DNA of 64,000 bases, from positions 82,548,315 to 82,612,314 of the forward strand of contig NC_092628.1 in the NCBI RefSeq assembly GCF_039555335.1, in the 5' to 3' direction. The stretch is from Amphiura filiformis (Eukaryota > Echinodermata > Ophiuroidea > Amphilepidida > Amphiuridae). Both the position numbers and the translations under genes were made by a program. How positions within the stretch are numbered: the first letter of the stretch is position 1; each line of letters opens with the position of its first letter. Below the pieces are notes generated by a model that was given only the letters and a program-made list of their open reading frames with translations, did not search any database and had not been told where the DNA came from. This document shows positions 1-64,000 of the stretch, piece by piece.

Positions 1-215
1 GATTTAATTAAGGTGGCCTTAGTACAGTATTGTCCTGGCTGACCAGTGTACACAGTTACAGATATGCCAAAAACCTAAATATATATCTTCTAGCTCAAAC
101 TTAATACAGTGACAAATTCTTCTCAAATTACTGACATCGAGTCATTGAGCACAGTGAAACAACAAATTCCTATCCATGGTTATACATGTATGTTTATCAG
201 TTTTTAATTACTTAC

Positions 216-322
216 TATTAATTTACTACTGCATAAGAGCATTATGTGTGCTTGTCTGGGCTCTTTGCCACAGTGACTGCCATATGTTTCTCCATTTTTG
301 TATGTCAGCATTATCCAGTTGG
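216..322 (-). CDS. M6PR: M6PR-like mannose-6-phosphate receptor, internal exon (downstream of the 810-976 exon)
   Basis: This exon continues the lectin domain of a cation-dependent mannose-6-phosphate receptor, the membrane receptor that carries acid hydrolases from the Golgi to endosomes. On the minus strand the acceptor is TTCTTCCAG before base 322 and the donor GTAAGTAATT follows base 216. Two bases complete the codon split with the preceding exon, then 35 codons follow, ending in phase 0. The peptide includes TNWIMLTYKNG and HCGKEPRQ, which closely resemble the vertebrate receptor segment around the conserved Cys and the sugar-binding Arg (R111 of the bovine mature protein, recalled from memory). 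The residue three before the Cys-adjacent His-Cys pair, a metal-binding Asp in the vertebrate protein, reads Gly here. The next exon, with the remaining lectin domain and membrane segment, is not visible in the first 215 bases and probably lies outside the window. Confidence 0.85.
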
Positions 323-809
323 CTGGAAGAAAGAACAAATGAAAAAAATTAGTTTTCACTTGGGACAAAAAATACTGTGAGGTGATATGTTTAAAATAAT
401 TGTTAACAATAATTTAATGGCTCTGTTATAAGTTTACATTCATCAATCAGAGTTAAAGAATGATGGCATGATTTCACCAGATCCTGTTGTTAGCATCAGG
501 CAACAAGTCAGAGGGATTTTAAATAACTTAATATGTCCCCCATACAGAAATGTTGCTTTGTTTAGATTTATTTTACCGGTACCTCACCAGTTTGAAAAGT
601 GTAAACATTTTGTCTTGGGAATTATACGCCCTTTACCCATCACAATACATACATTTACAACAACATCATCATGTACTGACCAGCACCTGTTCTGTCTACC
701 TGGTATTTGTGAATGACTGAATTTGAAATGATGCTAACTGTACATACAACATGTCACTAAATTCGAGTCCAGAAAAGTGTTGAATGTACATTTTGTAAAC
801 TTTACTTAC
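323..809 (-). other. M6PR-like intron
   Basis: This 487-base interval separates the two receptor exons, with consensus GT (bases 809-808 read on the minus strand) and AG (324-323). Both flanking exons keep one reading frame across it (phase 1). I see no other feature in it; the 82-codon open frame at 468-716 on the plus strand lies wholly inside the intron and resembles nothing. Confidence 0.7.
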
Positions 810-976
810 TGCCAACTTTAATATGGGCACTGTCTATTTTTCCAATGGCATGTGTATCATCTGTATTGTTATCCCAATTGCCATTCTGCATAACTCCCAC
901 CATTCCTTCTATTGGCTCACAAAATTTGATGGTATACGTCCACTCATCATTCTCTGTTAGTTTAACGTCTTTAACT
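810..976 (-). CDS. M6PR: M6PR-like mannose-6-phosphate receptor, internal exon
   Basis: Minus-strand exon of 167 bases: acceptor ATTTTTTAG before base 976, donor GTAAGTAAAG after base 810. It is one base, 55 whole codons, then one base of a split codon, and joins in frame to the exon at 216-322. The peptide contains EWTYTIKFCEP, GMVGVMQNGNW and HAIGKIDSAHIKVG. These follow the order of the vertebrate lectin domain: a Cys-bearing strand, the Gln of GLVQ that contacts mannose (Q66, from memory), then a VGRLNETHI-like strand. One N-x-T sequon (NNT) is present. A neighbouring AG two bases further on could also be used, so the exact 5' edge is uncertain. Exons for the signal peptide and the first Cys should lie at higher coordinates; I could not find them. 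Confidence 0.85.
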
Positions 977-1392
977 CTAAAAAATAAGAAGAGACAAAAC
1001 CATCAATAAATTGCATACATATATTACCATGGTTACTGTACTGAATGTGAGTACTAGTATAGACCCACCTCCCAGTACTATAAGTCCCACCCCCAATTTT
1101 TTTGTTGAAAAAAAAAAAAGCATTTTGTGTCTTAATATGCAAAGTTATAATTTGTGTTCAAAGACAGGAATGCGTTTGAGAAATGATCTTGGAAACTGGT
1201 TCAAATTGCGCAGGGCACATCAGACGATCAGTTGAAGAACAGACAACAGGACTACTATGGACAACAGCAATTACTGTATTTATACATATGGTGGGCAGCA
1301 GGAATTCTCTATGCTTAAAAATAATAATAGCCAGAACAATAGTACAATGAGTAAGCTTCTTTATGATTTTATTAAAACATTGACTGGTATGG

Positions 1393-1513
1393 TTCCTTTG
1401 ACAGCTTAACCATCGTATATGTGCGCGACGTCAAGCGTGTGCATTGGACCTTGTGCAAAATAATACGCGCTAGACGGCTAGCAGTACGCTTAATTTGTAA
1501 AAGGAAATCTGAA
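1393..1513 (+). mobile_element. Short TA-type MITE, copy 1 (degenerate left end)
   Basis: This is homologous and in the same orientation to 62770-62900, with a shared core from TTCCTTTGACAGCTTAAC to AAAAGGAAATCTGA. The left end here has lost the outer bases of the inverted repeat that the other copy still shows. It is non-coding. Confidence 0.7.
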
Positions 1514-1689
1514 AAAAAAACGGTGTGTACTAGACTCGCTTGCCAGTCCTATATACGCCGTACCTATGTATATTAAGGACTGGCTTACGCCATTTTGGAT
1601 GTCAATGGGAAATACACACTTAACGATGTGCGCTGGTCAGAAACTTGAAAAAAATTCTTTAAAATTTCATCAATGTATATAAAAGTGGT

Positions 1690-2025
1690 AACCTTATTGT
1701 GCTTGCTAATTTAAGACTCGGTTGAAACAAAATTAAGGATCGAATGCATTTCAGTGTCCAAAAAGGCAAAATTATCGTCAAAGTTCTGCCGAAATCTGCA
1801 CCCTGAAGGGTTCAGAATTCGAATCAGGAACAAAAATATCCGATCTTTGCGATCAAAAACACAAAATTACAACTTTAAACATACTATTGGCAAAAACATT
1901 ATTACCAAACAATATACATGTAGAATAGAAAATTCGACGTCAATTTCTCAAAATATTGAAAAAACATGCTCACTAGACATTGAGAAAGTACGCAATCTAA
2001 TTCCCATTCAAACGCGTGGGAAACT
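1690..2025 (+). repeat. Dispersed repeat, inverted relative to 63207-63533
   Basis: The sequence beginning CCTTATTGTGCTTGCTAAT and continuing through GCCGAAATCTGCACCCTG matches the reverse complement of 63207-63533 along its length. A 97-codon open frame (1754-2047) lies in this copy, and the other copy has a partly similar but different frame. Neither resembles a family I know, so I treat it as a repeat rather than a gene. Confidence 0.7.
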
Positions 2026-2060
2026 GAAAGCGCATAATCCCCACTAAAGTTAATTTTTTA

Positions 2061-2266
2061 TTACTTCCGTGGTCCGGGTACGCGCTGGTGAATTGCGATC
2101 GCGTGTAAGTGACAAGGTCAAGGTGGCCTACAACGCGCCGCGCCGACGACCAATAGGTCAACCGGCTTGTTGTCAAGTGCGTTGATCAGCCAATCAGCGT
2201 AATTGTTTATTTCTTCTGTGTGTACGCTCATGTACGCTTGGCATACAGCTCGGACCACAGAAGTAA
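2061..2266. mobile_element. MITE-like element with 18 bp terminal inverted repeats
   Basis: The left end TTACTTCCGTGGTCCGGG and the right end CTCGGACCACAGAAGTAA pair as inverted repeats with about three mismatches. The 206-base interior is non-coding and richer in CpG than its surroundings. No target duplication could be fixed. Confidence 0.5.
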
Positions 2267-3650
2267 ATAAAGAATTAACTTTATAGTCAAATGCAGCAAA
2301 CCTTTGACGAGCACGACTACCGTGATTTCGGCGCTAACAACGCGTACGGCGCACAGTTCATTCATAAATTTCCACTCGGCAACTGCATATCGCCTCAGCA
2401 GCCAATCAGAGACAAGTGCGTCCAACGCAGTAAATACGCGATGTATACTTACAATATCAGGGCTGTGACACTCGTATTCAAACCCTGTATAAAAATTGAA
2501 GTCACTTTACGGCAACTTAATTGACACATCGGCAGTTTGAGTGACAGTTGCTAGGCTTTTTCAGTACACCTAGTAACGCCCTGGTAACGCTCAGGCACTT
2601 TAGCCTAAAATTTACAAGACGGTTCGCACAACAACGCTAGCGTATTTCTGCCACGGTGGAACAGACTTATCCTATATTCAATTGACAAGTTTGTATTTGA
2701 TTGACAGTTGCTGGGCATTTTCAGTACACCAAATTTATCCAAGATGGCGCACATCGACTGCCAATTTTTCGGACCCTTTCCAGCAAAAATACAGCTTATT
2801 TAGCCAGTCTCGTCATAGGGTCATCGTAGTTCACCACGTAAACTTGTATGGCTCAAAATTCGGACCGCTCGCCATTAAGTTTACTGCTTTCTGTGTTTTG
2901 AAATTTTAATGATCCCCGATTTCCGGTCGATTATTTTAGCTGTGTCACATCACGTGCATGACGCTAGTGGGTACCAGCCAAACTTCAGAAAAAAAAAATC
3001 ACGATCGCTGATAACGATGTGATATGGGACTTACATAGGATTACAGTTACACAGAGATATTTCTTGCCAACATTTGACCATTTCTAGGTAGCTTGACCCT
3101 ACTTTGTCTGCGTTATATGAAAAAGGACAGTTTATAAGTATGGTAAGTAAATGTGCGATGTTTTGATGTTTTGGGAGACTGGGAGGGATCAGAACAAAAA
3201 AATGATGGCGCCTATTCTTGACTGTGTAATATTCCTTCAACCAGCTGCCGTGCGATAACAGTCTTATACGATGGACAGATAGTATCAGTTTGTGAATGAG
3301 GACATCGTATAAGTTCCTTGTACTAGGGTCATCGAACAGAATATTTTCCTAGCATATTGAGCTAACTCCTCAGCTATTTGGTTTTTCACGATATGATAGT
3401 AATAGAAAGATTCGATCAAATGTTTGCCGTTTTTCGCCATTTAATTTTTTTGGAAACGATGACGTAAACATTGCATCATCTCTTCCACAGGTAATACACT
3501 CCTACACAGCTATGCCATCACATGCATGAAGGCGCATAGGCTGATTTATGTTCAGGCGCAGTCGACATCGTTCTGTGCTAGCTCCCGTTTTTATGTGCCA
3601 AAATGCATTATTTCTTCATGTTTATTTGAGATTTAATTTCATCATTGCTG

Positions 3651-4256
3651 TCTATAAGGCTTGTTTTTCATCTACATCCACGCCAATAGTGAAGCCTTGC
3701 ACCCAAAGCGACATTTGATGTTCATTTTGTGGACTCCTGTTCTGTGTATTTACAACAACTTAGACTGCAGAATTCTGCACCTGCTTTTTACGGCGGGAGT
3801 TGACAACAAAGGATATCACCATGGTCACCCAGATTGCTTTTTAACAACTTTATCCTCCTTCTCTCATCTAGTAGAGAGGATTTACAGCCATTCTACATCT
3901 TCCGGTGAGCCCATTCCATTATTTTATGCTGTGTTGGTCATTCTGTCTTTTGCTGATCATATCCATACTGAACTTGTACAACTTTGACTCAGTCATCAAT
4001 CAAGATGCAGGTCCTACAACTTACCAGCTCTTTGGTGATACTTACAATGTGTTTCCTGCATATCACATGTATCATCATTTGACAATGTTACTAATTCCAC
4101 TGTTCAGTTTAATAATGTTAATTCTGATCAAGATATGCCAAATCAGTTCCAAACCTCTCCAAACTTCTTTGTGTACTGGATCAAGATGTCAGGTCTAGAT
4201 TTTGCTAATGCATCATCTACAATTTCTGCTAATGAATACAGACTTGATGTCACTAA
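3651..4256 (+). other. Probable 5' region of the plus-strand LINE
   Basis: The stretch leads into the LINE frame, which opens only after a stop at 4254-4256. Several short overlapping open frames occur in all three phases (3661-3987, 3905-4198, 4135-4374) without recognisable domains. I take it as 5' untranslated or decayed leader sequence; the true 5' end of the element cannot be placed. Confidence 0.4.
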
Positions 4257-6620
4257 GATCAAACTTATCAAGGTCGTCAGTTCTTTAAAACGTCAACCTG
4301 TGAAGCCGTCAGTGTCCGTAGCAATCGTGCATACTTGCTGGTTATTTTGCTACTGGCAAATGACACTGAACTAAACCCAGGGCCACGCCCTATCAAATAC
4401 CCATGTATGGTTTGTCATAAGCCAGCCAAATGGGGGCAATCTTGTCTCCAGTGTGATTCATGTGATGGATGGTACCACACAGAGTGCATGAACATGCCCA
4501 CCCATCTGTATGAAACATATGCAAACTCCAATATATCCTGGATATGTGGTGAATGCGGCCAGCCAAATGTTAGCCCTCCAGCTTTTAACACTGCCACTGG
4601 CCTTCCTCTGTCCAACTCGTTCAGTTTTCTTGATACACCGGAACTCTTAGGTACCGGTGCTCCAACTCCTCATGAAGAAGAGCCCCAGCCTTCACAACCA
4701 CAAACCCAAACCACCAAACACAAGTCTCGGGGAGCTAACCCGCGAGCTAACTCAAACCTGAAATTCATCGTGGTGAATTGTGACGGTCTGTATAGCAAGG
4801 TTCCCGAATTACAAACTTTGATTGATTGTCACAAACCAGATGTTATTATAGGAACCGAATCCCACCTCAATAGTAGCATCCTTACACCAGAGATTACTCC
4901 TCCCGGTTTCACCACGTTCAGACGAGACAGGCTTAACAGGAGAAAAGGAGGGGTCTTCATAATGGTTAAAGAAAACTTGATAGCTACTGAATGTAGTGTT
5001 ACAGCGACAGAGGCTGAGCTGCTCTGGATTGTTCTACAGATACATGGTTATAAGCCTCTTGTCATCGGGTCTTTTTATCGCCCTCCAAAATCACCCAATA
5101 GCATCCTCCAAGATCTCTCATCCTCACTATCGGACTTACATGTTGATTCAAGTTTGAAGAATTATGCTATCATTGTTCTCTGCGGAGATTTTAATCTGGC
5201 CGACATCGACTGGATAAACAGAGCGGTCAAACCATGTGCTGTTGAGCCAGCAAACTGTTCCTCATTACTCAACATCTGTAATGACAACTTTCTTGACCAA
5301 ATGGTCACCGAGCCCACAAGAATATCAGGGGCCACTCGAAGTATTCTCGACCTCGTCCTCACATCTCACCCAGGCTTTATTAATAACTGTTTAGTGCCTG
5401 CTGGTATAAGTGACCATGAAATGGTCTTCTTTGAGTTGAACTTCAAGCCCAAAATTAGCAAAAAAGCTCAGCGTAAAGTTTTCATGTATAGCAGGGCCAA
5501 CACTGACAGTATGCAACATGATCTTCTAGACTTCCAGCAGTGCTTTCTTGCCAACCATCCTGAGAAATGCTCAGTGCAAGACAACTGGGACAATTTTAAA
5601 GGCACTCTCATCAATCTCATGGAAAAACACATTCCAACTAAGTTATCCAAGAAGAGTCAATCCAACCCATGGATTACAAATGATGTTAGAAGGAAAGCAA
5701 AAAAGAAACGGAGACTTTACAACAAAGCAATACGCTCAGAAAAATCTCAAGATTGGAGTGAATGCAAACTCAATCAAAAGGATCTGAAAAAGGAAATCAA
5801 ACAAAATTACTGGGAATTTCAGAACAAAATCTGCTGTGACCTGGAGGACAAAAACAACAAGTCCTTCTGGAGTTTCATCCGTTCTAAGAAACAAGACTCA
5901 TCTAACATTAAGGATGGAACCAGTGTCATTTTCAGTGCAAAGGGTAAAGCATCTACTTTCAACAGTCAGTTTCAGTCAGTCTTCACCACTGAAAATACCA
6001 CCAACATACCAGATATGGGTTCACCCTTAGTTCCACCAATGGATCACATCTCTGTGACAAATGCCGGGGTTCTTAAGCTTCTCCAAGATCTCAAAATCAG
6101 GAAAGCGACAGGCCCAGATATGATCCCTGCCAGGATTTTGAAGGATTATGCTGCAGAGGTGTCACCAATCTTGACTTTCATATTCCAGCAGTCACTAGAT
6201 TGTGGTATGTTACCCGCTGACTGGATAACCGCAAACATTGTTCCCATTTACAAAAAAGGAAATAAGAGCATCCCAAGCAACTATCGTCCTGTCTCCATCA
6301 CTTCGATATGCTGCAAATTGGTTGAACACATAATATACAGCCAGGTTATGGCCCACTACGATAAGCACCAGATCCTTGTTGACACTCAGCACGGTTTTCG
6401 TCCTCAACGGTCATGTGAAACCCAGCTCATCATCACATCACAGGATCTCGCTAAGGCTCTTGATGATCGTCAGCAAGTTGATGCAGTTGTATTAGACTTT
6501 AGCAAAGCATTTGACCGAGTCCCACACCAACGTCTGCTTACTAAGTTACACCACTATGGCATTAATGCTTCTCTGCTTCAATGGATCAAATTTTTCCTAC
6601 CAGGCGCTCCCAACGTGTAA
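4257..6620 (+). pseudogene. CR1-like LINE polyprotein, N-terminal part (2A-like motif, PHD finger, AP-type endonuclease, start of reverse transcriptase)
   Basis: This encodes the replication protein of a non-LTR retrotransposon. Counting from the TTG at 4335: a hydrophobic stretch and 2A-like motif (residues 1-17); a PHD finger with Cys 24, 27, 40, 43, His 48, Cys 51, 71 and 74; a linker rich in Pro, Gln and Thr; an endonuclease from about residue 143 (IVVNCDGL, then GTESHL, GDFN and SDHEM); and reverse transcriptase from about residue 600 (RKATGPDMIPARIL, NYRPVSI, HGFRPQRSCE, VLDFSKAFDRVPH). There is no in-frame ATG between the upstream stop (4254) and the PHD finger, so the start is lost or upstream in another frame. 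The frame ends at 6620; a one-base-scale shift near 6592-6610 moves the reading into 6581-7414. PHD fingers are known in CR1-like LINEs. It acts in cis as RNP and nicking/reverse-transcribing enzyme in intact relatives; this copy is dead. Confidence 0.9.
4362..4385 (+). other. 2A-like ribosome-skipping motif
   Basis: The codons spell DTELNPGP, matching the 2A consensus D-(V/I)-E-x-N-P-G-P except Thr at the V/I position. It is preceded by a Leu-rich hydrophobic run (LLVILLLAN), as in other 2A sequences. Family knowledge places the break between the last Gly and Pro, directly before the PHD finger. 2A-like motifs at this place are established for sea-urchin and other invertebrate non-LTR elements. 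Activity of this Thr variant is unknown. Confidence 0.75.
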
Positions 6621-7414
6621 TCATTGACGGGGAATCATCTGATTTTGTCCAGGTTACATCGGAGGTACCGCAGGGCACGGTACTTGGGCCACTTCTTTTT
6701 CTATCTTTCATCAATGACATCCCATCTGGCATTACATCCAAACTCCGGTTATTCGCCGATGATTGTCTCATGTATAGGCCCATCAACAATACCAACGACT
6801 GTGTTCTGCTGCAACAAGATCTCAATCGCCTTCACCAATGGTCGTCAACTTGGCAAATGCAATTCAATACTGAGAAATGCCATGTTTTGCGCTTCACCCT
6901 TCGCCGCAATAACATCCACAAGGAGTACAACCTCGGAGGTAGCCAACTGACCACTGTTGCAGAGTCGCCATATCTGGGATTGACGCTTTCATCTAACCTC
7001 TCTTGGCAAACCCACATCACGAATGCTACCAGGAAGGCCAACCAAATTCTTGGGCTCCTTCGTCGCAATCTTAGGGGATGTCCACAGAAACTACGCCAAC
7101 AAGCATACTTCTCCCTTGTTCGGCCTCATGTGGAGTACAGTAGTGTGATTTGGAATCCATACAGCAAAAGGGATGTCAATCGTATTGAGATGATCCAACG
7201 CCGGGCGGCTAGGTTTGTGCTGAAAAGATACCATCACCGAGACAGCGTGACTTCCATGTTGCAAGAGCTTGAATGGAACTCTCTCGAGAAACGCCGCCAA
7301 GCAGCCAGCCTCATCATGATGTACAAAATCCACACCAATGCCATAGCCATCAATCCTGCTCAGTATGTAACACCTATGCTAGCAACCAATACCAGACATT
7401 ATTATATAATATGA
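6581..7414 (+). pseudogene. CR1-like LINE reverse transcriptase, C-terminal part
   Basis: This continues the preceding frame after a frameshift; the two overlap by 40 bases. It carries the core polymerase motifs PQGTVLGPLLF and FADD (6752-6763, the catalytic Asp pair), then the thumb segments PYLGLTLSSNLSW, RPHVEYSSVIWNPY and RIEMIQRRAARFVL. It stops at YYII just after the position where relatives carry TR and a basic linker. The usual C-terminal SFFPRTI...WN segment, present in the fragment at 61187-61507, is missing. The copy is therefore cut at its 3' end near 7400, which is unlike the usual 5' truncation of LINEs. Confidence 0.9.
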
Positions 7415-7971
7415 AGCTTCCATCTATACCACTCATTTTTAGTACTGAATGACGTTTAAATCAAACTGTTCAGTATTTTTACAAAACTGTTCAATATATC
7501 TTGATACCCGCACGCGCATCATCACAATACCCAGAATGCACGCATCACATAAACGCAGTATTCACGTAGAGCGTTCACAAACAGTGATTGAGACTAATTT
7601 TGGTACTGCACGACTCCCTCTGATGTGCAGCAAGTCATGTTGTCCTGCGAAGCACATAAGCAGCACAAAACTGCAGCTAAAATACGGCGATTTCATCGGG
7701 TATAATCTTAGTTAATCAGGTCAGTATCTTAATATTGACGGTGCACAGAGAACATGGTTACTCGTTTCACGGCGGTATTGCAACATTTTCACGGTAAGCT
7801 TACTCAATTGTCTGCGTGGTGCGTGCGTGTGCATTCAATCAACTCAATAACAAGGCCAGCCTAGCCTTGACTAGGCCTAGCCTATGTGTATGCCTAGGCC
7901 TGTGTCTATAAACAGCCTTGTGTTTCTGATGCATGAATGTTTTCATTTATGAGTTTCAGTCAGCTTCATAT
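7415..7971. other. No gene seen
   Basis: The LINE homology stops near 7400 and the sequence here is unrelated to it. It includes CpG-containing unique sequence and a cluster of CTAGGCCTAG-type palindromes at 7865-7905. No exon is supported. Confidence 0.5.
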
Positions 7972-8135
7972 TATATAATAATAATAATATTGATGGCTTT
8001 ATTTCGGTTGTATGAGAATATACTGCACTTGCCATGAATGATATTCAACTCGCCGTACCGGCTCGTTGAATATCATTCATGGCGCGTGCAGTATATTCTC
8101 ATACAACCCTCAATGCCATCCAATATTATATAAGT
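7972..8135. mobile_element. Foldback MITE
   Basis: This is nearly one complete hairpin. The arms at 8007-8050 and 8065-8108 pair almost perfectly around a 14-base loop. Outside them TATATAAT...ATTGATGGC pairs with GCCATCCAATATTATATA. It has no coding capacity. Confidence 0.75.
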
Positions 8136-8173
8136 ACCACCCTAGCAGATTATCAGATAATACCAGTCCGCAT

Positions 8174-8515
8174 CTAGACTGCGGAACTCAGTCCTCAATG
8201 ATAGTCAGTCATTTATCTTTTGGTTGTTATATGACTATCATTTGAGGGACTGAGTTGTTATAATATATCTTCCGAGGTGCAATTTCAGACAATAGCTGGG
8301 GATTAGTGGGGCAGAGGTTATCTATTGAATCCTTTCATGACCACTGAAGCATAGTCAAGTCTGCCAAGGACACTCGGCACAAATTGAAAGACCATCTGAA
8401 CTCTCGACAAAAGAATGCATGCATGTCAGGTCATCGACACCAATTTGGTGTTTGTTATGACACCAATTTGGTGTTTGTTATGCACCTCGAAATATGTACC
8501 TTAAAGTCTGTATCT
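8174..8515 (+). mobile_element. 342 bp non-autonomous element, copy 1
   Basis: Nearly identical to 60045-60392: I count about four substitutions and a single 6-base indel. It is flanked by the 9-base direct repeat AGTCCGCAT (8165-8173 and 8516-8524), a likely target duplication. The 5' third forms a hairpin (AACTCAGTCC... with ...GGGACTGAGTT). Near the 3' end, a 23-base unit GACACCAATTTGGTGTTTGTTAT stands twice in tandem. It is non-coding, and the superfamily is not assigned. Confidence 0.8.
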
Positions 8516-8524
8516 AGTCCGCAT

Positions 8525-9422
8525 CCAACTCTACCAGAATGCTTTCTTTCCACGCACCATAACCTGGTGGAATGCGCTCCCCGCGTCACTGCTGACCTCT
8601 CCTTCGGTGGAGGCATTCCGGGGAGCTGTCACATCCTTCATCTAAGTGGGTCCGGTTTTTTACTTGCACGATGGCTGTCATCACCATGTATATTAGCACA
8701 ATGGACTTTGCACCGCACCTGAGCATAAGTCACAATTCCTTGGCCGCACGTCCGAATGGATTCTGCCAAGTATCAACGTAGACGTAGACGTCATTTGCGC
8801 AAACGAGTGGCTTATCCTATAGTATATTAGTACTCGAGAATCCTTGACAATACGCGCTCGTCAAAGGTTTACTGCATTTGATCATGTGATTATAGTGTGT
8901 ACTTACGTTTTGCCATGTAGAGGTTCTAATAATGTCCTGTATTGCTTCTCTTTGTCACTGTCGACTGTACATTCTCCAAGAACCCCATGCATGAAACGTA
9001 ATATACATAAAAATAACAGCGTGAACTCCATTTCCTGTAATTTGTACAGCATTTTTAATGATTTTTTCAAAGGAAAACCGGGCGACGCACACGGAAATTT
9101 CGTGACAAAATTAATGGCCGACGAGCTTTCTAATTACTACCACTGTTGCCATAAAATGAATTATTTTAAATAATTTTCTTTGTAATTTCTCAATATTTTG
9201 ATTTATCTATTTCTAGTTAACCTAGTTTTCTATGTTTATTATCTAATTTAGAAAAACTAGTGACCGTTTTGCAAGTACAATCCATTTTTTTCAAGTTTTT
9301 ATTTAAACCGTAAAAACTTTGTAGTAAAAAGAAACACCGTTTGTTAAATGCAGCCATGTTTCTTACTCACTCCGGCTCACGTGATACGTGTAACGTGACG
9401 CGTTGGCCAGGCCATCAATCAC
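8525..9422. other. No gene seen
   Basis: The sequence looks unique and AT-rich toward the right end. The open frames of 109-112 codons at its left have no recognisable domain and no splice context. I see no repeat structure. Confidence 0.5.
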
Positions 9423-9425
9423 TCA

Positions 9426-9838
9426 GGGCTGTGCAATAATTATCAGCCCCGGGGGTAAAATTTCGAACGGCTCGCCAAAAATCGCTTGCCCCCCTCTCGG
9501 CCCGCCAAAATCGCTTGCCCCCCTCTCGGCCCGCCAAAATTCTTTGCCCCCCCCATTGAACATGCCAAATTTTTGGGATCCCAAATTCCAAACTTTAAGT
9601 GGTCTAGATGTATGTTGCGAGCGCAGCGAGCAGGAAAATTTGCATATTTAAGCGTTTCCGTACCGTTTTCCTAAGCCTTTTAAAGCATTTTATTAAAAGG
9701 TGCCCCGTGAATGCGTGCTAAAAATCGCTTGCCCCCCTCTCGGCTTGCTAAAATTGCTTGCCCCCCTTTCGTCTCGCCAAAAATTCTTGCCCCCCAATTT
9801 TACCCTCCCCCCAGGGCTCATAATTATTGCACAGCCCC
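9426..9838. mobile_element. C-tract inverted-repeat element, copy 1
   Basis: Terminal inverted repeats begin GGGCTGTGCAATAATTAT and end ATAATTATTGCACAGCCC, with TCA on both sides (9423-9425 and 9839-9841) as a possible 3 bp target duplication. The interior is a series of degenerate units of the form CTCGCCAAAATCGCTTGCCCCCC. It also has a central core GCGAGCGCAGCGAGC followed by TTTGCATATTTAAGCG. The 3 bp TNA duplication would fit PIF/Harbinger, but no transposase is present to confirm it. Confidence 0.7.
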
Positions 9839-9897
9839 TCAGTACGCCAGTGACCATCCTCTATTGTTAATAGGCCTATGCATAGTTGTGCTTATTG

Positions 9898-10150
9898 TTA
9901 TTTCACTCCAGAAAATTGATTTCAATTCTATTCAAATTCAATTCTGTCTACACCTGGAGTCTTACTATTCAATTCCAATTCAATCCACCTTGCTTTAGAA
10001 TTAATTCAATTCGATTCCAATTCATTTTTTAATTTCAAAATCATTTCATTTCAATTCCAATCCATGCAGTGAAATTAACAGTTAATCAATTACAATTCAA
10101 TTCTGAGCATTCATTTCAATTCCAATTCAATTCCAATTCCAATACAGTTG
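9898..10150. repeat. Degenerate CAATTCAATTC minisatellite
   Basis: Runs of AATTCAATTCCAATTC-type words, imperfect and in no fixed period. A second block of the same kind lies at 11515-11760. Confidence 0.6.
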
Positions 10151-10422
10151 CAGTTTGTGTTAATTGACCAAAGGCACACTGCAAAAACTGTGTCTAGAGA
10201 TTGAACACTTTTTTTTTTTTTATTTGTAAACACATGTAAAATCTAAACACAAATGTGAAACTTCAAAACATCAAGTGTTTGATATCTAAACACTAGGCAT
10301 CAAATTACTAAATATGTTTAGGATTTAGACATATTTACAAATCGAGGACAAGATGGTGTCTGGAATGGTATTTAATATCTAGACACTGTTCATGCATGTT
10401 TTAAATGTTACTACCAATCTTA

Positions 10423-10889
10423 GGGGTGGTGCAATAATTATGTGTACCCGGGGGGGGGGAATTATAGGGGGGGGGCAAAGATTTTTTGGCAGGCCAAAAG
10501 GGGGGGCAAGCATTTTTGGGGCCAGCATTTTTTGGCAAGTCGAAAGGGGGGGCAAGCAATTTTGGCACAGATATTTTGGGCACTGTTTCTATATTACGCC
10601 CTAAAAAGGCGTAGGAAAATGTTACGAACACGTTCAAATATGCAATTTCCTGTCGCTGCGCTCGCATTATATGTTAAGACAATTTAAGGTTTTAAATTCG
10701 GGTTCCCCAAAATCTTGCATGTGTAAGGGGGGGCAAAGATTTTTGGCACGTCAAAAGGGGGGGGCAAAGGTTTTTGGCACGTCGAAAGGGGGCAAAGATT
10801 TTTGGCACGGCCAAAGGGGGGGGCAAGCGATTTTGGCAGACCATTTTGAGAATTCACCCCCAGGGTACACATAATTATTGCACCACCCC
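10423..10889. mobile_element. G-tract inverted-repeat element, copy 2 (opposite orientation)
   Basis: Terminal repeats GGGGTGGTGCAATAATTATG / CATAATTATTGCACCACCCC are flanked by TTA on both sides (10420-10422, 10890-10892). The interior is the reverse complement of the family at 9426 and 16053: G-run units with TTTTGGCA, and a core matching GCTGCGCTCGC. Long G runs could form quadruplexes. Confidence 0.7.
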
Positions 10890-10892
10890 TTA

Positions 10893-12529
10893 TAACACTT
10901 CAACACAAAGTCAAAATCAAGTAGGCCTATATACACTACTTTTCACAAAAGTATTTCAACAGAAGATACTTTAGTTATGTTAACTCACTTTTCACATTCA
11001 AACAGTGCGAGTGCCGGGTGCGAGTGATCCTTGACATCTGCATGGGTCCTATTTTATGAAACTTTGTAACTTATATTAGTTCTTAGGTGACCGACTTCTT
11101 AATATTTGTCGTAACTTCTTGTCCACCATGCACACTATTTTCTAAACTTAAGGTGTGTGGTACGATCGATAATGGGACCCTGTCCCCACACTAACCTCAA
11201 AGATGTCAAATACTATTAGATAGTCCCTACTTGTCTCCTGCTCCTCCTAAGATTTTACACCCAAAATACACCCAAAATCCTTGTACTTTTAAAAAAAAGT
11301 GTGAAAAAAGCTGTCAAAGATATAAGCATTTTCTTTAATTTTCTCACAATTTGTTCAAATGTACAATGACTTTTGAGCATAAAAATTAGGAGCTTGAGAA
11401 AAATAGGGGCATTATGATTTGTGCCAAAAGTTTTTAATGTGTGTCTCTTGTGTGAATAGACCTGGAAGTGCAATTCAGAACCGGGGAAGGGCACTTTTAA
11501 CAGGTGGAATGATTGTTCTGCTTGTGAATTGAAATGCTGAATTGAAATCAAAGCTGAATTTCATTGCAATTCCACTTCATTCTCCATCACTCAACTTGAT
11601 TTCAATTCCAATCCAATTCAATTCTTCATTGCTCACGATGATTTCATTCCAATCCAATTCAATTCATGCCTAAGCCAAATCATTTCGATTCCAATTCAAT
11701 TCCAATGCATTGAAATGAAAATTGCCCAAAATTCATTTCAATTCAATTCGATTTCAAAAATTATAAAGGTGCCCTAGGTGTTAAAAATAGCCTGACCAAA
11801 GTTACCCCGCATTTAATGGGGCAACTTTGGTCAGAGTATTACAATCCATGAAGGAAAAAAATCAAAAAAATTGATCTTCGCTGTATATGGGCAAGTTGTT
11901 GTTTTTTGTGACATTTAACCCCTTGCAAAATTAATCAAGCACACATCCTTGAGCATCCTTCCCCCCCCCCATGTTAAAAAGAAATCTACGCCACTGTCCA
12001 TTGGGCAGGGTGGCAAGTCAGTACCCTCCCTGTTCAGTCGAGAGAAATGTTGTGACAAAATTTACGATTTGCATCTTTTGATCTATTTTAGACCCAAAAT
12101 TAAGCCCATTTTGGAACATTTAAATGCCAAATTGCCGCGCGCGAACGGCAAACCCATTCTGTGAATAGATCTGTGAGACGCCCTAATGGAAATTCCTTTT
12201 TTTTTTCATCTCAAACTTGAACACAATCACGAATTCCATCCTTTCTATTATGTAGGCCTAATAATTAATGAGTGCCATAGGACAGCTCCTCTGGTGCCTG
12301 GAATAAGCATAAAACTCATGAGCAGGATCAAAATACCGGGACTAAAAATAACCAAAATGTTGTAAAAGCCCTAGCTAAACATCTTCCTTTGGCACAATTG
12401 TCCTCAATTGTGTTCATTTTAGCATTGAAATTGCAATTTTTTCTCGCGCTTTGCGCGCATTTGTCCCGGTAATGTTCCTTTAGTAGGCCTATAGTATAAC
12501 AGTGGGACATAGTAAGCAATGATAATAGT
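10893..12529. other. No gene; simple-sequence blocks
   Basis: There is a CAATTCAATTC-type block at 11515-11760 and otherwise AT-rich sequence. No exon or element boundary is supported on either strand. Confidence 0.5.
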
Positions 12530-13560
12530 GTAAAAATGATGCGCCAATATGATGCACCAAATGGCTTCAATTTGAACCTTTATTTGGCAAAATTGTTCAA
12601 CTTATTAGGCTAGGGGGGAGGACATCTCCACTAGACAGACACCCCTCTGCGTATGGAGAAACAAGTGTCAAAATGATGCACTAAATGGCTTCAATTTGGA
12701 ACTTCATTTGGCAAAATTTTGGGGACATCACTCCTCAGACAACCAACTCCCTGTGAATGAATAAACAAGTGAAAATGATGCACCAAACAGCATCAATTCG
12801 GATCTTCATTTGGCAAAATTGTCCAACTTCTATGGGGGGGGGGGGGCATCCCCGCTCAGACACCCCCTGCTTATGGATAAATTAAAATATGATGCACCCA
12901 ATGGCTTCAATTTGGACCTTCGTCTAGCAACATTTTCCAACTTCGGAGGGGGAACATCCCCCTCAGACATGTCAGACACCCCCTGCAAATGGTTTTAAAA
13001 AACGGTGAAAAATGATGCACCAGATGGCTTCAATTTGGACCTTCATTTGGCAAAATTGTACAATTTCGGAGGGGGGAAAATCCCCTCAGACACTCCCCTG
13101 CTTATGGATAAATAACTTAAAAATGATACACCAAATGACTTCAATTTGGACCATCAATTGGCAAAATTTTCTAACTTCGGAGGATAAACAAGTAGAAGTG
13201 ATGCACCAAACGGTTTCAATTTGGACCTTCATTTGGTAAAATTTTATGAGGGGGGGGCATCCTCAGACACCCCTTGCGTATGGATATCAAACAAGTGAAA
13301 AAAAAGATGCACAAAATGGCTTCAATTTGGACCATTCATTTACCAAAAATGTCCAACTTCTGAGCTGACACCCTCCTACGTATGGATAAACAAGTACATG
13401 CCCGTTTTCTCTTCTCGGGTCCACGAATTGCTACATTTGGGCTTTCATTTTCACTTTTTCTAACTATAATTTTACACTATAATACGGTAGTGTCAAAATC
13501 GTCCACCAAATGGCTTCAATCGGGCTTTCATTTTGCAATTTTTTCCAGATTCTTAGGGGG
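12530..13560 (+). repeat. Minisatellite, period about 85-125 bp
   Basis: At least eight imperfect units carry ATGATGCACCAAATGGCTTC, then CAATTTGGACCTTCATTTGG, then a G run, CTCAGACACCCC and TATGGATAAACAAG. Unit starts fall near 12548, 12674, 12776, 12889, 13013, 13115, 13199 and 13303. The apparent short open frames are products of the repeat. Confidence 0.85.
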
Positions 13561-16130
13561 TAGCATTCCCCTCAGACTTCCCAAATGATCGGGTGTGTGT
13601 GTGGCGGGGGGGGGGGGGGGGAAGGGTGCCATCCGGTATCTTTTCTCCAGGGCGGCACCATCTCAGCCCCCCGGGGTAAGTTAATGAATAAGTAAAAATT
13701 ATAGGCCTATTCAATTCCTCTGTCCCTGTATGTTGACTACCCACCAAGTTTCGTGCCCATATGACAGTTTTTAGTAATTTGACCTCGACCCCTGGGTGAC
13801 CTCGGATGACCCCGAAATGACCTTCCAAAAATTTGACTTTAAGTGTTGACTGTAGGCCTACCCACCAAGTTTCATGCCCATATGACAGTTTTTATTAATT
13901 TGACCTCACATGACCCCTGGGTGACCTCGGATGACCCCAAAATGACCTTCCAAATAATTGACTCTAAAATTGCTATGCAATAATTATGAGCCCCGGGGGT
14001 AAAATTAATTTTCCAAACGGCTCGCCAAAATCGCTTCCCCCCAGCTCGCCAAAAATCGCGTGCCCCCCCTCTCGGCCCGCCAAAATGATACACCAAATGA
14101 CTTCAATTTGGACCTTCAATTGGCAAAAGTTTCTAACTCTAAGAATATCCCCCCTCCAGCTGATGAATAAACAAGTAGAAGTGATGCACCAAACGGTTTC
14201 AATTTGAACCTTCATTTGGCAAAAATTTATGAGGGGGGGGACATCCCTCAGACACCCCTTGCGTATGGATATCAAACAAGTGAAAAAAAAAGATGCACAA
14301 ATGGCTTCAATTTGGACCATCATTTACCAAAAATGTCCAACTTCTGAGCAGACACCCCGTCCTACGTATGGATAAACAAGTGCATGCCCGTTTTCTCTTC
14401 TGGGTCCACGAATTGCTTCATTTGGGCCTTCATTTTCACTTTTTCTAACCATAATTTTACACTATTATAGTGTCAAAATCGTCCACCAAATGACTTCAAT
14501 CGGGTTTTCATTTTGCAATTTTTTCCAGATTCTTAGGGGGTAACATTCCCCTCAGACTTCCCAAATGATCGGGTGTGTGTGGGCGGGGGGGCGGTAGGGT
14601 GCCATCCGGTATCTTTTCTCCAGGGCGGCACAGACCATCTCAGCCCCCCCCCCGGGTAAGTTAATGAAGTAAAAATTATAGGCCTATTCAATTCCTCTGT
14701 CCCTGTATGTTGACTACCCACCAAGTTTCGTGCCCATATGACAGTTTTTAGTAATTTGACCTCGACCCCTGGGTGACCTCGGATGACCCCGAAATTACCT
14801 TCCAAAAATTTGACTTTAAGTGTTGACTGTACCCACCAAGTTTCATGCCCATATGACAGTTTTTATTAATTTTATTAATTTGACCTCACATGACCCCTCG
14901 GATGACCCCAAAATGACCTTCCAAAAATTTGACTTTAAGTGTTGACTGTAGGCCTACCCACCAAGTTTCATGCCCATATGACAGTTTTTATTAATTTGAC
15001 CTCACATGACCCCTGGGTGACCTCGGATGACCCCAAAATGACCTTCCAAATAATTGACTCTAAAAATTGCTATGCAATAATTATGAGCCCCCCCCGGGGG
15101 GTAAAATTAATTTTCCAAACGGCTCGCCAAAATCGCTTCCCCCCCAGCTCGCCAAAAATCGCTTGCCCCCCCCCTCTCGGCCCGCCAAAATGATACACCA
15201 AATGACTTCAATTTGGACCTTCAATTGGCAAAAGTTTCTAACTCTAAGAATATCCCCCCTCCAGCTGATGAATAAACAAGTAGAAGTGATGCACCAAACG
15301 GTTTCAATTTGAACCTTCATTTGGCAAAAATTTATGAGGGGGGGGGGACATCCCTCAGACACCCCTTGCGTATGGATATCAAACAAGTGAAAAAAAAAAG
15401 ATGCACAAAATGGCTTCAATTTGGACCATCATTTACCAAAAATGTCCAACTTCTGAGCAGACACCCCGTCCTACGTATGGATAAACAAGTGCATGCCCGT
15501 TTTCTCTTCTGGGTCCACGAATTGCTTCATTTGGGCCTTCATTTTCACTTTTTCTAACCATAATTTTACACTATTATAGTGTCAAAATCGTCCACCAAAT
15601 GACTTCAATCGGGTTTTCATTTTGCAATTTTTTCCAGATTCTTAGGGGGTAACATTCCCCTCAGACTTCCCAAATGATCGGGTGTGTGTGTGGCGGGGGG
15701 CGGTAGGGTGCCATCCGGTATCTTTTCTCCAGGGCGGCACAGACCATCTCAGCCCCCCCCCCGGGTAAGTTAATGAAGTAAAAATTATAGGCCTATTCAA
15801 TTCCTCTGTCCCTGTATGTTGACTACCCACCAAGTTTCGTGCCCATATGACAGTTTTTAGTAATTTGACCTTGACCCCTGGGTGACCTCGGATGACCCCG
15901 AAATTACCTTCCAAAAATTTGACTTTAAGTGTTGACTGTACCCACCAAGTTTCATGCCCATATGACAGTTTTTATTAATTTTATTAATTTGACCTCACAT
16001 GACCCCTCGGATGACCCCAAAATGACCTTCCAAATAATTGACTCTAAAAATTGCTGTGCAATAATTATGAGCCCCTCCCCGGGGGTAAAATTTCCAAACG
16101 GCTCGCCAAAATCGCTTGCCCCCCCTCTCG
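13100..16130 (+). repeat. Higher-order tandem array, period about 1.0-1.1 kb, about 2.8 copies
   Basis: Successive copies start near 13112, 14086 and 15189 at ATGATACACCAAATGACTTC. Each runs through the minisatellite units, a segment with CTCAGACTTCCCAAATGATC, a block of GACCTCGGATGACCCC repeats, and ends in the left part of the C-tract element (ATAATTATGAGCCCC, then CTCGCCAAAATCGC). The second and third copies are much more alike than either is to the first, so the last doubling is recent. Confidence 0.85.
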
Positions 16131-16793
16131 GCCCGCCAAAAAATCTTTGCCCCCCCCTTGTGCATACCAAATTTTTGAAATCCCAATTTATAAACCTTAA
16201 ATGGTCTAGACTGTAGATACATGTTGCGAGCGCAGCGAGCAGGAAAATTTGCATATTTAAGCGTTTCCGTACTGTTTTCCCTAAGACTTTTTCTAGGCCT
16301 GATGCACAAAATTTCATCGCGAAATTTTTTCGGCCCCCCTTTCTCTCTCTCTATGTGCCATATCCAGTGACGTGGGCGACCATGGAATGCCAATCCATCC
16401 TGTTCTTTGCCAATCTCAACAGCTTGATGTTATCCACACCCGTCCCACAACCCCCCTTTACAGACCTCAAAAATGTCAGGGCCCTCATTTTTTGAAAATT
16501 ATGGGTCAACCCCATAGAAAAGCATATAAACTTAATTTTTCCAGGAAAATTTGTGGTCATTTTTTTTCAGGCCCCCCCTTAGGAGGGTCAAAAAATTTCA
16601 GGGCCCCCCTTTTTTTGCATCAGGCCCCCCTAACAAGTGTTTGTGAACGGTCCCTTAGAGTGTTTTATTTAAAAGGCGCCACATGAATGTGTGCCAAAAT
16701 TGCTTCCCCCCCCCCCCTTGACTTGCCAAAAATGTCTTGCCCCCCCCCCCCCAATTTTACCCTCCCCCAGGGCTCATAATTATTGCACAGCCC
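16053..16793. mobile_element. C-tract inverted-repeat element, copy 3, full length with internal insertion
   Basis: It begins GCTGTGCAATAATTATGAGC and ends GGCTCATAATTATTGCACAG. The core GCGAGCGCAGCGAGC stands at 16225-16240. Compared with 9426-9838, about 330 extra bases lie between roughly 16286 and 16640. Truncated copies of the left end occur at 13980-14090 and 15070-15190 inside the higher-order array. Confidence 0.7.
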
Positions 16794-17165
16794 TACCCCT
16801 TAAAAGTTTGAAGGATTTTTGTTTCTCAAAAAGAAAGAAAAACAATATCTGGTGTCATATTTTGAGTCAAAAGATGTATGTTAATGAAGTAAACATAATT
16901 TATAGACCTATTCAATTCCTCTGTCCCTGTTGACATTGATTGGTCGATTGATTGATTTCTTTCGTTCTTTCATTCTTCTCTTCCATTTTTAGTTTTAGCT
17001 TTCTCTTTTCTTTTTTGGCATAACTACACAATACCCACCACACCATGGGCACAGCCCCGAGCTGCTTCGAAGGAATAGCCCCTCAATTGATATTTTCTTG
17101 TATTTTGACAAATAATCCCCTATAGTCACATCATAATTTCTTTTACATTTTGGTTCTTGGACAAA
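16794..17165. other. No gene seen
   Basis: AT-rich sequence including a TTCTTTC-type low-complexity run at 16955-17010. Nothing else is supported. Confidence 0.5.
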
Positions 17166-17450
17166 TGTCTTCATCGAAGCGCCATCTATCTAGTAGTTGG
17201 ACAAATAATCCCCTACAGTCACGACATGGCTTTTTGGATTCTGGTATTTGGACAAATAATTTCAGACAGAGAGGGCGTGTTGATTGAAAACAGCCCGACG
17301 GTGTTGGTCGGCGTAGACGCAGTGTCTTCAACGAAGCGCCATCTATCTAGTAGTTGGACAAATAATCCCCTACAGTCACGTCTTAATGTCTTGGATTCTG
17401 GTAATTGGGCAAATAACCGAACACACTTGTACACAGAGAGGGCGATTTAG
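17166..17450 (+). repeat. 157 bp tandem repeat, about two copies
   Basis: TGTCTTCATCGAAGCGCCATC at 17166 recurs as a one-base variant at 17323. Both are followed by TATCTAGTAGTTGGACAAAT and a run ending CAGTCACG. Confidence 0.8.
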
Positions 17451-17582
17451 CCATAAGGTATTATTCGGCGTAGACGCAATTGAAAACTCATTATTTGAGT
17501 ACGTCCAAGGTTCCGCACCATGGGCCATTAACCAAGTGCGTCCATGTCCAAATAGGATATGCACGCAATTCTTGGTTTTATG

Positions 17583-17800
17583 TTGGCGCAGTCGGCGCAG
17601 ACGTAGTTCTGAATTCGATAGAGGGCTTATAGGTCTTGGTTTTATGTTGGCGCAGTCGGCGTAGACGTAGTTCTGAATTCGATATGGGGCTTTGAAAACA
17701 GCATGCTTCTTAACAGGACATAGACACACTTGCGTGTAGGTTTTGACCTCGCCGCAGTCGGCGTGGACATAGTTGAGAATTCGCAGTGTTCCGTAATTAA
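17583..17800 (+). repeat. 64 bp repeat with GGCGCAGTCGGCG core
   Basis: Units start at 17585 and 17649, with a diverged third near 17752. The core GGCGCAGTCGGCGCAGAC is the reverse complement of the unit repeated at 25.7-26.8 kb. The 200-codon minus-strand open frame across this block (17376-17978) is explained by the repeat. Confidence 0.75.
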
Positions 17801-17959
17801 TGGACACACTTGCGTATATAGACCTCATAGTTGAGAACTCGCAGTGTTCCTTACTTAAACACAATGCACGACTAAACATAATGTATGAGGGAATGCCTCG
17901 TTCTAACAAGAAAGCCCGACTGGGCGTTGGGACGAGAGACCTTACTTTTTGTAATATAT

Positions 17960-18560
17960 TTAGAATCAATCGTATCAAATTTTTAGTTTAGTTGTAAAAA
18001 CCATAAAAAGAGTCTGAGTCTCATTAATTTGTATCTATTTTGCTGTTTGTTGGTATAAGAAGTTAAGAACATGTGTAATAGTGCAATGCATCGCAACAAG
18101 ACCAAACTCATATAATTTGGATTCTATTATTTTTTAGAATTCAGTTTATTCCAAAGCCATAAATTCGCGGGAGAATTGTCCCAATTTTAACGTGATAAAA
18201 TGGACTTTACAATCCATACCCGATGACCCCCCCCTTTTTTTTTTTAGTTCCGGCTACCCAATGAACCCCTTTCTTTGGTTGCGGCTACCCATAACCCCCT
18301 TTTTTCTATAATAGCATCATCAAAATGCAACTAAAAAATGCCGAAACTGTCCAATTTTGCTTCATTTTTTCCAAATTATGCCGAAAGTTTCAAAATTTTG
18401 CTACATTTTTTCACAATTTTCTACCCGATGACCCTTTCTTTCAATCTTATACTCGATGACCCCCTTTTTTATTTTGTTTGTACCCAATGACCCTGTTAGT
18501 TTTAAAAATAACGCTTTGTACCCGATAGGCCCCTACTTCGCGACTCCGGTAGGCACATAC
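17960..18560. repeat. AT-rich spacer then degenerate TACCCAATGACCCC repeats
   Basis: 17960-18220 shows nothing. From about 18220 to 18560 words such as TACCCGATGACCCCC recur between T runs. The same motif builds the larger blocks at 22428 and 47244. Confidence 0.6.
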
Positions 18561-19538
18561 CCGTCACTTCCAAAGTTGAGTGCCCCCCCCCTGTCCCCGA
18601 GGTCCAAGTTATACAAATGTGACTCAAAGACAGAGATATACACAATTATTGTTAAATTCTTGATGGTTTATTGATAGTAATAACAAAATATACTTACAAA
18701 ATTGGATGCAAATATAAGTGAGATGATTGTAGTCATACAGTTATATCAAGATTAGAATGTACACGAATTTGTTTGCCTTATTAAGAAATACAGAATGGTG
18801 TACAATAGAGTTGATAATGGTAATCATGGCTATGTGTCATTCATGTTAACTGTGTTTTCTTTTGAAAATATGCAAGCTTCATAAGCATGTAATTGAAGAT
18901 TCCGCATGTTTTGAAGGTGATAATGATACTTTTTGATAATTTTGGCTATGGAGCACGGGCCCAAAAGGGGGAGGATGTATTGCACGTCCCACGGCTGGTA
19001 CCAGAGGCTGAATTAAGCACTTCCCAGCAAGTCTTGCGGTTAGCATAGCTGTGGGGTGAACATGACACCACTGCCCGCCCACTGCATACACACGTACACG
19101 TGCATGGTTCAATTTGAATTTGGACAGATATATTTACAATAAAAACACCTTCAAAAAGTTGGTCGATTTATCTACAGAAGGTGTGATTTATCCTTCATGC
19201 ATACATCACTTTACATCTGAAATCGACCAAGTAATAATGACACACGGACAATTCTTAAACAACATCTTTTGCACAGAGTTCAATGGGATTTGAAAAATAT
19301 AGTGGCAGTTGAAACTCTAGTGATAACACTTTTACAGTGCATGATGGGCCTTCCTTAAATCATCCTCTGGGCTGGTACGTTCAATCTCAGCCCATTGTCA
19401 TTCCGAAGCAATAAACATTTGACTTCAACAGGAAGGCCTGTTTCCATTGCTACATTCTTAATGTTCTTATATTAAACGAAAGTACGATTGCCGGATTCCG
19501 AATGATATTGTTGATTGTAACACATAATAAGTTCTATG
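18561..19538. other. No gene seen
   Basis: Unique-looking sequence. A 77-codon minus-strand frame at 18879-19112 has a higher GC content than its surroundings but no recognisable domain or convincing splice sites. Confidence 0.5.
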
Positions 19539-19542
19539 TTAA

Positions 19543-19896
19543 GGGGGTACTACACCCCTCGATAAATTTGTGTCTATTTTTGCATTTTTCTCAACAACTA
19601 ATAACACAGTGGTAACAAAGTTATGTATATTATAGGGGCAAGGAATCCAATTACTACACTAAATTTCGGTGACCCAAGACAAGCGGTTCGTTATTTACGA
19701 TAAGAAATAAGGTACCGCTAGGATGTACCTCATTTCCTATCATATTATACTGAACCGTTTGTCTTGAGTCACTGAAATTTCAGTGTAATATTTGGATTCC
19801 TTGCCCCAATAATATACATAACTTTTGTTACCAGTGTGTTATTATTTTGATAAAATGCAAAAATAGTCAAATATTTACCACAGGGTGTAGTACCCC
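19543..19896. mobile_element. TTAA-flanked foldback MITE (piggyBac-type target site)
   Basis: TTAA stands at 19539-19542 and 19897-19900. Between them the ends GGGGGTACTACACCC and GGGTGTAGTACCCC are inverted repeats. The whole 354 bases fold as one long imperfect hairpin (for example GGCAAGGAATCCAA with TTGGATTCCTTGCC). A TTAA duplication and G-leading ends are typical of piggyBac-mobilised MITEs. It is non-coding. Confidence 0.85.
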
Positions 19897-19900
19897 TTAA

Positions 19901-20830
19901 AGCTTTGTTTTACATTACCTAATTACAATTGGGTGAACAATGTGTTCGTATGTTTACTGCGCTCTGTACAAAATAGAAGAATAACATTACATAAGACCCT
20001 CCACCACTAAATACTTACAAATTAATACATGAAGAAAATAATATTTAAACTGGACTACTGCCTAACATTTTGTGTCTTGAGCTGTTTAAGGTGGTTATGC
20101 AGGCATTATAAAAGTGCTCTAAACAGATTAATTGAGTAGACCAAAGTACACTGATCAATATACCTTTTCTTTGGAATGAATCGGACATAGGCCTACGGTT
20201 TTCAAAATACATCAATTTATATTTTCTTTGTATCGTATTGTCTTTATCAATAATCAATCAAGTCAATAAGCTAAAATGACTGGAGAAGCTCATTAACATA
20301 TAATTTTTGTCAATTTTTGCTAAAAATCCATGCATAAATGTTCGGGGTACTTTTATTTTGCATAAATTTGCCCTGAAACTTGGTCAAAGTGTTTCTAATA
20401 TGTTTTAATGTATTATATAGTGAAGGCCAAGTTCAATAATAAACAACCTGTTTTACATCCGACTTATTCAAAACAAGGTGGAGGAAAGGGCATTTTATTT
20501 TTTTTTGTTTTTTCGTGAATACCCATAATTATAGTTATTCTAGCATACACTATGTCTGCACAAAAGAGGAGAAATCTTTTTATTTGTTATACTGACATAT
20601 AGGACCCCTTATTTATCTCAAAACATTCCTAAAGTGTTTCTAGTTTATTAGCAAGGCTATATGAAGAATATTTGTTTTGTTAAAATAACTGACTTTCACA
20701 AAATACAAATTTAATTGAAGAAACCTCAACAAAGGAAACAAAGAAGACGTGAAACATGTTAATTTTGTTTATTTGGCCTAACTTAAGGGCTATATGTTTT
20801 ACATCCTACAGCATTATCGTTGCTCAACAA
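19901..20830. other. No gene seen
   Basis: AT-rich sequence without exons or clear repeats on either strand. Confidence 0.5.
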
Positions 20831-20831
20831 T

Positions 20832-21345
20832 GTAAAAACGTTTTTGTAACATTCCTAAAACATTTTTGAAAACTTGGTACAAATCATTCTAAACAGAATG
20901 TTATTTTGGAGTTGCAAAAATATTTTGAAAAAAATGTTTGTCCAAGTATTTACAATCACGTTTTTAAAATGTTTTCACGACCTTTATAACGCGACATTTA
21001 AATGTTATTAAAATGTTTTACGTTTTTATAACATTCCAAAAACATTTTTGAAAACTTGGTACAAATCATTTTAAACAGACTGTTATTTTGGAGTTGAAAA
21101 AATATTTTGAAAAAAAAATGTTTGTCCAAGTATTTACAATCACGTTTTTAAAATGTTTTCACGACCTTTATATAATGCGACATTGAAATGTTATTAAAAT
21201 GTTTTACGTTCTTATAACATTCCAAAAACATTTTTGAAAACTTTGTACAAATCATTCTAAACATAATGTTATTTTGGAGTTGAAAAATATTTTGAAAACG
21301 ATGTTTACTCCAAATATTTCGTTTTTATAAATATTTACAAATGAA
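20832..21345 (+). repeat. Tandem repeat, period about 186 bp, about 2.7 copies
   Basis: The marker ACGTTTTTGTAACATTCC at 20835 recurs near 21020 and 21206 with small changes. Shared inner words include AAATCATTCTAAACAGAATG and CAAGTATTTACAATCACG. AT-rich, non-coding. Confidence 0.85.
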
Positions 21346-21529
21346 GGTAAAATGTTTCTAGTAAATGGTTGAAATTTTAAACAATGTTTTTGCTTCCTAA
21401 GACTATAAGACTGATGTATTTATTATCAATATCATGCCTTATACTTATTTGACCAAATTTCCTATTCAATCATGAGATGGAAATTTGTTTTTAAGATGTA
21501 TCCGGGAGTTGTATAACACTTTCAATTTT

Positions 21530-21775
21530 CATTTCATCACGCTCTAAAACAAACGATTTCTTATGTATTACTTTGTTTCGTGATGAAAATCGTGATGTTT
21601 TATTTCATCACTCTCGAAAAATTTATTTCTTATGTATTACTTTGTTTCGTGATGAAAACCGTGATGTTTTATTTCATCATCACGCTCTAAAACAAACGAT
21701 TTCTTATGCATTATATTTGTTTTGTGATGAAAATCGTGATGTTTTATTTCATCACGCTCTAAACAATAATTACAG
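21530..21775 (+). repeat. Tandem repeat, period about 75 bp, about 3.3 copies
   Basis: Units hold CATCACGCTCTAAAACAAAC, then GATTTCTTATGTATTA and GTGATGAAAATCGTGATG. The 83-codon open frame at 21573-21824 is made of this repeat. Confidence 0.8.
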
Positions 21776-21838
21776 TTACATGCATTTTAAGAAAAAAATC
21801 TTATTAAAACAGTATGTTGTTTAGAAAAATGTAGAAAG

Positions 21839-21879
<41 letters not shown>

Positions 21880-21880
21880 T
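21839..21880 (+). repeat. (GAT)n microsatellite
   Basis: Uninterrupted GAT triplets, about 13 copies. Confidence 0.95.
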
Positions 21881-22427
21881 CTCCAAAAGTGTCCCGGTTT
21901 TTTTTCTTGCCCTAAATCGTGCGTATATCTATAAAATAAGGCACTTCAATAATCAATAATCAGTCCCGCGACGGTCTCCGCTAACTAGCTATTAACTTGG
22001 GTTATGGGCGCTGATTTTCATGTTCACTGTCACTTACTCATCAGCGAAGTACGACCCTTTGTCAATCACCTTCAGTACCCCATTTCGGCATACTATATAA
22101 GAAACTCATCATGATGATCGAACAGAGAGTACTTTAAATGTAGCTTGTACCGTTTTCGTGTGGCATTCTTCAGAAGTGAGCGGTCCGTTTACCAAAATTT
22201 TCGGTCAAATCTCCATTCAATTAACACGGGAGTTGGCTAGCTATGCCTTGCCCTCACTCACTATTTTACCAAAGTACCAAATTTCTGAACATCTAACCTA
22301 GCTGTAATTTTAGGTCATGTACTTTTAATATTGGCCGGTTAACCCTAACCCTAACCCTACCACAATATACTGCCGGCCATTTTGAAAAATCCACTGAACC
22401 AATGTAGATACATTTTATGCAAAAAAC
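21881..22427. other. No gene seen
   Basis: Unique-looking sequence. Near 22340-22360 three tandem CCCTAA-type words occur, too short to be a telomere. Confidence 0.5.
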
Positions 22428-22935
22428 CTGGGGGGGCATTTCCATAACAGATATGCATCATGTGCCTCGGATAGACCCCTTTTTCAAACCGGCTTGTACC
22501 CAATGACCCCTTTTTTGTGTTATGGTCCTACCTATTACCCAATGACCCCCTTTAAAAAATTAATGTACTCAATGACCACCCTTTTCCTATTTCCTGCTAC
22601 CCAATGCCCCCCCTTTTTAATTCCCAAATTTAGGTGGTATTTGTGTCCTCCTCCAGAAATAATGAGATTTCTCAAATTTCCAAGTTGGCCAAGTTGTTTT
22701 TTCGCACTTATTTATATTCTTTTGGCAATCCTGTACCCAATGACTCCCATTTTACAAATTGCTACCTTAATGACCATCCTTTTTTCAAAGTTTAATACCG
22801 AATGACCTCATTTTTATTCAGGTTGTGTACTGAATGACCCCATATTTTGTCATTGTACATTTGACCTGAATGCCCCTACTTTTAACATGGCCGAGGCACA
22901 TCCCTGCCATTTCAGATAGGGAGTGCCTCCCCGGG
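22428..22935 (+). repeat. CAATGACCCC-rich repeat block, copy A
   Basis: Homologous to 47244-47782 from GATATGCATCATGTGCCTCG to CATCCCTGCCATTTCAGATA. The interior repeats TACCCAATGACCCC with T runs. Confidence 0.8.
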
Positions 22936-23089
22936 CAAAAAAGCTTTCCGGATTCGGTTTCAGCAGCTAAAATGGCTATAGAATCCACTCGTCTAATAAA
23001 TGATTTGCAAAAAATGCTATCATTTGCCCAGGTACGGTATTGTGCAAAATTTTACTAAACAGCAGAGTAAAATCTTTCCCTTACTCAAC

Positions 23090-23335
23090 ACCGGGTAATT
23101 TTACTCAATTCATGTGATGTTTGGTTTATAATGTGATTTTTGGTTTACATTGTGATATTTTGGTTTAAAATGTGATTTTTGATCAAAAAATTAGTTTTTG
23201 GTCTAAAATGTGCTTTTTGATCAATAATTTGATTTTTTTGTTGGTCAAAAATCAAAAATGTGACTTTTGGTCTAAATTAATGTGATTTTTGGTTGGAAGA
23301 TGTTTTTGGTCAAAAATGTGATTTTTTTTTTGTAT
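23090..23335 (+). repeat. Degenerate TGTGATTTTTGGTTT repeats
   Basis: About eight imperfect units of roughly 25-32 bases with TGTGATTTTTGGT or GATCAAAAA. Low complexity, non-coding. Confidence 0.7.
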
Positions 23336-23474
23336 GTATGATTTGTTTTCCTTTTCTAAAACATCTTGTTTTAAAATTGGGAAACAAATGATAATGACGT
23401 AGATATTCATTTGTTTTATACACATTACCCACCTAAAAATGCGGACAGTCCTATATTGCATAGGCCTAATATGT

Positions 23475-25117
23475 ATTTCGATTGAACATCTGCATTTTGT
23501 ACCATTCAAAGAACAGTAGTTTTAGCTAGTAGTAGCTATACAGTTAATATTGATGAGAATTTCAATAATATGATATTGGAATTAAATTCATAGTCCCTCT
23601 TTAAAATAAAATGTTATCAATTTCAGACAATTGAGGCCCGATTTAAGGAAAGTTAAAAATGAGAAAGAATCCTCACTTTGCAGTTTTTTACGTTTCTTAT
23701 TATTTTGTGATGATAAAAGTAAGGATATTTTAACACTTTAGAAATTTCTCGTTTGTTATGTTTCTTATTACTTTGTGAGGAAAAGTAAGGAATTTTTGTA
23801 TTACTTTGGAAATTTTTCACTTGTTATCATCATGTTTTGTGATGACAACAGTGAGAATTATTTTCATCATTTCGCCAACTTCTCATTTGTTATGTTTAAC
23901 GTTTCTTATTATTTTGTGAGGAAAAAGTGAGGATTTTTTATCACTTTGGAATGTTTTCATTTGTTATATTTCTTATTATTTTGTGATGGAAAAAGTTGTT
24001 TATTACGACGCCTATTTTTCATTCATTTTTTTAAATTATTTTGTGATGAGATACGTGAGGATTTCTATCACATTCGAAATATAATTAGACATGGCACGAT
24101 TGGGGGAGAAATTTTGGCACCTATTTTTTGGACATCATAATAATTCATCACTTTTTTCATCACTTTGAAAACAGTATTACAAAATGCAATCAAACAATAT
24201 CAAGGCATGGAATAATAATATTAAATTTCTCAATCCATGGGCTTAAAGCAACATTGTACATTATACAGAAAATTAAAAAAAAATCCGAAGTAATTTCAAA
24301 ATCTTTTTTCCATACAAAATAATGTGAAACGTAACAAATGAAAATTTGCGAAGTGATGAAAAATCCTCACTTTTGTCATCACAAAATGATAGAAAACATT
24401 AAAAATCAAAATATAAAAGTAGTAAAAATCCTCACTTTTTACACCAGAAAAATATAAGAAACATAATAAATAAAAAATGTGCAAAGTTATGACAAAATTC
24501 TCACTTTTTTCCTCACAAAATATTAAAAGACATAAAAAATTCAAAATGTGCAAAGTGATGAAAAACTATCACTTTTCCTCACAAACTATAAATAAGAAAC
24601 ATAACAAATGAAAAAATTACAAAGTGATAAAAATCCTCACTTTTTTCCTCAAAAATATTAATAAGAAACATACCAAATGAAAATATTACAAAGTGATAAA
24701 AACTTCGGGTTGGTACAATTTGTGACCCTAACTTCTCATACCCGACTTTTCAACCTAAAAATTTCAGCCAATATGGTACATATTTTCTAATGATTTAAGC
24801 AAAATATTTTTTTTTAATTTTTAAAAACCCAACTTAACTAAATAACAAAAACTGATGCTAAACTTAAAATGTGTATCCATTATTTAAATTCAATCAATCC
24901 CGGAAATTGAGCATGTTATTAAAACCCTAAGCCACGATGGGTAGATTTGTTTTTGATTACCCAGATCAGCTATTATAATGCGTAACATATTAATATTATA
25001 AGGGCTACTGCATGGAGGTGAGGTTTATGACCAAGAAATGTAAATATTGACTTTCCCTCTGTGTGTGTCATCACATGAACAATTACGTAATCGTATTGAC
25101 TTTTGTTGAACCATGGT
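23475..25117 (+). repeat. Segment duplicated in diverged form at 43311-44385, copy A
   Basis: Left end: GTATTTCGATTGAACATCTG and the following 40 bases match 43311 onward. Right part: AAACTGATGCTAAACTTAAA (about 24848) through CAATTACGTAATCGTATTGA (25079) matches 44088-44375 in the same order. Copy A carries about 570 extra bases, largely the inverted minisatellite at 23655-24715. Confidence 0.8.
23655..24715. repeat. Minisatellite in two opposed arms (large foldback)
   Basis: From 23655 to about 24080 units read GTTATGTTTCTTATTATTTT, then GTGATGAAAAAGTGAGGATT. From about 24345 to 24715 the same units run inverted: AATCCTCACTTTTTTCCTCA, then TAAGAAACATAACAAATGAA. The spacer of about 260 bases is unrelated. 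Unit size is about 65-90 bases. Confidence 0.8.
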
Positions 25118-25736
25118 AAACTCATCATCACTCCTGCCAGAGACCATTTTCTCGGGGTGCCCTGTGCAAGGCAACATGATTCAGCTTTGGCCCTTCAGAT
25201 CTGTAACCTAACTTTTCCAAGCTGTCCCAAAAAATCTCTTTTCCCGTGAAAATTTGCTATCAATGCTAAAATACGAAGGGGGATACCGGTACCAGGGGCC
25301 AAAGTTTCCACATCGCATCATTCAACTAAAAATATTAATTACCAGGACAAATGCGCGCGAAATAATTGCAATGAACAAAATAATCATGTGCCATAAAATC
25401 GTGCCAAAGCCCACCCCTATAGCCAAAGTCATCCTTAAAGAACTAATATCACTTTCAAAACATACTGAATCTTCAATTATTAGGGGGGCTGAAAAATATG
25501 TAGGGGGGGGGAGTTCAGAAGATCGGGGGGATTAAAAAGTTTTGGGTGTATGAACAGGGGGGTTAAAATGTTTTTGTGCACTTAGAGGGGGGGCTGTAAA
25601 AACTTTAGCAACATTAGTCCTGAAGCAAAAAATAAAGAATAGCCTGCAATATTTTCGTAAATGTTCCAGTATTAAAAGTCAAAACAAAAGTTCATTCCAG
25701 ATAAGGGTATTTATTTGATACAGTTAACATAATTTA
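25118..25736. other. No gene seen
   Basis: Several G runs of seven to nine bases occur at 25480-25600. No exon or element boundary is supported. Confidence 0.5.
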
Positions 25737-26760
25737 ACTACGTCCACGCCTAAACGCAAAACCTGCTATTTTTGAACTACGTCTGCGCCGACTGCACCGA
25801 CATAAAAACCAAGACCTACGGTCCAAACACAACATGTAGCAGCAAAACACTCAAACACTTCTGGTATCAAACACAAAACAACATACCATCCCAATTCAAC
25901 TTCAACGGGGACAAATCCCCTCCAACACTGCGTCCATGCCCCATTTATAAAATCACCCAAATTCAAACACTATCAAACACAAAACAACATCTTGTAGGCC
26001 TACTACTTCAACGCCATTGGGGACAAATCCCCCGCAAATACTGCGTCCACGCTCCATTTTTAAAATCACCACTTTTAACTACGTCCACGCCCAAACGCAA
26101 AATCTGCCATTTTCAACTATGGCTGCGCCGACTGCGCCGACTTAAAAACCAAGACCTATGTCCAACATACTGTTCATGTACTGCCACCACATTCACACAC
26201 AATTTAACATATTATACTAATTCAACATCATGGGCACAAATCCCCCAAACACTATGTCCCATTCATAAAATCACCAATTTTATCCACGTCCAAGCCCAAA
26301 GCCCAAACCTGTTAATTTTCAGCTACGTCTGCGCCGACTACGCCGACATAAAAACTAGACATAGAATTTGTCCTAGTAGGCCTATACATGTACCAACAAC
26401 TAATTCAAATACAATCACACAAAAAAATACCACATTTTGAACTCCTTCAATGGTATAACGGGGACAAATCCCCCCGCAATACTACGTCCACACCCCATTT
26501 ATAAAAACCTGTCCATTTTCAACTACGTCTGCGCCGACTGTGCCTTGTTAAAAACCGACACCTATAGGGCCTATAGGCCTACTCCCGAGTAGTACCAGCA
26601 AACATACTTCCTTTGTTGCAACTGCAACTTAAATAATGCATATACGCTGCATTGATCAACCCGCCAATTTAAACTGCGTCCACGTCAAACGCCAACTCTG
26701 TCGGTTTTTCGACTACGTCTGCGCCAACTGCGCCCACAAAAAACCAAGACCTATACTTAG
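25737..26760 (+). repeat. Satellite with CTACGTCTGCGCCGACTGCG core, about five units
   Basis: The core recurs near 25778, 26117, 26321, 26521 and 26711, so spacing is about 190-340 bases. Each core is followed by an AAAAACCAAGACC-type word, and several are preceded by ACTACGTCCACGCC. Words such as GGGACAAATCCCC fall between. The 222-codon open frame at 25772-26440 is a by-product. The core is the inverse of the 17.6 kb unit. Confidence 0.8.
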
Positions 26761-26963
26761 TTTCCAGAATAACACACTCACAACATTACCATACACAAAT
26801 CATTAAAACAGAATACCCCACTCAAGCACAAAACACCCTATTCCAATACATACAAACATGTTACAACTTTATATAACTATACCCCCGAGAGGGGTATTCT
26901 GTAGTTACTCCTCTTTTTTCTTTCTTTCTTATTTCTTTGTTTTTCCTTTCTTTCTTTGTTCTT

Positions 26964-27074
26964 CATTCATTCATTCATTCACTCCATTCATTCATTCATT
27001 CATTCATTCATTCATTCATTCATTCATTCATTCATTCATTCCCGGACACCCATTCATTCATTCATTCATTCATT
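26964..27074 (+). repeat. (CATT)n microsatellite
   Basis: CATT repeats with two short interruptions, followed by T-rich low complexity to about 27210. Confidence 0.95.
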
Positions 27075-27570
27075 TTACTTATTCATTTTTCCTTCCTTTC
27101 TTTCGCCTAGCTCTGTTTACACTTTCTTTTTGTTTTTTGTTTGTTTTTTCGTTCATTCATTATTTCTTCTTTCTTTTGTTTTTTTCTTTTTTCCTTTTTT
27201 TTTTTTTTAATTCCCTGTACTTGGAACTGGCAGAGGAAGAAAAAACATACACAATGGACCACCAGTTCCCAACAATTATGAATGAACCTTTACATGAAAA
27301 TCAATATAATTTTTTTTTAACCAGCAGGTACAAAGAAGGACATAAAAGACAAAGACGACGGACAAAGAAATCGTTCACTCTCTTTTCTTCTTCTTCTTCT
27401 TCTTCTTAAGTACGTCGACAGGGCGGCTTTATTTATATGCCACATTTCGTCAACTTAATGTATGGGGTACTCGCGCGCAAAAGAAATAAAAAAGGGGGGG
27501 AATGGCAAAAGGATAAGGCTGGATATCAGTCTAAGTGCTGTGCATGTGCTGTGCTGAAATGGATTGGTAT

Positions 27571-27690
27571 CTAACGTGCTGCTCTGGTATGGGTTGGTAG
27601 TGCTTGAAGCTGCTGCTTGAAGGCGTCGATTGAGGGCGCTCCAGCTACTTCTTTGGGCAACTCATTCCATTCTCTCAATGTCCGGGGGAA
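27571..27690 (-). pseudogene. C-terminus of the minus-strand LINE protein
   Basis: After a second frameshift near 27690-27700 the frame continues with FPRTLREWNELPKEV and ends at a TAG (27573-27571). The W-N-x-L-P pattern is the standard C-terminal mark of CR1-like proteins and is also seen at 61187-61507. Confidence 0.8.
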
Positions 27691-28922
27691 AAAGGAGAGC
27701 CGGTGGACATCCTTTTGATGAAATCATTTCTCAGACTGTGTTTGTGCTTCCCTCTAGTACTGATAGTCTGTTCTGCTGCTTCCAGGTAGTTGGTCTTGTC
27801 TATACCTACAAGGCCATTGAGGATCTTATACAGCATAGTCAATCTGCTGTTTTTCCTACGATCTTCCAATGTGCTCCATTCCAAGTGTTCAAGCATGGAA
27901 GTTACACTAGCGTCTCTCTTGAAATTATGGACACACAATCTGGCTGCCCGTCTCTGGATCCTTTCCAAGCTGTTGATGTCTTTCTTCACATGCGGATCCC
28001 ATACGCAACTAGCATATTCCAGAACTGGTCTCACTAGTGTCTTATAAGCAGCTGTTTTCACTTTCTTGGAGCAAAACCAGATGTTTCTTTGCAGGAATCC
28101 CAGTACTCTACTGGCTTTTGTGGTCACCTTTTTTATGTGTTCTTTCCACTTCATGCTGCTTTCTAGTTCAGCTCCCAGGTATGGATGTGATTTAACTTGG
28201 TCAAGTTCCTTGCCACAGAAGATGATTGGTTTCGATGGAGGATCACGCTTAGTTGAGACTTGAAGGATGGAGCATTTAGATGGATTAAATGACATCTGCC
28301 ACTTGTTCTGCCATTCTTCAAGTTCTAGAAGATCTTTCTGAAGAGAGTCAATGTGGGCGGATGTTTTCCCTGAAGAATAAACTAAGCAATCATCTGCAAA
28401 GAGTCTGGTTTTATTTTGGAGTTGGTTTGGAAGATCGTTTATGTATAGCAAAAACAGTAGTGGTCCGAGTACTGTGCCTTGGGGTACTCCAGACACCACA
28501 CGTTTAGAGGAAGAGTATTTGCCATCACACACGACTTGTTGTTTACGGTCTGTGAGGAAGACCCTAATCCAATGGTTGATGGTTCCTCGGATTCCATAGT
28601 AATCCAATTTCCCTAAAAGACGCTCATGAGGTACTTTGTCGAACGCTTTAGAGAAATCTAAAACGCCGACATGGGTGGTCTCGTCATCTTCAATAGACGA
28701 TGTGAAGTCATGAGCTGTCAGAAGTAGTTGGGTTTCAGTGGACCTCTTGGATCGGAACCCATGCTGGCTATCAGTGAGAATATCAAATGCTTCTAGATGG
28801 TCCATGATATGGGAGTGAAGGATATGCTCCATCATTTTGCATATGACACTTGTAAGAGATACTGGTCTATAGTTCTCAGGCTTGGTCTTATCCCTTTTTG
28901 TAGACCCCACATATGTTTGCAT
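27675..28922 (-). pseudogene. Minus-strand LINE, reverse transcriptase
   Basis: This frame carries NYRPVSLTSV, HGFRSKRSTETQ, VLDFSKAFDKVPHERL, PQGTVLGPLLFLLYINDLP, the catalytic FADD (28389-28400) and the thumb segments PYLGAELESS, RPVLEYASCVWDPH and RIQRRAARL. It is joined to the upstream frame by a shift in the A/G run at about 28889-28900 and is cut off at 27675 by the second shift. All core motifs are intact, so the damage is limited to two indels and the copy is fairly young. Confidence 0.9.
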
Positions 28923-30888
28923 TCCTCCACTGCCATGGTAGGGCTTCTTTGTCTAATGATAGCTGGAAAAAGTGAGTCAACACAGGAGCTAATTCATCTG
29001 CTGCCATCTTGAGCACCCATGGTGGAAGGTTATCAGGGCCAGATGCTTTATTGGCATTCAGGTCACAGAGTAGTTTATGGACTCCTTTTTCTTGGATATC
29101 AAGTCTTGGGATTTCCATGAAATCACTATCACCAAGAGTTGGGATACTTGAGAGATCTTCTTCAGTGAAGACACTTGCAAATTGGGCATTAAGAGCTTCT
29201 GCCTTCCCCTTTCCATCACTGATGATTTCATCATTGATCCTTAAGTCAGCAACTCCAACCTCATCTTGCTTGATCTTCTTGATGAATGACCAGAATGACT
29301 TTGGGTTATTGCACAGTGCCTCATCCAAATTGTCAGAGATATATTCTCTTCTAGCCTTATTTAGGCTCTGCTTTAGTTTTTTCTGCAGGAATTTGAAATA
29401 AGTCCAGTCTTCCTCTTTCCCAGTCTGTTTAGCTCTGTTGTAAGCTTTCTGTTTCTTCCTAACCATACATTTATGAGTTCTGTCAAACCAAGGCAAGTTC
29501 TTTCTGTTGGATGACTGCCTTTGGGGGACGTTCTTTTCCATAGCATCCTTTATGGCACCCTCAATTTTATCCCATCGATCTTGCACTGAGGAATGAGTAG
29601 TATCAGCAAAATACTTGACTTTGAAGTCAGATAAATCTTTCCTCAGCCCAGCTTCATCTGCTTTGCTTCTGATGTAGATCTTTCTTGGTGGTAGTTTCCT
29701 CCTCCTAGTGTTCAACTGAACTTCAGCAATCACAATGTTGTGGTCACTTACACCTGGCTTGGTTGTTATATTGTTAACAAGAGAACTGTTACTGGTGAAC
29801 AAAAGATCCAGGAAGTTTTCTTCTCGCGTAGGTAGATTGACGAGTTGCTCAAGCCCGTTGTTCTCCATTAATTCAAGAAGCTTGGTAGCAGTCCCAACAT
29901 TTGCCCAATGATTAAGTTTGAGCTCATAATTAGGTGCTGTAGTCCAGTCTATGTTAGGTTGGTTGAAGTCTCCAGAGATAATTTTCTCGCAGTTTGGAAA
30001 TTTTTGGTTTACATATGCCAAGGATTCTTGTAGGTCATATATTGTATCGTCATCATTATGGGCTAGTTTATAAGCAGTGCCAAATATGACTTTCTTTCCT
30101 CCCTTGATTTCAAGCTGGGTCCACAAGGTTTCCTTCCTGGTTTTTAAAGCTATCTCTGTGACTACGAGGTCCTTCTTGCTCGCAAAGAGTACTCCACCAT
30201 GGCTGCTGGAGCTTCTGTCTTTGCGGAACACATTGTATGTGTCAAGAGGCAATTCTGTATTCTTGATATCAGGATTTAGCCAGGTTTCAGTGGCCTGGAT
30301 GATGTCTGGTTTGATAGTGTCAATAAGTACTTCAAGGTCAGCAGATTTGTTTCTGATGCTCTGGCAGTTGATAATCAATATGCTCAATTTCCCTCTGGTT
30401 CCTGGTGTTTTACGGATAGGGACTTGATCACCATCATCAATTTCTGCCGAGGAGTTATCGCAGGATTTCTCTGTGTTGGATGAGTTGAAAGATTTCTCAC
30501 TGCTACTAGTAAAGAAGGAGTCTGAAAACACCACTACTTCACAAGCTGGACACATCCAAAGGAATGTCTGGTCATGCAGAGTGTTATATGTGATGTCATC
30601 CATGCCGCCACATCGGATGTGATGCCACTGCTCGCAGTTGTCACACTGAACTGCTTTATGACAGTGATTTATAGGGCCTTTACACATGCCACAAGGTGCT
30701 TCACAAGAACTGCATCTCCATGTGCGGTTTGGATCTCTTCGATATTTGTTAAAGTCTGACATTTTGAGTTGAGTACATTTCTGATGAATCCATTCCTTGC
30801 ATTCAAAGCATTGGATTTGTCTTCCACCTCTGCGGATAATGCCACTGCAGATGGAACAGGTATTTTGTTGAGTTGCTCCTTGGTGCAT
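28888..30888 (-). pseudogene. Minus-strand LINE, two zinc fingers and AP-type endonuclease
   Basis: The first in-frame ATG is at 30888; the frame stays open upstream to 31230 through two monomer-like segments. From 30888 come two PHD-like fingers (CSIC...CFEC...HQKC...CSSC, then CGMC...CDNC...HHIRC...CPAC), and a Ser-rich acidic linker. The endonuclease follows (LIINCQSIRNKS, TETWLN, GDFNQPNIDW, SDHNIV), then the RT entry (NKASGPDNLPPWVL). The other LINE here has one finger and a 2A-like motif; this one has two fingers and no 2A. The frame ends at 28888 by a frameshift. Confidence 0.9.
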
Positions 30889-31107
30889 GTTGATAACGGT
30901 AGCTTCAGTGTGGATACACTTCGCTGGGTTCACAAAATTACCCCTGGTACTCTTCACAAAGTTCACTGACTGTGCTGTAAAGATGATTACAGACTGCTGC
31001 TTATACTTCACGCTGCCAGATGCTGCTGCTGTACACAAAACACACTTCTCAATATCACTGATGGAGATGGTAGTGTTGGCTACAAGGAAGTAAATTTCTT
31101 CCCTTCT

Positions 31108-34100
31108 GACGCTGCTGGAGAAATTACACACGGTACACTTCACAAAGTTCACTAACTGTGCTGTCAAGATGATTACAGAATGCTGCTTTACACTTCTCGC
31201 TGTAAGATGCTGCTGCTGTACACAATACACTTCACAATATCACTGATGGAGATGGTGACTACACAATATCACTGCAGGAGATGATAATAGTGGCTACAAA
31301 GAAGTAGATAAAAGATTCTTCTCTTCTGATGCTGCTGGAGGAATTACACACGGTACACTTCACAAAGTTCACTAACTGTGCTGTAAAGATGATTACAGAA
31401 AGCTGCTTTACACTTCACGCTGTCAGGTGCTGCTGTTGTACACAATACACTTCACAATATCACTGATGGAGATGGTGATGGTGGCTACACAATATCACTG
31501 ATGGAGATGGTAATGGTGGCTGCAAGGAAGTTAATAAGGTTTCTTCCTTCTGATGCTGCTGGAGAAAATACACACGGTACACTTCACAAAGTTCACTAAC
31601 TGTGCTGTAAAGATGATTAGAGAATGCTGCTTTACACTTCACGCTGTCGGGTGCTGCTGCTGTACACAACACACTTCACAATATCACTGATGGAGATGGT
31701 GATGGTGGCTACAAAGAAGTAGATAAAAGTTTCTTCTCTTCTGATGCTGCTGGAGAATTTACACACGGTACACTTCACAAAGTTCACTAACTGTGCTGTA
31801 AAGATGATTACAGAATGCTGCTTTACACTTCACGCTGACGGATGCTGCTGCTGTACACAATACACTACAATATCACTGATGGAGATGGTGATGGTGGCTA
31901 CAAAGAAGTAGATAAAAGTTTCTTCTCTTCTGATGCTGCTGGAGAATTTACACACGGAACACTTCACAAAGTTCACTACTGTGCTGTAAAGATGATTACA
32001 GATTGCTGCTTTACACTTCACGCTGTCGGATGCTGCTGCTGTACACAATACACTACAATATCACTGATGGAGATGGTGATGGTGGCTACAAAGAAGTAGA
32101 TAAAAGTTTCTTCCTTCTGATGCTGCTGGAGAAATTACACACGGTACACTTCACAAAGTTCACTAACTGTGCTGTAAAGATGATTACAGAATGCTGCTTT
32201 ACACTTCACGCTGTCAGATGCTGCTGCTGTACACAACACACTTCCCAATATCACTGATGGAGATGGTGATGGTGGCTACACAATATCACTGATGGAGATG
32301 GTAATGGTGGCTGCAAGGAAGTTAATAAGGTTTCTTCCCTTCTGATGCTGCTGGAGAAAATACACACGGTACACTTCACAAAGTTCACTAACTGTGCTGT
32401 AAAGATGATTACAGAATGCTGCTTTACACTTCACGCTGACGGATGCTGCTGCTGTACACAATACACTACAATATCACTGATGGAGATGGTGATGGTGGCT
32501 ACAAAGAAGTAGATAAAAGTTTCTTCCCTTCTGATGCTGCTGGAGAAAATACACACGGTACACTTCACAAAGTTCACTAACTGTGCTGTAAAGATGATTA
32601 GAGAATGCTGCTTTACACTTCACGCTGTCGGGTGCTGCTGCTGTACACAACACACTTCACAATATCACTGATGGAGATGGTGATGGTGGCTACAAAGAAG
32701 TAGATAAAAGTTTCTTCTCTTCTGATGCTGCTGGATAAATTACACCCGGTACACTTCACAAAGTTCACTAACTGTGCTGTAAAGATGATTACAGAATGCT
32801 GCTTTATACTTCACGCTGTAAGATGCTACTGTTGTACACAATACACTTCACAATATCACTGATGGAGATGGTGATGGTGGCTACACAATATCACTGATGG
32901 AGATGGTAATGGTGGCTGCAAGGAAGTTAATAAGGTTTCTTCCTTCTGATGCTGCTGGAGAAAATACACACGGTACACTTCACAAAGTTCACTAACTGTG
33001 CTGTAAAGATGATTAGAGAATGCTGCTTTACACTTCACGCTGTCGGGTGCTGCTGCTGTACACAACACACTTCACAATATCACTGATGGAGATGGTGATG
33101 GTGGCTACAAAGAAGTAGATAAAAGTTTCTTCTCTTCTGATGCTGCTGGAGAATTTACACACGGTACACTTCACAAAGTTCACTAACTGTGCTGTAAAGA
33201 TGATTACAGAATGCTGCTTTACACTTCACGCTGACGGATGCTGCTGCTTTACACAATACACTACAATATCACTGATGGAGATGGTAATGGTGGCTACAAA
33301 GAAGTAGATAAAAGTTTCTTCTCTTCTGATGCTGCTGGAGAATTTACACACGGAACACTTCACAAAGTTCACTACTGTGCTGTAAAGATGATTACAGATT
33401 GCTGCTTTACACTTCACGCTGTCGGATGCTGCTGCTGTACACAATACACTACAATATCACTGATGGAGATGGTGATGGTGGCTACAAAGAAGTAGATAAA
33501 AGTTTCTTCCCTTCTGATGCTGCTGGAGAAATTACACACGGTACACTTCACAAAGTTCACTAACTGTGCTGTAAAGATGATTACAGAATGCTGCTTTACA
33601 CTTCACGCTGTCAGATGCTGCTGCTGTACACAACACACTTCCCAATATCACTGATGGAGATGGTGATGGTGGCTACACAATATCACTGATGGAGATGGTA
33701 ATGGTGGCTGCAAGGAAGTTAATAAGGTTTCTTCCCTTCTGATGCTGCTGGAGAAAATACACACGGTACACTTCACAAAGTTCACTAACTGTGCTGTAAA
33801 GATGATTACAGAATGCTGCTTTACACTTCACGCTGACGGATGCTGCTGCTGTACACAATACACTACAATATCACTGATGGAGATGGTGATGGTGGCTACA
33901 AAGAAGTAGATAAAAGTTTCTTCCCTTCTGATGCTGCTGGAGAAAATACACACGGTACACTTCACAAAGTTCACTAACTGTGCTGTAAAGATGATTAGAG
34001 AATGCTGCTTTACACTTCACGCTGTCGGTGCTGCTGCTGTACACAACACACTTCACAATATCACTGATGGAGATGGTGATGGTGGCTACAAAGAAATAAA

Positions 34101-35640
34101 AGTTTCTTCTCTTCTGATGCTGCTGGAGAATTTACACACGGTACACTTCACAAAGTCCACTAACTGTGCTGTAAAGATGATTACAGAATGCTGCTTTACA
34201 CTTCACGCTGTCGGATGCTGCTGCTGTACACAATACACTACAATATCACTGATGGAGATGGTGATGGTGGCTATCGGGGGGCGCAGAGTCACTACCAAAC
34301 TGATGCTACTGGAGAAATTACACACGGTACACTTCACAAAGTTCACTAACTGTGCTGTAAAGATGATTACAGAATGCTGCTTTACACTTCACGCTGACGG
34401 ATGCTGCTGCTGTACACAATACACTACAATATCACTGATGGAGATGGTGATGGTGGCTACAAAGAAGTAGATAAAAGTTTCTTCTCTTCTGATGCTGCTG
34501 GAGAAATTACACACGGTACACTTCACAAAGTTCACTAACTGTGCTGTAAAGATGATTACAGAATGCTGCTTTACACTTCACGCTGACGGATGCTGCTGCT
34601 GTACACAATACACTACAATACCACTGATGGAGATGGTGATGGTGGCTACAAAGAAGTAGATAAAAGTTTCTTCTCTTCTGATGCTACTGGAGAAATTACA
34701 CACGGTACACTTCACAAAGTTCATTAACTGTGCTGTAAAGATGATTACAGAATGCTGCTTTACACTTCACGCTGACGGATGCTGCTGCTGTACACAATAC
34801 ACTACAATATCACTGATGGAGATGGTGATGGTGGCTACAAAGAAGTAGATAAAAGTTTCTTCCCTTCTGATGCTGCTGGAGAAATTACACACGGTACACT
34901 TCACAAAGTTCACTAACTGTGCTGTAAAGATGATTACAGAATGCTGCTTTACACTTCACGCTGTCGGATGCTGCTGCTGTACACAACACACTTCACAATA
35001 TCACTGATGGAGATGGTGATGGTGGCTACAAAGAAGTAGATAAAGTTTCTTCTCTTCTGATGCTGCTGGAGAATTTACACACGGTACACTTCACAAAGTT
35101 CACTAACTGTGCTGTAAAGATGATTACAGAATGCTGCTTTACACTTCACGCTGTCGGATGATGCTGCTGTACACAATACACTACAATATCACTGATGGAG
35201 ATGGTGATGGTGTCTACAAAGAAGTAGATAAAAGTTTCTTCCCTTCTGATGCTGCTGGAGAAATTACACACGGTACACTTCACAAAGTTCACTTAACTGT
35301 GCTGTAAAGATGATTACAGAATGCTGCTTTACACTTCACGCTGTCGGCTGCTGCTGTACACACTACCCTTCACAATATCACTGATGGAGATGGTGATGGT
35401 GGCTACAAAGAAGTAGATAAAAGTTTCTTCCCTTCTGATGCTGTTGGAGAAATTACACACGGTACACTTCACAAAGTTCACTAACTGTGCTGTAAAGATG
35501 ATTACAGAATGCTGCTTTACACTTCACGCTGACGGATGCTGCTGCTGTACACACTACCCTTCACAATATCACTGATGGAGATGGTGATGGTGGCTACAAA
35601 GAATTAAATAAAGTTTCATCCCTTCTGATGCTGCTGGAGA
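31108..35640 (-). repeat. Array of about 24 monomers of 189 bp, LINE 5' region
   Basis: Using GATGCTGCTGGAGA as marker, unit starts fall near 31108, 31328, 31552, 31743, 31932, 32119, 32343, 32532, 32723, 32948, 33138, 33328, 33517, 33741, 33930, 34119, 34302, 34490, 34680, 34868, 35058, 35248, 35438 and 35626. Normal spacing is 187-191; five units are about 220-225 because TATCACTGATGGAGATGGT and its flank are doubled. 31328-32722 and 32723-34118 are two copies of a seven-unit block, offset about 1,396. The unit before 34302 has a replaced segment (GGGGGGCGCAGAG). The many short open frames on both strands are products of the array. Confidence 0.9.
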
Positions 35641-35994
35641 AATTGTACACAATACACCTCACAAAGTTCACTGGTTGTACTTGGTACTCTACACAAATAA
35701 AATACAGTCTGGGTGATGTAATCGCTGATGAAGAAATTGCACACTATACTCACTGGTACTGTGTTATAATAATGATGAACACAGGATGATCTAGTTTTGT
35801 CAAGACGTCAATGTCTAATAAGCTGTACACTATGCACTTCATAAAAATCACTTCAGAACTGATGTCAATAAAAATCAAGTCGGATGCTGCCGAAATGATA
35901 TTGCACACAAAACAAAATGTCACTGAAAATTGCACAGCACTAAAAGACCATTAATTATAAGTTGATCACTGCCACTGATAATACTACGATAACA

Positions 35995-36410
35995 TTGCAC
36001 TGGTATAAATACACACTTCAAGAATCGGCTGCTTCCACACAAAAATGGGCGTGGCCTGAATGTCTATGACTACAGTAGTCCAACTTCACAAGGTTCACAG
36101 ATAAAATGCTTGCACGGTATGAGATACACTTAAAAACATCTAGGCACTTGGTAAACACAATATTTTTATATTTTCTGGTAAATTGTTCACTGGTAATACT
36201 TAGATAACATTGCACTGGTAATACACACATCAGACGGCGGCTGCTTCCATACAACTGGGCGTGGCCTGGTAATGGCTAAGGTAGCACAACTTCACAAGGT
36301 TCACAAATAAAATGCTGGTCACAGGATGAGATACACTTTAGAACATCTAGTTTCATAATAAACACAATATTTCATAATTTTATATTTTCTGGTAATGACG
36401 TAATTCAGGT
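35995..36410 (-). repeat. Second, diverged repeat type at the outer end of the LINE array, two units
   Basis: Two units of about 205-215 bases share GGCTGCTTCCA, GGGCGTGGCCTG, CAACTTCACAAGGTTCACA and ACACAATATTT. TTCACAAAGTTCAC in the main array resembles the shared CTTCACAAGGTTCAC, so this may be an older monomer class. Confidence 0.7.
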
Positions 36411-36430
36411 TTAAAAATCTGCTCACAAAA

Positions 36431-37494
36431 GACTGCACTGTCGATATCACTGGTAAAAATCACATACATGCATACAAAGTTCCATTCAAGATGACACCAT
36501 AAATGTTGCACAAATACTAGATTGATACAATAAAATTACACTTAGCGTATTGACGACTCCGATGCTTGCTGTCTGGTCACTCGTTGCTCCTCCACTTGGA
36601 AAACAATCAATGGTTGAGTTTGACCTACACTACGGTGTGGGCCCCTTTGATATAACTGGTATTTTAGACACAAACTTAAAGCGCCCTCCCACACACCCTT
36701 AATTCTTGTTGTGATTTTTAGAGGAGGTAGCTCTCTCTTTGTACATGAAATTTACCCCAAGGCAAAGGAGCCATGTGCGCCATTAGGCGAACGTTTACGG
36801 TACATAAGAATTCAAACTTTCTTACTTTGGTTTGAGCTGAGACTAAAATACCTAAAGCCTCAAATGTTGTTTTTATATTAAATACATACCTGTATTTGAA
36901 TGAAATAGATATATTTATAATAGGCTGCATGATAAATACATGAAGCCACATCAAGTAGAACGAGTGCAACCTTGCCGCAGTACCTTGTACTACGCAGGTG
37001 CTCCTTTGTTAAACGGGAATTCCCTGATTGGGGCGTGGACATCAAAGAGCTCATATCTAAATTCGTTGGGGACTGTTACTTTTTAAAGTTTCAACGTCCG
37101 TATACATACGACATGTAGCCTATGAATAAAATACGACATGAATCAAGTAATAAAGTGACCTAGTTCTTTCCTTGCCCTGTTATAGCTATTATTATAAGAT
37201 GAGCTCAAAGTGTATATTTCTACATTTTGAGCTCAAAATATTTAATCAATGATAATAGGGATATCATATGTCTATACTGTGATGCGCATGCGTTGTGTGT
37301 GGGGGCTGTGGGAGTGAGTGTGATGCTGTTTTAAACAAATAGGCCTATAAAACAAAATCTTCGCACAAGCTAGAATGAAGAGTGAAGACCCAAGTCGGGC
37401 TGGGGATCACCATTGCAGGATGAACCTATCGATCCACACCACTCTTCGTCATACATAAATTCCCCAGCCACATTTCCCTAACATAATATGAAAT
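36431..37494. other. No gene seen
   Basis: It includes the approximate outer limit of the LINE. No exon is supported; an 83-codon minus-strand frame at 36718-36969 has no recognisable domain. Confidence 0.45.
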
Positions 37495-37616
37495 TTAAAA
37501 AAAAGGAAATTTAGTTCGACAGAGGTGGGGCTCGAACCCACGCTGCACCGCTATCATGTATACAGTATCGACATATTACCAGCGCCTGTACCCTGTTTAC
37601 CGCTCGGCCAACTGAC
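37495..37616 (-). pseudogene. tRNA-Leu-like sequence with pol III signals
   Basis: On the minus strand GTCAGTTGGCCGAGCGGTAA resembles the 5' end and A box of a leucine-type tRNA. GTGGGTTCGAGCCCCAC makes a perfect T stem with a B box (37525-37545). A T8 run (37502-37495) follows as a terminator. The middle is longer than a normal tRNA and the 5' GTCAG does not pair fully with the 3' CTGTC, so this is more likely a tRNA-derived SINE head or pseudogene than a working tRNA. Confidence 0.55.
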
Positions 37617-37619
37617 TTG

Positions 37620-40600
37620 TTGGGGCCATCTTGAAAATTTGAACATATAACATATCACAACTTCAATTACTTCATTACTTCAACATACCACGTGACAAGC
37701 AAAGACAGAAAACGTCATACTGCAGTTACTGTCCATTTTCCTATACACAATACACAGTGCTCTTACCATTGACGCGTAACCTCTACAAATAGCGTATGTT
37801 AGAAGTATGGGTAACTGCCTAGTTAACGTCGGTGTGCGAAAAATAACCGGCCAATTCTAGAAAATATAGTTTTGTCACATGTCCTAAATTTTAGCTAATT
37901 TAGATGTTTGGAAATATTCGTACTTTGGTGTTTTAGGAAGGATATGTAAACGACAGATAACACCAAAAATATGAAGAAATTATTTCCAACCTGTGTTAAG
38001 TCTGCAAACCACCATGCTTCTCATTTTCAAGAACGCTGGTTAACAATAAGCAGAGTATTGTCTCATTTCGTAAACAAAAGCCCACACAGAATTGTTCTCT
38101 AGCGTTCGCTTAATAATCGTTCACCCAACTGAAACTATAATACCAGCTCATTGCTCCATTGTACATGTAAAGCAGAAACATATGTTGCGTGTATTTAACC
38201 AGAGAAGATATGATTTAATCAGTTGAGCTGTTTTCAATGAGTGTTATCTTGGTTTAATAGCTTTTAATGGGGTTTATTTAAGTCCTGCAAAGGTCGTGGT
38301 GAATTCCACTTTAGACATGACTGCATCATGTACCGTATTTTGGAATTTTATCAGCTTAAAAACATTAATGTGTAGAGCTACCATTAGGCCTATTAATATT
38401 GTTGAATTCTCAGGCGCATACAAACAATACGAGGGGCCTATGATACATACACAATTCATTTCGTGCATGCACGTGCCCTGCAAGGTAGGGAGCCTAGCCT
38501 ACCATTTTTCTTGTAAGACGGTCTGGATTCGTAGTCCACGTAGGTCCCCAAAGTTCTTTCAGATATTAAAAGATTAAATTCCCATAAAGACGAAACAGTA
38601 ATCTTTAGTGGGGACCTACGTAAATTTTACATAAAATTTTCGCCATCAATTCAGTGTTAATTTTTATTATTCAGAAAATATTTTGGCGTATATAAAATTG
38701 AAATAAATTCTGCTTCCTAAACCACATAAACTGAAGCATGATTGGGTATCACGAATCGCTATATATGATCTACAGTTAATATTCAAATATTCTTTTACAC
38801 ATTATGATGCTTCAGTTTTTACACAAACAAGAATTTGTCTTTAAAAAAGATAAGTTCACGGATCAGGTGTATAGTACATATACTTTGAGCTACTTTGGTC
38901 TAACATTTAATATTCATATCTAACCTACTCTGCACTTATTCAACCTCATTTTGCATTTAGTTTTTTAAGCCACCTCGAAGCCACCTACACTACAGGATCT
39001 CATTTTGCATTGGGTTTTTATTGCGTTGCAAAGTAGCAAAACTTTCTGGCCCAATTCGTGACTGGAAAAGGCTATCCCCTCTTACAACCTATCAACAGGT
39101 CTGATTTCTACAATGAGGTGTTACCGGGTTTCATGAGATAATAATACCAAATCTAAACACCATGAAATTCAATACATCACGACCAAGCTCACATTGGGCG
39201 CCCCATTCCTTTTTAAAGGAATTTTATTAAGCCACCTCCAGGAAACAAATTTGGCTATAAACTACGAAGTATAAAGTCTAATAAATAAATAAAATAAATA
39301 AAATAAAATGAAAATTGTACATGTATGCAAGATGCCTTATTACTAAAGTAAATAAATCACACAGCTATTTGCTCTTGCTAGTTTTTGTCAGGGTCAGGGA
39401 TATTTGTCTCATAGTCCTGCTTTTATGAACACTAATATTATACAGGTTACTACACATGGGTTATTACAAGAGTCAATAAACATTTGACCAATTAACTATA
39501 GAGAATGGACTTAGTTTTATACAATGTAGTTATATTGACCCTTTTCTGAAGTAAGTCGCCTGCTGCATAGTTTTATTTACAGATGATATGTTTACTTTGT
39601 GATTAGGCCTGACCATGACCTGCTAGTTTGATTAACCAATCAGTTATGTGCATTGTCAGCATGTGAAGGCTATAAGCCAATTGCAAACATATTTATAAAA
39701 AAAAGGCTAAAAAATTCCTACACTGAGCAGACTCTTTGCTGGGTTTAAGGGCTAAATAGTAAGTTGTCATGTGGGGCAAGATTAGATAAAGGCATACAAA
39801 CTAGGGTATGAGATAATAGGAATTATTTCCTAGCCTCTTAACCACAGGGTTGGGCTATATAGCTATTCAAGACACAGGGTATGTAAGGGATAAACTGTGC
39901 ATATGAGATGTGGGGGCAAATGGCATCATTTCACTGACATGAAAAAATATTTCATTGAAAACCCTCCCACTCAGCTATTTTAAAAAGGTAATCAGGCTTC
40001 CTCAGCATATCACATGTGTTATGGTATTATTTTGCAATTGCCCCGTGGTACTTTATGGAGGGAGACTTTTATTTAAATACGGTATAAAGGACGAGTGGCC
40101 AGTATTCGGTAGGGTCTACATAGCTTTACAAATTCAGAGTCTTGCAATTATGATTTTAGAGCCAAAGGGGTAACTATATATTATAAAATTATAAAAGGTT
40201 AGAAAGTCAGTATTAAAAGCAAGTCAGTAAGATACACCTCTACACTACAGGTTGCACTCCATAGTAGGCCCACAGCTAAAAACGACACTGACAGAAAAAA
40301 ACTTAAAAAGGGGAGAACTTTGTCATTTTTATTTTTTTCTACAATGCAAAATTGATCATTAAGAGGAGGAAGCAAATTATATTGACAATATGTTAACTTT
40401 AATTTTCCACTTTTATGCAAGAAATAAAAGAAGAAGATACAAATTCCCTTTAAAAGGGAAGCCAGCTTCAATGCAGAAGAGGTCTTGTAATTAGTTTAGG
40501 TGGAAGGCATTTTTAGGATCACTCTTTTTATGATCCATCATGTTCCATGACAGTCCGGGATGACAGTCCACCAAACCAGGTGGTGGTCGCATTGCATTTT

Positions 40601-43310
40601 CATCGTCAACCGTGTAATTGAATGGGATTATTTTGAAAATTTAAACCGCTTGAAATTTCACAAACAAATAGGCCTATATGTTAATAAATAATATAAATAC
40701 AAGCTAAAACCATGGGGTTCGATAATAAACCCCCAAAACTAACTTTCAGTATTTGGAAAATGCCATACGGCCGGGCCGTTTCACAAGCTGCATGCCGGCT
40801 CTATCATGCCATTCGCCGCCTGCTCCAAACCATCAATGATAAGAACATGCACACAGAAAAACCAAACATTAACTCCTATAACTTCCTGTCAACTCTTTAA
40901 TTAATTACTCCAAATTGTTCTGTCTTTTTGTCTTTTCTGCCTTTTAGGCCACCCTTAGCTCATTATTAATATAAAGAAATACACTGCAGTTTTTAGTTAA
41001 TTGGCTAAAACTGCCATCCTACTTGCCTTATACATGCACATTAATTTTATATTAATTTATATATTAATTCGCAATTTATACATAGCACATTATAAAATGT
41101 ATAAAGACTGATATTGTTCAATAGGCCTACATGTATATCGATTGTACCCATATCAAAAATAGGCCTTGAAATTACATCGAATTTTTCCTGTTGAAAAGAC
41201 AAAACTGATGTTTAAGATATCAATTATTTCATAAATTACATTTTGAGTCATTTTTATCCATAAAACGATACAGGATATAGGATATTTTTACTTTGACTTT
41301 TAGGTCCATAAAGGTTTTAATCATGTTATTATCAATACACTCACATCTCATGATGTGTTGATCTCCAGGAGGTCTGCAAATGTAAATCTAAGAACGCCTG
41401 ATAACAAGGATACTATCATTTTCTTTCGTTGATATGCTGTGGAAACTATTATAGGCCTGGCATATATATAACTTTTAATGTTATATTTCCTTCAAACCAT
41501 AACTTTTGAAATACTCACTCGTTTTCATTCGTTGAAACGGCAAAGCATACTTTCTTTTTCTTACAAATCGAATAACAGGTCTTATATATATATATTCACC
41601 ATAAAAAGTTCCGCAAAGTAATTCAAACCAATGCTAGTACCCCGTAATCTCTTTAGCAAACAAAGACGATCTCCGAATTAGATAGCCAGCTCTTAGCTGG
41701 CGAAAATCAGAATCCTCAAAGGGCAGGGACAGAGTTGTTGTTGTTGTTTTGGCCAAATAATAATTTTATTGTTTTGATTACGTTCGATAAATTTGGTTTT
41801 ACCATAGACCATTTATCTTTCCTATTTTGGAGATTATAAAAGACATAATGTACAATTTTGGTAAAATTTTAATTTTGTTCTTCTTTTTTGTCAAAATTTA
41901 CTATGATTACATAATATTACTGCTACGGTACTAGTAACACTTTATCTGTCAAGGTAGACTTCTCCGTAGTCCACTTGCCCATTTTGCATACTCTGGCCAT
42001 TACATTTAAAGCATAAAACTCTGATTTATATTGATTTGTGTGCAACTGATAGATTTTCACATCTGTATCTGATCTTTTCAGTCACCGCACTCCCTCTGTT
42101 AGCTTCCAGGATTTTCGGGGTTCGCTATCAATAAACTGGTACTTCCAAAATCAGAATTGTTCAGTATTAAAGTCAGCCATTATAATTATGCAAGATAATG
42201 TTGCATTCAGTTACTTTTATTGTCACTAATTATCTGATATTTTTAACTCTTTATGACCATTTTACTATTAAATACTTTAATTTTAATAAACATCAGTATA
42301 ATTTTGTATTCAACGAAATGGGTTCATCATGACTAATAATAACATATTTTTAAATAAAATTCGACTATGGCATAGTCTACTGTCAAGGGGGTCTTCTGAT
42401 CATTTTAACCTGAGACTAGTAAACCAACAGTCTCAGGTTTACTAGTCTCAGTTTTAACTAAGCGAAAATAATGAGGTAAAAAGTAAAAACCGACTTAGCC
42501 GCTTAACTGTGGAGCTTTGGGGATCCCAGTTTTATTATAAAACCTCTAAATTTTACTTTGGAGGCTTAGTCCTTTACATGGTATTTCAGATAGCATTGGG
42601 CAATTACAATCATGTAAGAAGTGCAAATTTGAGCAAAATATGCAGCAAATGATAGCTTTACTGTAATACCAGAAGATGGGAGAAATATCTCTTTTGCTGA
42701 TCAAGCAGACCCCCCCCCGATCCAAAACAGCCTGGAGTGACTGTGAAGACTGCATGTATTATAAACACAAGTGTGTATAACTTTGTTTGCCAAGTCATGG
42801 AACCTTTTAAAATGTGTTTGAAGAGCATAATTAATATCCATGGTTAAACAAACAACCATGAACAAGATCTTGTTCTGTTTAATACATGTACTGCTCTGTG
42901 GTTTAGGTTGTGCAAATTACCAGTTTCGTTTGATTTTGTTTACTTACGTTTTTTAATCTCCATGTGTTATTCAACCTCTTTATGTTCACTCAGCATGCAG
43001 GAGAATTTTAGATGTGCTAGAACATTGTAGGCTTTACAAAAGCAAAACTTTAATGATAATTATAATGAGTATAGTAGAAACGAGATGCAGGGTATCTTAA
43101 TATTTTAATGACATTATCAATCAAAGTTTTTTTCCTCCATCCCCTATACACAAAACCCAATGGCATAAAAATATTTAAATTCCTCATCAAATTTATAATA
43201 TGCTAATTAATCACATCCCGTGAATAATAAAATAATAAAACAATAAAATGGATGATATTTGATATTACCATATTTTGCATAACATCAGAGAAGATGAGCT
43301 CATTTTCACA
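37620..43310. other. AT-rich intergenic stretch without a supported gene
   Basis: I see no exon. Minor items: an inverted repeat around 38535-38625 (ACGTAGGTCCCC with GGGGACCTACGT), (AAATA)n at 39285-39310, and the hairpin at 42409-42456. Otherwise the sequence looks unique. Confidence 0.5.
42409..42456. other. Short perfect-arm hairpin
   Basis: CTGAGACTAGTAAACC pairs with GGTTTACTAGTCTCAG around a loop of about 12 bases. Confidence 0.7.
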
Positions 43311-44385
43311 TGTATTTCGATTGAACATCTGCATTTTGTTCCATTCAAAGAACAGTAGTTTTAGCTAGTACGATATTGGATTCATATAGGCCTATCCCTC
43401 AGATGTTATCAACTCAGACACTCCATAGAGACGAATTCGTCTGACATTTGGTTTGTAATGGAACATTTTCCAAATGCAAAACATGTAAAAAAACTCAATG
43501 TCCGGATTTTTTTAGACGGGGAGCATCATTTAATATAAATCATTTTTAATAATAGTAATACCGGTAATATGCACTTCTTGATTTATGCTTTTGGATTTTT
43601 AAATGTATAATATTTAGAGTCCCTCTTTCAAATTTTATATTTATGTGTAATCTAGCTATATCATAATTTGCTGATACTTTGGTCAAAATTTACATTAAAA
43701 TGATCAGAAAAAAACTATTATTGTCAAAATTTCTGTTTTGGTGTCATGTTATTTATTGTATTTTTGGCGACAAAAGAAAAACCCACCCTATTCTACGGGC
43801 GGACCTTTCAACTTCAAGTGTAGGGTCGGGTGTTTTTTGTACTTGTATTTCTAGAGAGAGGCTATCTTGAAATTACCTAAAATATCACCAAAATCTGAAG
43901 ACTTTTTTAATACCAACATATTTTCTATGATTTAAGCAAAATAAATGGGTTTTTTTTTAATTCTCAAAAACACAAATTCCGGGTCGGTTGGCCCCGTAGA
44001 GAAGGGTTTTTTCGTAGCCTTTGATACTATTAATTTTTTTTTTTTTATTTGCAACATTTTATAAAACTTAACAAAATATTAACAAAAACTGATGCTAAAC
44101 TTAAAATTTGTATCCATCATTGAAAATCAATCAATTCCGGAAATTAAACCTGTTATTAAAACCCCAAGCCACGATGGGTTGATTTGTTTTTAATACACAG
44201 AATAATATTTTCCCTCAGTTTATTAATACGGTAGCTACCCAAATCTGCTAAAATAAAGCACACAGTAAATTTGGAAACAGATAACCCTTTGTACTGCATG
44301 GATGAAGTGTGTGTGCACTATCTATGTTTGCAATGTCCCATGAACAAACAATTACGTAATAGTATAGTATTGACTTTTGTTGAAC
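43311..44385 (+). repeat. Diverged duplicate of 23475-25117, copy B
   Basis: It carries the same blocks in the same order as copy A: GTATTTCGATTGAACATCTG at the left, TTTAAGCAAAAT in the middle, AAACTGATGCTAAACTTAAA and CAATTACGTAAT at the right. It lacks the inverted minisatellite and has its own short additions. No coding potential. Confidence 0.8.
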
Positions 44386-44429
44386 TTGTGAAAGGTCAGT
44401 CCAGAGAGTTTCTCTGCTCGTACTAAATT

Positions 44430-44650
44430 ACTGTTTAAGTGGTAATTTTCGCGTACAGTTATTGTCGCGATTTGGAGTTACAGAGACATTTTTGCATTTG
44501 TTATTTTCGCGATGCTTAGTTTTGCCCTATACTTGCAATACATTATTATATATATTCGCGAGGTGTTAATTTCGTGGATGGAACTCCATTCGCGAAATCC
44601 GCAAAAATAAACCCCTCGCGAAGTGTGCTTGCTTTCTGTGAACTTGTTTA
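44430..44650. repeat. TTTCGCG-rich block, possible degenerate inverted-repeat element
   Basis: Words AATTTTCGCG, ATTTTCGCGATG, ATTCGCGAGG, ATTCGCGAAATC and CCTCGCGAAG recur in both orientations within about 200 bases. CpG density is well above the surrounding DNA. Ends could not be defined. Confidence 0.4.
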
Positions 44651-45342
44651 ACTTAAGATAGTGCACTTGCTTTAAGGTTATACAAAGAAACGTATAAAAA
44701 ACGTATAAAAGACGTATAAAGTTGTTCTCTAAAACCGCGTTTTCTCAGCAATGAAATATCGCAGTGAGTCAAATGTTGGTGCATGGATGTATCTTTACAT
44801 TATTTTTGTGTGTTTGTACAAATTTTTAGAATCCGTTTGAAAATCCTTCGTTTAAATCATTTTTACGCACCATGTTCACAAGATCAAAAACGCGTTCCAT
44901 GCAGTTTTTTCAAATTTTCGCTCCGTATAAAACCACGCCGAGTGATTGTTTTCTCCTTTTTTTTTTTGTACTACAAATCGACCAAAGAAATAATGTTGCC
45001 ATGGGGAAGAACCAATTACAGTACCGATTAAATTTTATTAGCCCGTTTTTGGGAACAATTTTCGAGAATCTTGTACCACAAAACACTGTTATGTAACATT
45101 ATCGATATCTGGATTGTGGAACGTTAATTTTGATTTCTAACTGCCTACATTATTTCTCCAATGTCTGTCGCTTACTTTACCATTTGAATTTCACTCCAAA
45201 TTTAAGCTACTTTTGCAAAAAACGAGGTTTTTCGCCATCGATACCTCCGACATTTACAGCGGTAATGAGCGTGTTTATCATAAGAGCCTGTTTACGCACT
45301 ATTCTATAATAGTCAGTTTGAGATCAATCGATTTCGTATGTC
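44651..45342. other. No gene seen
   Basis: Overlapping short open frames at 44783-45096 have no recognisable domain. Confidence 0.45.
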
Positions 45343-45450
45343 CCTTCAGTTGCTCAATCGGTTAGCGCGCCGGACTTATACGTTCGACTCTATAATACTA
45401 TACTTTTGAGCTGGAAAATTTGGTACGTGTTCGAGTCCCTACGTGGTCCA
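45343..45450 (+). pseudogene. tRNA-Ile(UAU)-like sequence
   Basis: GCTCAATCGGTTAGCGCG followed by ACTTATA matches the D arm and anticodon region of a UAU isoleucine tRNA. GTGTTCGAGTCCC resembles a B box at 45427-45439. The spacing between them is longer than in a standard tRNA (UAU isoleucine tRNAs often have introns), and the 5' bases do not pair with the 3' end. Probably a pseudogene or SINE remnant. Confidence 0.5.
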
Positions 45451-45771
45451 TTCCGTTTATTTTATTTTATTTTTCTCTCACTTTTTTTCCTTTTTCTTGC
45501 TCGTTGCTTTCTTTCTGACTGCAGCGATTGATTGTTTTTGCCCGGTTTTTTCATGATATAATTCAGGAATTTTTATGCTATTCTTTTCTAATAGGCGCGG
45601 CCTATGAATAGGCCCCCTATATTTTTACAAATTCGATTAACAAAATATTGGTTGTTGGTTTTGTTATTGTTGTTGTAGTTATTGTTGTAGGCCTATATAT
45701 TGCATAATCAGGGTATAAATAGGCCTACTAGGCCTATTATAGCATGGGAAGCATTGATTTATTTCACGACA

Positions 45772-46598
45772 GATAGGGTACCTGCAGGTAATATGGGACC
45801 ATTAAGGACGTTTAGCTTATGTGCATAAAAACTATAGAAGATATGCCCAAAAGAGATTGTTATGATGAACAACCTGTCCTTTAAGATTAATAAAACAGGC
45901 AATGTTATCTTGTTTTTATGTTTGTTTGGACGCTATGACGTCAAAATGACGTCATCGTCAAGTGTCCCATATTACCTGCATGTGCAGGTAATATGGGACA
46001 CTGTGTTATCTCTATGGTGAAAATCAAAATGTTCAGAAAATCACTCTTTTGTTCTAAAAACATTTTTGTTACATGATTTTGAATGTTAAATGCAAATTTC
46101 AACAAGAAAATTCAATTTTCTAAATAGTTTTGCTTTTCCCATTGACAATGCACACAATTTCCTATGTGTCCCATATTACCTGCACTCATTCAGTTGAAAA
46201 TCAGAGAAAATAATCATTTATAAAAGGAAAGTGCCACTTGTCAGTGGAATTTTACCTGCTGATAAGCTTAACCCATCACCTAAAGATCATAAAAAGTGAC
46301 AAATGCACCCTCAGTACCAGAGTATTTAGATACACAATCATAAAATGTGGCGTCATTGATTTTATATCAGGCCAAAAAAAACGACGTAAATTTTTGGGCA
46401 ATTTCACTCTGTTTAGCATTGATTTCCAAGAGTTTGATACACAGACTCCAAAACTGCATTTCTAGAAGCACAATTGATGTATCTAAACACTTAATAAATC
46501 AACTTAAAGTGTGTACCTTCTCTAAGCTACTTTTTGTTAAAATGAAATCAGGTGTCCCATATTACCTGCTGTCCCATATTACCTGCACCTACCCTATC
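45772..46598. mobile_element. Non-autonomous inverted-repeat element with six copies of a 17-mer
   Basis: The first 28 bases (45772-45799, starting GATAGGGTA) and the last 28 (46571-46598) are inverted repeats with 26 matches. The inner part of each is the 17-mer GTCCCATATTACCTGCA. The same word also occurs at 45964-45980, inverted at 45983-45999, at 46168-46184, and (first 16 bases) at 46554-46569. The interior is AT-rich without a supported protein. The family is unassigned and no target duplication is clear. Confidence 0.75.
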
Positions 46599-46900
46599 AT
46601 TCAGGATAATTTTAAAAATTGAAAATTTAGAAAATCCAAAGGAAAATTGCCGAAAACGGCTGCCCACAATCACCCCCCCCCCTCCCCCATCAGCCCATAT
46701 GGTCCTATCATGGTCGCCCCCTCCCTATCCCTGCAACATATAGGATGACTCACGAGCCGCGGTTTGTCCGTGGCCGGCCCTAGTTCAGATTGATACACTA
46801 TTGTACGCGTGAGTTCATTCTTTTCTGCATGGCTGTTTCCATTATTAACTTACGCCCCTCTGGAATCAAGCCTTGAAAATCAATTGCATTTAACCTTAAA

Positions 46901-46945
46901 CTGTTTCTTTACTCAATGAAACTCATTAATTGAGTAAAGAAACAG
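46901..46945. other. Short hairpin with perfect 17 bp arms
   Basis: CTGTTTCTTTACTCAAT (46901-46917) pairs exactly with ATTGAGTAAAGAAACAG (46929-46945) around 11 bases. It is too short for a typical miRNA precursor and is most likely a foldback relic. Confidence 0.7.
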
Positions 46946-47243
46946 CTTATTTTCTGGGCAACCATTTTCTTGGGGGTGACTTCATTTGTAATCTACACCC
47001 CCTGTGTGAGAGACTAAAGTAATGTCTTCCATACAGGGTGTATGTCTTTCAACTGGAATAGCCTAAAATGTGTATATCATATACCTGGTATATGGCCGGA
47101 TTTACCTTTTGATGGTCCTGTGGGCAAGGCAACATGATTGTCGCAGATCTACTCACTCAAATGGCTTTACCAAGATTGCGCGCAAAGCGCGACAATTTGG
47201 TCTAAAATAGGCCAAAAGGGAGATGCAAATTGTAAATTTTGCC

Positions 47244-47782
47244 CGGGGGGGGGGGCACTTCCATGACAGATATGCATCATGTGCCTCGGATAGACCCCTT
47301 TTCAAACCGGCTTGTACCCAATGACCCCCTTTTTGTGTTATGGTCCTACCTATTACCCAATGACCCCCTTAAAAAAAATTCATGTACTCAATGACCCCTT
47401 TTTCTATTTCCTGCTATACCCAATGACCCCCCTTTTAATTCCCAAATTTAGGTGGTATTTGTGTTCTCCTCCAGAAATAATGAGATTTTTCACATTTCCA
47501 AGGTGGCCAAGTTGATTTTACGCAGTTTGGCACTTATTTATGTGTACTTAATGATACTCTTTTGGCAATTCTGTACTCAATGACTCCCATTTTACTTTTT
47601 GTTACCCCAATGACCATCCTTTTTTCAAAATTTCATACCGAATGACCCCATTTTTTTCAGGAAGTGTACTGAATGACCCCATATTTTTGTAATTGTACAT
47701 TTGACCTGAATGCCCCCTACTTTTAACATGGCCGAGGCACATCCCTGCCATTTCAGATAGGGAGTGCCCCCCCCCCCCCGGG
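47244..47782 (+). repeat. CAATGACCCC-rich repeat block, copy B, with G/C-run ends
   Basis: Homologous to 22428-22935. Here both ends are clearer: CCCGGGGGGGGGGGCACT at the left and AGTGCCCCCC...CCCGGG at the right form an inverted repeat, so the block is probably a transposable element with homopolymer-rich ends. Identity to copy A is high. Confidence 0.75.
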
Positions 47783-49279
47783 AAATTTTGTCACAACATA
47801 TCTGTCAACTGAGCAGGGGAGGGGTCTGATTCGCCACCCTGCGACTTGTTTTCCGTCAAGTTGGTGTACCCTCTTTTTCTTTTCTACTTATAATTAGGGC
47901 TTACTCAACAAGAACTGAAGAATGTTGGTTGTCATGGTCACTTGGGCTGTCAATCATGATGATTAAAACTACTAGAACCACCAACTTGTGGGGGGGGGGG
48001 GGAGAAAACGCCCCAACATACATTATGCACATACATAATGACAAATTGCATTAACCTGGAAGAGAATGGAATTCCTGATATCTATTTGCACAAAAGGCTG
48101 GAAATCCTGACAAATTACTAACAAAACCATCTGGAATTCCAGCACCTCAATGGACAAAAATATGGATTATTTTATTGACCAGAGGCAAAAAGTCTGGAAA
48201 TCCAACCAAGGATAAACACAATAAACCTGGAATTCCAAAACCCTCTATGCCTTCAGACTAACAAAATGGTGGAAAAATCTGGAAATTTTGCGCCAAGCAT
48301 AGGCAAAATAGGCTGGAATTTGGAACAGCATAAGTAGAATAGGCTGGAATTCCGAGCCCCAAAGACCACCAAAAAATCTGGATTTCCGTTGCCCTCTATA
48401 GGGGGTGCATGTTTTATCTGGAATAGCCCATTGGGCCTACGGAATACCCTCCGCGCTGTAGGTTTATTTCGTTCGTTACATCATGACTATCGAGGAGGCA
48501 TCACATGGTTCTCTCTTTTACGGACAGCGCGGTGGGTAGGCCTATATAATTGAAGATGCCTGGTGTATCCTATATTGCAGGCATAAAATAGCTATAATTT
48601 AGATTTAGAATATTAAAACAAAACACTGACCTATTTATTATAATACAAAGTGCAAACTGTGTAGCATATTTATTTTATTATATTAATCATGTTAAACATG
48701 ATACATAATCCATCACTTCAAATAGTGAGGAAGTAATTTTTAACCACCTTAGTACATTAAATAAAACTAGAAATTAATGAATTCGTTTCAAGTAGCATAG
48801 AGGTTTGTTGTTTATTTATTTATTAAGATTATGTCAGGCCTATACTGTCATGTCATGTCATGGGCGTCGATCCGTTCTGAAAATGGAGGAGGGGCACGGA
48901 TGTGAAAAGGTATGTCAGCGCCGCACGTCGGAGAGAGATATGCCCCTTCAGAAGTTGGGGAAAAAAAGCAAAATAAAGTCCAAATTTTGAAGTCATTTGG
49001 TGGATATTTTACATTATTTTTGGTTATTTTAGTGCAGATCTCAAAATGGCTATTATACTGTAGACTACCCCGGTACTTTTTTGTACTTGCGTTAAATCGA
49101 TAGGGGGCCTAATCACAAAAAAACAACCAAACAAACAAACTTGTACATTTTTGATTTAGTTACCAAAATGCGAAGGGGGCATAGGCCTTCTCGGACATTT
49201 GATATTATGTCCCCCTCCAGGATAGACGCCGCATGATGCTGGTTTCATATATAGGAAAGTAGTGAAGACTAGTAAACCC
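47783..49279. other. No gene; TGGAATTCC-rich stretch
   Basis: From about 48055 to 48370 words such as CTGGAATTCC, CTGGAAATCC and GGAATTCCTG recur at irregular spacing. A run of 12 G stands at 47990-48002. No exon is supported. Confidence 0.5.
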
Positions 49280-49747
49280 TTACAGTAAAGCCACAATTTT
49301 TCCGTGTTACAAAATTTAAATTCCGTGTTACAAATTGGACGATTCCGTGATTTTCCGATAAAGCACTGAAAAGTGAATACAAGCATGTTTTTAAAAGTGT
49401 AATTTGTCTTATATAATTATATGTACCTTTTTACTGTAGTCTCCCCTCAACATCCCCATTAAAATTAAGCATCATCAATTGTCTTGTGTGTACTTCCGAT
49501 AGCTGTATCAGCCAGAAGATTGCATCGTAGGCCTAGAATAAATGCTAGAATGGATTGTTTAATGGTTGATTACTGCTAAATTATCACTTTTATTTGTTTT
49601 CTTTTGCAAATCAACACAAAAGTTAGACATTTTACACAGTTTTTCACTATTTTGTGGCATTTTCCAATTTCCGTGAGCAAACCCCGAATTCCGTGAATTT
49701 TTTCCGTTTTTCCGTATCACAGAGAAATCATGGCTTTACCTTACAGT
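49280..49747. mobile_element. Inverted-repeat element with TTCCGTG motifs
   Basis: TTACAGTAAAGCCACAATTT at the left pairs with AAATCATGGCTTTACCTTAC at the right end with a few mismatches. The interior repeats TTCCGTGTTAC, TTCCGTGATTTTCCG and TTCCGTGAATT. It is non-coding. Confidence 0.6.
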
Positions 49748-52300
49748 GTTACCTCGGCCTAAGGACATGTTTAAAATTATTAATACCTTTCTAAGACTTA
49801 ATAATAATTACTATAGTGTGTGAAACGTGCAACGTACAAAACTTGTCTTCATTTCCATTGAGTAGTATACACAAACTAGTATTCCGGAGTAATAAATATC
49901 GATACCAAAAGTCTCATATGTTATCATATCAGGTAAAATAAAAATTTTCATGTTAAAAACACTTGTGGTTGTACTGCTCATCGATTCTGTAGTCCAAACT
50001 TTGATGGCCAGCGGATCTCAGCCGGGGATCGCCATTACTTCATCGGGGTAGATTGTTCTGTAATGAAAGAAAGAAAAAAATAATATTTTAAAAATATGAA
50101 TTAGAGCTATATCCAAATCTTTCCCCCCCCTCCACACACACCCCCCCACCCCCACACCCCCACCCCCTCTCAATTTTGAGATTTTGGCATGTGAAGAAAA
50201 TTTATAATTTTCTCATGATTGCTGTTGTGTGTTGAGATGTTTCTTTTACTAGGCCTGGTATCATATTCATGAACAAAAAGTACATAAAGATTTGTACGAA
50301 GTCTAATTTAAATTTATGCATTCTAATTTTTGGAAAAAGCATGATTTATTCTTTTAACCAAACACAAAAAATAAAAATTAGAGCAAAATTGTGGCATATA
50401 GGCCTACTCAAGATTTTGAATGCTTAAACATGTTCCAAGTCTTTGATTTTTGTGACTCGATTGTCAGAAAAAAATGTCGAAAATGCATGTTTTTGGCTTT
50501 CCCCCCCCCCCCCCAAGAAATTAGTACAATAGTGAACGTTTTCTATTATCTACAGTCAGTAGTCAGTACCAAATGAATGATATCCGATTGAGCTATGTTT
50601 CGTTTGCCAGACTTGATATTATGTGGTTTTTTTTAATCCAATAAAATCCAATAAAATCAGTGCTTTATTTTTCTGGAATGGGGCAGTAAATTACCTCATA
50701 TACCTTGTACATTGCCATACTTTTAAACTTACCAAAATAACCTCGAGTTATGGTGCATGGGAATCATCTATATCACTCAGATTAGAAAGCATTCCTATTG
50801 ACATGACATTGGTAGTTCGACCTGTAGGCCTAAATGGAAAAAACAAAGCATACCATTTTATTTGTCAAAGGTGCTGCTGTTAATCAGTCGCAGAGTTTCA
50901 TGCATTTAAAATTTGCAATTCAATAATGTAGTAATATTTAGGCCTAGGCCTACATGATCATGATGGTATCTAAAAATCATACTTCAGTGAGCACTGAGAA
51001 TTCAATCAAATTAATCAGTCACAGGAATGATGAGCAATCTATTGATATGCCTGATATGCCTGTTTGACCAAACTTTCATAATACCAGTTATACCACGATG
51101 ACCTGATAAATGCCCTAGCATGAGTCAGACAAAATATTAAACAAACGGTAGATTTTATATTAAAATAATTAATTAGGCGGAGCTTCAAGTTCAATAATAA
51201 GCCTGGAACAGCCTGAGTCCAGGCCTAGCTAGCCTGTAAACATAGAGCCTATGTAGGGCATGTCATCACATAATTATGCCCTATGCCCCTATAAATGGTA
51301 CAGACCGGTATTAAGGCTAGGGCCTAGGATGTTCCACTACCAAGCTTGAACTTGAAGCCTGGCCTATTATTTACATAGACAAAATCCTACAATACATCTT
51401 GAAGATGGGCCTACGGAAAATATCTGTCTAGTGGGTACCGGTACTGATATAGTTTTTGCCTAGGCTACCATGGCTACTGCCCATGATAGCCTAAGCCCTA
51501 GGCTAGCCAGCTATGACCATCATGACCAGGCCAGGGCCGCCCACATTTAATTCTGTGGGTAGGCCTAAACGTTTTACTACCGGCTTCTAACACCACATGC
51601 ATCACTCTACCGTGAGTAACTCCTGAGTCCTTACATCTTCATTTCAAGCTGTTTCATTTCAAGCTGGAACTCATTGGAAAAAAGCCCGGACTTCCATAAA
51701 TAAGGGAACATTGAAAAAGCTTGCGGTCCGAGCTTCGTTTGCTGATAAAAAATCCACAAAGCCTCGGCTAGGCTATTCTCATGTACACGGTATTTACATG
51801 TAATTTGTTAAGCCTAACCTAATCGATTCCTAAGCTTGACTAAACCAATACCACAGCCTAAAATCGTCACTAATAATGAGTGAAGATTTACATATATAGG
51901 GGCTTTTAAGTGGTAAAACAGTATTAATATATGTCACGAACAATCCGACGTTTCTTACCTTCACTGTCATGATGCGGCCCTATGCTATTGCACTGTGCCG
52001 TGAGTACCGGGTATCGGTATACTGTCACTGCCGTGTCCATGATTGCAGCTGTGTACAAGCTTGGCCGATCACCTCCGCTTTCAAACTCTGGTTACAATTC
52101 TCACAACTCTTCTCTATTCATTATGGAACATAATCCTTTTATTATGACTTTCAAAAATTGGTTCTGTGGCACATTTTTCCAGTTGCAAATACCACGGAGT
52201 GCAGTGGTCCGCTTCCGTAACAAGCAGGCTTCCGTGGTTGGCATGCAGACAAATGCACTTAACCTGGACTTAAACCTACCCCCTGCCAGGTTTAAGTTAA
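49748..52300. other. No gene seen
   Basis: It includes a C-rich run with CCCACACCCCCACCC-type words (50127-50170) and a zone dense in TAGGCCTA and CCTAGGCC words (50930-51580). No exon is supported. Confidence 0.5.
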
Positions 52301-52775
52301 GCTGAATTTATACTCAATCGCTTTTGCAGAAAAGCGATTTTCACGCATGCTCAATGTTTACTTACATTTCCAGAGCGTCAAGCCGATCAATCGATTCAAA
52401 TCGCGGAGGCAAAAACGACGTCGCTTTTGCAAGTTGAAGAAATCTCAACTTCCCAGCGATATCGCTTGACACGTGAATGCGTCAACCAATCATATACAAC
52501 CAACTGGATCTATTATTTTGCTAATTAATTTACCGTTCTCGATTTTTAACTTTTGGTGATAAATTAATTCAAAGCAATAATTATTGACAGCAACTCATGT
52601 TTTAAAAATGTATTTTGTGGCATTTAGAATATTTTAATTGTCGTCTGCAATCGCTATCGCCGTGATAAGTATAAATGCAAATGCGACGAGCGATGCATCG
52701 CAAACTTCGGCGATTGCAAATCGCTTTTTCAAAAGCGATTAATCGCATCGCTCGGCGATCGAGTATAAATTCAGC
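52301..52775. mobile_element. 475 bp inverted-repeat element
   Basis: GCTGAATTTATACTCAATCG at the left and the inverse of it, ending AGTATAAATTCAGC, at the right. Inside each end lie AAAAGCGATT words and their inverse, GCGATTAATCGC. It sits within a TTTAAACCTAGG-rich palindromic region (52260-52905) that may itself be an older element split by this insertion. Confidence 0.75.
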
Positions 52776-53311
52776 TTTAGACCCGGCTTTTGCGACTTTA
52801 GTACTCAGCTTTAGACCCAGGTTTAACTTAAACCAGCTACGGGAAACGCAACTTAGGTTTAAACCTAGGTTTAAACCTGGGTTTAGCTAAACCTAGGTTT
52901 AAACCACCTTTCGGAATCCCAGCCTTGATCTCTCGCGCTGTTCTTTCCGCTAAGTTTTTTTTCTGCCTCCGCAGGAGGTAGTATGCTTTGAAATTGACAC
53001 CTAAAATGCCGCACATTGCGCGGCATGTAGGCCGATTGTACAAATTTATATTCCGACAAGTACTCTAATTTCCGCCCAATATCGAGAGCCCAATATATAT
53101 CCCCCTCTCTGCGTCATACATAAATTCGCCTATCGCCATTTCCGAATGTTCAAAAAGGTAATCACGCTTCCTCAGCACGTGCAATAAATTAGCATTAAAA
53201 TTAATCTTATTCTATAGGGATTTTAGAAACACCTAGCACGTGGCGACAATGGTGTGGATATATCAAGTTCATGAATTATGCATTAGAATTTTTTCAAACT
53301 CATATGTTGTA

Positions 53312-53463
53312 TAATTGAAGACCGAATTAAAAAGACTAGCTTGCGTATGCCGTCCTGTAAACCAGACCAAAAATGCCATACTGCGCAGGTCAGCAACCAA
53401 TCACGGCGCGCCTTTGTCATGACGTCAGACGCAAACTAGTCTTTTTAATTCGGTCTTTAATTA
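53312..53463. mobile_element. 152 bp MITE
   Basis: The outer 28 bases on each side (TAATTGAAGACCGAATTAAA and on to GACTAG) are inverted repeats with one mismatch. The outermost TA may be the target duplication of a Tc1/mariner-type MITE. The interior is GC-richer. Confidence 0.8.
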
Positions 53464-54667
53464 TTAGGTTGTAGCCTCGGCGCTCATTAGCAGCTTTATC
53501 GTTGAAGACAAGTTGGAAAACCGTTATGCTGTGACAATGGGAATACACATCAAACATGGTTTAATTTCATGATTACATGAAATCTGATTATCAATGGAAA
53601 AACTTTGGCTGGAGAAGTTGAAGCTGACGTTCATGGCGACACTTTGGATGTGATAATTTGACATCATGGATAGTTTTGTGCAACATTTGACGTATTTTTG
53701 TGCCATTTAATACGCGGTGAGTCAGCAGGCCGACTGGCATGCAGGCTAGGCTCGACTAGGCCGCAATCATGATCGTGCATGCGTGTCTACATCATAAGGT
53801 TGAAATGATGGGATTGAAAAGACCGGCTAGCTATTTGATTTCTCTACATACGAGATGTATGTGCTGTGCCGTGTTCAACGTACAAACGGCATGTCATGAT
53901 CATGATGATGTTTCATTTGAACTGCAATGTATGGTATGATACGCCTAGCCGCGCCTATGGCCGGCTTCATTGCTGTTCAAATACATGTACTAAAGTAGGC
54001 TATTGCAATTTTATTGCGTTGATATAATTCGGAATAATTCGTTTTAAAGTATTTGCTTCCCCAATTCCCATGCGTGGTTGGTCATGTTGGTGGTATGTAG
54101 GCCTATGCCAGTTTTTTTACATTCTACTGAGTACTGTTGCAATATTTTTGCATGCATACCCATGTTCGTTTCAAGACTATGACTGAGAAATTTGCTTTTT
54201 GTTTGTTAAGATAAAAATAAAAATAAAATGCAAGAATCATCTTTCCCCACACAATATCTCTTACAAACAAGGTGTTGATATTGGCCCTTTCGATGCAAAA
54301 CAAAGCACAAATGAAGGAAAGAAAACAAAACAATAATGTTTTTGATTTTTTATTCAATTACACATACAAAAAAGTAATGGCCTATGAAAAGACCACCCTA
54401 AATATAATATTAATATTATTTTAGTCCTGAATACAAAATATAATAAACAAGCATAAAAGAATCTGATACGAAAATTTGTTACTCTGAAACGTTACAATCG
54501 TAATTTTCAGTCAAAAAATCCACAAGAAATGACTCTTTATACAACTTAGGCCTAGGCCTAGGCTATATTTAAAAAACAGAAACGGCTGCCTGCATCTGGA
54601 ACTCTTCATATCTGAAAGTTTGAAGGTCTTATTTCATACATCAGAATTATTTCTAAGATTGCAAAAT
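53464..54667. other. No gene seen
   Basis: AT-rich to the right. No exon or repeat boundary is supported on either strand. Confidence 0.5.
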
Positions 54668-55988
54668 GGCTTTAGGTGACCGTGGCCCTATTGGCTAATG
54701 CACAAATTTAGATTTTCTTTCTATTTAAATAATACTATAGTATGTTAAAGCTTATGCCCTGTAGATTACATTCGGTTCTTGAGATATGGCCTGTCAAAAT
54801 GGCGCGAAACCAAAACAAAAAATTGGCAACAACTTTCTTTTTATTTTCTATATTTTTGACAAGTCCAGTTGCCAGATGATTTCCAATTTTACATTGAAAC
54901 GAATTATGCAAAGTAAAGATTTCAGATAACCACATACAATTAAAAGAGCTATGGCACTGAGGCATGGTACATGGGTAGAACACACACTATACTACAAAAT
55001 TACGGTTGCGTTTTGGCAAATTTCAATTTGCATAATTAATTAGGGCCACTTATTAGAAAAGTTGATTAGGGCCCTAATTAATTATGCAAATGGAAATTTG
55101 CCAAAGGCATCCATGGGTTTTATATCTTATTTTGTAGCCGATCTGAACATTTCACTTTGTATAATTGAATATATGAATACAAAAGCCACCTAAGTCCATA
55201 CTTTGGCCAAATTGAGTTAAGCATGGGAAATTGTTGCTATACATAGGCCAGTCATATGCATGAAAGAACAACTCAAATTCATTCTCTGTGTCTATTGGGC
55301 ATGTAAAAATTAGCATGTATGAAAGAATCACCCAATTCCATGATTTGAGTCTTGTAACACATTGATTGAAATCCAGTATGTATAAAAGTCCACTTGTAAC
55401 ACATTCATTGCTAGAGAATGACTTTTGAACAAAAATGGGTTTAATAAAGGAAAGTGTGTGGTTTATATTACATGGCAGAATGCTTATCAACATTATACAT
55501 ACCTGTGTGCTTTATTTTGTATTATCTTACTAGTGGTAATCTCATTCTAACATTGTTGTCTTTGTATATGATTCAAAAACCACCTAAGTCCAAAATTTAA
55601 AATGAACCCCACGAAGTCCCTGAAATGCTAATCGTCATACCTAATACAGGTTAATCCACTCATTTGCACGTAAAACTTACCATATTGACCAGGTAAATCT
55701 AACTGAAGGAATTAAAATGATATACGGGTTTTTCTCTCAAAATAACTTCGCATGGACTTAGGTGGCTTTTGTATTCATGTATTCAATTCTTGCATATATA
55801 ATTAGCAAATAAGGCCTACCTGACAACATTGCATAACAAAAATAAAAGAAAGTTGTTGCCAACTTCTTGGTTACGTGCCATTTTGACAGGCCATATTTTG
55901 GTAACCGAATATCCGATTAAAATAAAATTTTCAGTCTTGTAATGAGAGAATGGGCTTACATAATCCAATAGCGTTACCTTAAAGCTAG
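54668..55988. mobile_element. Nested foldback elements
   Basis: Outer arms: 54668-54855 pairs with 55836-55988 (for example GGCCTGTCAAAATGGC with GCCATTTTGACAGGCC, and GGCAACAACTTTCTTTT with its inverse). Inside, 55161-55198 pairs with 55753-55790 around AAAAGCCACCTAAGTCCA with about two mismatches, a second element of about 630 bases. A separate hairpin of two 36-base arms lies at 55013-55106. Confidence 0.75.
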
Positions 55989-55999
55989 CATTATAAGTG

Positions 56000-56167
56000 T
56001 CTCCTTAACTAATAACAAAAGGTGCCCACTGGTATCTTGGAGGCATTGTCTTTTTTAAAGACATTTCTTGTTTATGCATGCATTAACTATAATACAATGA
56101 GTCATGATGACGTAGGTTATTTAATATTCATAGGGCAATAACATATTGTGGATATAACAATTTCAAC
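56000..56167 (+). promoter_or_regulatory. BCAS2 upstream region and probable 5' UTR
   Basis: These bases precede the BCAS2 start codon. A TGACGT word at 56107-56112 resembles a CRE half-site next to TGAGTCATGATGACG, an AP-1-like stretch. No clear TATA box can be tied to a start site. The transcription start is not determinable from sequence alone. Confidence 0.35.
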
Positions 56168-56242
56168 ATGGCTGGTGAAGTCACGGTGGATGCGTTGCCC
56201 TATTTTGATCAAGGATATGATGAAGCTGGAGTCAAAGAAGCG
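56168..56242 (+). CDS. BCAS2: BCAS2/SPF27 spliceosome component, exon 1 coding part
   Basis: BCAS2 (SPF27) is a small coiled-coil subunit of the PRP19/NineTeen complex, needed for spliceosome activation in the nucleus. Exon 1 encodes 25 residues from the ATG; VDALPYFDQGYD and AGVKEA match the conserved vertebrate N-terminus (VDALPYFDQGYEAPGVREA). The ATG context is CAACATGG. The donor GTAATT follows the GCG codon at phase 0. The next codon in the family sequence is supplied by the exon at 63938, which joins in frame, so the gene is intact at this point. The start is a little shorter than in the human protein, which has about five more residues before the same block. Confidence 0.93.
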
Positions 56243-56563
56243 GTAATTCAGTCTATATATTAAAATGCAATCAAATGTTATTATGGTTATCGATTTTCGG
56301 CTTCACCTATGCCAATGAAAAATATAAGTTGATTATAAGCTTAAAGCTTACTTGCATGCTTTCCAAAAATGATCAAACAAACATCTACATTATACCTGAT
56401 CTCATGTACCAACATGACCAATACCTTGTGTATTGGTACATGATTCGGCGAGTATACTTCAGCAATAGCGAATAAGTGGTCGTTTTTTACTCTGTTCAAA
56501 ACGTCACATGTACACCAAATAGTGAATACAGCCCCCGAAATGGTCTACTTTTAGCGTGCCTTA

Positions 56564-58852
56564 TGCATTCGTCAATTGCAGTCCCGGCTCCTGGGTACCC
56601 GGGGCACTACGGGGAAGTCGGCATCAACTCGCTTCGAAAAATCGAGTAACTGGCGTCTTCCGACGGTACCGCACTAATACCCGGCAATGCGGGGCAATAT
56701 TTGATGACGAGTTTCCGGCGAAGTCTCGGCCCTATACCCGGGAAATTGTGCGTGTCCCGCCGACCTCCCGGCGAAGTCCCGCCCGTGCGTGTCAGTCAGT
56801 ACCGTGCTAGATAGCGACTCATCATCATCATTTTAGATAAAAGAGTTTCTGAGCTGGAGAATTTGTTGTCAACGGCATGTGACAAACATCCCGCAACACG
56901 CTCTGTGTGTGCTTTGTGTATATTTATGTGTCACACGTTATATGAATATTTAATGAGATGGGATATCGGTTGAAATCCCACAAAAGTCCTAGAAAAAATA
57001 TTTTTTAGAAACCATGCAAATAAATTGCATGTACGATAGTTATTGTTCGTCGAACAGTTATTAGAATTGAAAAATGATTTTTTTAAATGTGATTTTGGAA
57101 ATTAATTTCAGCGAGTTAAATCACAAAAAAGGGCACAAAATGTGAATAGCAAAACAGCAGCGCCTGATACACGGATTTTCTTGAAGTAAAAGTTGTAGAA
57201 TAAACCTGAGATGATTATCACAGCTTCAATAAACTATTCTGCTTTGTCATATTCGAATAGAAAGCTATAAAATGTTTAAACGATCAGGAGCCAGCAATAT
57301 TTCGCTAGTTCCAAACAAGGTCAATCGGGAAAACGGAGCAATTTCGATCACGTGCAAATCGCGCTCTGATTGGCTAACATGCACGGGAGTTCAGACACAG
57401 GTCAAAGGTTGCGTGACCACCAAAACTTTGTTTGTTGACAATTTGTGTGGACACACCATGGTCGAATTAAGTTGAAAAAAGAGACTGGGTGGTAGGCAAA
57501 TGTGCATCAAACCCCTTCTGCCCTCACTGCTTAATAATATTTGCGAATTCGCTATATCAATGTGAATAATTTCATTGTGCGACTACAACTTGTTTTAAGC
57601 ATCGTCGTAGTATGTGTATTGCCATTGATTGATGTGTCCGATTGTGATAAAATGCATTGCCGATTTTATGAATACAATTGAATGTGATTGAGGACATGTT
57701 TGGGAAATCTTGCCTTAAACTTGTCTTAAATTAATCAAGTTCAATTTTTCAATTTTCTTGTTCGTTTGTTTTTTACACCTTTTGAAATTGAATTTCTAAC
57801 ATTATTTTATGTTTATATTAATTTTGCCTTCACATTTAATTTGCATTTTGCACTTGCTTGTTCAGAGTTTACTGATAGTGTTGGCGTATTATGGTCTTGT
57901 CGCGACTGCCGAAGAACTCTTGTAGTAGTTTTGACATTTTGAAGTCAAAACTGGACCACACAAACCTTGCCTCTAACACACTAACTTTAGGTCCGAAACT
58001 ACTACTAAGCATTGAAGCAAATATCGGACTGGCAATTTATAAGAAGGAAGTAATGCTTTCCTTTTGCCGCATGACATATCCAAGAATATGTACCAGAAAC
58101 TGAGTGTTCTCGTCAAGCTGAAGTCAATGCTTGTATTAGTCGCAGTCATAAATACTGGCTCAGATTGTCTGCCGCTTTGATGGTGATTTTGAGTAACTCT
58201 GCAAGCCAAACTTTTCGGTACTGTCCGAAGCAGTGAATCGGACCTACTTTTTTCGCCGATTGAGTGATCGGCCGCTCTTCGGTAGCATTTCCCTGAAGCC
58301 GAGATGGATTGACAGTATCAGGGGTTGCCTACTTTGATAAGAAAGGGCTTACACTTTTACTACGTCATCAAGGTTTGAATGACAGATTGAAAAAAATCGC
58401 CAATTTTGAATATAAATTCCACTACTTTGGATTATTCAAGTGAGTATATTTCAAACTGATATATCACGCATATTTATATATTAAAAGGACAAGTTCATTG
58501 AGTAAATAAAAGAATAAAGCGAACTTTTTACGCAAGTTTCCATCTTCACGAATCACGGCACTATTTTCAGCAGCACATTGCCTACATAGAATGGTGTATG
58601 GTGGAAGTCGGTCGCGACGTTAAAAAAAAAAAATCATTTATACCACAGCAACGAAATTTTTTGCCGATTACGAGTCTCTGCCGAAGTACCGACAAGTTCC
58701 CGGGCCCCACCCCGGCTCCTCCGACTCCACGGCGAGTACTGCGAAATCTTCCCGGCTAGCGGGCGGAAATTGCTGACGAGTTCCCGCCATGTCCCGCTAG
58801 GTCCCGTAGTGCCCCGGGTACCCAGGAGCCGGGACTGCAATTGACGAATGCA
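56564..58852. mobile_element. 2.3 kb non-autonomous DNA transposon with 50 bp terminal inverted repeats
   Basis: The ends are 50 bp inverted repeats (56564-56613 and 58803-58852), beginning TGCATTCGTCAATTGCAGTC. TTA flanks both sides (56561-56563, 58853-58855) as a 3 bp target duplication. Just inside each end lies a GC-rich zone with AAGTCCCG and CCGGCG words, unlike the AT-rich centre. No transposase frame was recognised. A TTA duplication would fit PIF/Harbinger. Confidence 0.85.
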
Positions 58853-59059
58853 TTAAGTAACTCCGAAACAGTTTAGTCAAAGTTAAAAATGCGATCCCCA
58901 ACCCTTTGCTTACCTTGGACGAATTTGTAGTAATTTCCGCTAGCTCCGTGTTGAAAAATGTCCGGTACTTGCCCGGTACAAACATAGAAATGGCCACATT
59001 TGCTTCAGTCCTGGTATGAATATTTCTTCCGTAATCCAATGGTTCCAACGTGGGCATCA

Positions 59060-59660
59060 CAAGGGCATCACGATGATAGTCTCCTACACAACCAGATTGT
59101 GTCGGCCTGGCGCTTCGTCGATCCTAATCGCTAAAGTGAGGACAGCGTGAGCTCTTACCTGCGTAAAAGTCTGTTCGACAAAGGCGATTGTGAATAAGGA
59201 TGATTGACAGCGCCGGTCATTGGGCGGAGCCATTATATTCTGACATGACAGCAGACAGGTTGCGCTGTCCTCTGACCTTGACTGTTAAATCACGTAGACA
59301 TACCGTGACCTGGGTACACGATACAAAGCTGGGGGATGCGACTGCGGCCGCCATTTTGACACGCCGTATCTACTCTTCAGAAAAATTACTTTTGTTGACG
59401 TTTTATATCAAACAATTTTCGATAACGGTTTCTACTAGGATTTCAATTTTTATTAATGAAGGTGCATGTAGTTTTGAGGAATAACACGGGATGTTTCGAG
59501 TTTTATTTCAACTGGTGGTGTAGGAAGGTGAGTGAATTAAGTGAATGAGGCCGGGATTGAGGTTTTGTTGTTTCAACGATCCGATAGTAGGATCTGAAAC
59601 GTAGGCTAAAATGTCTAATGACGCCATGTTTACATGAAAACATTAGCTGCTGCGAGGTCA
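59060..59660. other. CpG-containing stretch with a YY1-like motif
   Basis: This part of the intron is less AT-rich, with GCGGCCGCCATTTTG (a YY1-type motif) at about 59343-59358 and many CpG. It could be an internal promoter or enhancer, but the sequence alone does not show it. The 94-codon open frame at 59200-59484 has no recognisable domain. Confidence 0.3.
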
Positions 59661-60044
59661 GTGTCGTTGAATTAGTTACCTAAATTCCTTTCAGGATATT
59701 CTGATTTCACTTATTTATGATGTGTACGAAAATTCACCATATAAACTCAAAAGTATGAATGCAAGCTGTTATTGCTGACAATAGAAACATTGTTGCAAAG
59801 TCATTAAAAACAGGTATGTATTACAGACGTATTTGGCGAAACGAGATACAGGCTAGTTAGGCAGTCTACATCTACATCATCCATGTACTTATTTATGAAA
59901 TTGGTACTCACATATATCTGATCTCCAAATCATAGTTATCTTATTCAATGTATCCAAGTAAATTAAACTTGGAATTTCTGATACTTAAAAGATAATTTCC
60001 AAGCCGTCGGCCCCCTATACTCGGAAGATCATACTAACTACTAA

Positions 60045-60392
60045 CTAGACTGCGGAACTCAGTCCTCAATGATAGTCAGTCATTTATCTTTTGGTCGTTA
60101 TATGACTATCATTTGAGGGACTGAGTTGTTATAATATATCTTCCGAGGTGCAATTTCAGACAATAGCTGGGGATTGGTGGGGCAGAGGTTAGGCCTATCT
60201 ATTGAATCCTTTCATGACCACTGAAGCATAGTCAAGTCTGCCAAGGACACTCGACACAAATTGAAAGACCATTTGAACTCTCGACAAAAGAATGCATGCA
60301 TGTCAGGTCATCGACACCAATTTGGTGTTTGTTATGACACCAATTTGGTGTTTGTTATGCACCTCGAAATATGTACCTTAAAGTCTGTATCT
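60045..60392 (+). mobile_element. 348 bp non-autonomous element, copy 2
   Basis: Same element and orientation as 8174-8515. It is longer by exactly six bases, because TA at 8319-8320 reads TAGGCCTA here (60190-60197). About four substitutions separate the copies. The flanks are ACTAACTA-rich, so a target duplication is likely but its limits are ambiguous. Confidence 0.85.
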
Positions 60393-61082
60393 AACTAACT
60401 ACATGTAACTATGGACTAACAAAACATGCCACCTTCAATGTACAGCTGTAATTTTCTCCCAAATATGTTTCACTTACCATTTCTTGTTTGGTCCAAACTT
60501 GACCACCACATGGTGAAAAATTGATAGAACCCATTTTCAACATTTATGTTCCTTCAAAAATGATAATTCCATGTCAATATTCCCACCAGCAGTTTCCTAA
60601 ATCTCCAACTTTCATGAATTGATCAGAGATGTTATCATAGCATGCTCTGACCTCTATGACAATGTGCTTGACCAAGCCTCCCAATTGCTATGTCAACTCC
60701 CAACCACACTCATTGGTAGACACGTCCACATTCCTTATTATTATAGAGGGCGACATTCAATCCAAAAAGTTTGGACCACAGTAGCTCACAGTCAATGGCT
60801 AAAAGCCTTAACTGTGTAATCCCCATAGGGAAATCCAAAAATTTGAAATTACGACACCAGAAACTTGACGACGTAGTCTAAAAAGTGCTGGTACTTTATC
60901 CTTGATACAGAAGTCAGCATGCAGTGAAAGTTAGATTTCATAAAATAAAATCGCCTTTGTTTAAAATGGATCATCGTGGTAAAAAATGATGCATTACATG
61001 CTTTTTTTGTACAGTAAGTCATTGTAAGGCATTGTCAATGATGGCCGCAGAAAAGTGCAGTTTTTAAAAAACAGACATTTTC

Positions 61083-61507
61083 CCATAACTGGATCTGGAT
61101 CTGGACATTATCCTCTGAATAAACGGGTACCCGCATCGCATCAGAGTTGGTACAAACCAATGACCTATGACTGGATATGGCGAAATTTAGTTGAGGTAGT
61201 CCCTAACGGCGGTCTTGAAGTTTTTGTAGTCTGGTATGTCTAATATGTCGTGGGGCAGTCCGTTCCAGTGTGGTATTGTCCATGGAAAAAAGCTGTTTGC
61301 GTATGTCGCTGAGTTGACTCTAATTTGCATGTATGAAGATGGGTGGTGTCGTCTGGTCATTCGTGTTGGTCGGGTGAGGTGGTCCTGCCAGTCTATGTCG
61401 ACGAGATTGTGTGTAATTCTGTACATCAAGCTAAGTCTGGTAATAAGGCGACAGGTATCCAAACTTGGCCATTCGCTAGTTTTTGACCTACAGACATGGT
61501 TGACCCC
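61083..61507 (-). pseudogene. CR1-like LINE fragment, C-terminal end
   Basis: On the minus strand the frame from about 61507 to the stop at 61187 carries EWPSLDTCRLITRLSLMY, then NSFFPWTIPHWNGLP and NFKTAVRDYL, the usual C-terminal segment of CR1-like proteins. Upstream homology ends abruptly, a 5' truncation. Beyond the stop a 3' UTR of about 80 bases ends in tandem CCAGAT (61105-61083), a plausible terminal microsatellite. It is not the missing end of the LINE at 4-7 kb, which is on the other strand and 54 kb away. Confidence 0.85.
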
Positions 61508-62233
61508 TCATTTTTTAAGTTTGACCTTTTTAAACAAAATAATTTCCATGTGAAATATCCTACTTGAAAATTTTGTGAACATGCCTATCATTGGGAGATG
61601 CCTTCTTCCCAAATGCAGGATAGGATGTTTTTTTTCCATCTCATTCCTTGCACTGCCTGTCCTATTCTTCAATACCATCTAGTGCAGAGAATAAGAACTA
61701 TGCCTCAAATAATGATGATAATATGCACACATGTTCCAGATAATGATGCAATAATGCACACATCATTGCACATGCATGGCATGATATGTCTTGAAATACC
61801 CTCCACTCAAGCATGCAAGCATTAACCAATCAGGAGTTAACATGTTGGCAATTTAGAAAGGGTTGCCATTTCATTCCTTTCTGCACACATTGGGTGCTAT
61901 GGATTACTGTGCTCTGTAGACACACAGTGACTATTTTATTGCTTGCACTGCCTTGGGCTGTATTGAGGTGTAATAATTGGAAATCATGATTTGGGGTTAT
62001 GTTTTGGAGCATATACATTGAACATATACAGCTGAAATTTGACTGTGGATATTTAAACTTTCTTGAACAAAGTGAGTACAAGTTGGGGATCATATTTTTC
62101 AGATATGGAATAAGGGTTTTTAGTACATTTTGAAGGTGGTAGGTGTGTGGGAATTCTGGTGCAGATATTGTGTTTTGGAATGTAAACAACTTTGACAGCT
62201 TGTCCACCTTATATCTTACTTTGGTGTTATGCT

Positions 62234-62263
62234 GGGCAAGTCATACTGACGTATGACTTGCCC
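62234..62263. other. Perfect 13 bp hairpin
   Basis: GGGCAAGTCATAC pairs with GTATGACTTGCCC around a TGAC loop. Confidence 0.7.
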
Positions 62264-62769
62264 ACACTGGGTATATCGACCCCCCTACGTCCGACGAGCG
62301 TGATCGGTGGTGAAACAATGCCAGTCACGAGATGACCCACCTAATTTACAGCCGGTTTCTGTCATCAAGTCGTGTTCGTGATACAGCCACGTTGCACAAG
62401 TGAGGTCGAAACTAATTGGTGACGTCGATAACAACGAGTAAACAAAATGGCTGGGTCCGGGAGAACTGAGAAAGTTGTGTTTTTAAAAAAATGTTTCATT
62501 GATATCGTGACGATCAGAAACCTCAAAAAACTTTTTTTGACCGCGCTTGATATGCTAATGATATACAGGTACATTGATGGATATAAATTGGATGGTAAAT
62601 AAGCCAAATATTGCAAGAAATCTACTCGCTAGAATCCTAGCGAGCCCGCAAAAAAATGTCCGTCCATGCGAATGTATTGATAGTGACAACGTAAAATCCC
62701 CACTAAGTCAGTACACACATCATCGCATATGGTCATGGAGGTATATAAATTTCTTTATATAAAGTATTA

Positions 62770-62900
62770 TTCAGATTTCCTTTGACAGCTTAACCTTGCG
62801 TGTATACGTGCGCGACGTCAAGCGTGTGCATTGGACCTTGTGCAAATAATACGTGCTGGATGGCTAGCAGTACGCTTAATTTGTAAAAAGGAAATCTGAA
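62770..62900 (+). mobile_element. Short TA-type MITE, copy 2
   Basis: TTCAGATTTCCTTT and AAAGGAAATCTGAA are perfect 14 bp terminal inverted repeats with TA on both sides, as for Tc1/mariner-type MITEs. The core is CpG-containing (TGCGCGACGTCAAGCGTG) and matches 1393-1513. Confidence 0.8.
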
Positions 62901-63206
62901 TAGAACTTTACCTCCATATTAGGGATGTTCATAAAATTTTGAAGTTCAATATTTTGAGCTGAAAGTTCTTTCATTTGAAAGAGAATCAAATAAGGGGTCA
63001 ATCGTGTTTCTAGTGCATATACTTTCACTCAGTTGTAGTAACTACAAATTTCTAACATTTGAGGACTTGTTCTCAAGTTTTAGCAGGTGACACACGGTCC
63101 CGCACACGGTGCTCTGAAGTTGCTCGAGATGTCTAGCGGTGAGCAAATTCTTGGCTACATTTCTCGAGCAAGTTGTAGTATAAATTATATTGGCTAGGAT
63201 TATGTT

Positions 63207-63533
63207 TCCCACACGTTTGAATGGGATTGGATTGCGTACTTTAAATTTCCCAATGTTTGGTGAGCATATTTCTCCAATATAAGTTGACATCGAATGTTCT
63301 ATTCTATATTGTTTGGCAATAATGCCTTTTGCCAATACTATGTTTAAAGTTGTAATTTTATGTTTTTGATAGCAAAGATCGGATATTTTTATTCCCGATT
63401 CGAATTCAGAATCCTTCGCAAGGGTGCAGAATTTGGCAGAACTTTAATGATAATTTTGCCTTTTTGGACACTAAAATGCATTCGATCCTTAATTTTGTTT
63501 CAATTGAGTCTTTAATTAGCAAGCACAATAAGG
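63207..63533 (-). repeat. Dispersed repeat, inverted relative to 1690-2025
   Basis: The reverse complement starts CCTTATTGTGCTTGCTAATT and follows the left copy to the CCCATTCAAACG...GTGGGAAA segment. It lies just upstream of BCAS2 exon 2. A 97-codon minus-strand frame (63042-63335) overlaps it. Confidence 0.7.
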
Positions 63534-63937
63534 TGGGTATCAATTTTACATAAATAAATAAATAGTTTCAATGCAAACGGCACAGATCGCATAAGCCCTT
63601 TCGCAATTCCAGAATCATGATGCATCATGGGTATTAGTTTTGTACCTCAGGCCTGACATTTTTTCCATCCATAAATACGTTGTATACTATAAAAAATTAA
63701 AAAAACAAGCAAAAAACATTTGCTTTCTTCTGATACCCAAATCTCAATTTTGATGGGATAAAAAAAAGAAGAGGAAAGAGGCTGCAATTAGATGGCCTTT
63801 ATTATTCAGGGCTCCAACATATTTCTATGGGAGATTTTAGGCTTATGGATAGTTTGAATACGGGCACCTCTCAGGGGGGGGGGAGTCAAGAGAAACAACA
63901 TTACCAAATAAATAATTCTATTGTTTGATTTTTTCAG

Positions 63938-64000
63938 GCGTATGCTTTAGTAGAAGAGGAGACGAGACGTTACAGACCTACTAAGAATTATTTGGAACAT
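63938..64000 (+). CDS. BCAS2: BCAS2/SPF27, exon 2 (partial, runs off the window)
   Basis: After the acceptor TTTTTTCAG the phase-0 exon reads 21 codons with LVEEETRRYRPTKNYL, which matches the conserved BCAS2 sequence directly after the exon 1 block. It continues beyond base 64000. Together the two exons give the first 46 residues of a protein of about 220 in relatives; the coiled coil lies outside the window. Confidence 0.95.

Follow-up and report, generated by a model that had tools for sequence, protein, structure and literature searches.

Frequent TAGGCCTA octamers in a 64-kb genomic window as possible footprints of a mariner-type transposon

The palindromic octamer TAGGCCTA occurs 34 times in the window, by which we mean the whole 64-kb stretch of DNA analysed, and its empty counterpart in aligned repeat copies is TA. 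We tentatively read most of these octamers as excision footprints of a TA-targeting, mariner-like transposon with ends beginning GGC, and we hold this reading to be plausible but slightly short of probable. The sites work like a footprint of the mariner type, and we do not assign them to that class.

Abundance and sequence context of the octamer

In 100 dinucleotide-preserving shuffles the mean count of TAGGCCTA was 0.59 and the maximum was 3. The first-pass annotation had put the count at more than twenty where about one is expected by chance, and the observed number bears this out. After removal of three copies in a tandem array (14679, 14949 and 15788), 31 octamers remained, and merging of overlapping octamers left 29 loci. 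With satellite and array copies masked, TAGGCCTA headed the 256 palindromic octamers in over-representation, with 31 copies where about 0.5 were expected. The shuffles and this ranking exclude a composition effect as the cause, and the excess is genuine. Among all 8-mers in the unmasked window, a C homopolymer and two satellite words outranked it. Palindromic octamers with AT flanks were mildly enriched as a class (53 against 32 expected), so the weaker cases among other tetramers prove little alone. The coding regions of two LINEs (4257-7414 and 27675-31239) contain no copy of the octamer. Local clusters exist, for example at 45688-45736.

The flanks of the 29 loci are unrelated. Over 30 + 30 flanking bases, the median identity among the 406 locus pairs was 0.30, compared with 0.28 for random pairs, and the highest value (0.52) came from two sites 32 bp apart. 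These flanks rule out one abundant repeat behind the octamer, and dispose of the suspicion that it is simply part of a few abundant repeats.

The octamers show a preference for a purine before the first TA and a pyrimidine after the last. This R-TA..TA-Y arrangement was found at 18 of the 29 merged loci and its reverse at 2, against 27.4% and 21.9% for all TAs. The preference was supported by a binomial test (p = 1e-4) and by comparison with the flanks of 400 other TANNNNTA (p = 2e-4); this test, like that for chained units below, was chosen post hoc, after the data had been seen. Other TA-palindrome-TA units had R-TA-Y in 16 of 44 cases. The preference fits a TA-targeting enzyme.

Some units are chained. 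In five cases a GGCC unit has a TA in common with another such unit, where 0.78 were expected (p ~0.001). The partners were GGCC in two cases and CATG, TTAA and TGCA in one case each (Table 1).

Table 1. Positions in the window of empty and filled sites, chained units and candidate donor-type elements
Feature	Position	Strand	Remark
Element copy, empty state	8174..8515	+	342 bp; 4 transitions and one indel against the other copy
Element copy, filled state	60045..60392	+	348 bp
Empty site TA in the 342-bp element copy	8319..8320	.	
Filled site TAGGCCTA in the 348-bp element copy	60190..60197	.	
Filled site, array unit 1	13853..13860	.	
Filled site, array unit 2	14949..14956	.	
Empty TA, array unit 2	14830..14831	.	
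Empty TA, array unit 3	15939..15940	.	
Older octamer, common to three array units	13702..13709 (also 14679, 15788)	.	Diverged copy at 16903 reads TAGACCTA
TACATGTA	1915..1922	.	TA in the inverted counterpart (63299-63315; 84% identity)
Chain TAGGCCTACATGTA, two units sharing TA	41122..41135	.	
Chain TAGGCCTATTAATA	38385..38398	.	
Chain TAGGCCTATGCATA	9871..9884	.	
Chain TAGGCCTAGGCCTA	50939..50952	.	
Chain TAGGCCTAGGCCTA, then GGCTA	54547..54560	.	
Candidate donor-type element, TA, GGC...GCC, TA	51174..51366	.	193 bp with both TAs counted; terminal inverted repeats imperfect, about 19 bp
Candidate donor-type element, TA, GGGTA...TACCC, TA	45774..46596	.	823 bp with both TAs counted; 18 matches over the first 20 terminal bases

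Contrasts between empty and filled sites

Two copies of one element differ by exactly four substitutions, all of them transitions, and by a single indel, at which TA in the shorter copy corresponds to TAGGCCTA in the longer. The first-pass annotation had described this pair accurately, giving about four substitutions and one indel. In a tandem array at 13.1-16.2 kb, GACTGTACCCACC, which has the TA, and GACTGTAGGCCTACCCACC, which has the octamer, were each found twice, and the sequence around the site was otherwise near-identical. This had been taken as recurrence of the same 6-base difference in an unrelated repeat. The positions and sequences hold, but the carriers are sub-repeats of one array and therefore represent about one independent event. 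In both GGCC families that show the indel, the empty state is exactly TA.

In an inverted pair (1673-2024 and 63204-63555, 84% identical), one copy has TACATGTA and the other has TA. It was found in a catalogue of 318 distinct indels, 19 of them of 6 bp (three rows for the octamer and one for TACATG); the catalogue included much of the 30.9-36.4 kb satellite and was used solely to find this pair. An insert with TA duplicated on both sides and an empty state of exactly TA was seen in two GGCC families and one CATG pair, so that the independent contrasts from the one 64-kb window amount to about two for GGCC and one for CATG.

Direction of change and age of the sites

The array has a third type of sub-repeat, the outgroup GTTGACTACCC, which reads GTTGACTACCCACC in each of the three array units. 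Compared with it, the empty form differs by 2 bp and the filled form by 8 bp, which makes insertion the shorter path in the array. Parsimony favours the empty TA as ancestral there, gene conversion among units being possible. The pair at 8319 and 60190 has no third copy to compare in this way. The first-pass annotation had suggested insertion with a TA duplication, as left by a TA-targeting transposon or a repair process. The exact indel, the gain favoured in the array and the R-TA-Y preference agree with the insertion itself; transposition or repair would be its putative origin.

If octamers were gained steadily and decayed by substitution only, forms with one mismatch should be about as common as exact copies. 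Forms with the mismatch in the GGCC core numbered 5 in the unmasked window, against 7.7 expected under an order-3 model, and steady gain with substitution-only decay predicts about 15 more (p = 6e-6). From these counts, a mean divergence of TAGGCCTA above about 2-3% is disfavoured. Three observations count against a recent age. Forms with the mismatch at an outer position were in excess in the unmasked window (18 against 9.5 expected), TAGGCTA was in excess, and the octamer at 13702 is old, being present in three array units and a diverged copy. The outer excess was mainly CAGGCCTA (7 copies), which has a preceding pyrimidine in 6 of 7 cases, unlike the TAGGCCTA octamers. With the scarcity of mutated cores weighed against these observations, either most TAGGCCTA sites are young or their loss outpaces their mutation. 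Rough arithmetic with 31 sites, 4704 TAs and 2-3% divergence, assuming no loss, puts the gain per TA at roughly one-fifth to one-third of the rate at which a site is substituted.

Related forms

The three-base form TAGGCTA was found 13 times against 4.2 expected, and the two-base form TAGGTA/TACCTA was not enriched (12 against 21.8 expected). Longer G forms were rare but above expectation: TAGGGCCTA, TAGGGCCCTA and TAGGGGCCTA were found 2, 1 and 1 times, against 0.22, 0.03 and 0.05 expected. The flanks of TAGGCTA match R-TA-Y in 2 of 13 cases, which counts against a common origin with the octamers, and TAGGCTA may be unrelated to them.

Across the 16 palindromic tetramers, the enrichment of TA-XYY'X'-TA tracked that of TA-XYY'-TA (Spearman 0.63, p = 0.009), with GGC at the top of both. 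TACATGTA was second in excess (10 against 1.3-2.0), and TACCGGTA occurred 4 times against 0.3-0.4 expected. TACATGTA is presumably also a Tc1 footprint of C. elegans; our literature search surfaced no paper to this effect.

A footprint mechanism and candidate donors

Excision of mariner and Sleeping Beauty elements proceeds with a 3-nt stagger. A cut-and-paste DNA transposon of the mariner type would insert at TA and duplicate it, and we suppose an element with ends GGC...GCC. Excision cuts a few bases inside the ends would leave the terminal bases on the chromosome, on both sides, as 3′ overhangs reading GGC. Two 5′-GGC-3′ overhangs could pair through their self-complementary GC with a one-base offset and no mismatch, and gap filling would then produce TA-G-GC-C-TA, which reads TAGGCCTA. 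If all three bases paired, a G-G mismatch would remain and the rarer TAGGCTA or TAGCCTA would result. Each scar would supply an extra TA, open to another hit. Here we infer the identity of the donor, the 3-nt stagger, the annealing step and, outside the array, the direction of change.

The offset pairing predicts the order of products that was observed, with the four-base form far in excess (31 against 0.5), the three-base form less so (13 against 4.2) and the two-base form unenriched. Also in support of a footprint are the exact contrasts in two families, the unrelated flanks, the R-TA-Y preference, the few mutated cores and the chains with a shared TA. Against it, the product is far more uniform than the footprints described for other elements, which are reported to be variable and to depend on the element and the cell type (PMC3770610). 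The first-pass annotation knew of no described system that does this. Mariner and Stowaway elements are reported to make staggered cuts and to leave the target site duplication together with a small part of their terminal repeat (PMC4561436), which narrows that statement. It stands for the exact GGCC product and its abundance, for which no description surfaced in the titles and abstract openings listed from open-licence PMC literature on TAGGCCTA, GTAGGCCTA and GGCCTA.

Two candidate elements, at 51174-51366 and 45774-46596, which match best among the TA-flanked inverted pairs that start with GG, make the footprint reading concrete rather than proving a donor role. The first has 16 matches over the first 20 bases of its termini, and its outer flanks are aattaat and ttattta. 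The second holds six copies of GCAGGTAATATGGGAC in both orientations, as internal repeats of its terminal motif, with three octamers 37-86 bp away on its left side. Its ends are GGG, not GGC, and its inverted match continues outward as far as GATA, which leaves its boundary uncertain; the TA may not be its target duplication. TA-flanked inverted pairs with at least 15 of 20 matches numbered 62 in the window, against a mean of 12 per simulated window, so that TA flanks can arise by chance; 2 of the 62 start with GG. For both candidates, a second terminal-repeat copy with the same flanks (2 mismatches) was absent from the window. No octamer site occupied by an inserted element was seen within the window, and Pfam detected no transposase domain in the 18 open frames scanned, which are part of all frames.

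A donor with GGCC ends and 4-base overhangs was also considered and rejected. The scan for TA-flanked GG arms (10 bases, at most 1 mismatch) returned 21 pairs, 19 of which were pairs of octamers. The candidates found on closer inspection have GGC and GGG ends rather than GGCC ends.

Alternative explanations

The insertions could be made without any element. A cellular enzyme would break R-TA-Y, fill in TA on both sides, add GG to the 3′ ends and join them; it could be a domesticated transposase, a nuclease or an end-processing activity that adds G, as telomerase or a template-free polymerase might. The symmetry of TA-GG-CC-TA, the target preference, the many TAGGCCTA beside few visible donor elements and the longer G forms are all as such an enzyme would leave them. 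However, untemplated addition should yield a broad spectrum of lengths, yet the four-base form dominates. T before TA is also depleted (8 of 62), unlike in telomeric TTAGG joins, and this depletion rules out telomere-type joins. We consider an element-free enzyme unlikely, though a serious competitor.

A methyltransferase, repair or binding system might create or preserve TAGGCCTA, as proposed for GCGATCGC of cyanobacteria. Such a system would match a highly over-represented palindromic octamer and the skew of its one-off forms towards the outer bases, a bias likewise reported for HIP1 (PMC4390886). It is improbable, because the contrasts here are 6-bp indels rather than substitutions and because the outer excess is mostly CAGGCCTA, with its preceding pyrimidine.

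Slippage between the two TAs, with the filled state old and TA derived, had been offered by the first-pass annotation as the alternative to insertion. Direct repeats of 2 bp that lie 6 bp apart are open to such deletion, and the old octamer at 13702 is in keeping with it. Loss alone cannot account for an excess of about 60-fold and leaves the origin of 34 copies in unrelated flanks unexplained, and the array favours insertion; we give it very little credence. We give about as little to the octamer as the discernible portion of a degenerate simple repeat (TAGGCC)n or of an unrecognised short repeat: two loci have two overlapping units, one then with a possible third, and local clusters occur, but 27 of the 29 merged loci are single units in unrelated flanks, Tandem Repeats Finder listed no (TAGGCC)n array in the window, and mutated octamers should be numerous if the repeat were old.

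Other elements in the window and searches elsewhere

The LINE types and the repeats point to an animal as the source of the DNA. Each of the two LINEs has two overlapping frames, which encode a PHD finger, an endonuclease and a reverse transcriptase. The LINE at 4257-7414 carries NPGP, presumably a 2A-like motif, and the PHD region of that at 27675-31239 resembles Pygopus. Among the 18 frames scanned, only the two LINE proteins matched Pfam. A Harbinger-like short element at 10422-10890 has 34-bp inverted repeats, GGGG ends and TTA on both sides, with relatives at about 9431-9833 and 16789. Its ends (GGGGTGG) drew attention to it as a source of the footprint, and its TTA flanks rule it out. 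A 2.3-kb element at 56563-58853 has perfect 51-bp terminal inverted repeats and is without a long open frame. At 30935-36372 lies a satellite-like array whose units measure about 189, 224 and 35 bp. No Rfam family and no tRNA was found in the window.

Patterns for octamer clusters matched 11 and 45 stretches in viral_contigs, some common to both, and the clusters were local; none of the contigs matched by these patterns had a scattered TAGGCCTA pattern like that of the window. Local TAGGCCTA clusters were seen in the IMG/VR contigs L007 (4561-4793, 7 copies), L038 (2626-3912, 8 copies) and L010 (6 copies), and that of L007 adjoins other palindromes. They are probably unrelated to the pattern in the window.

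The LINE proteins had no match in viral_contigs and matched one eukaryote-like contig in genome_contigs, L012, which has no octamer in its 4461 bases. This contig is filed under a Thiotrichales MAG, and its LINE reverse transcriptase is 53% identical to that of the window; it is probably eukaryotic contamination. In the 4.2 Mb of the host genome of L012 the octamer was found 6 times, less often than the reversed pattern, which was found 12 times.

Significance and comparison with known systems

Should most of the sites prove to be recent insertions, a single specific 6-bp change would rank among the leading indels of the genome. If they are footprints, TAGGCCTA would count the past hops of a low-copy element invisible to repeat annotation, and the dominance of a single product would show overhang sequence steering repair. 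If no element is involved, the process would be a new mutational one. It would amount to an active, near-uniform insertion of GGCC at R-TA-Y in an animal nuclear genome, with TA duplicated, at roughly one-fifth to one-third of the rate of substitution per site, and perhaps with other self-complementary tetramers (CATG, CCGG) inserted too; this we rather doubt.

PiggyBac-type elements excise seamlessly. As in the footprint reading, self-complementary overhangs give a uniform repair product, but the overhangs of piggyBac are its TTAA target and hence no scar or footprint is left. Small palindromic GC clusters in yeast and algal organelle genomes are likewise short palindromes dispersed in AT-rich DNA, some with preferred targets. 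Unlike the octamers, they lie in organelle DNA and have longer units.

The HIP1 and alternate highly iterated palindromes of cyanobacteria are also palindromic octamers in great excess, on the order of one per 1-2 kb (PMC4390886). The window differs in being eukaryotic, as judged here from its sequence, and in 6-bp presence or absence instead of substitution. Footprints of Tc1/mariner and Stowaway elements are similar in that a TA duplication flanks a few terminal bases of the element (PMC4561436). In contrast to those footprints, the window has one dominant and very abundant product, and its donors are candidates only.
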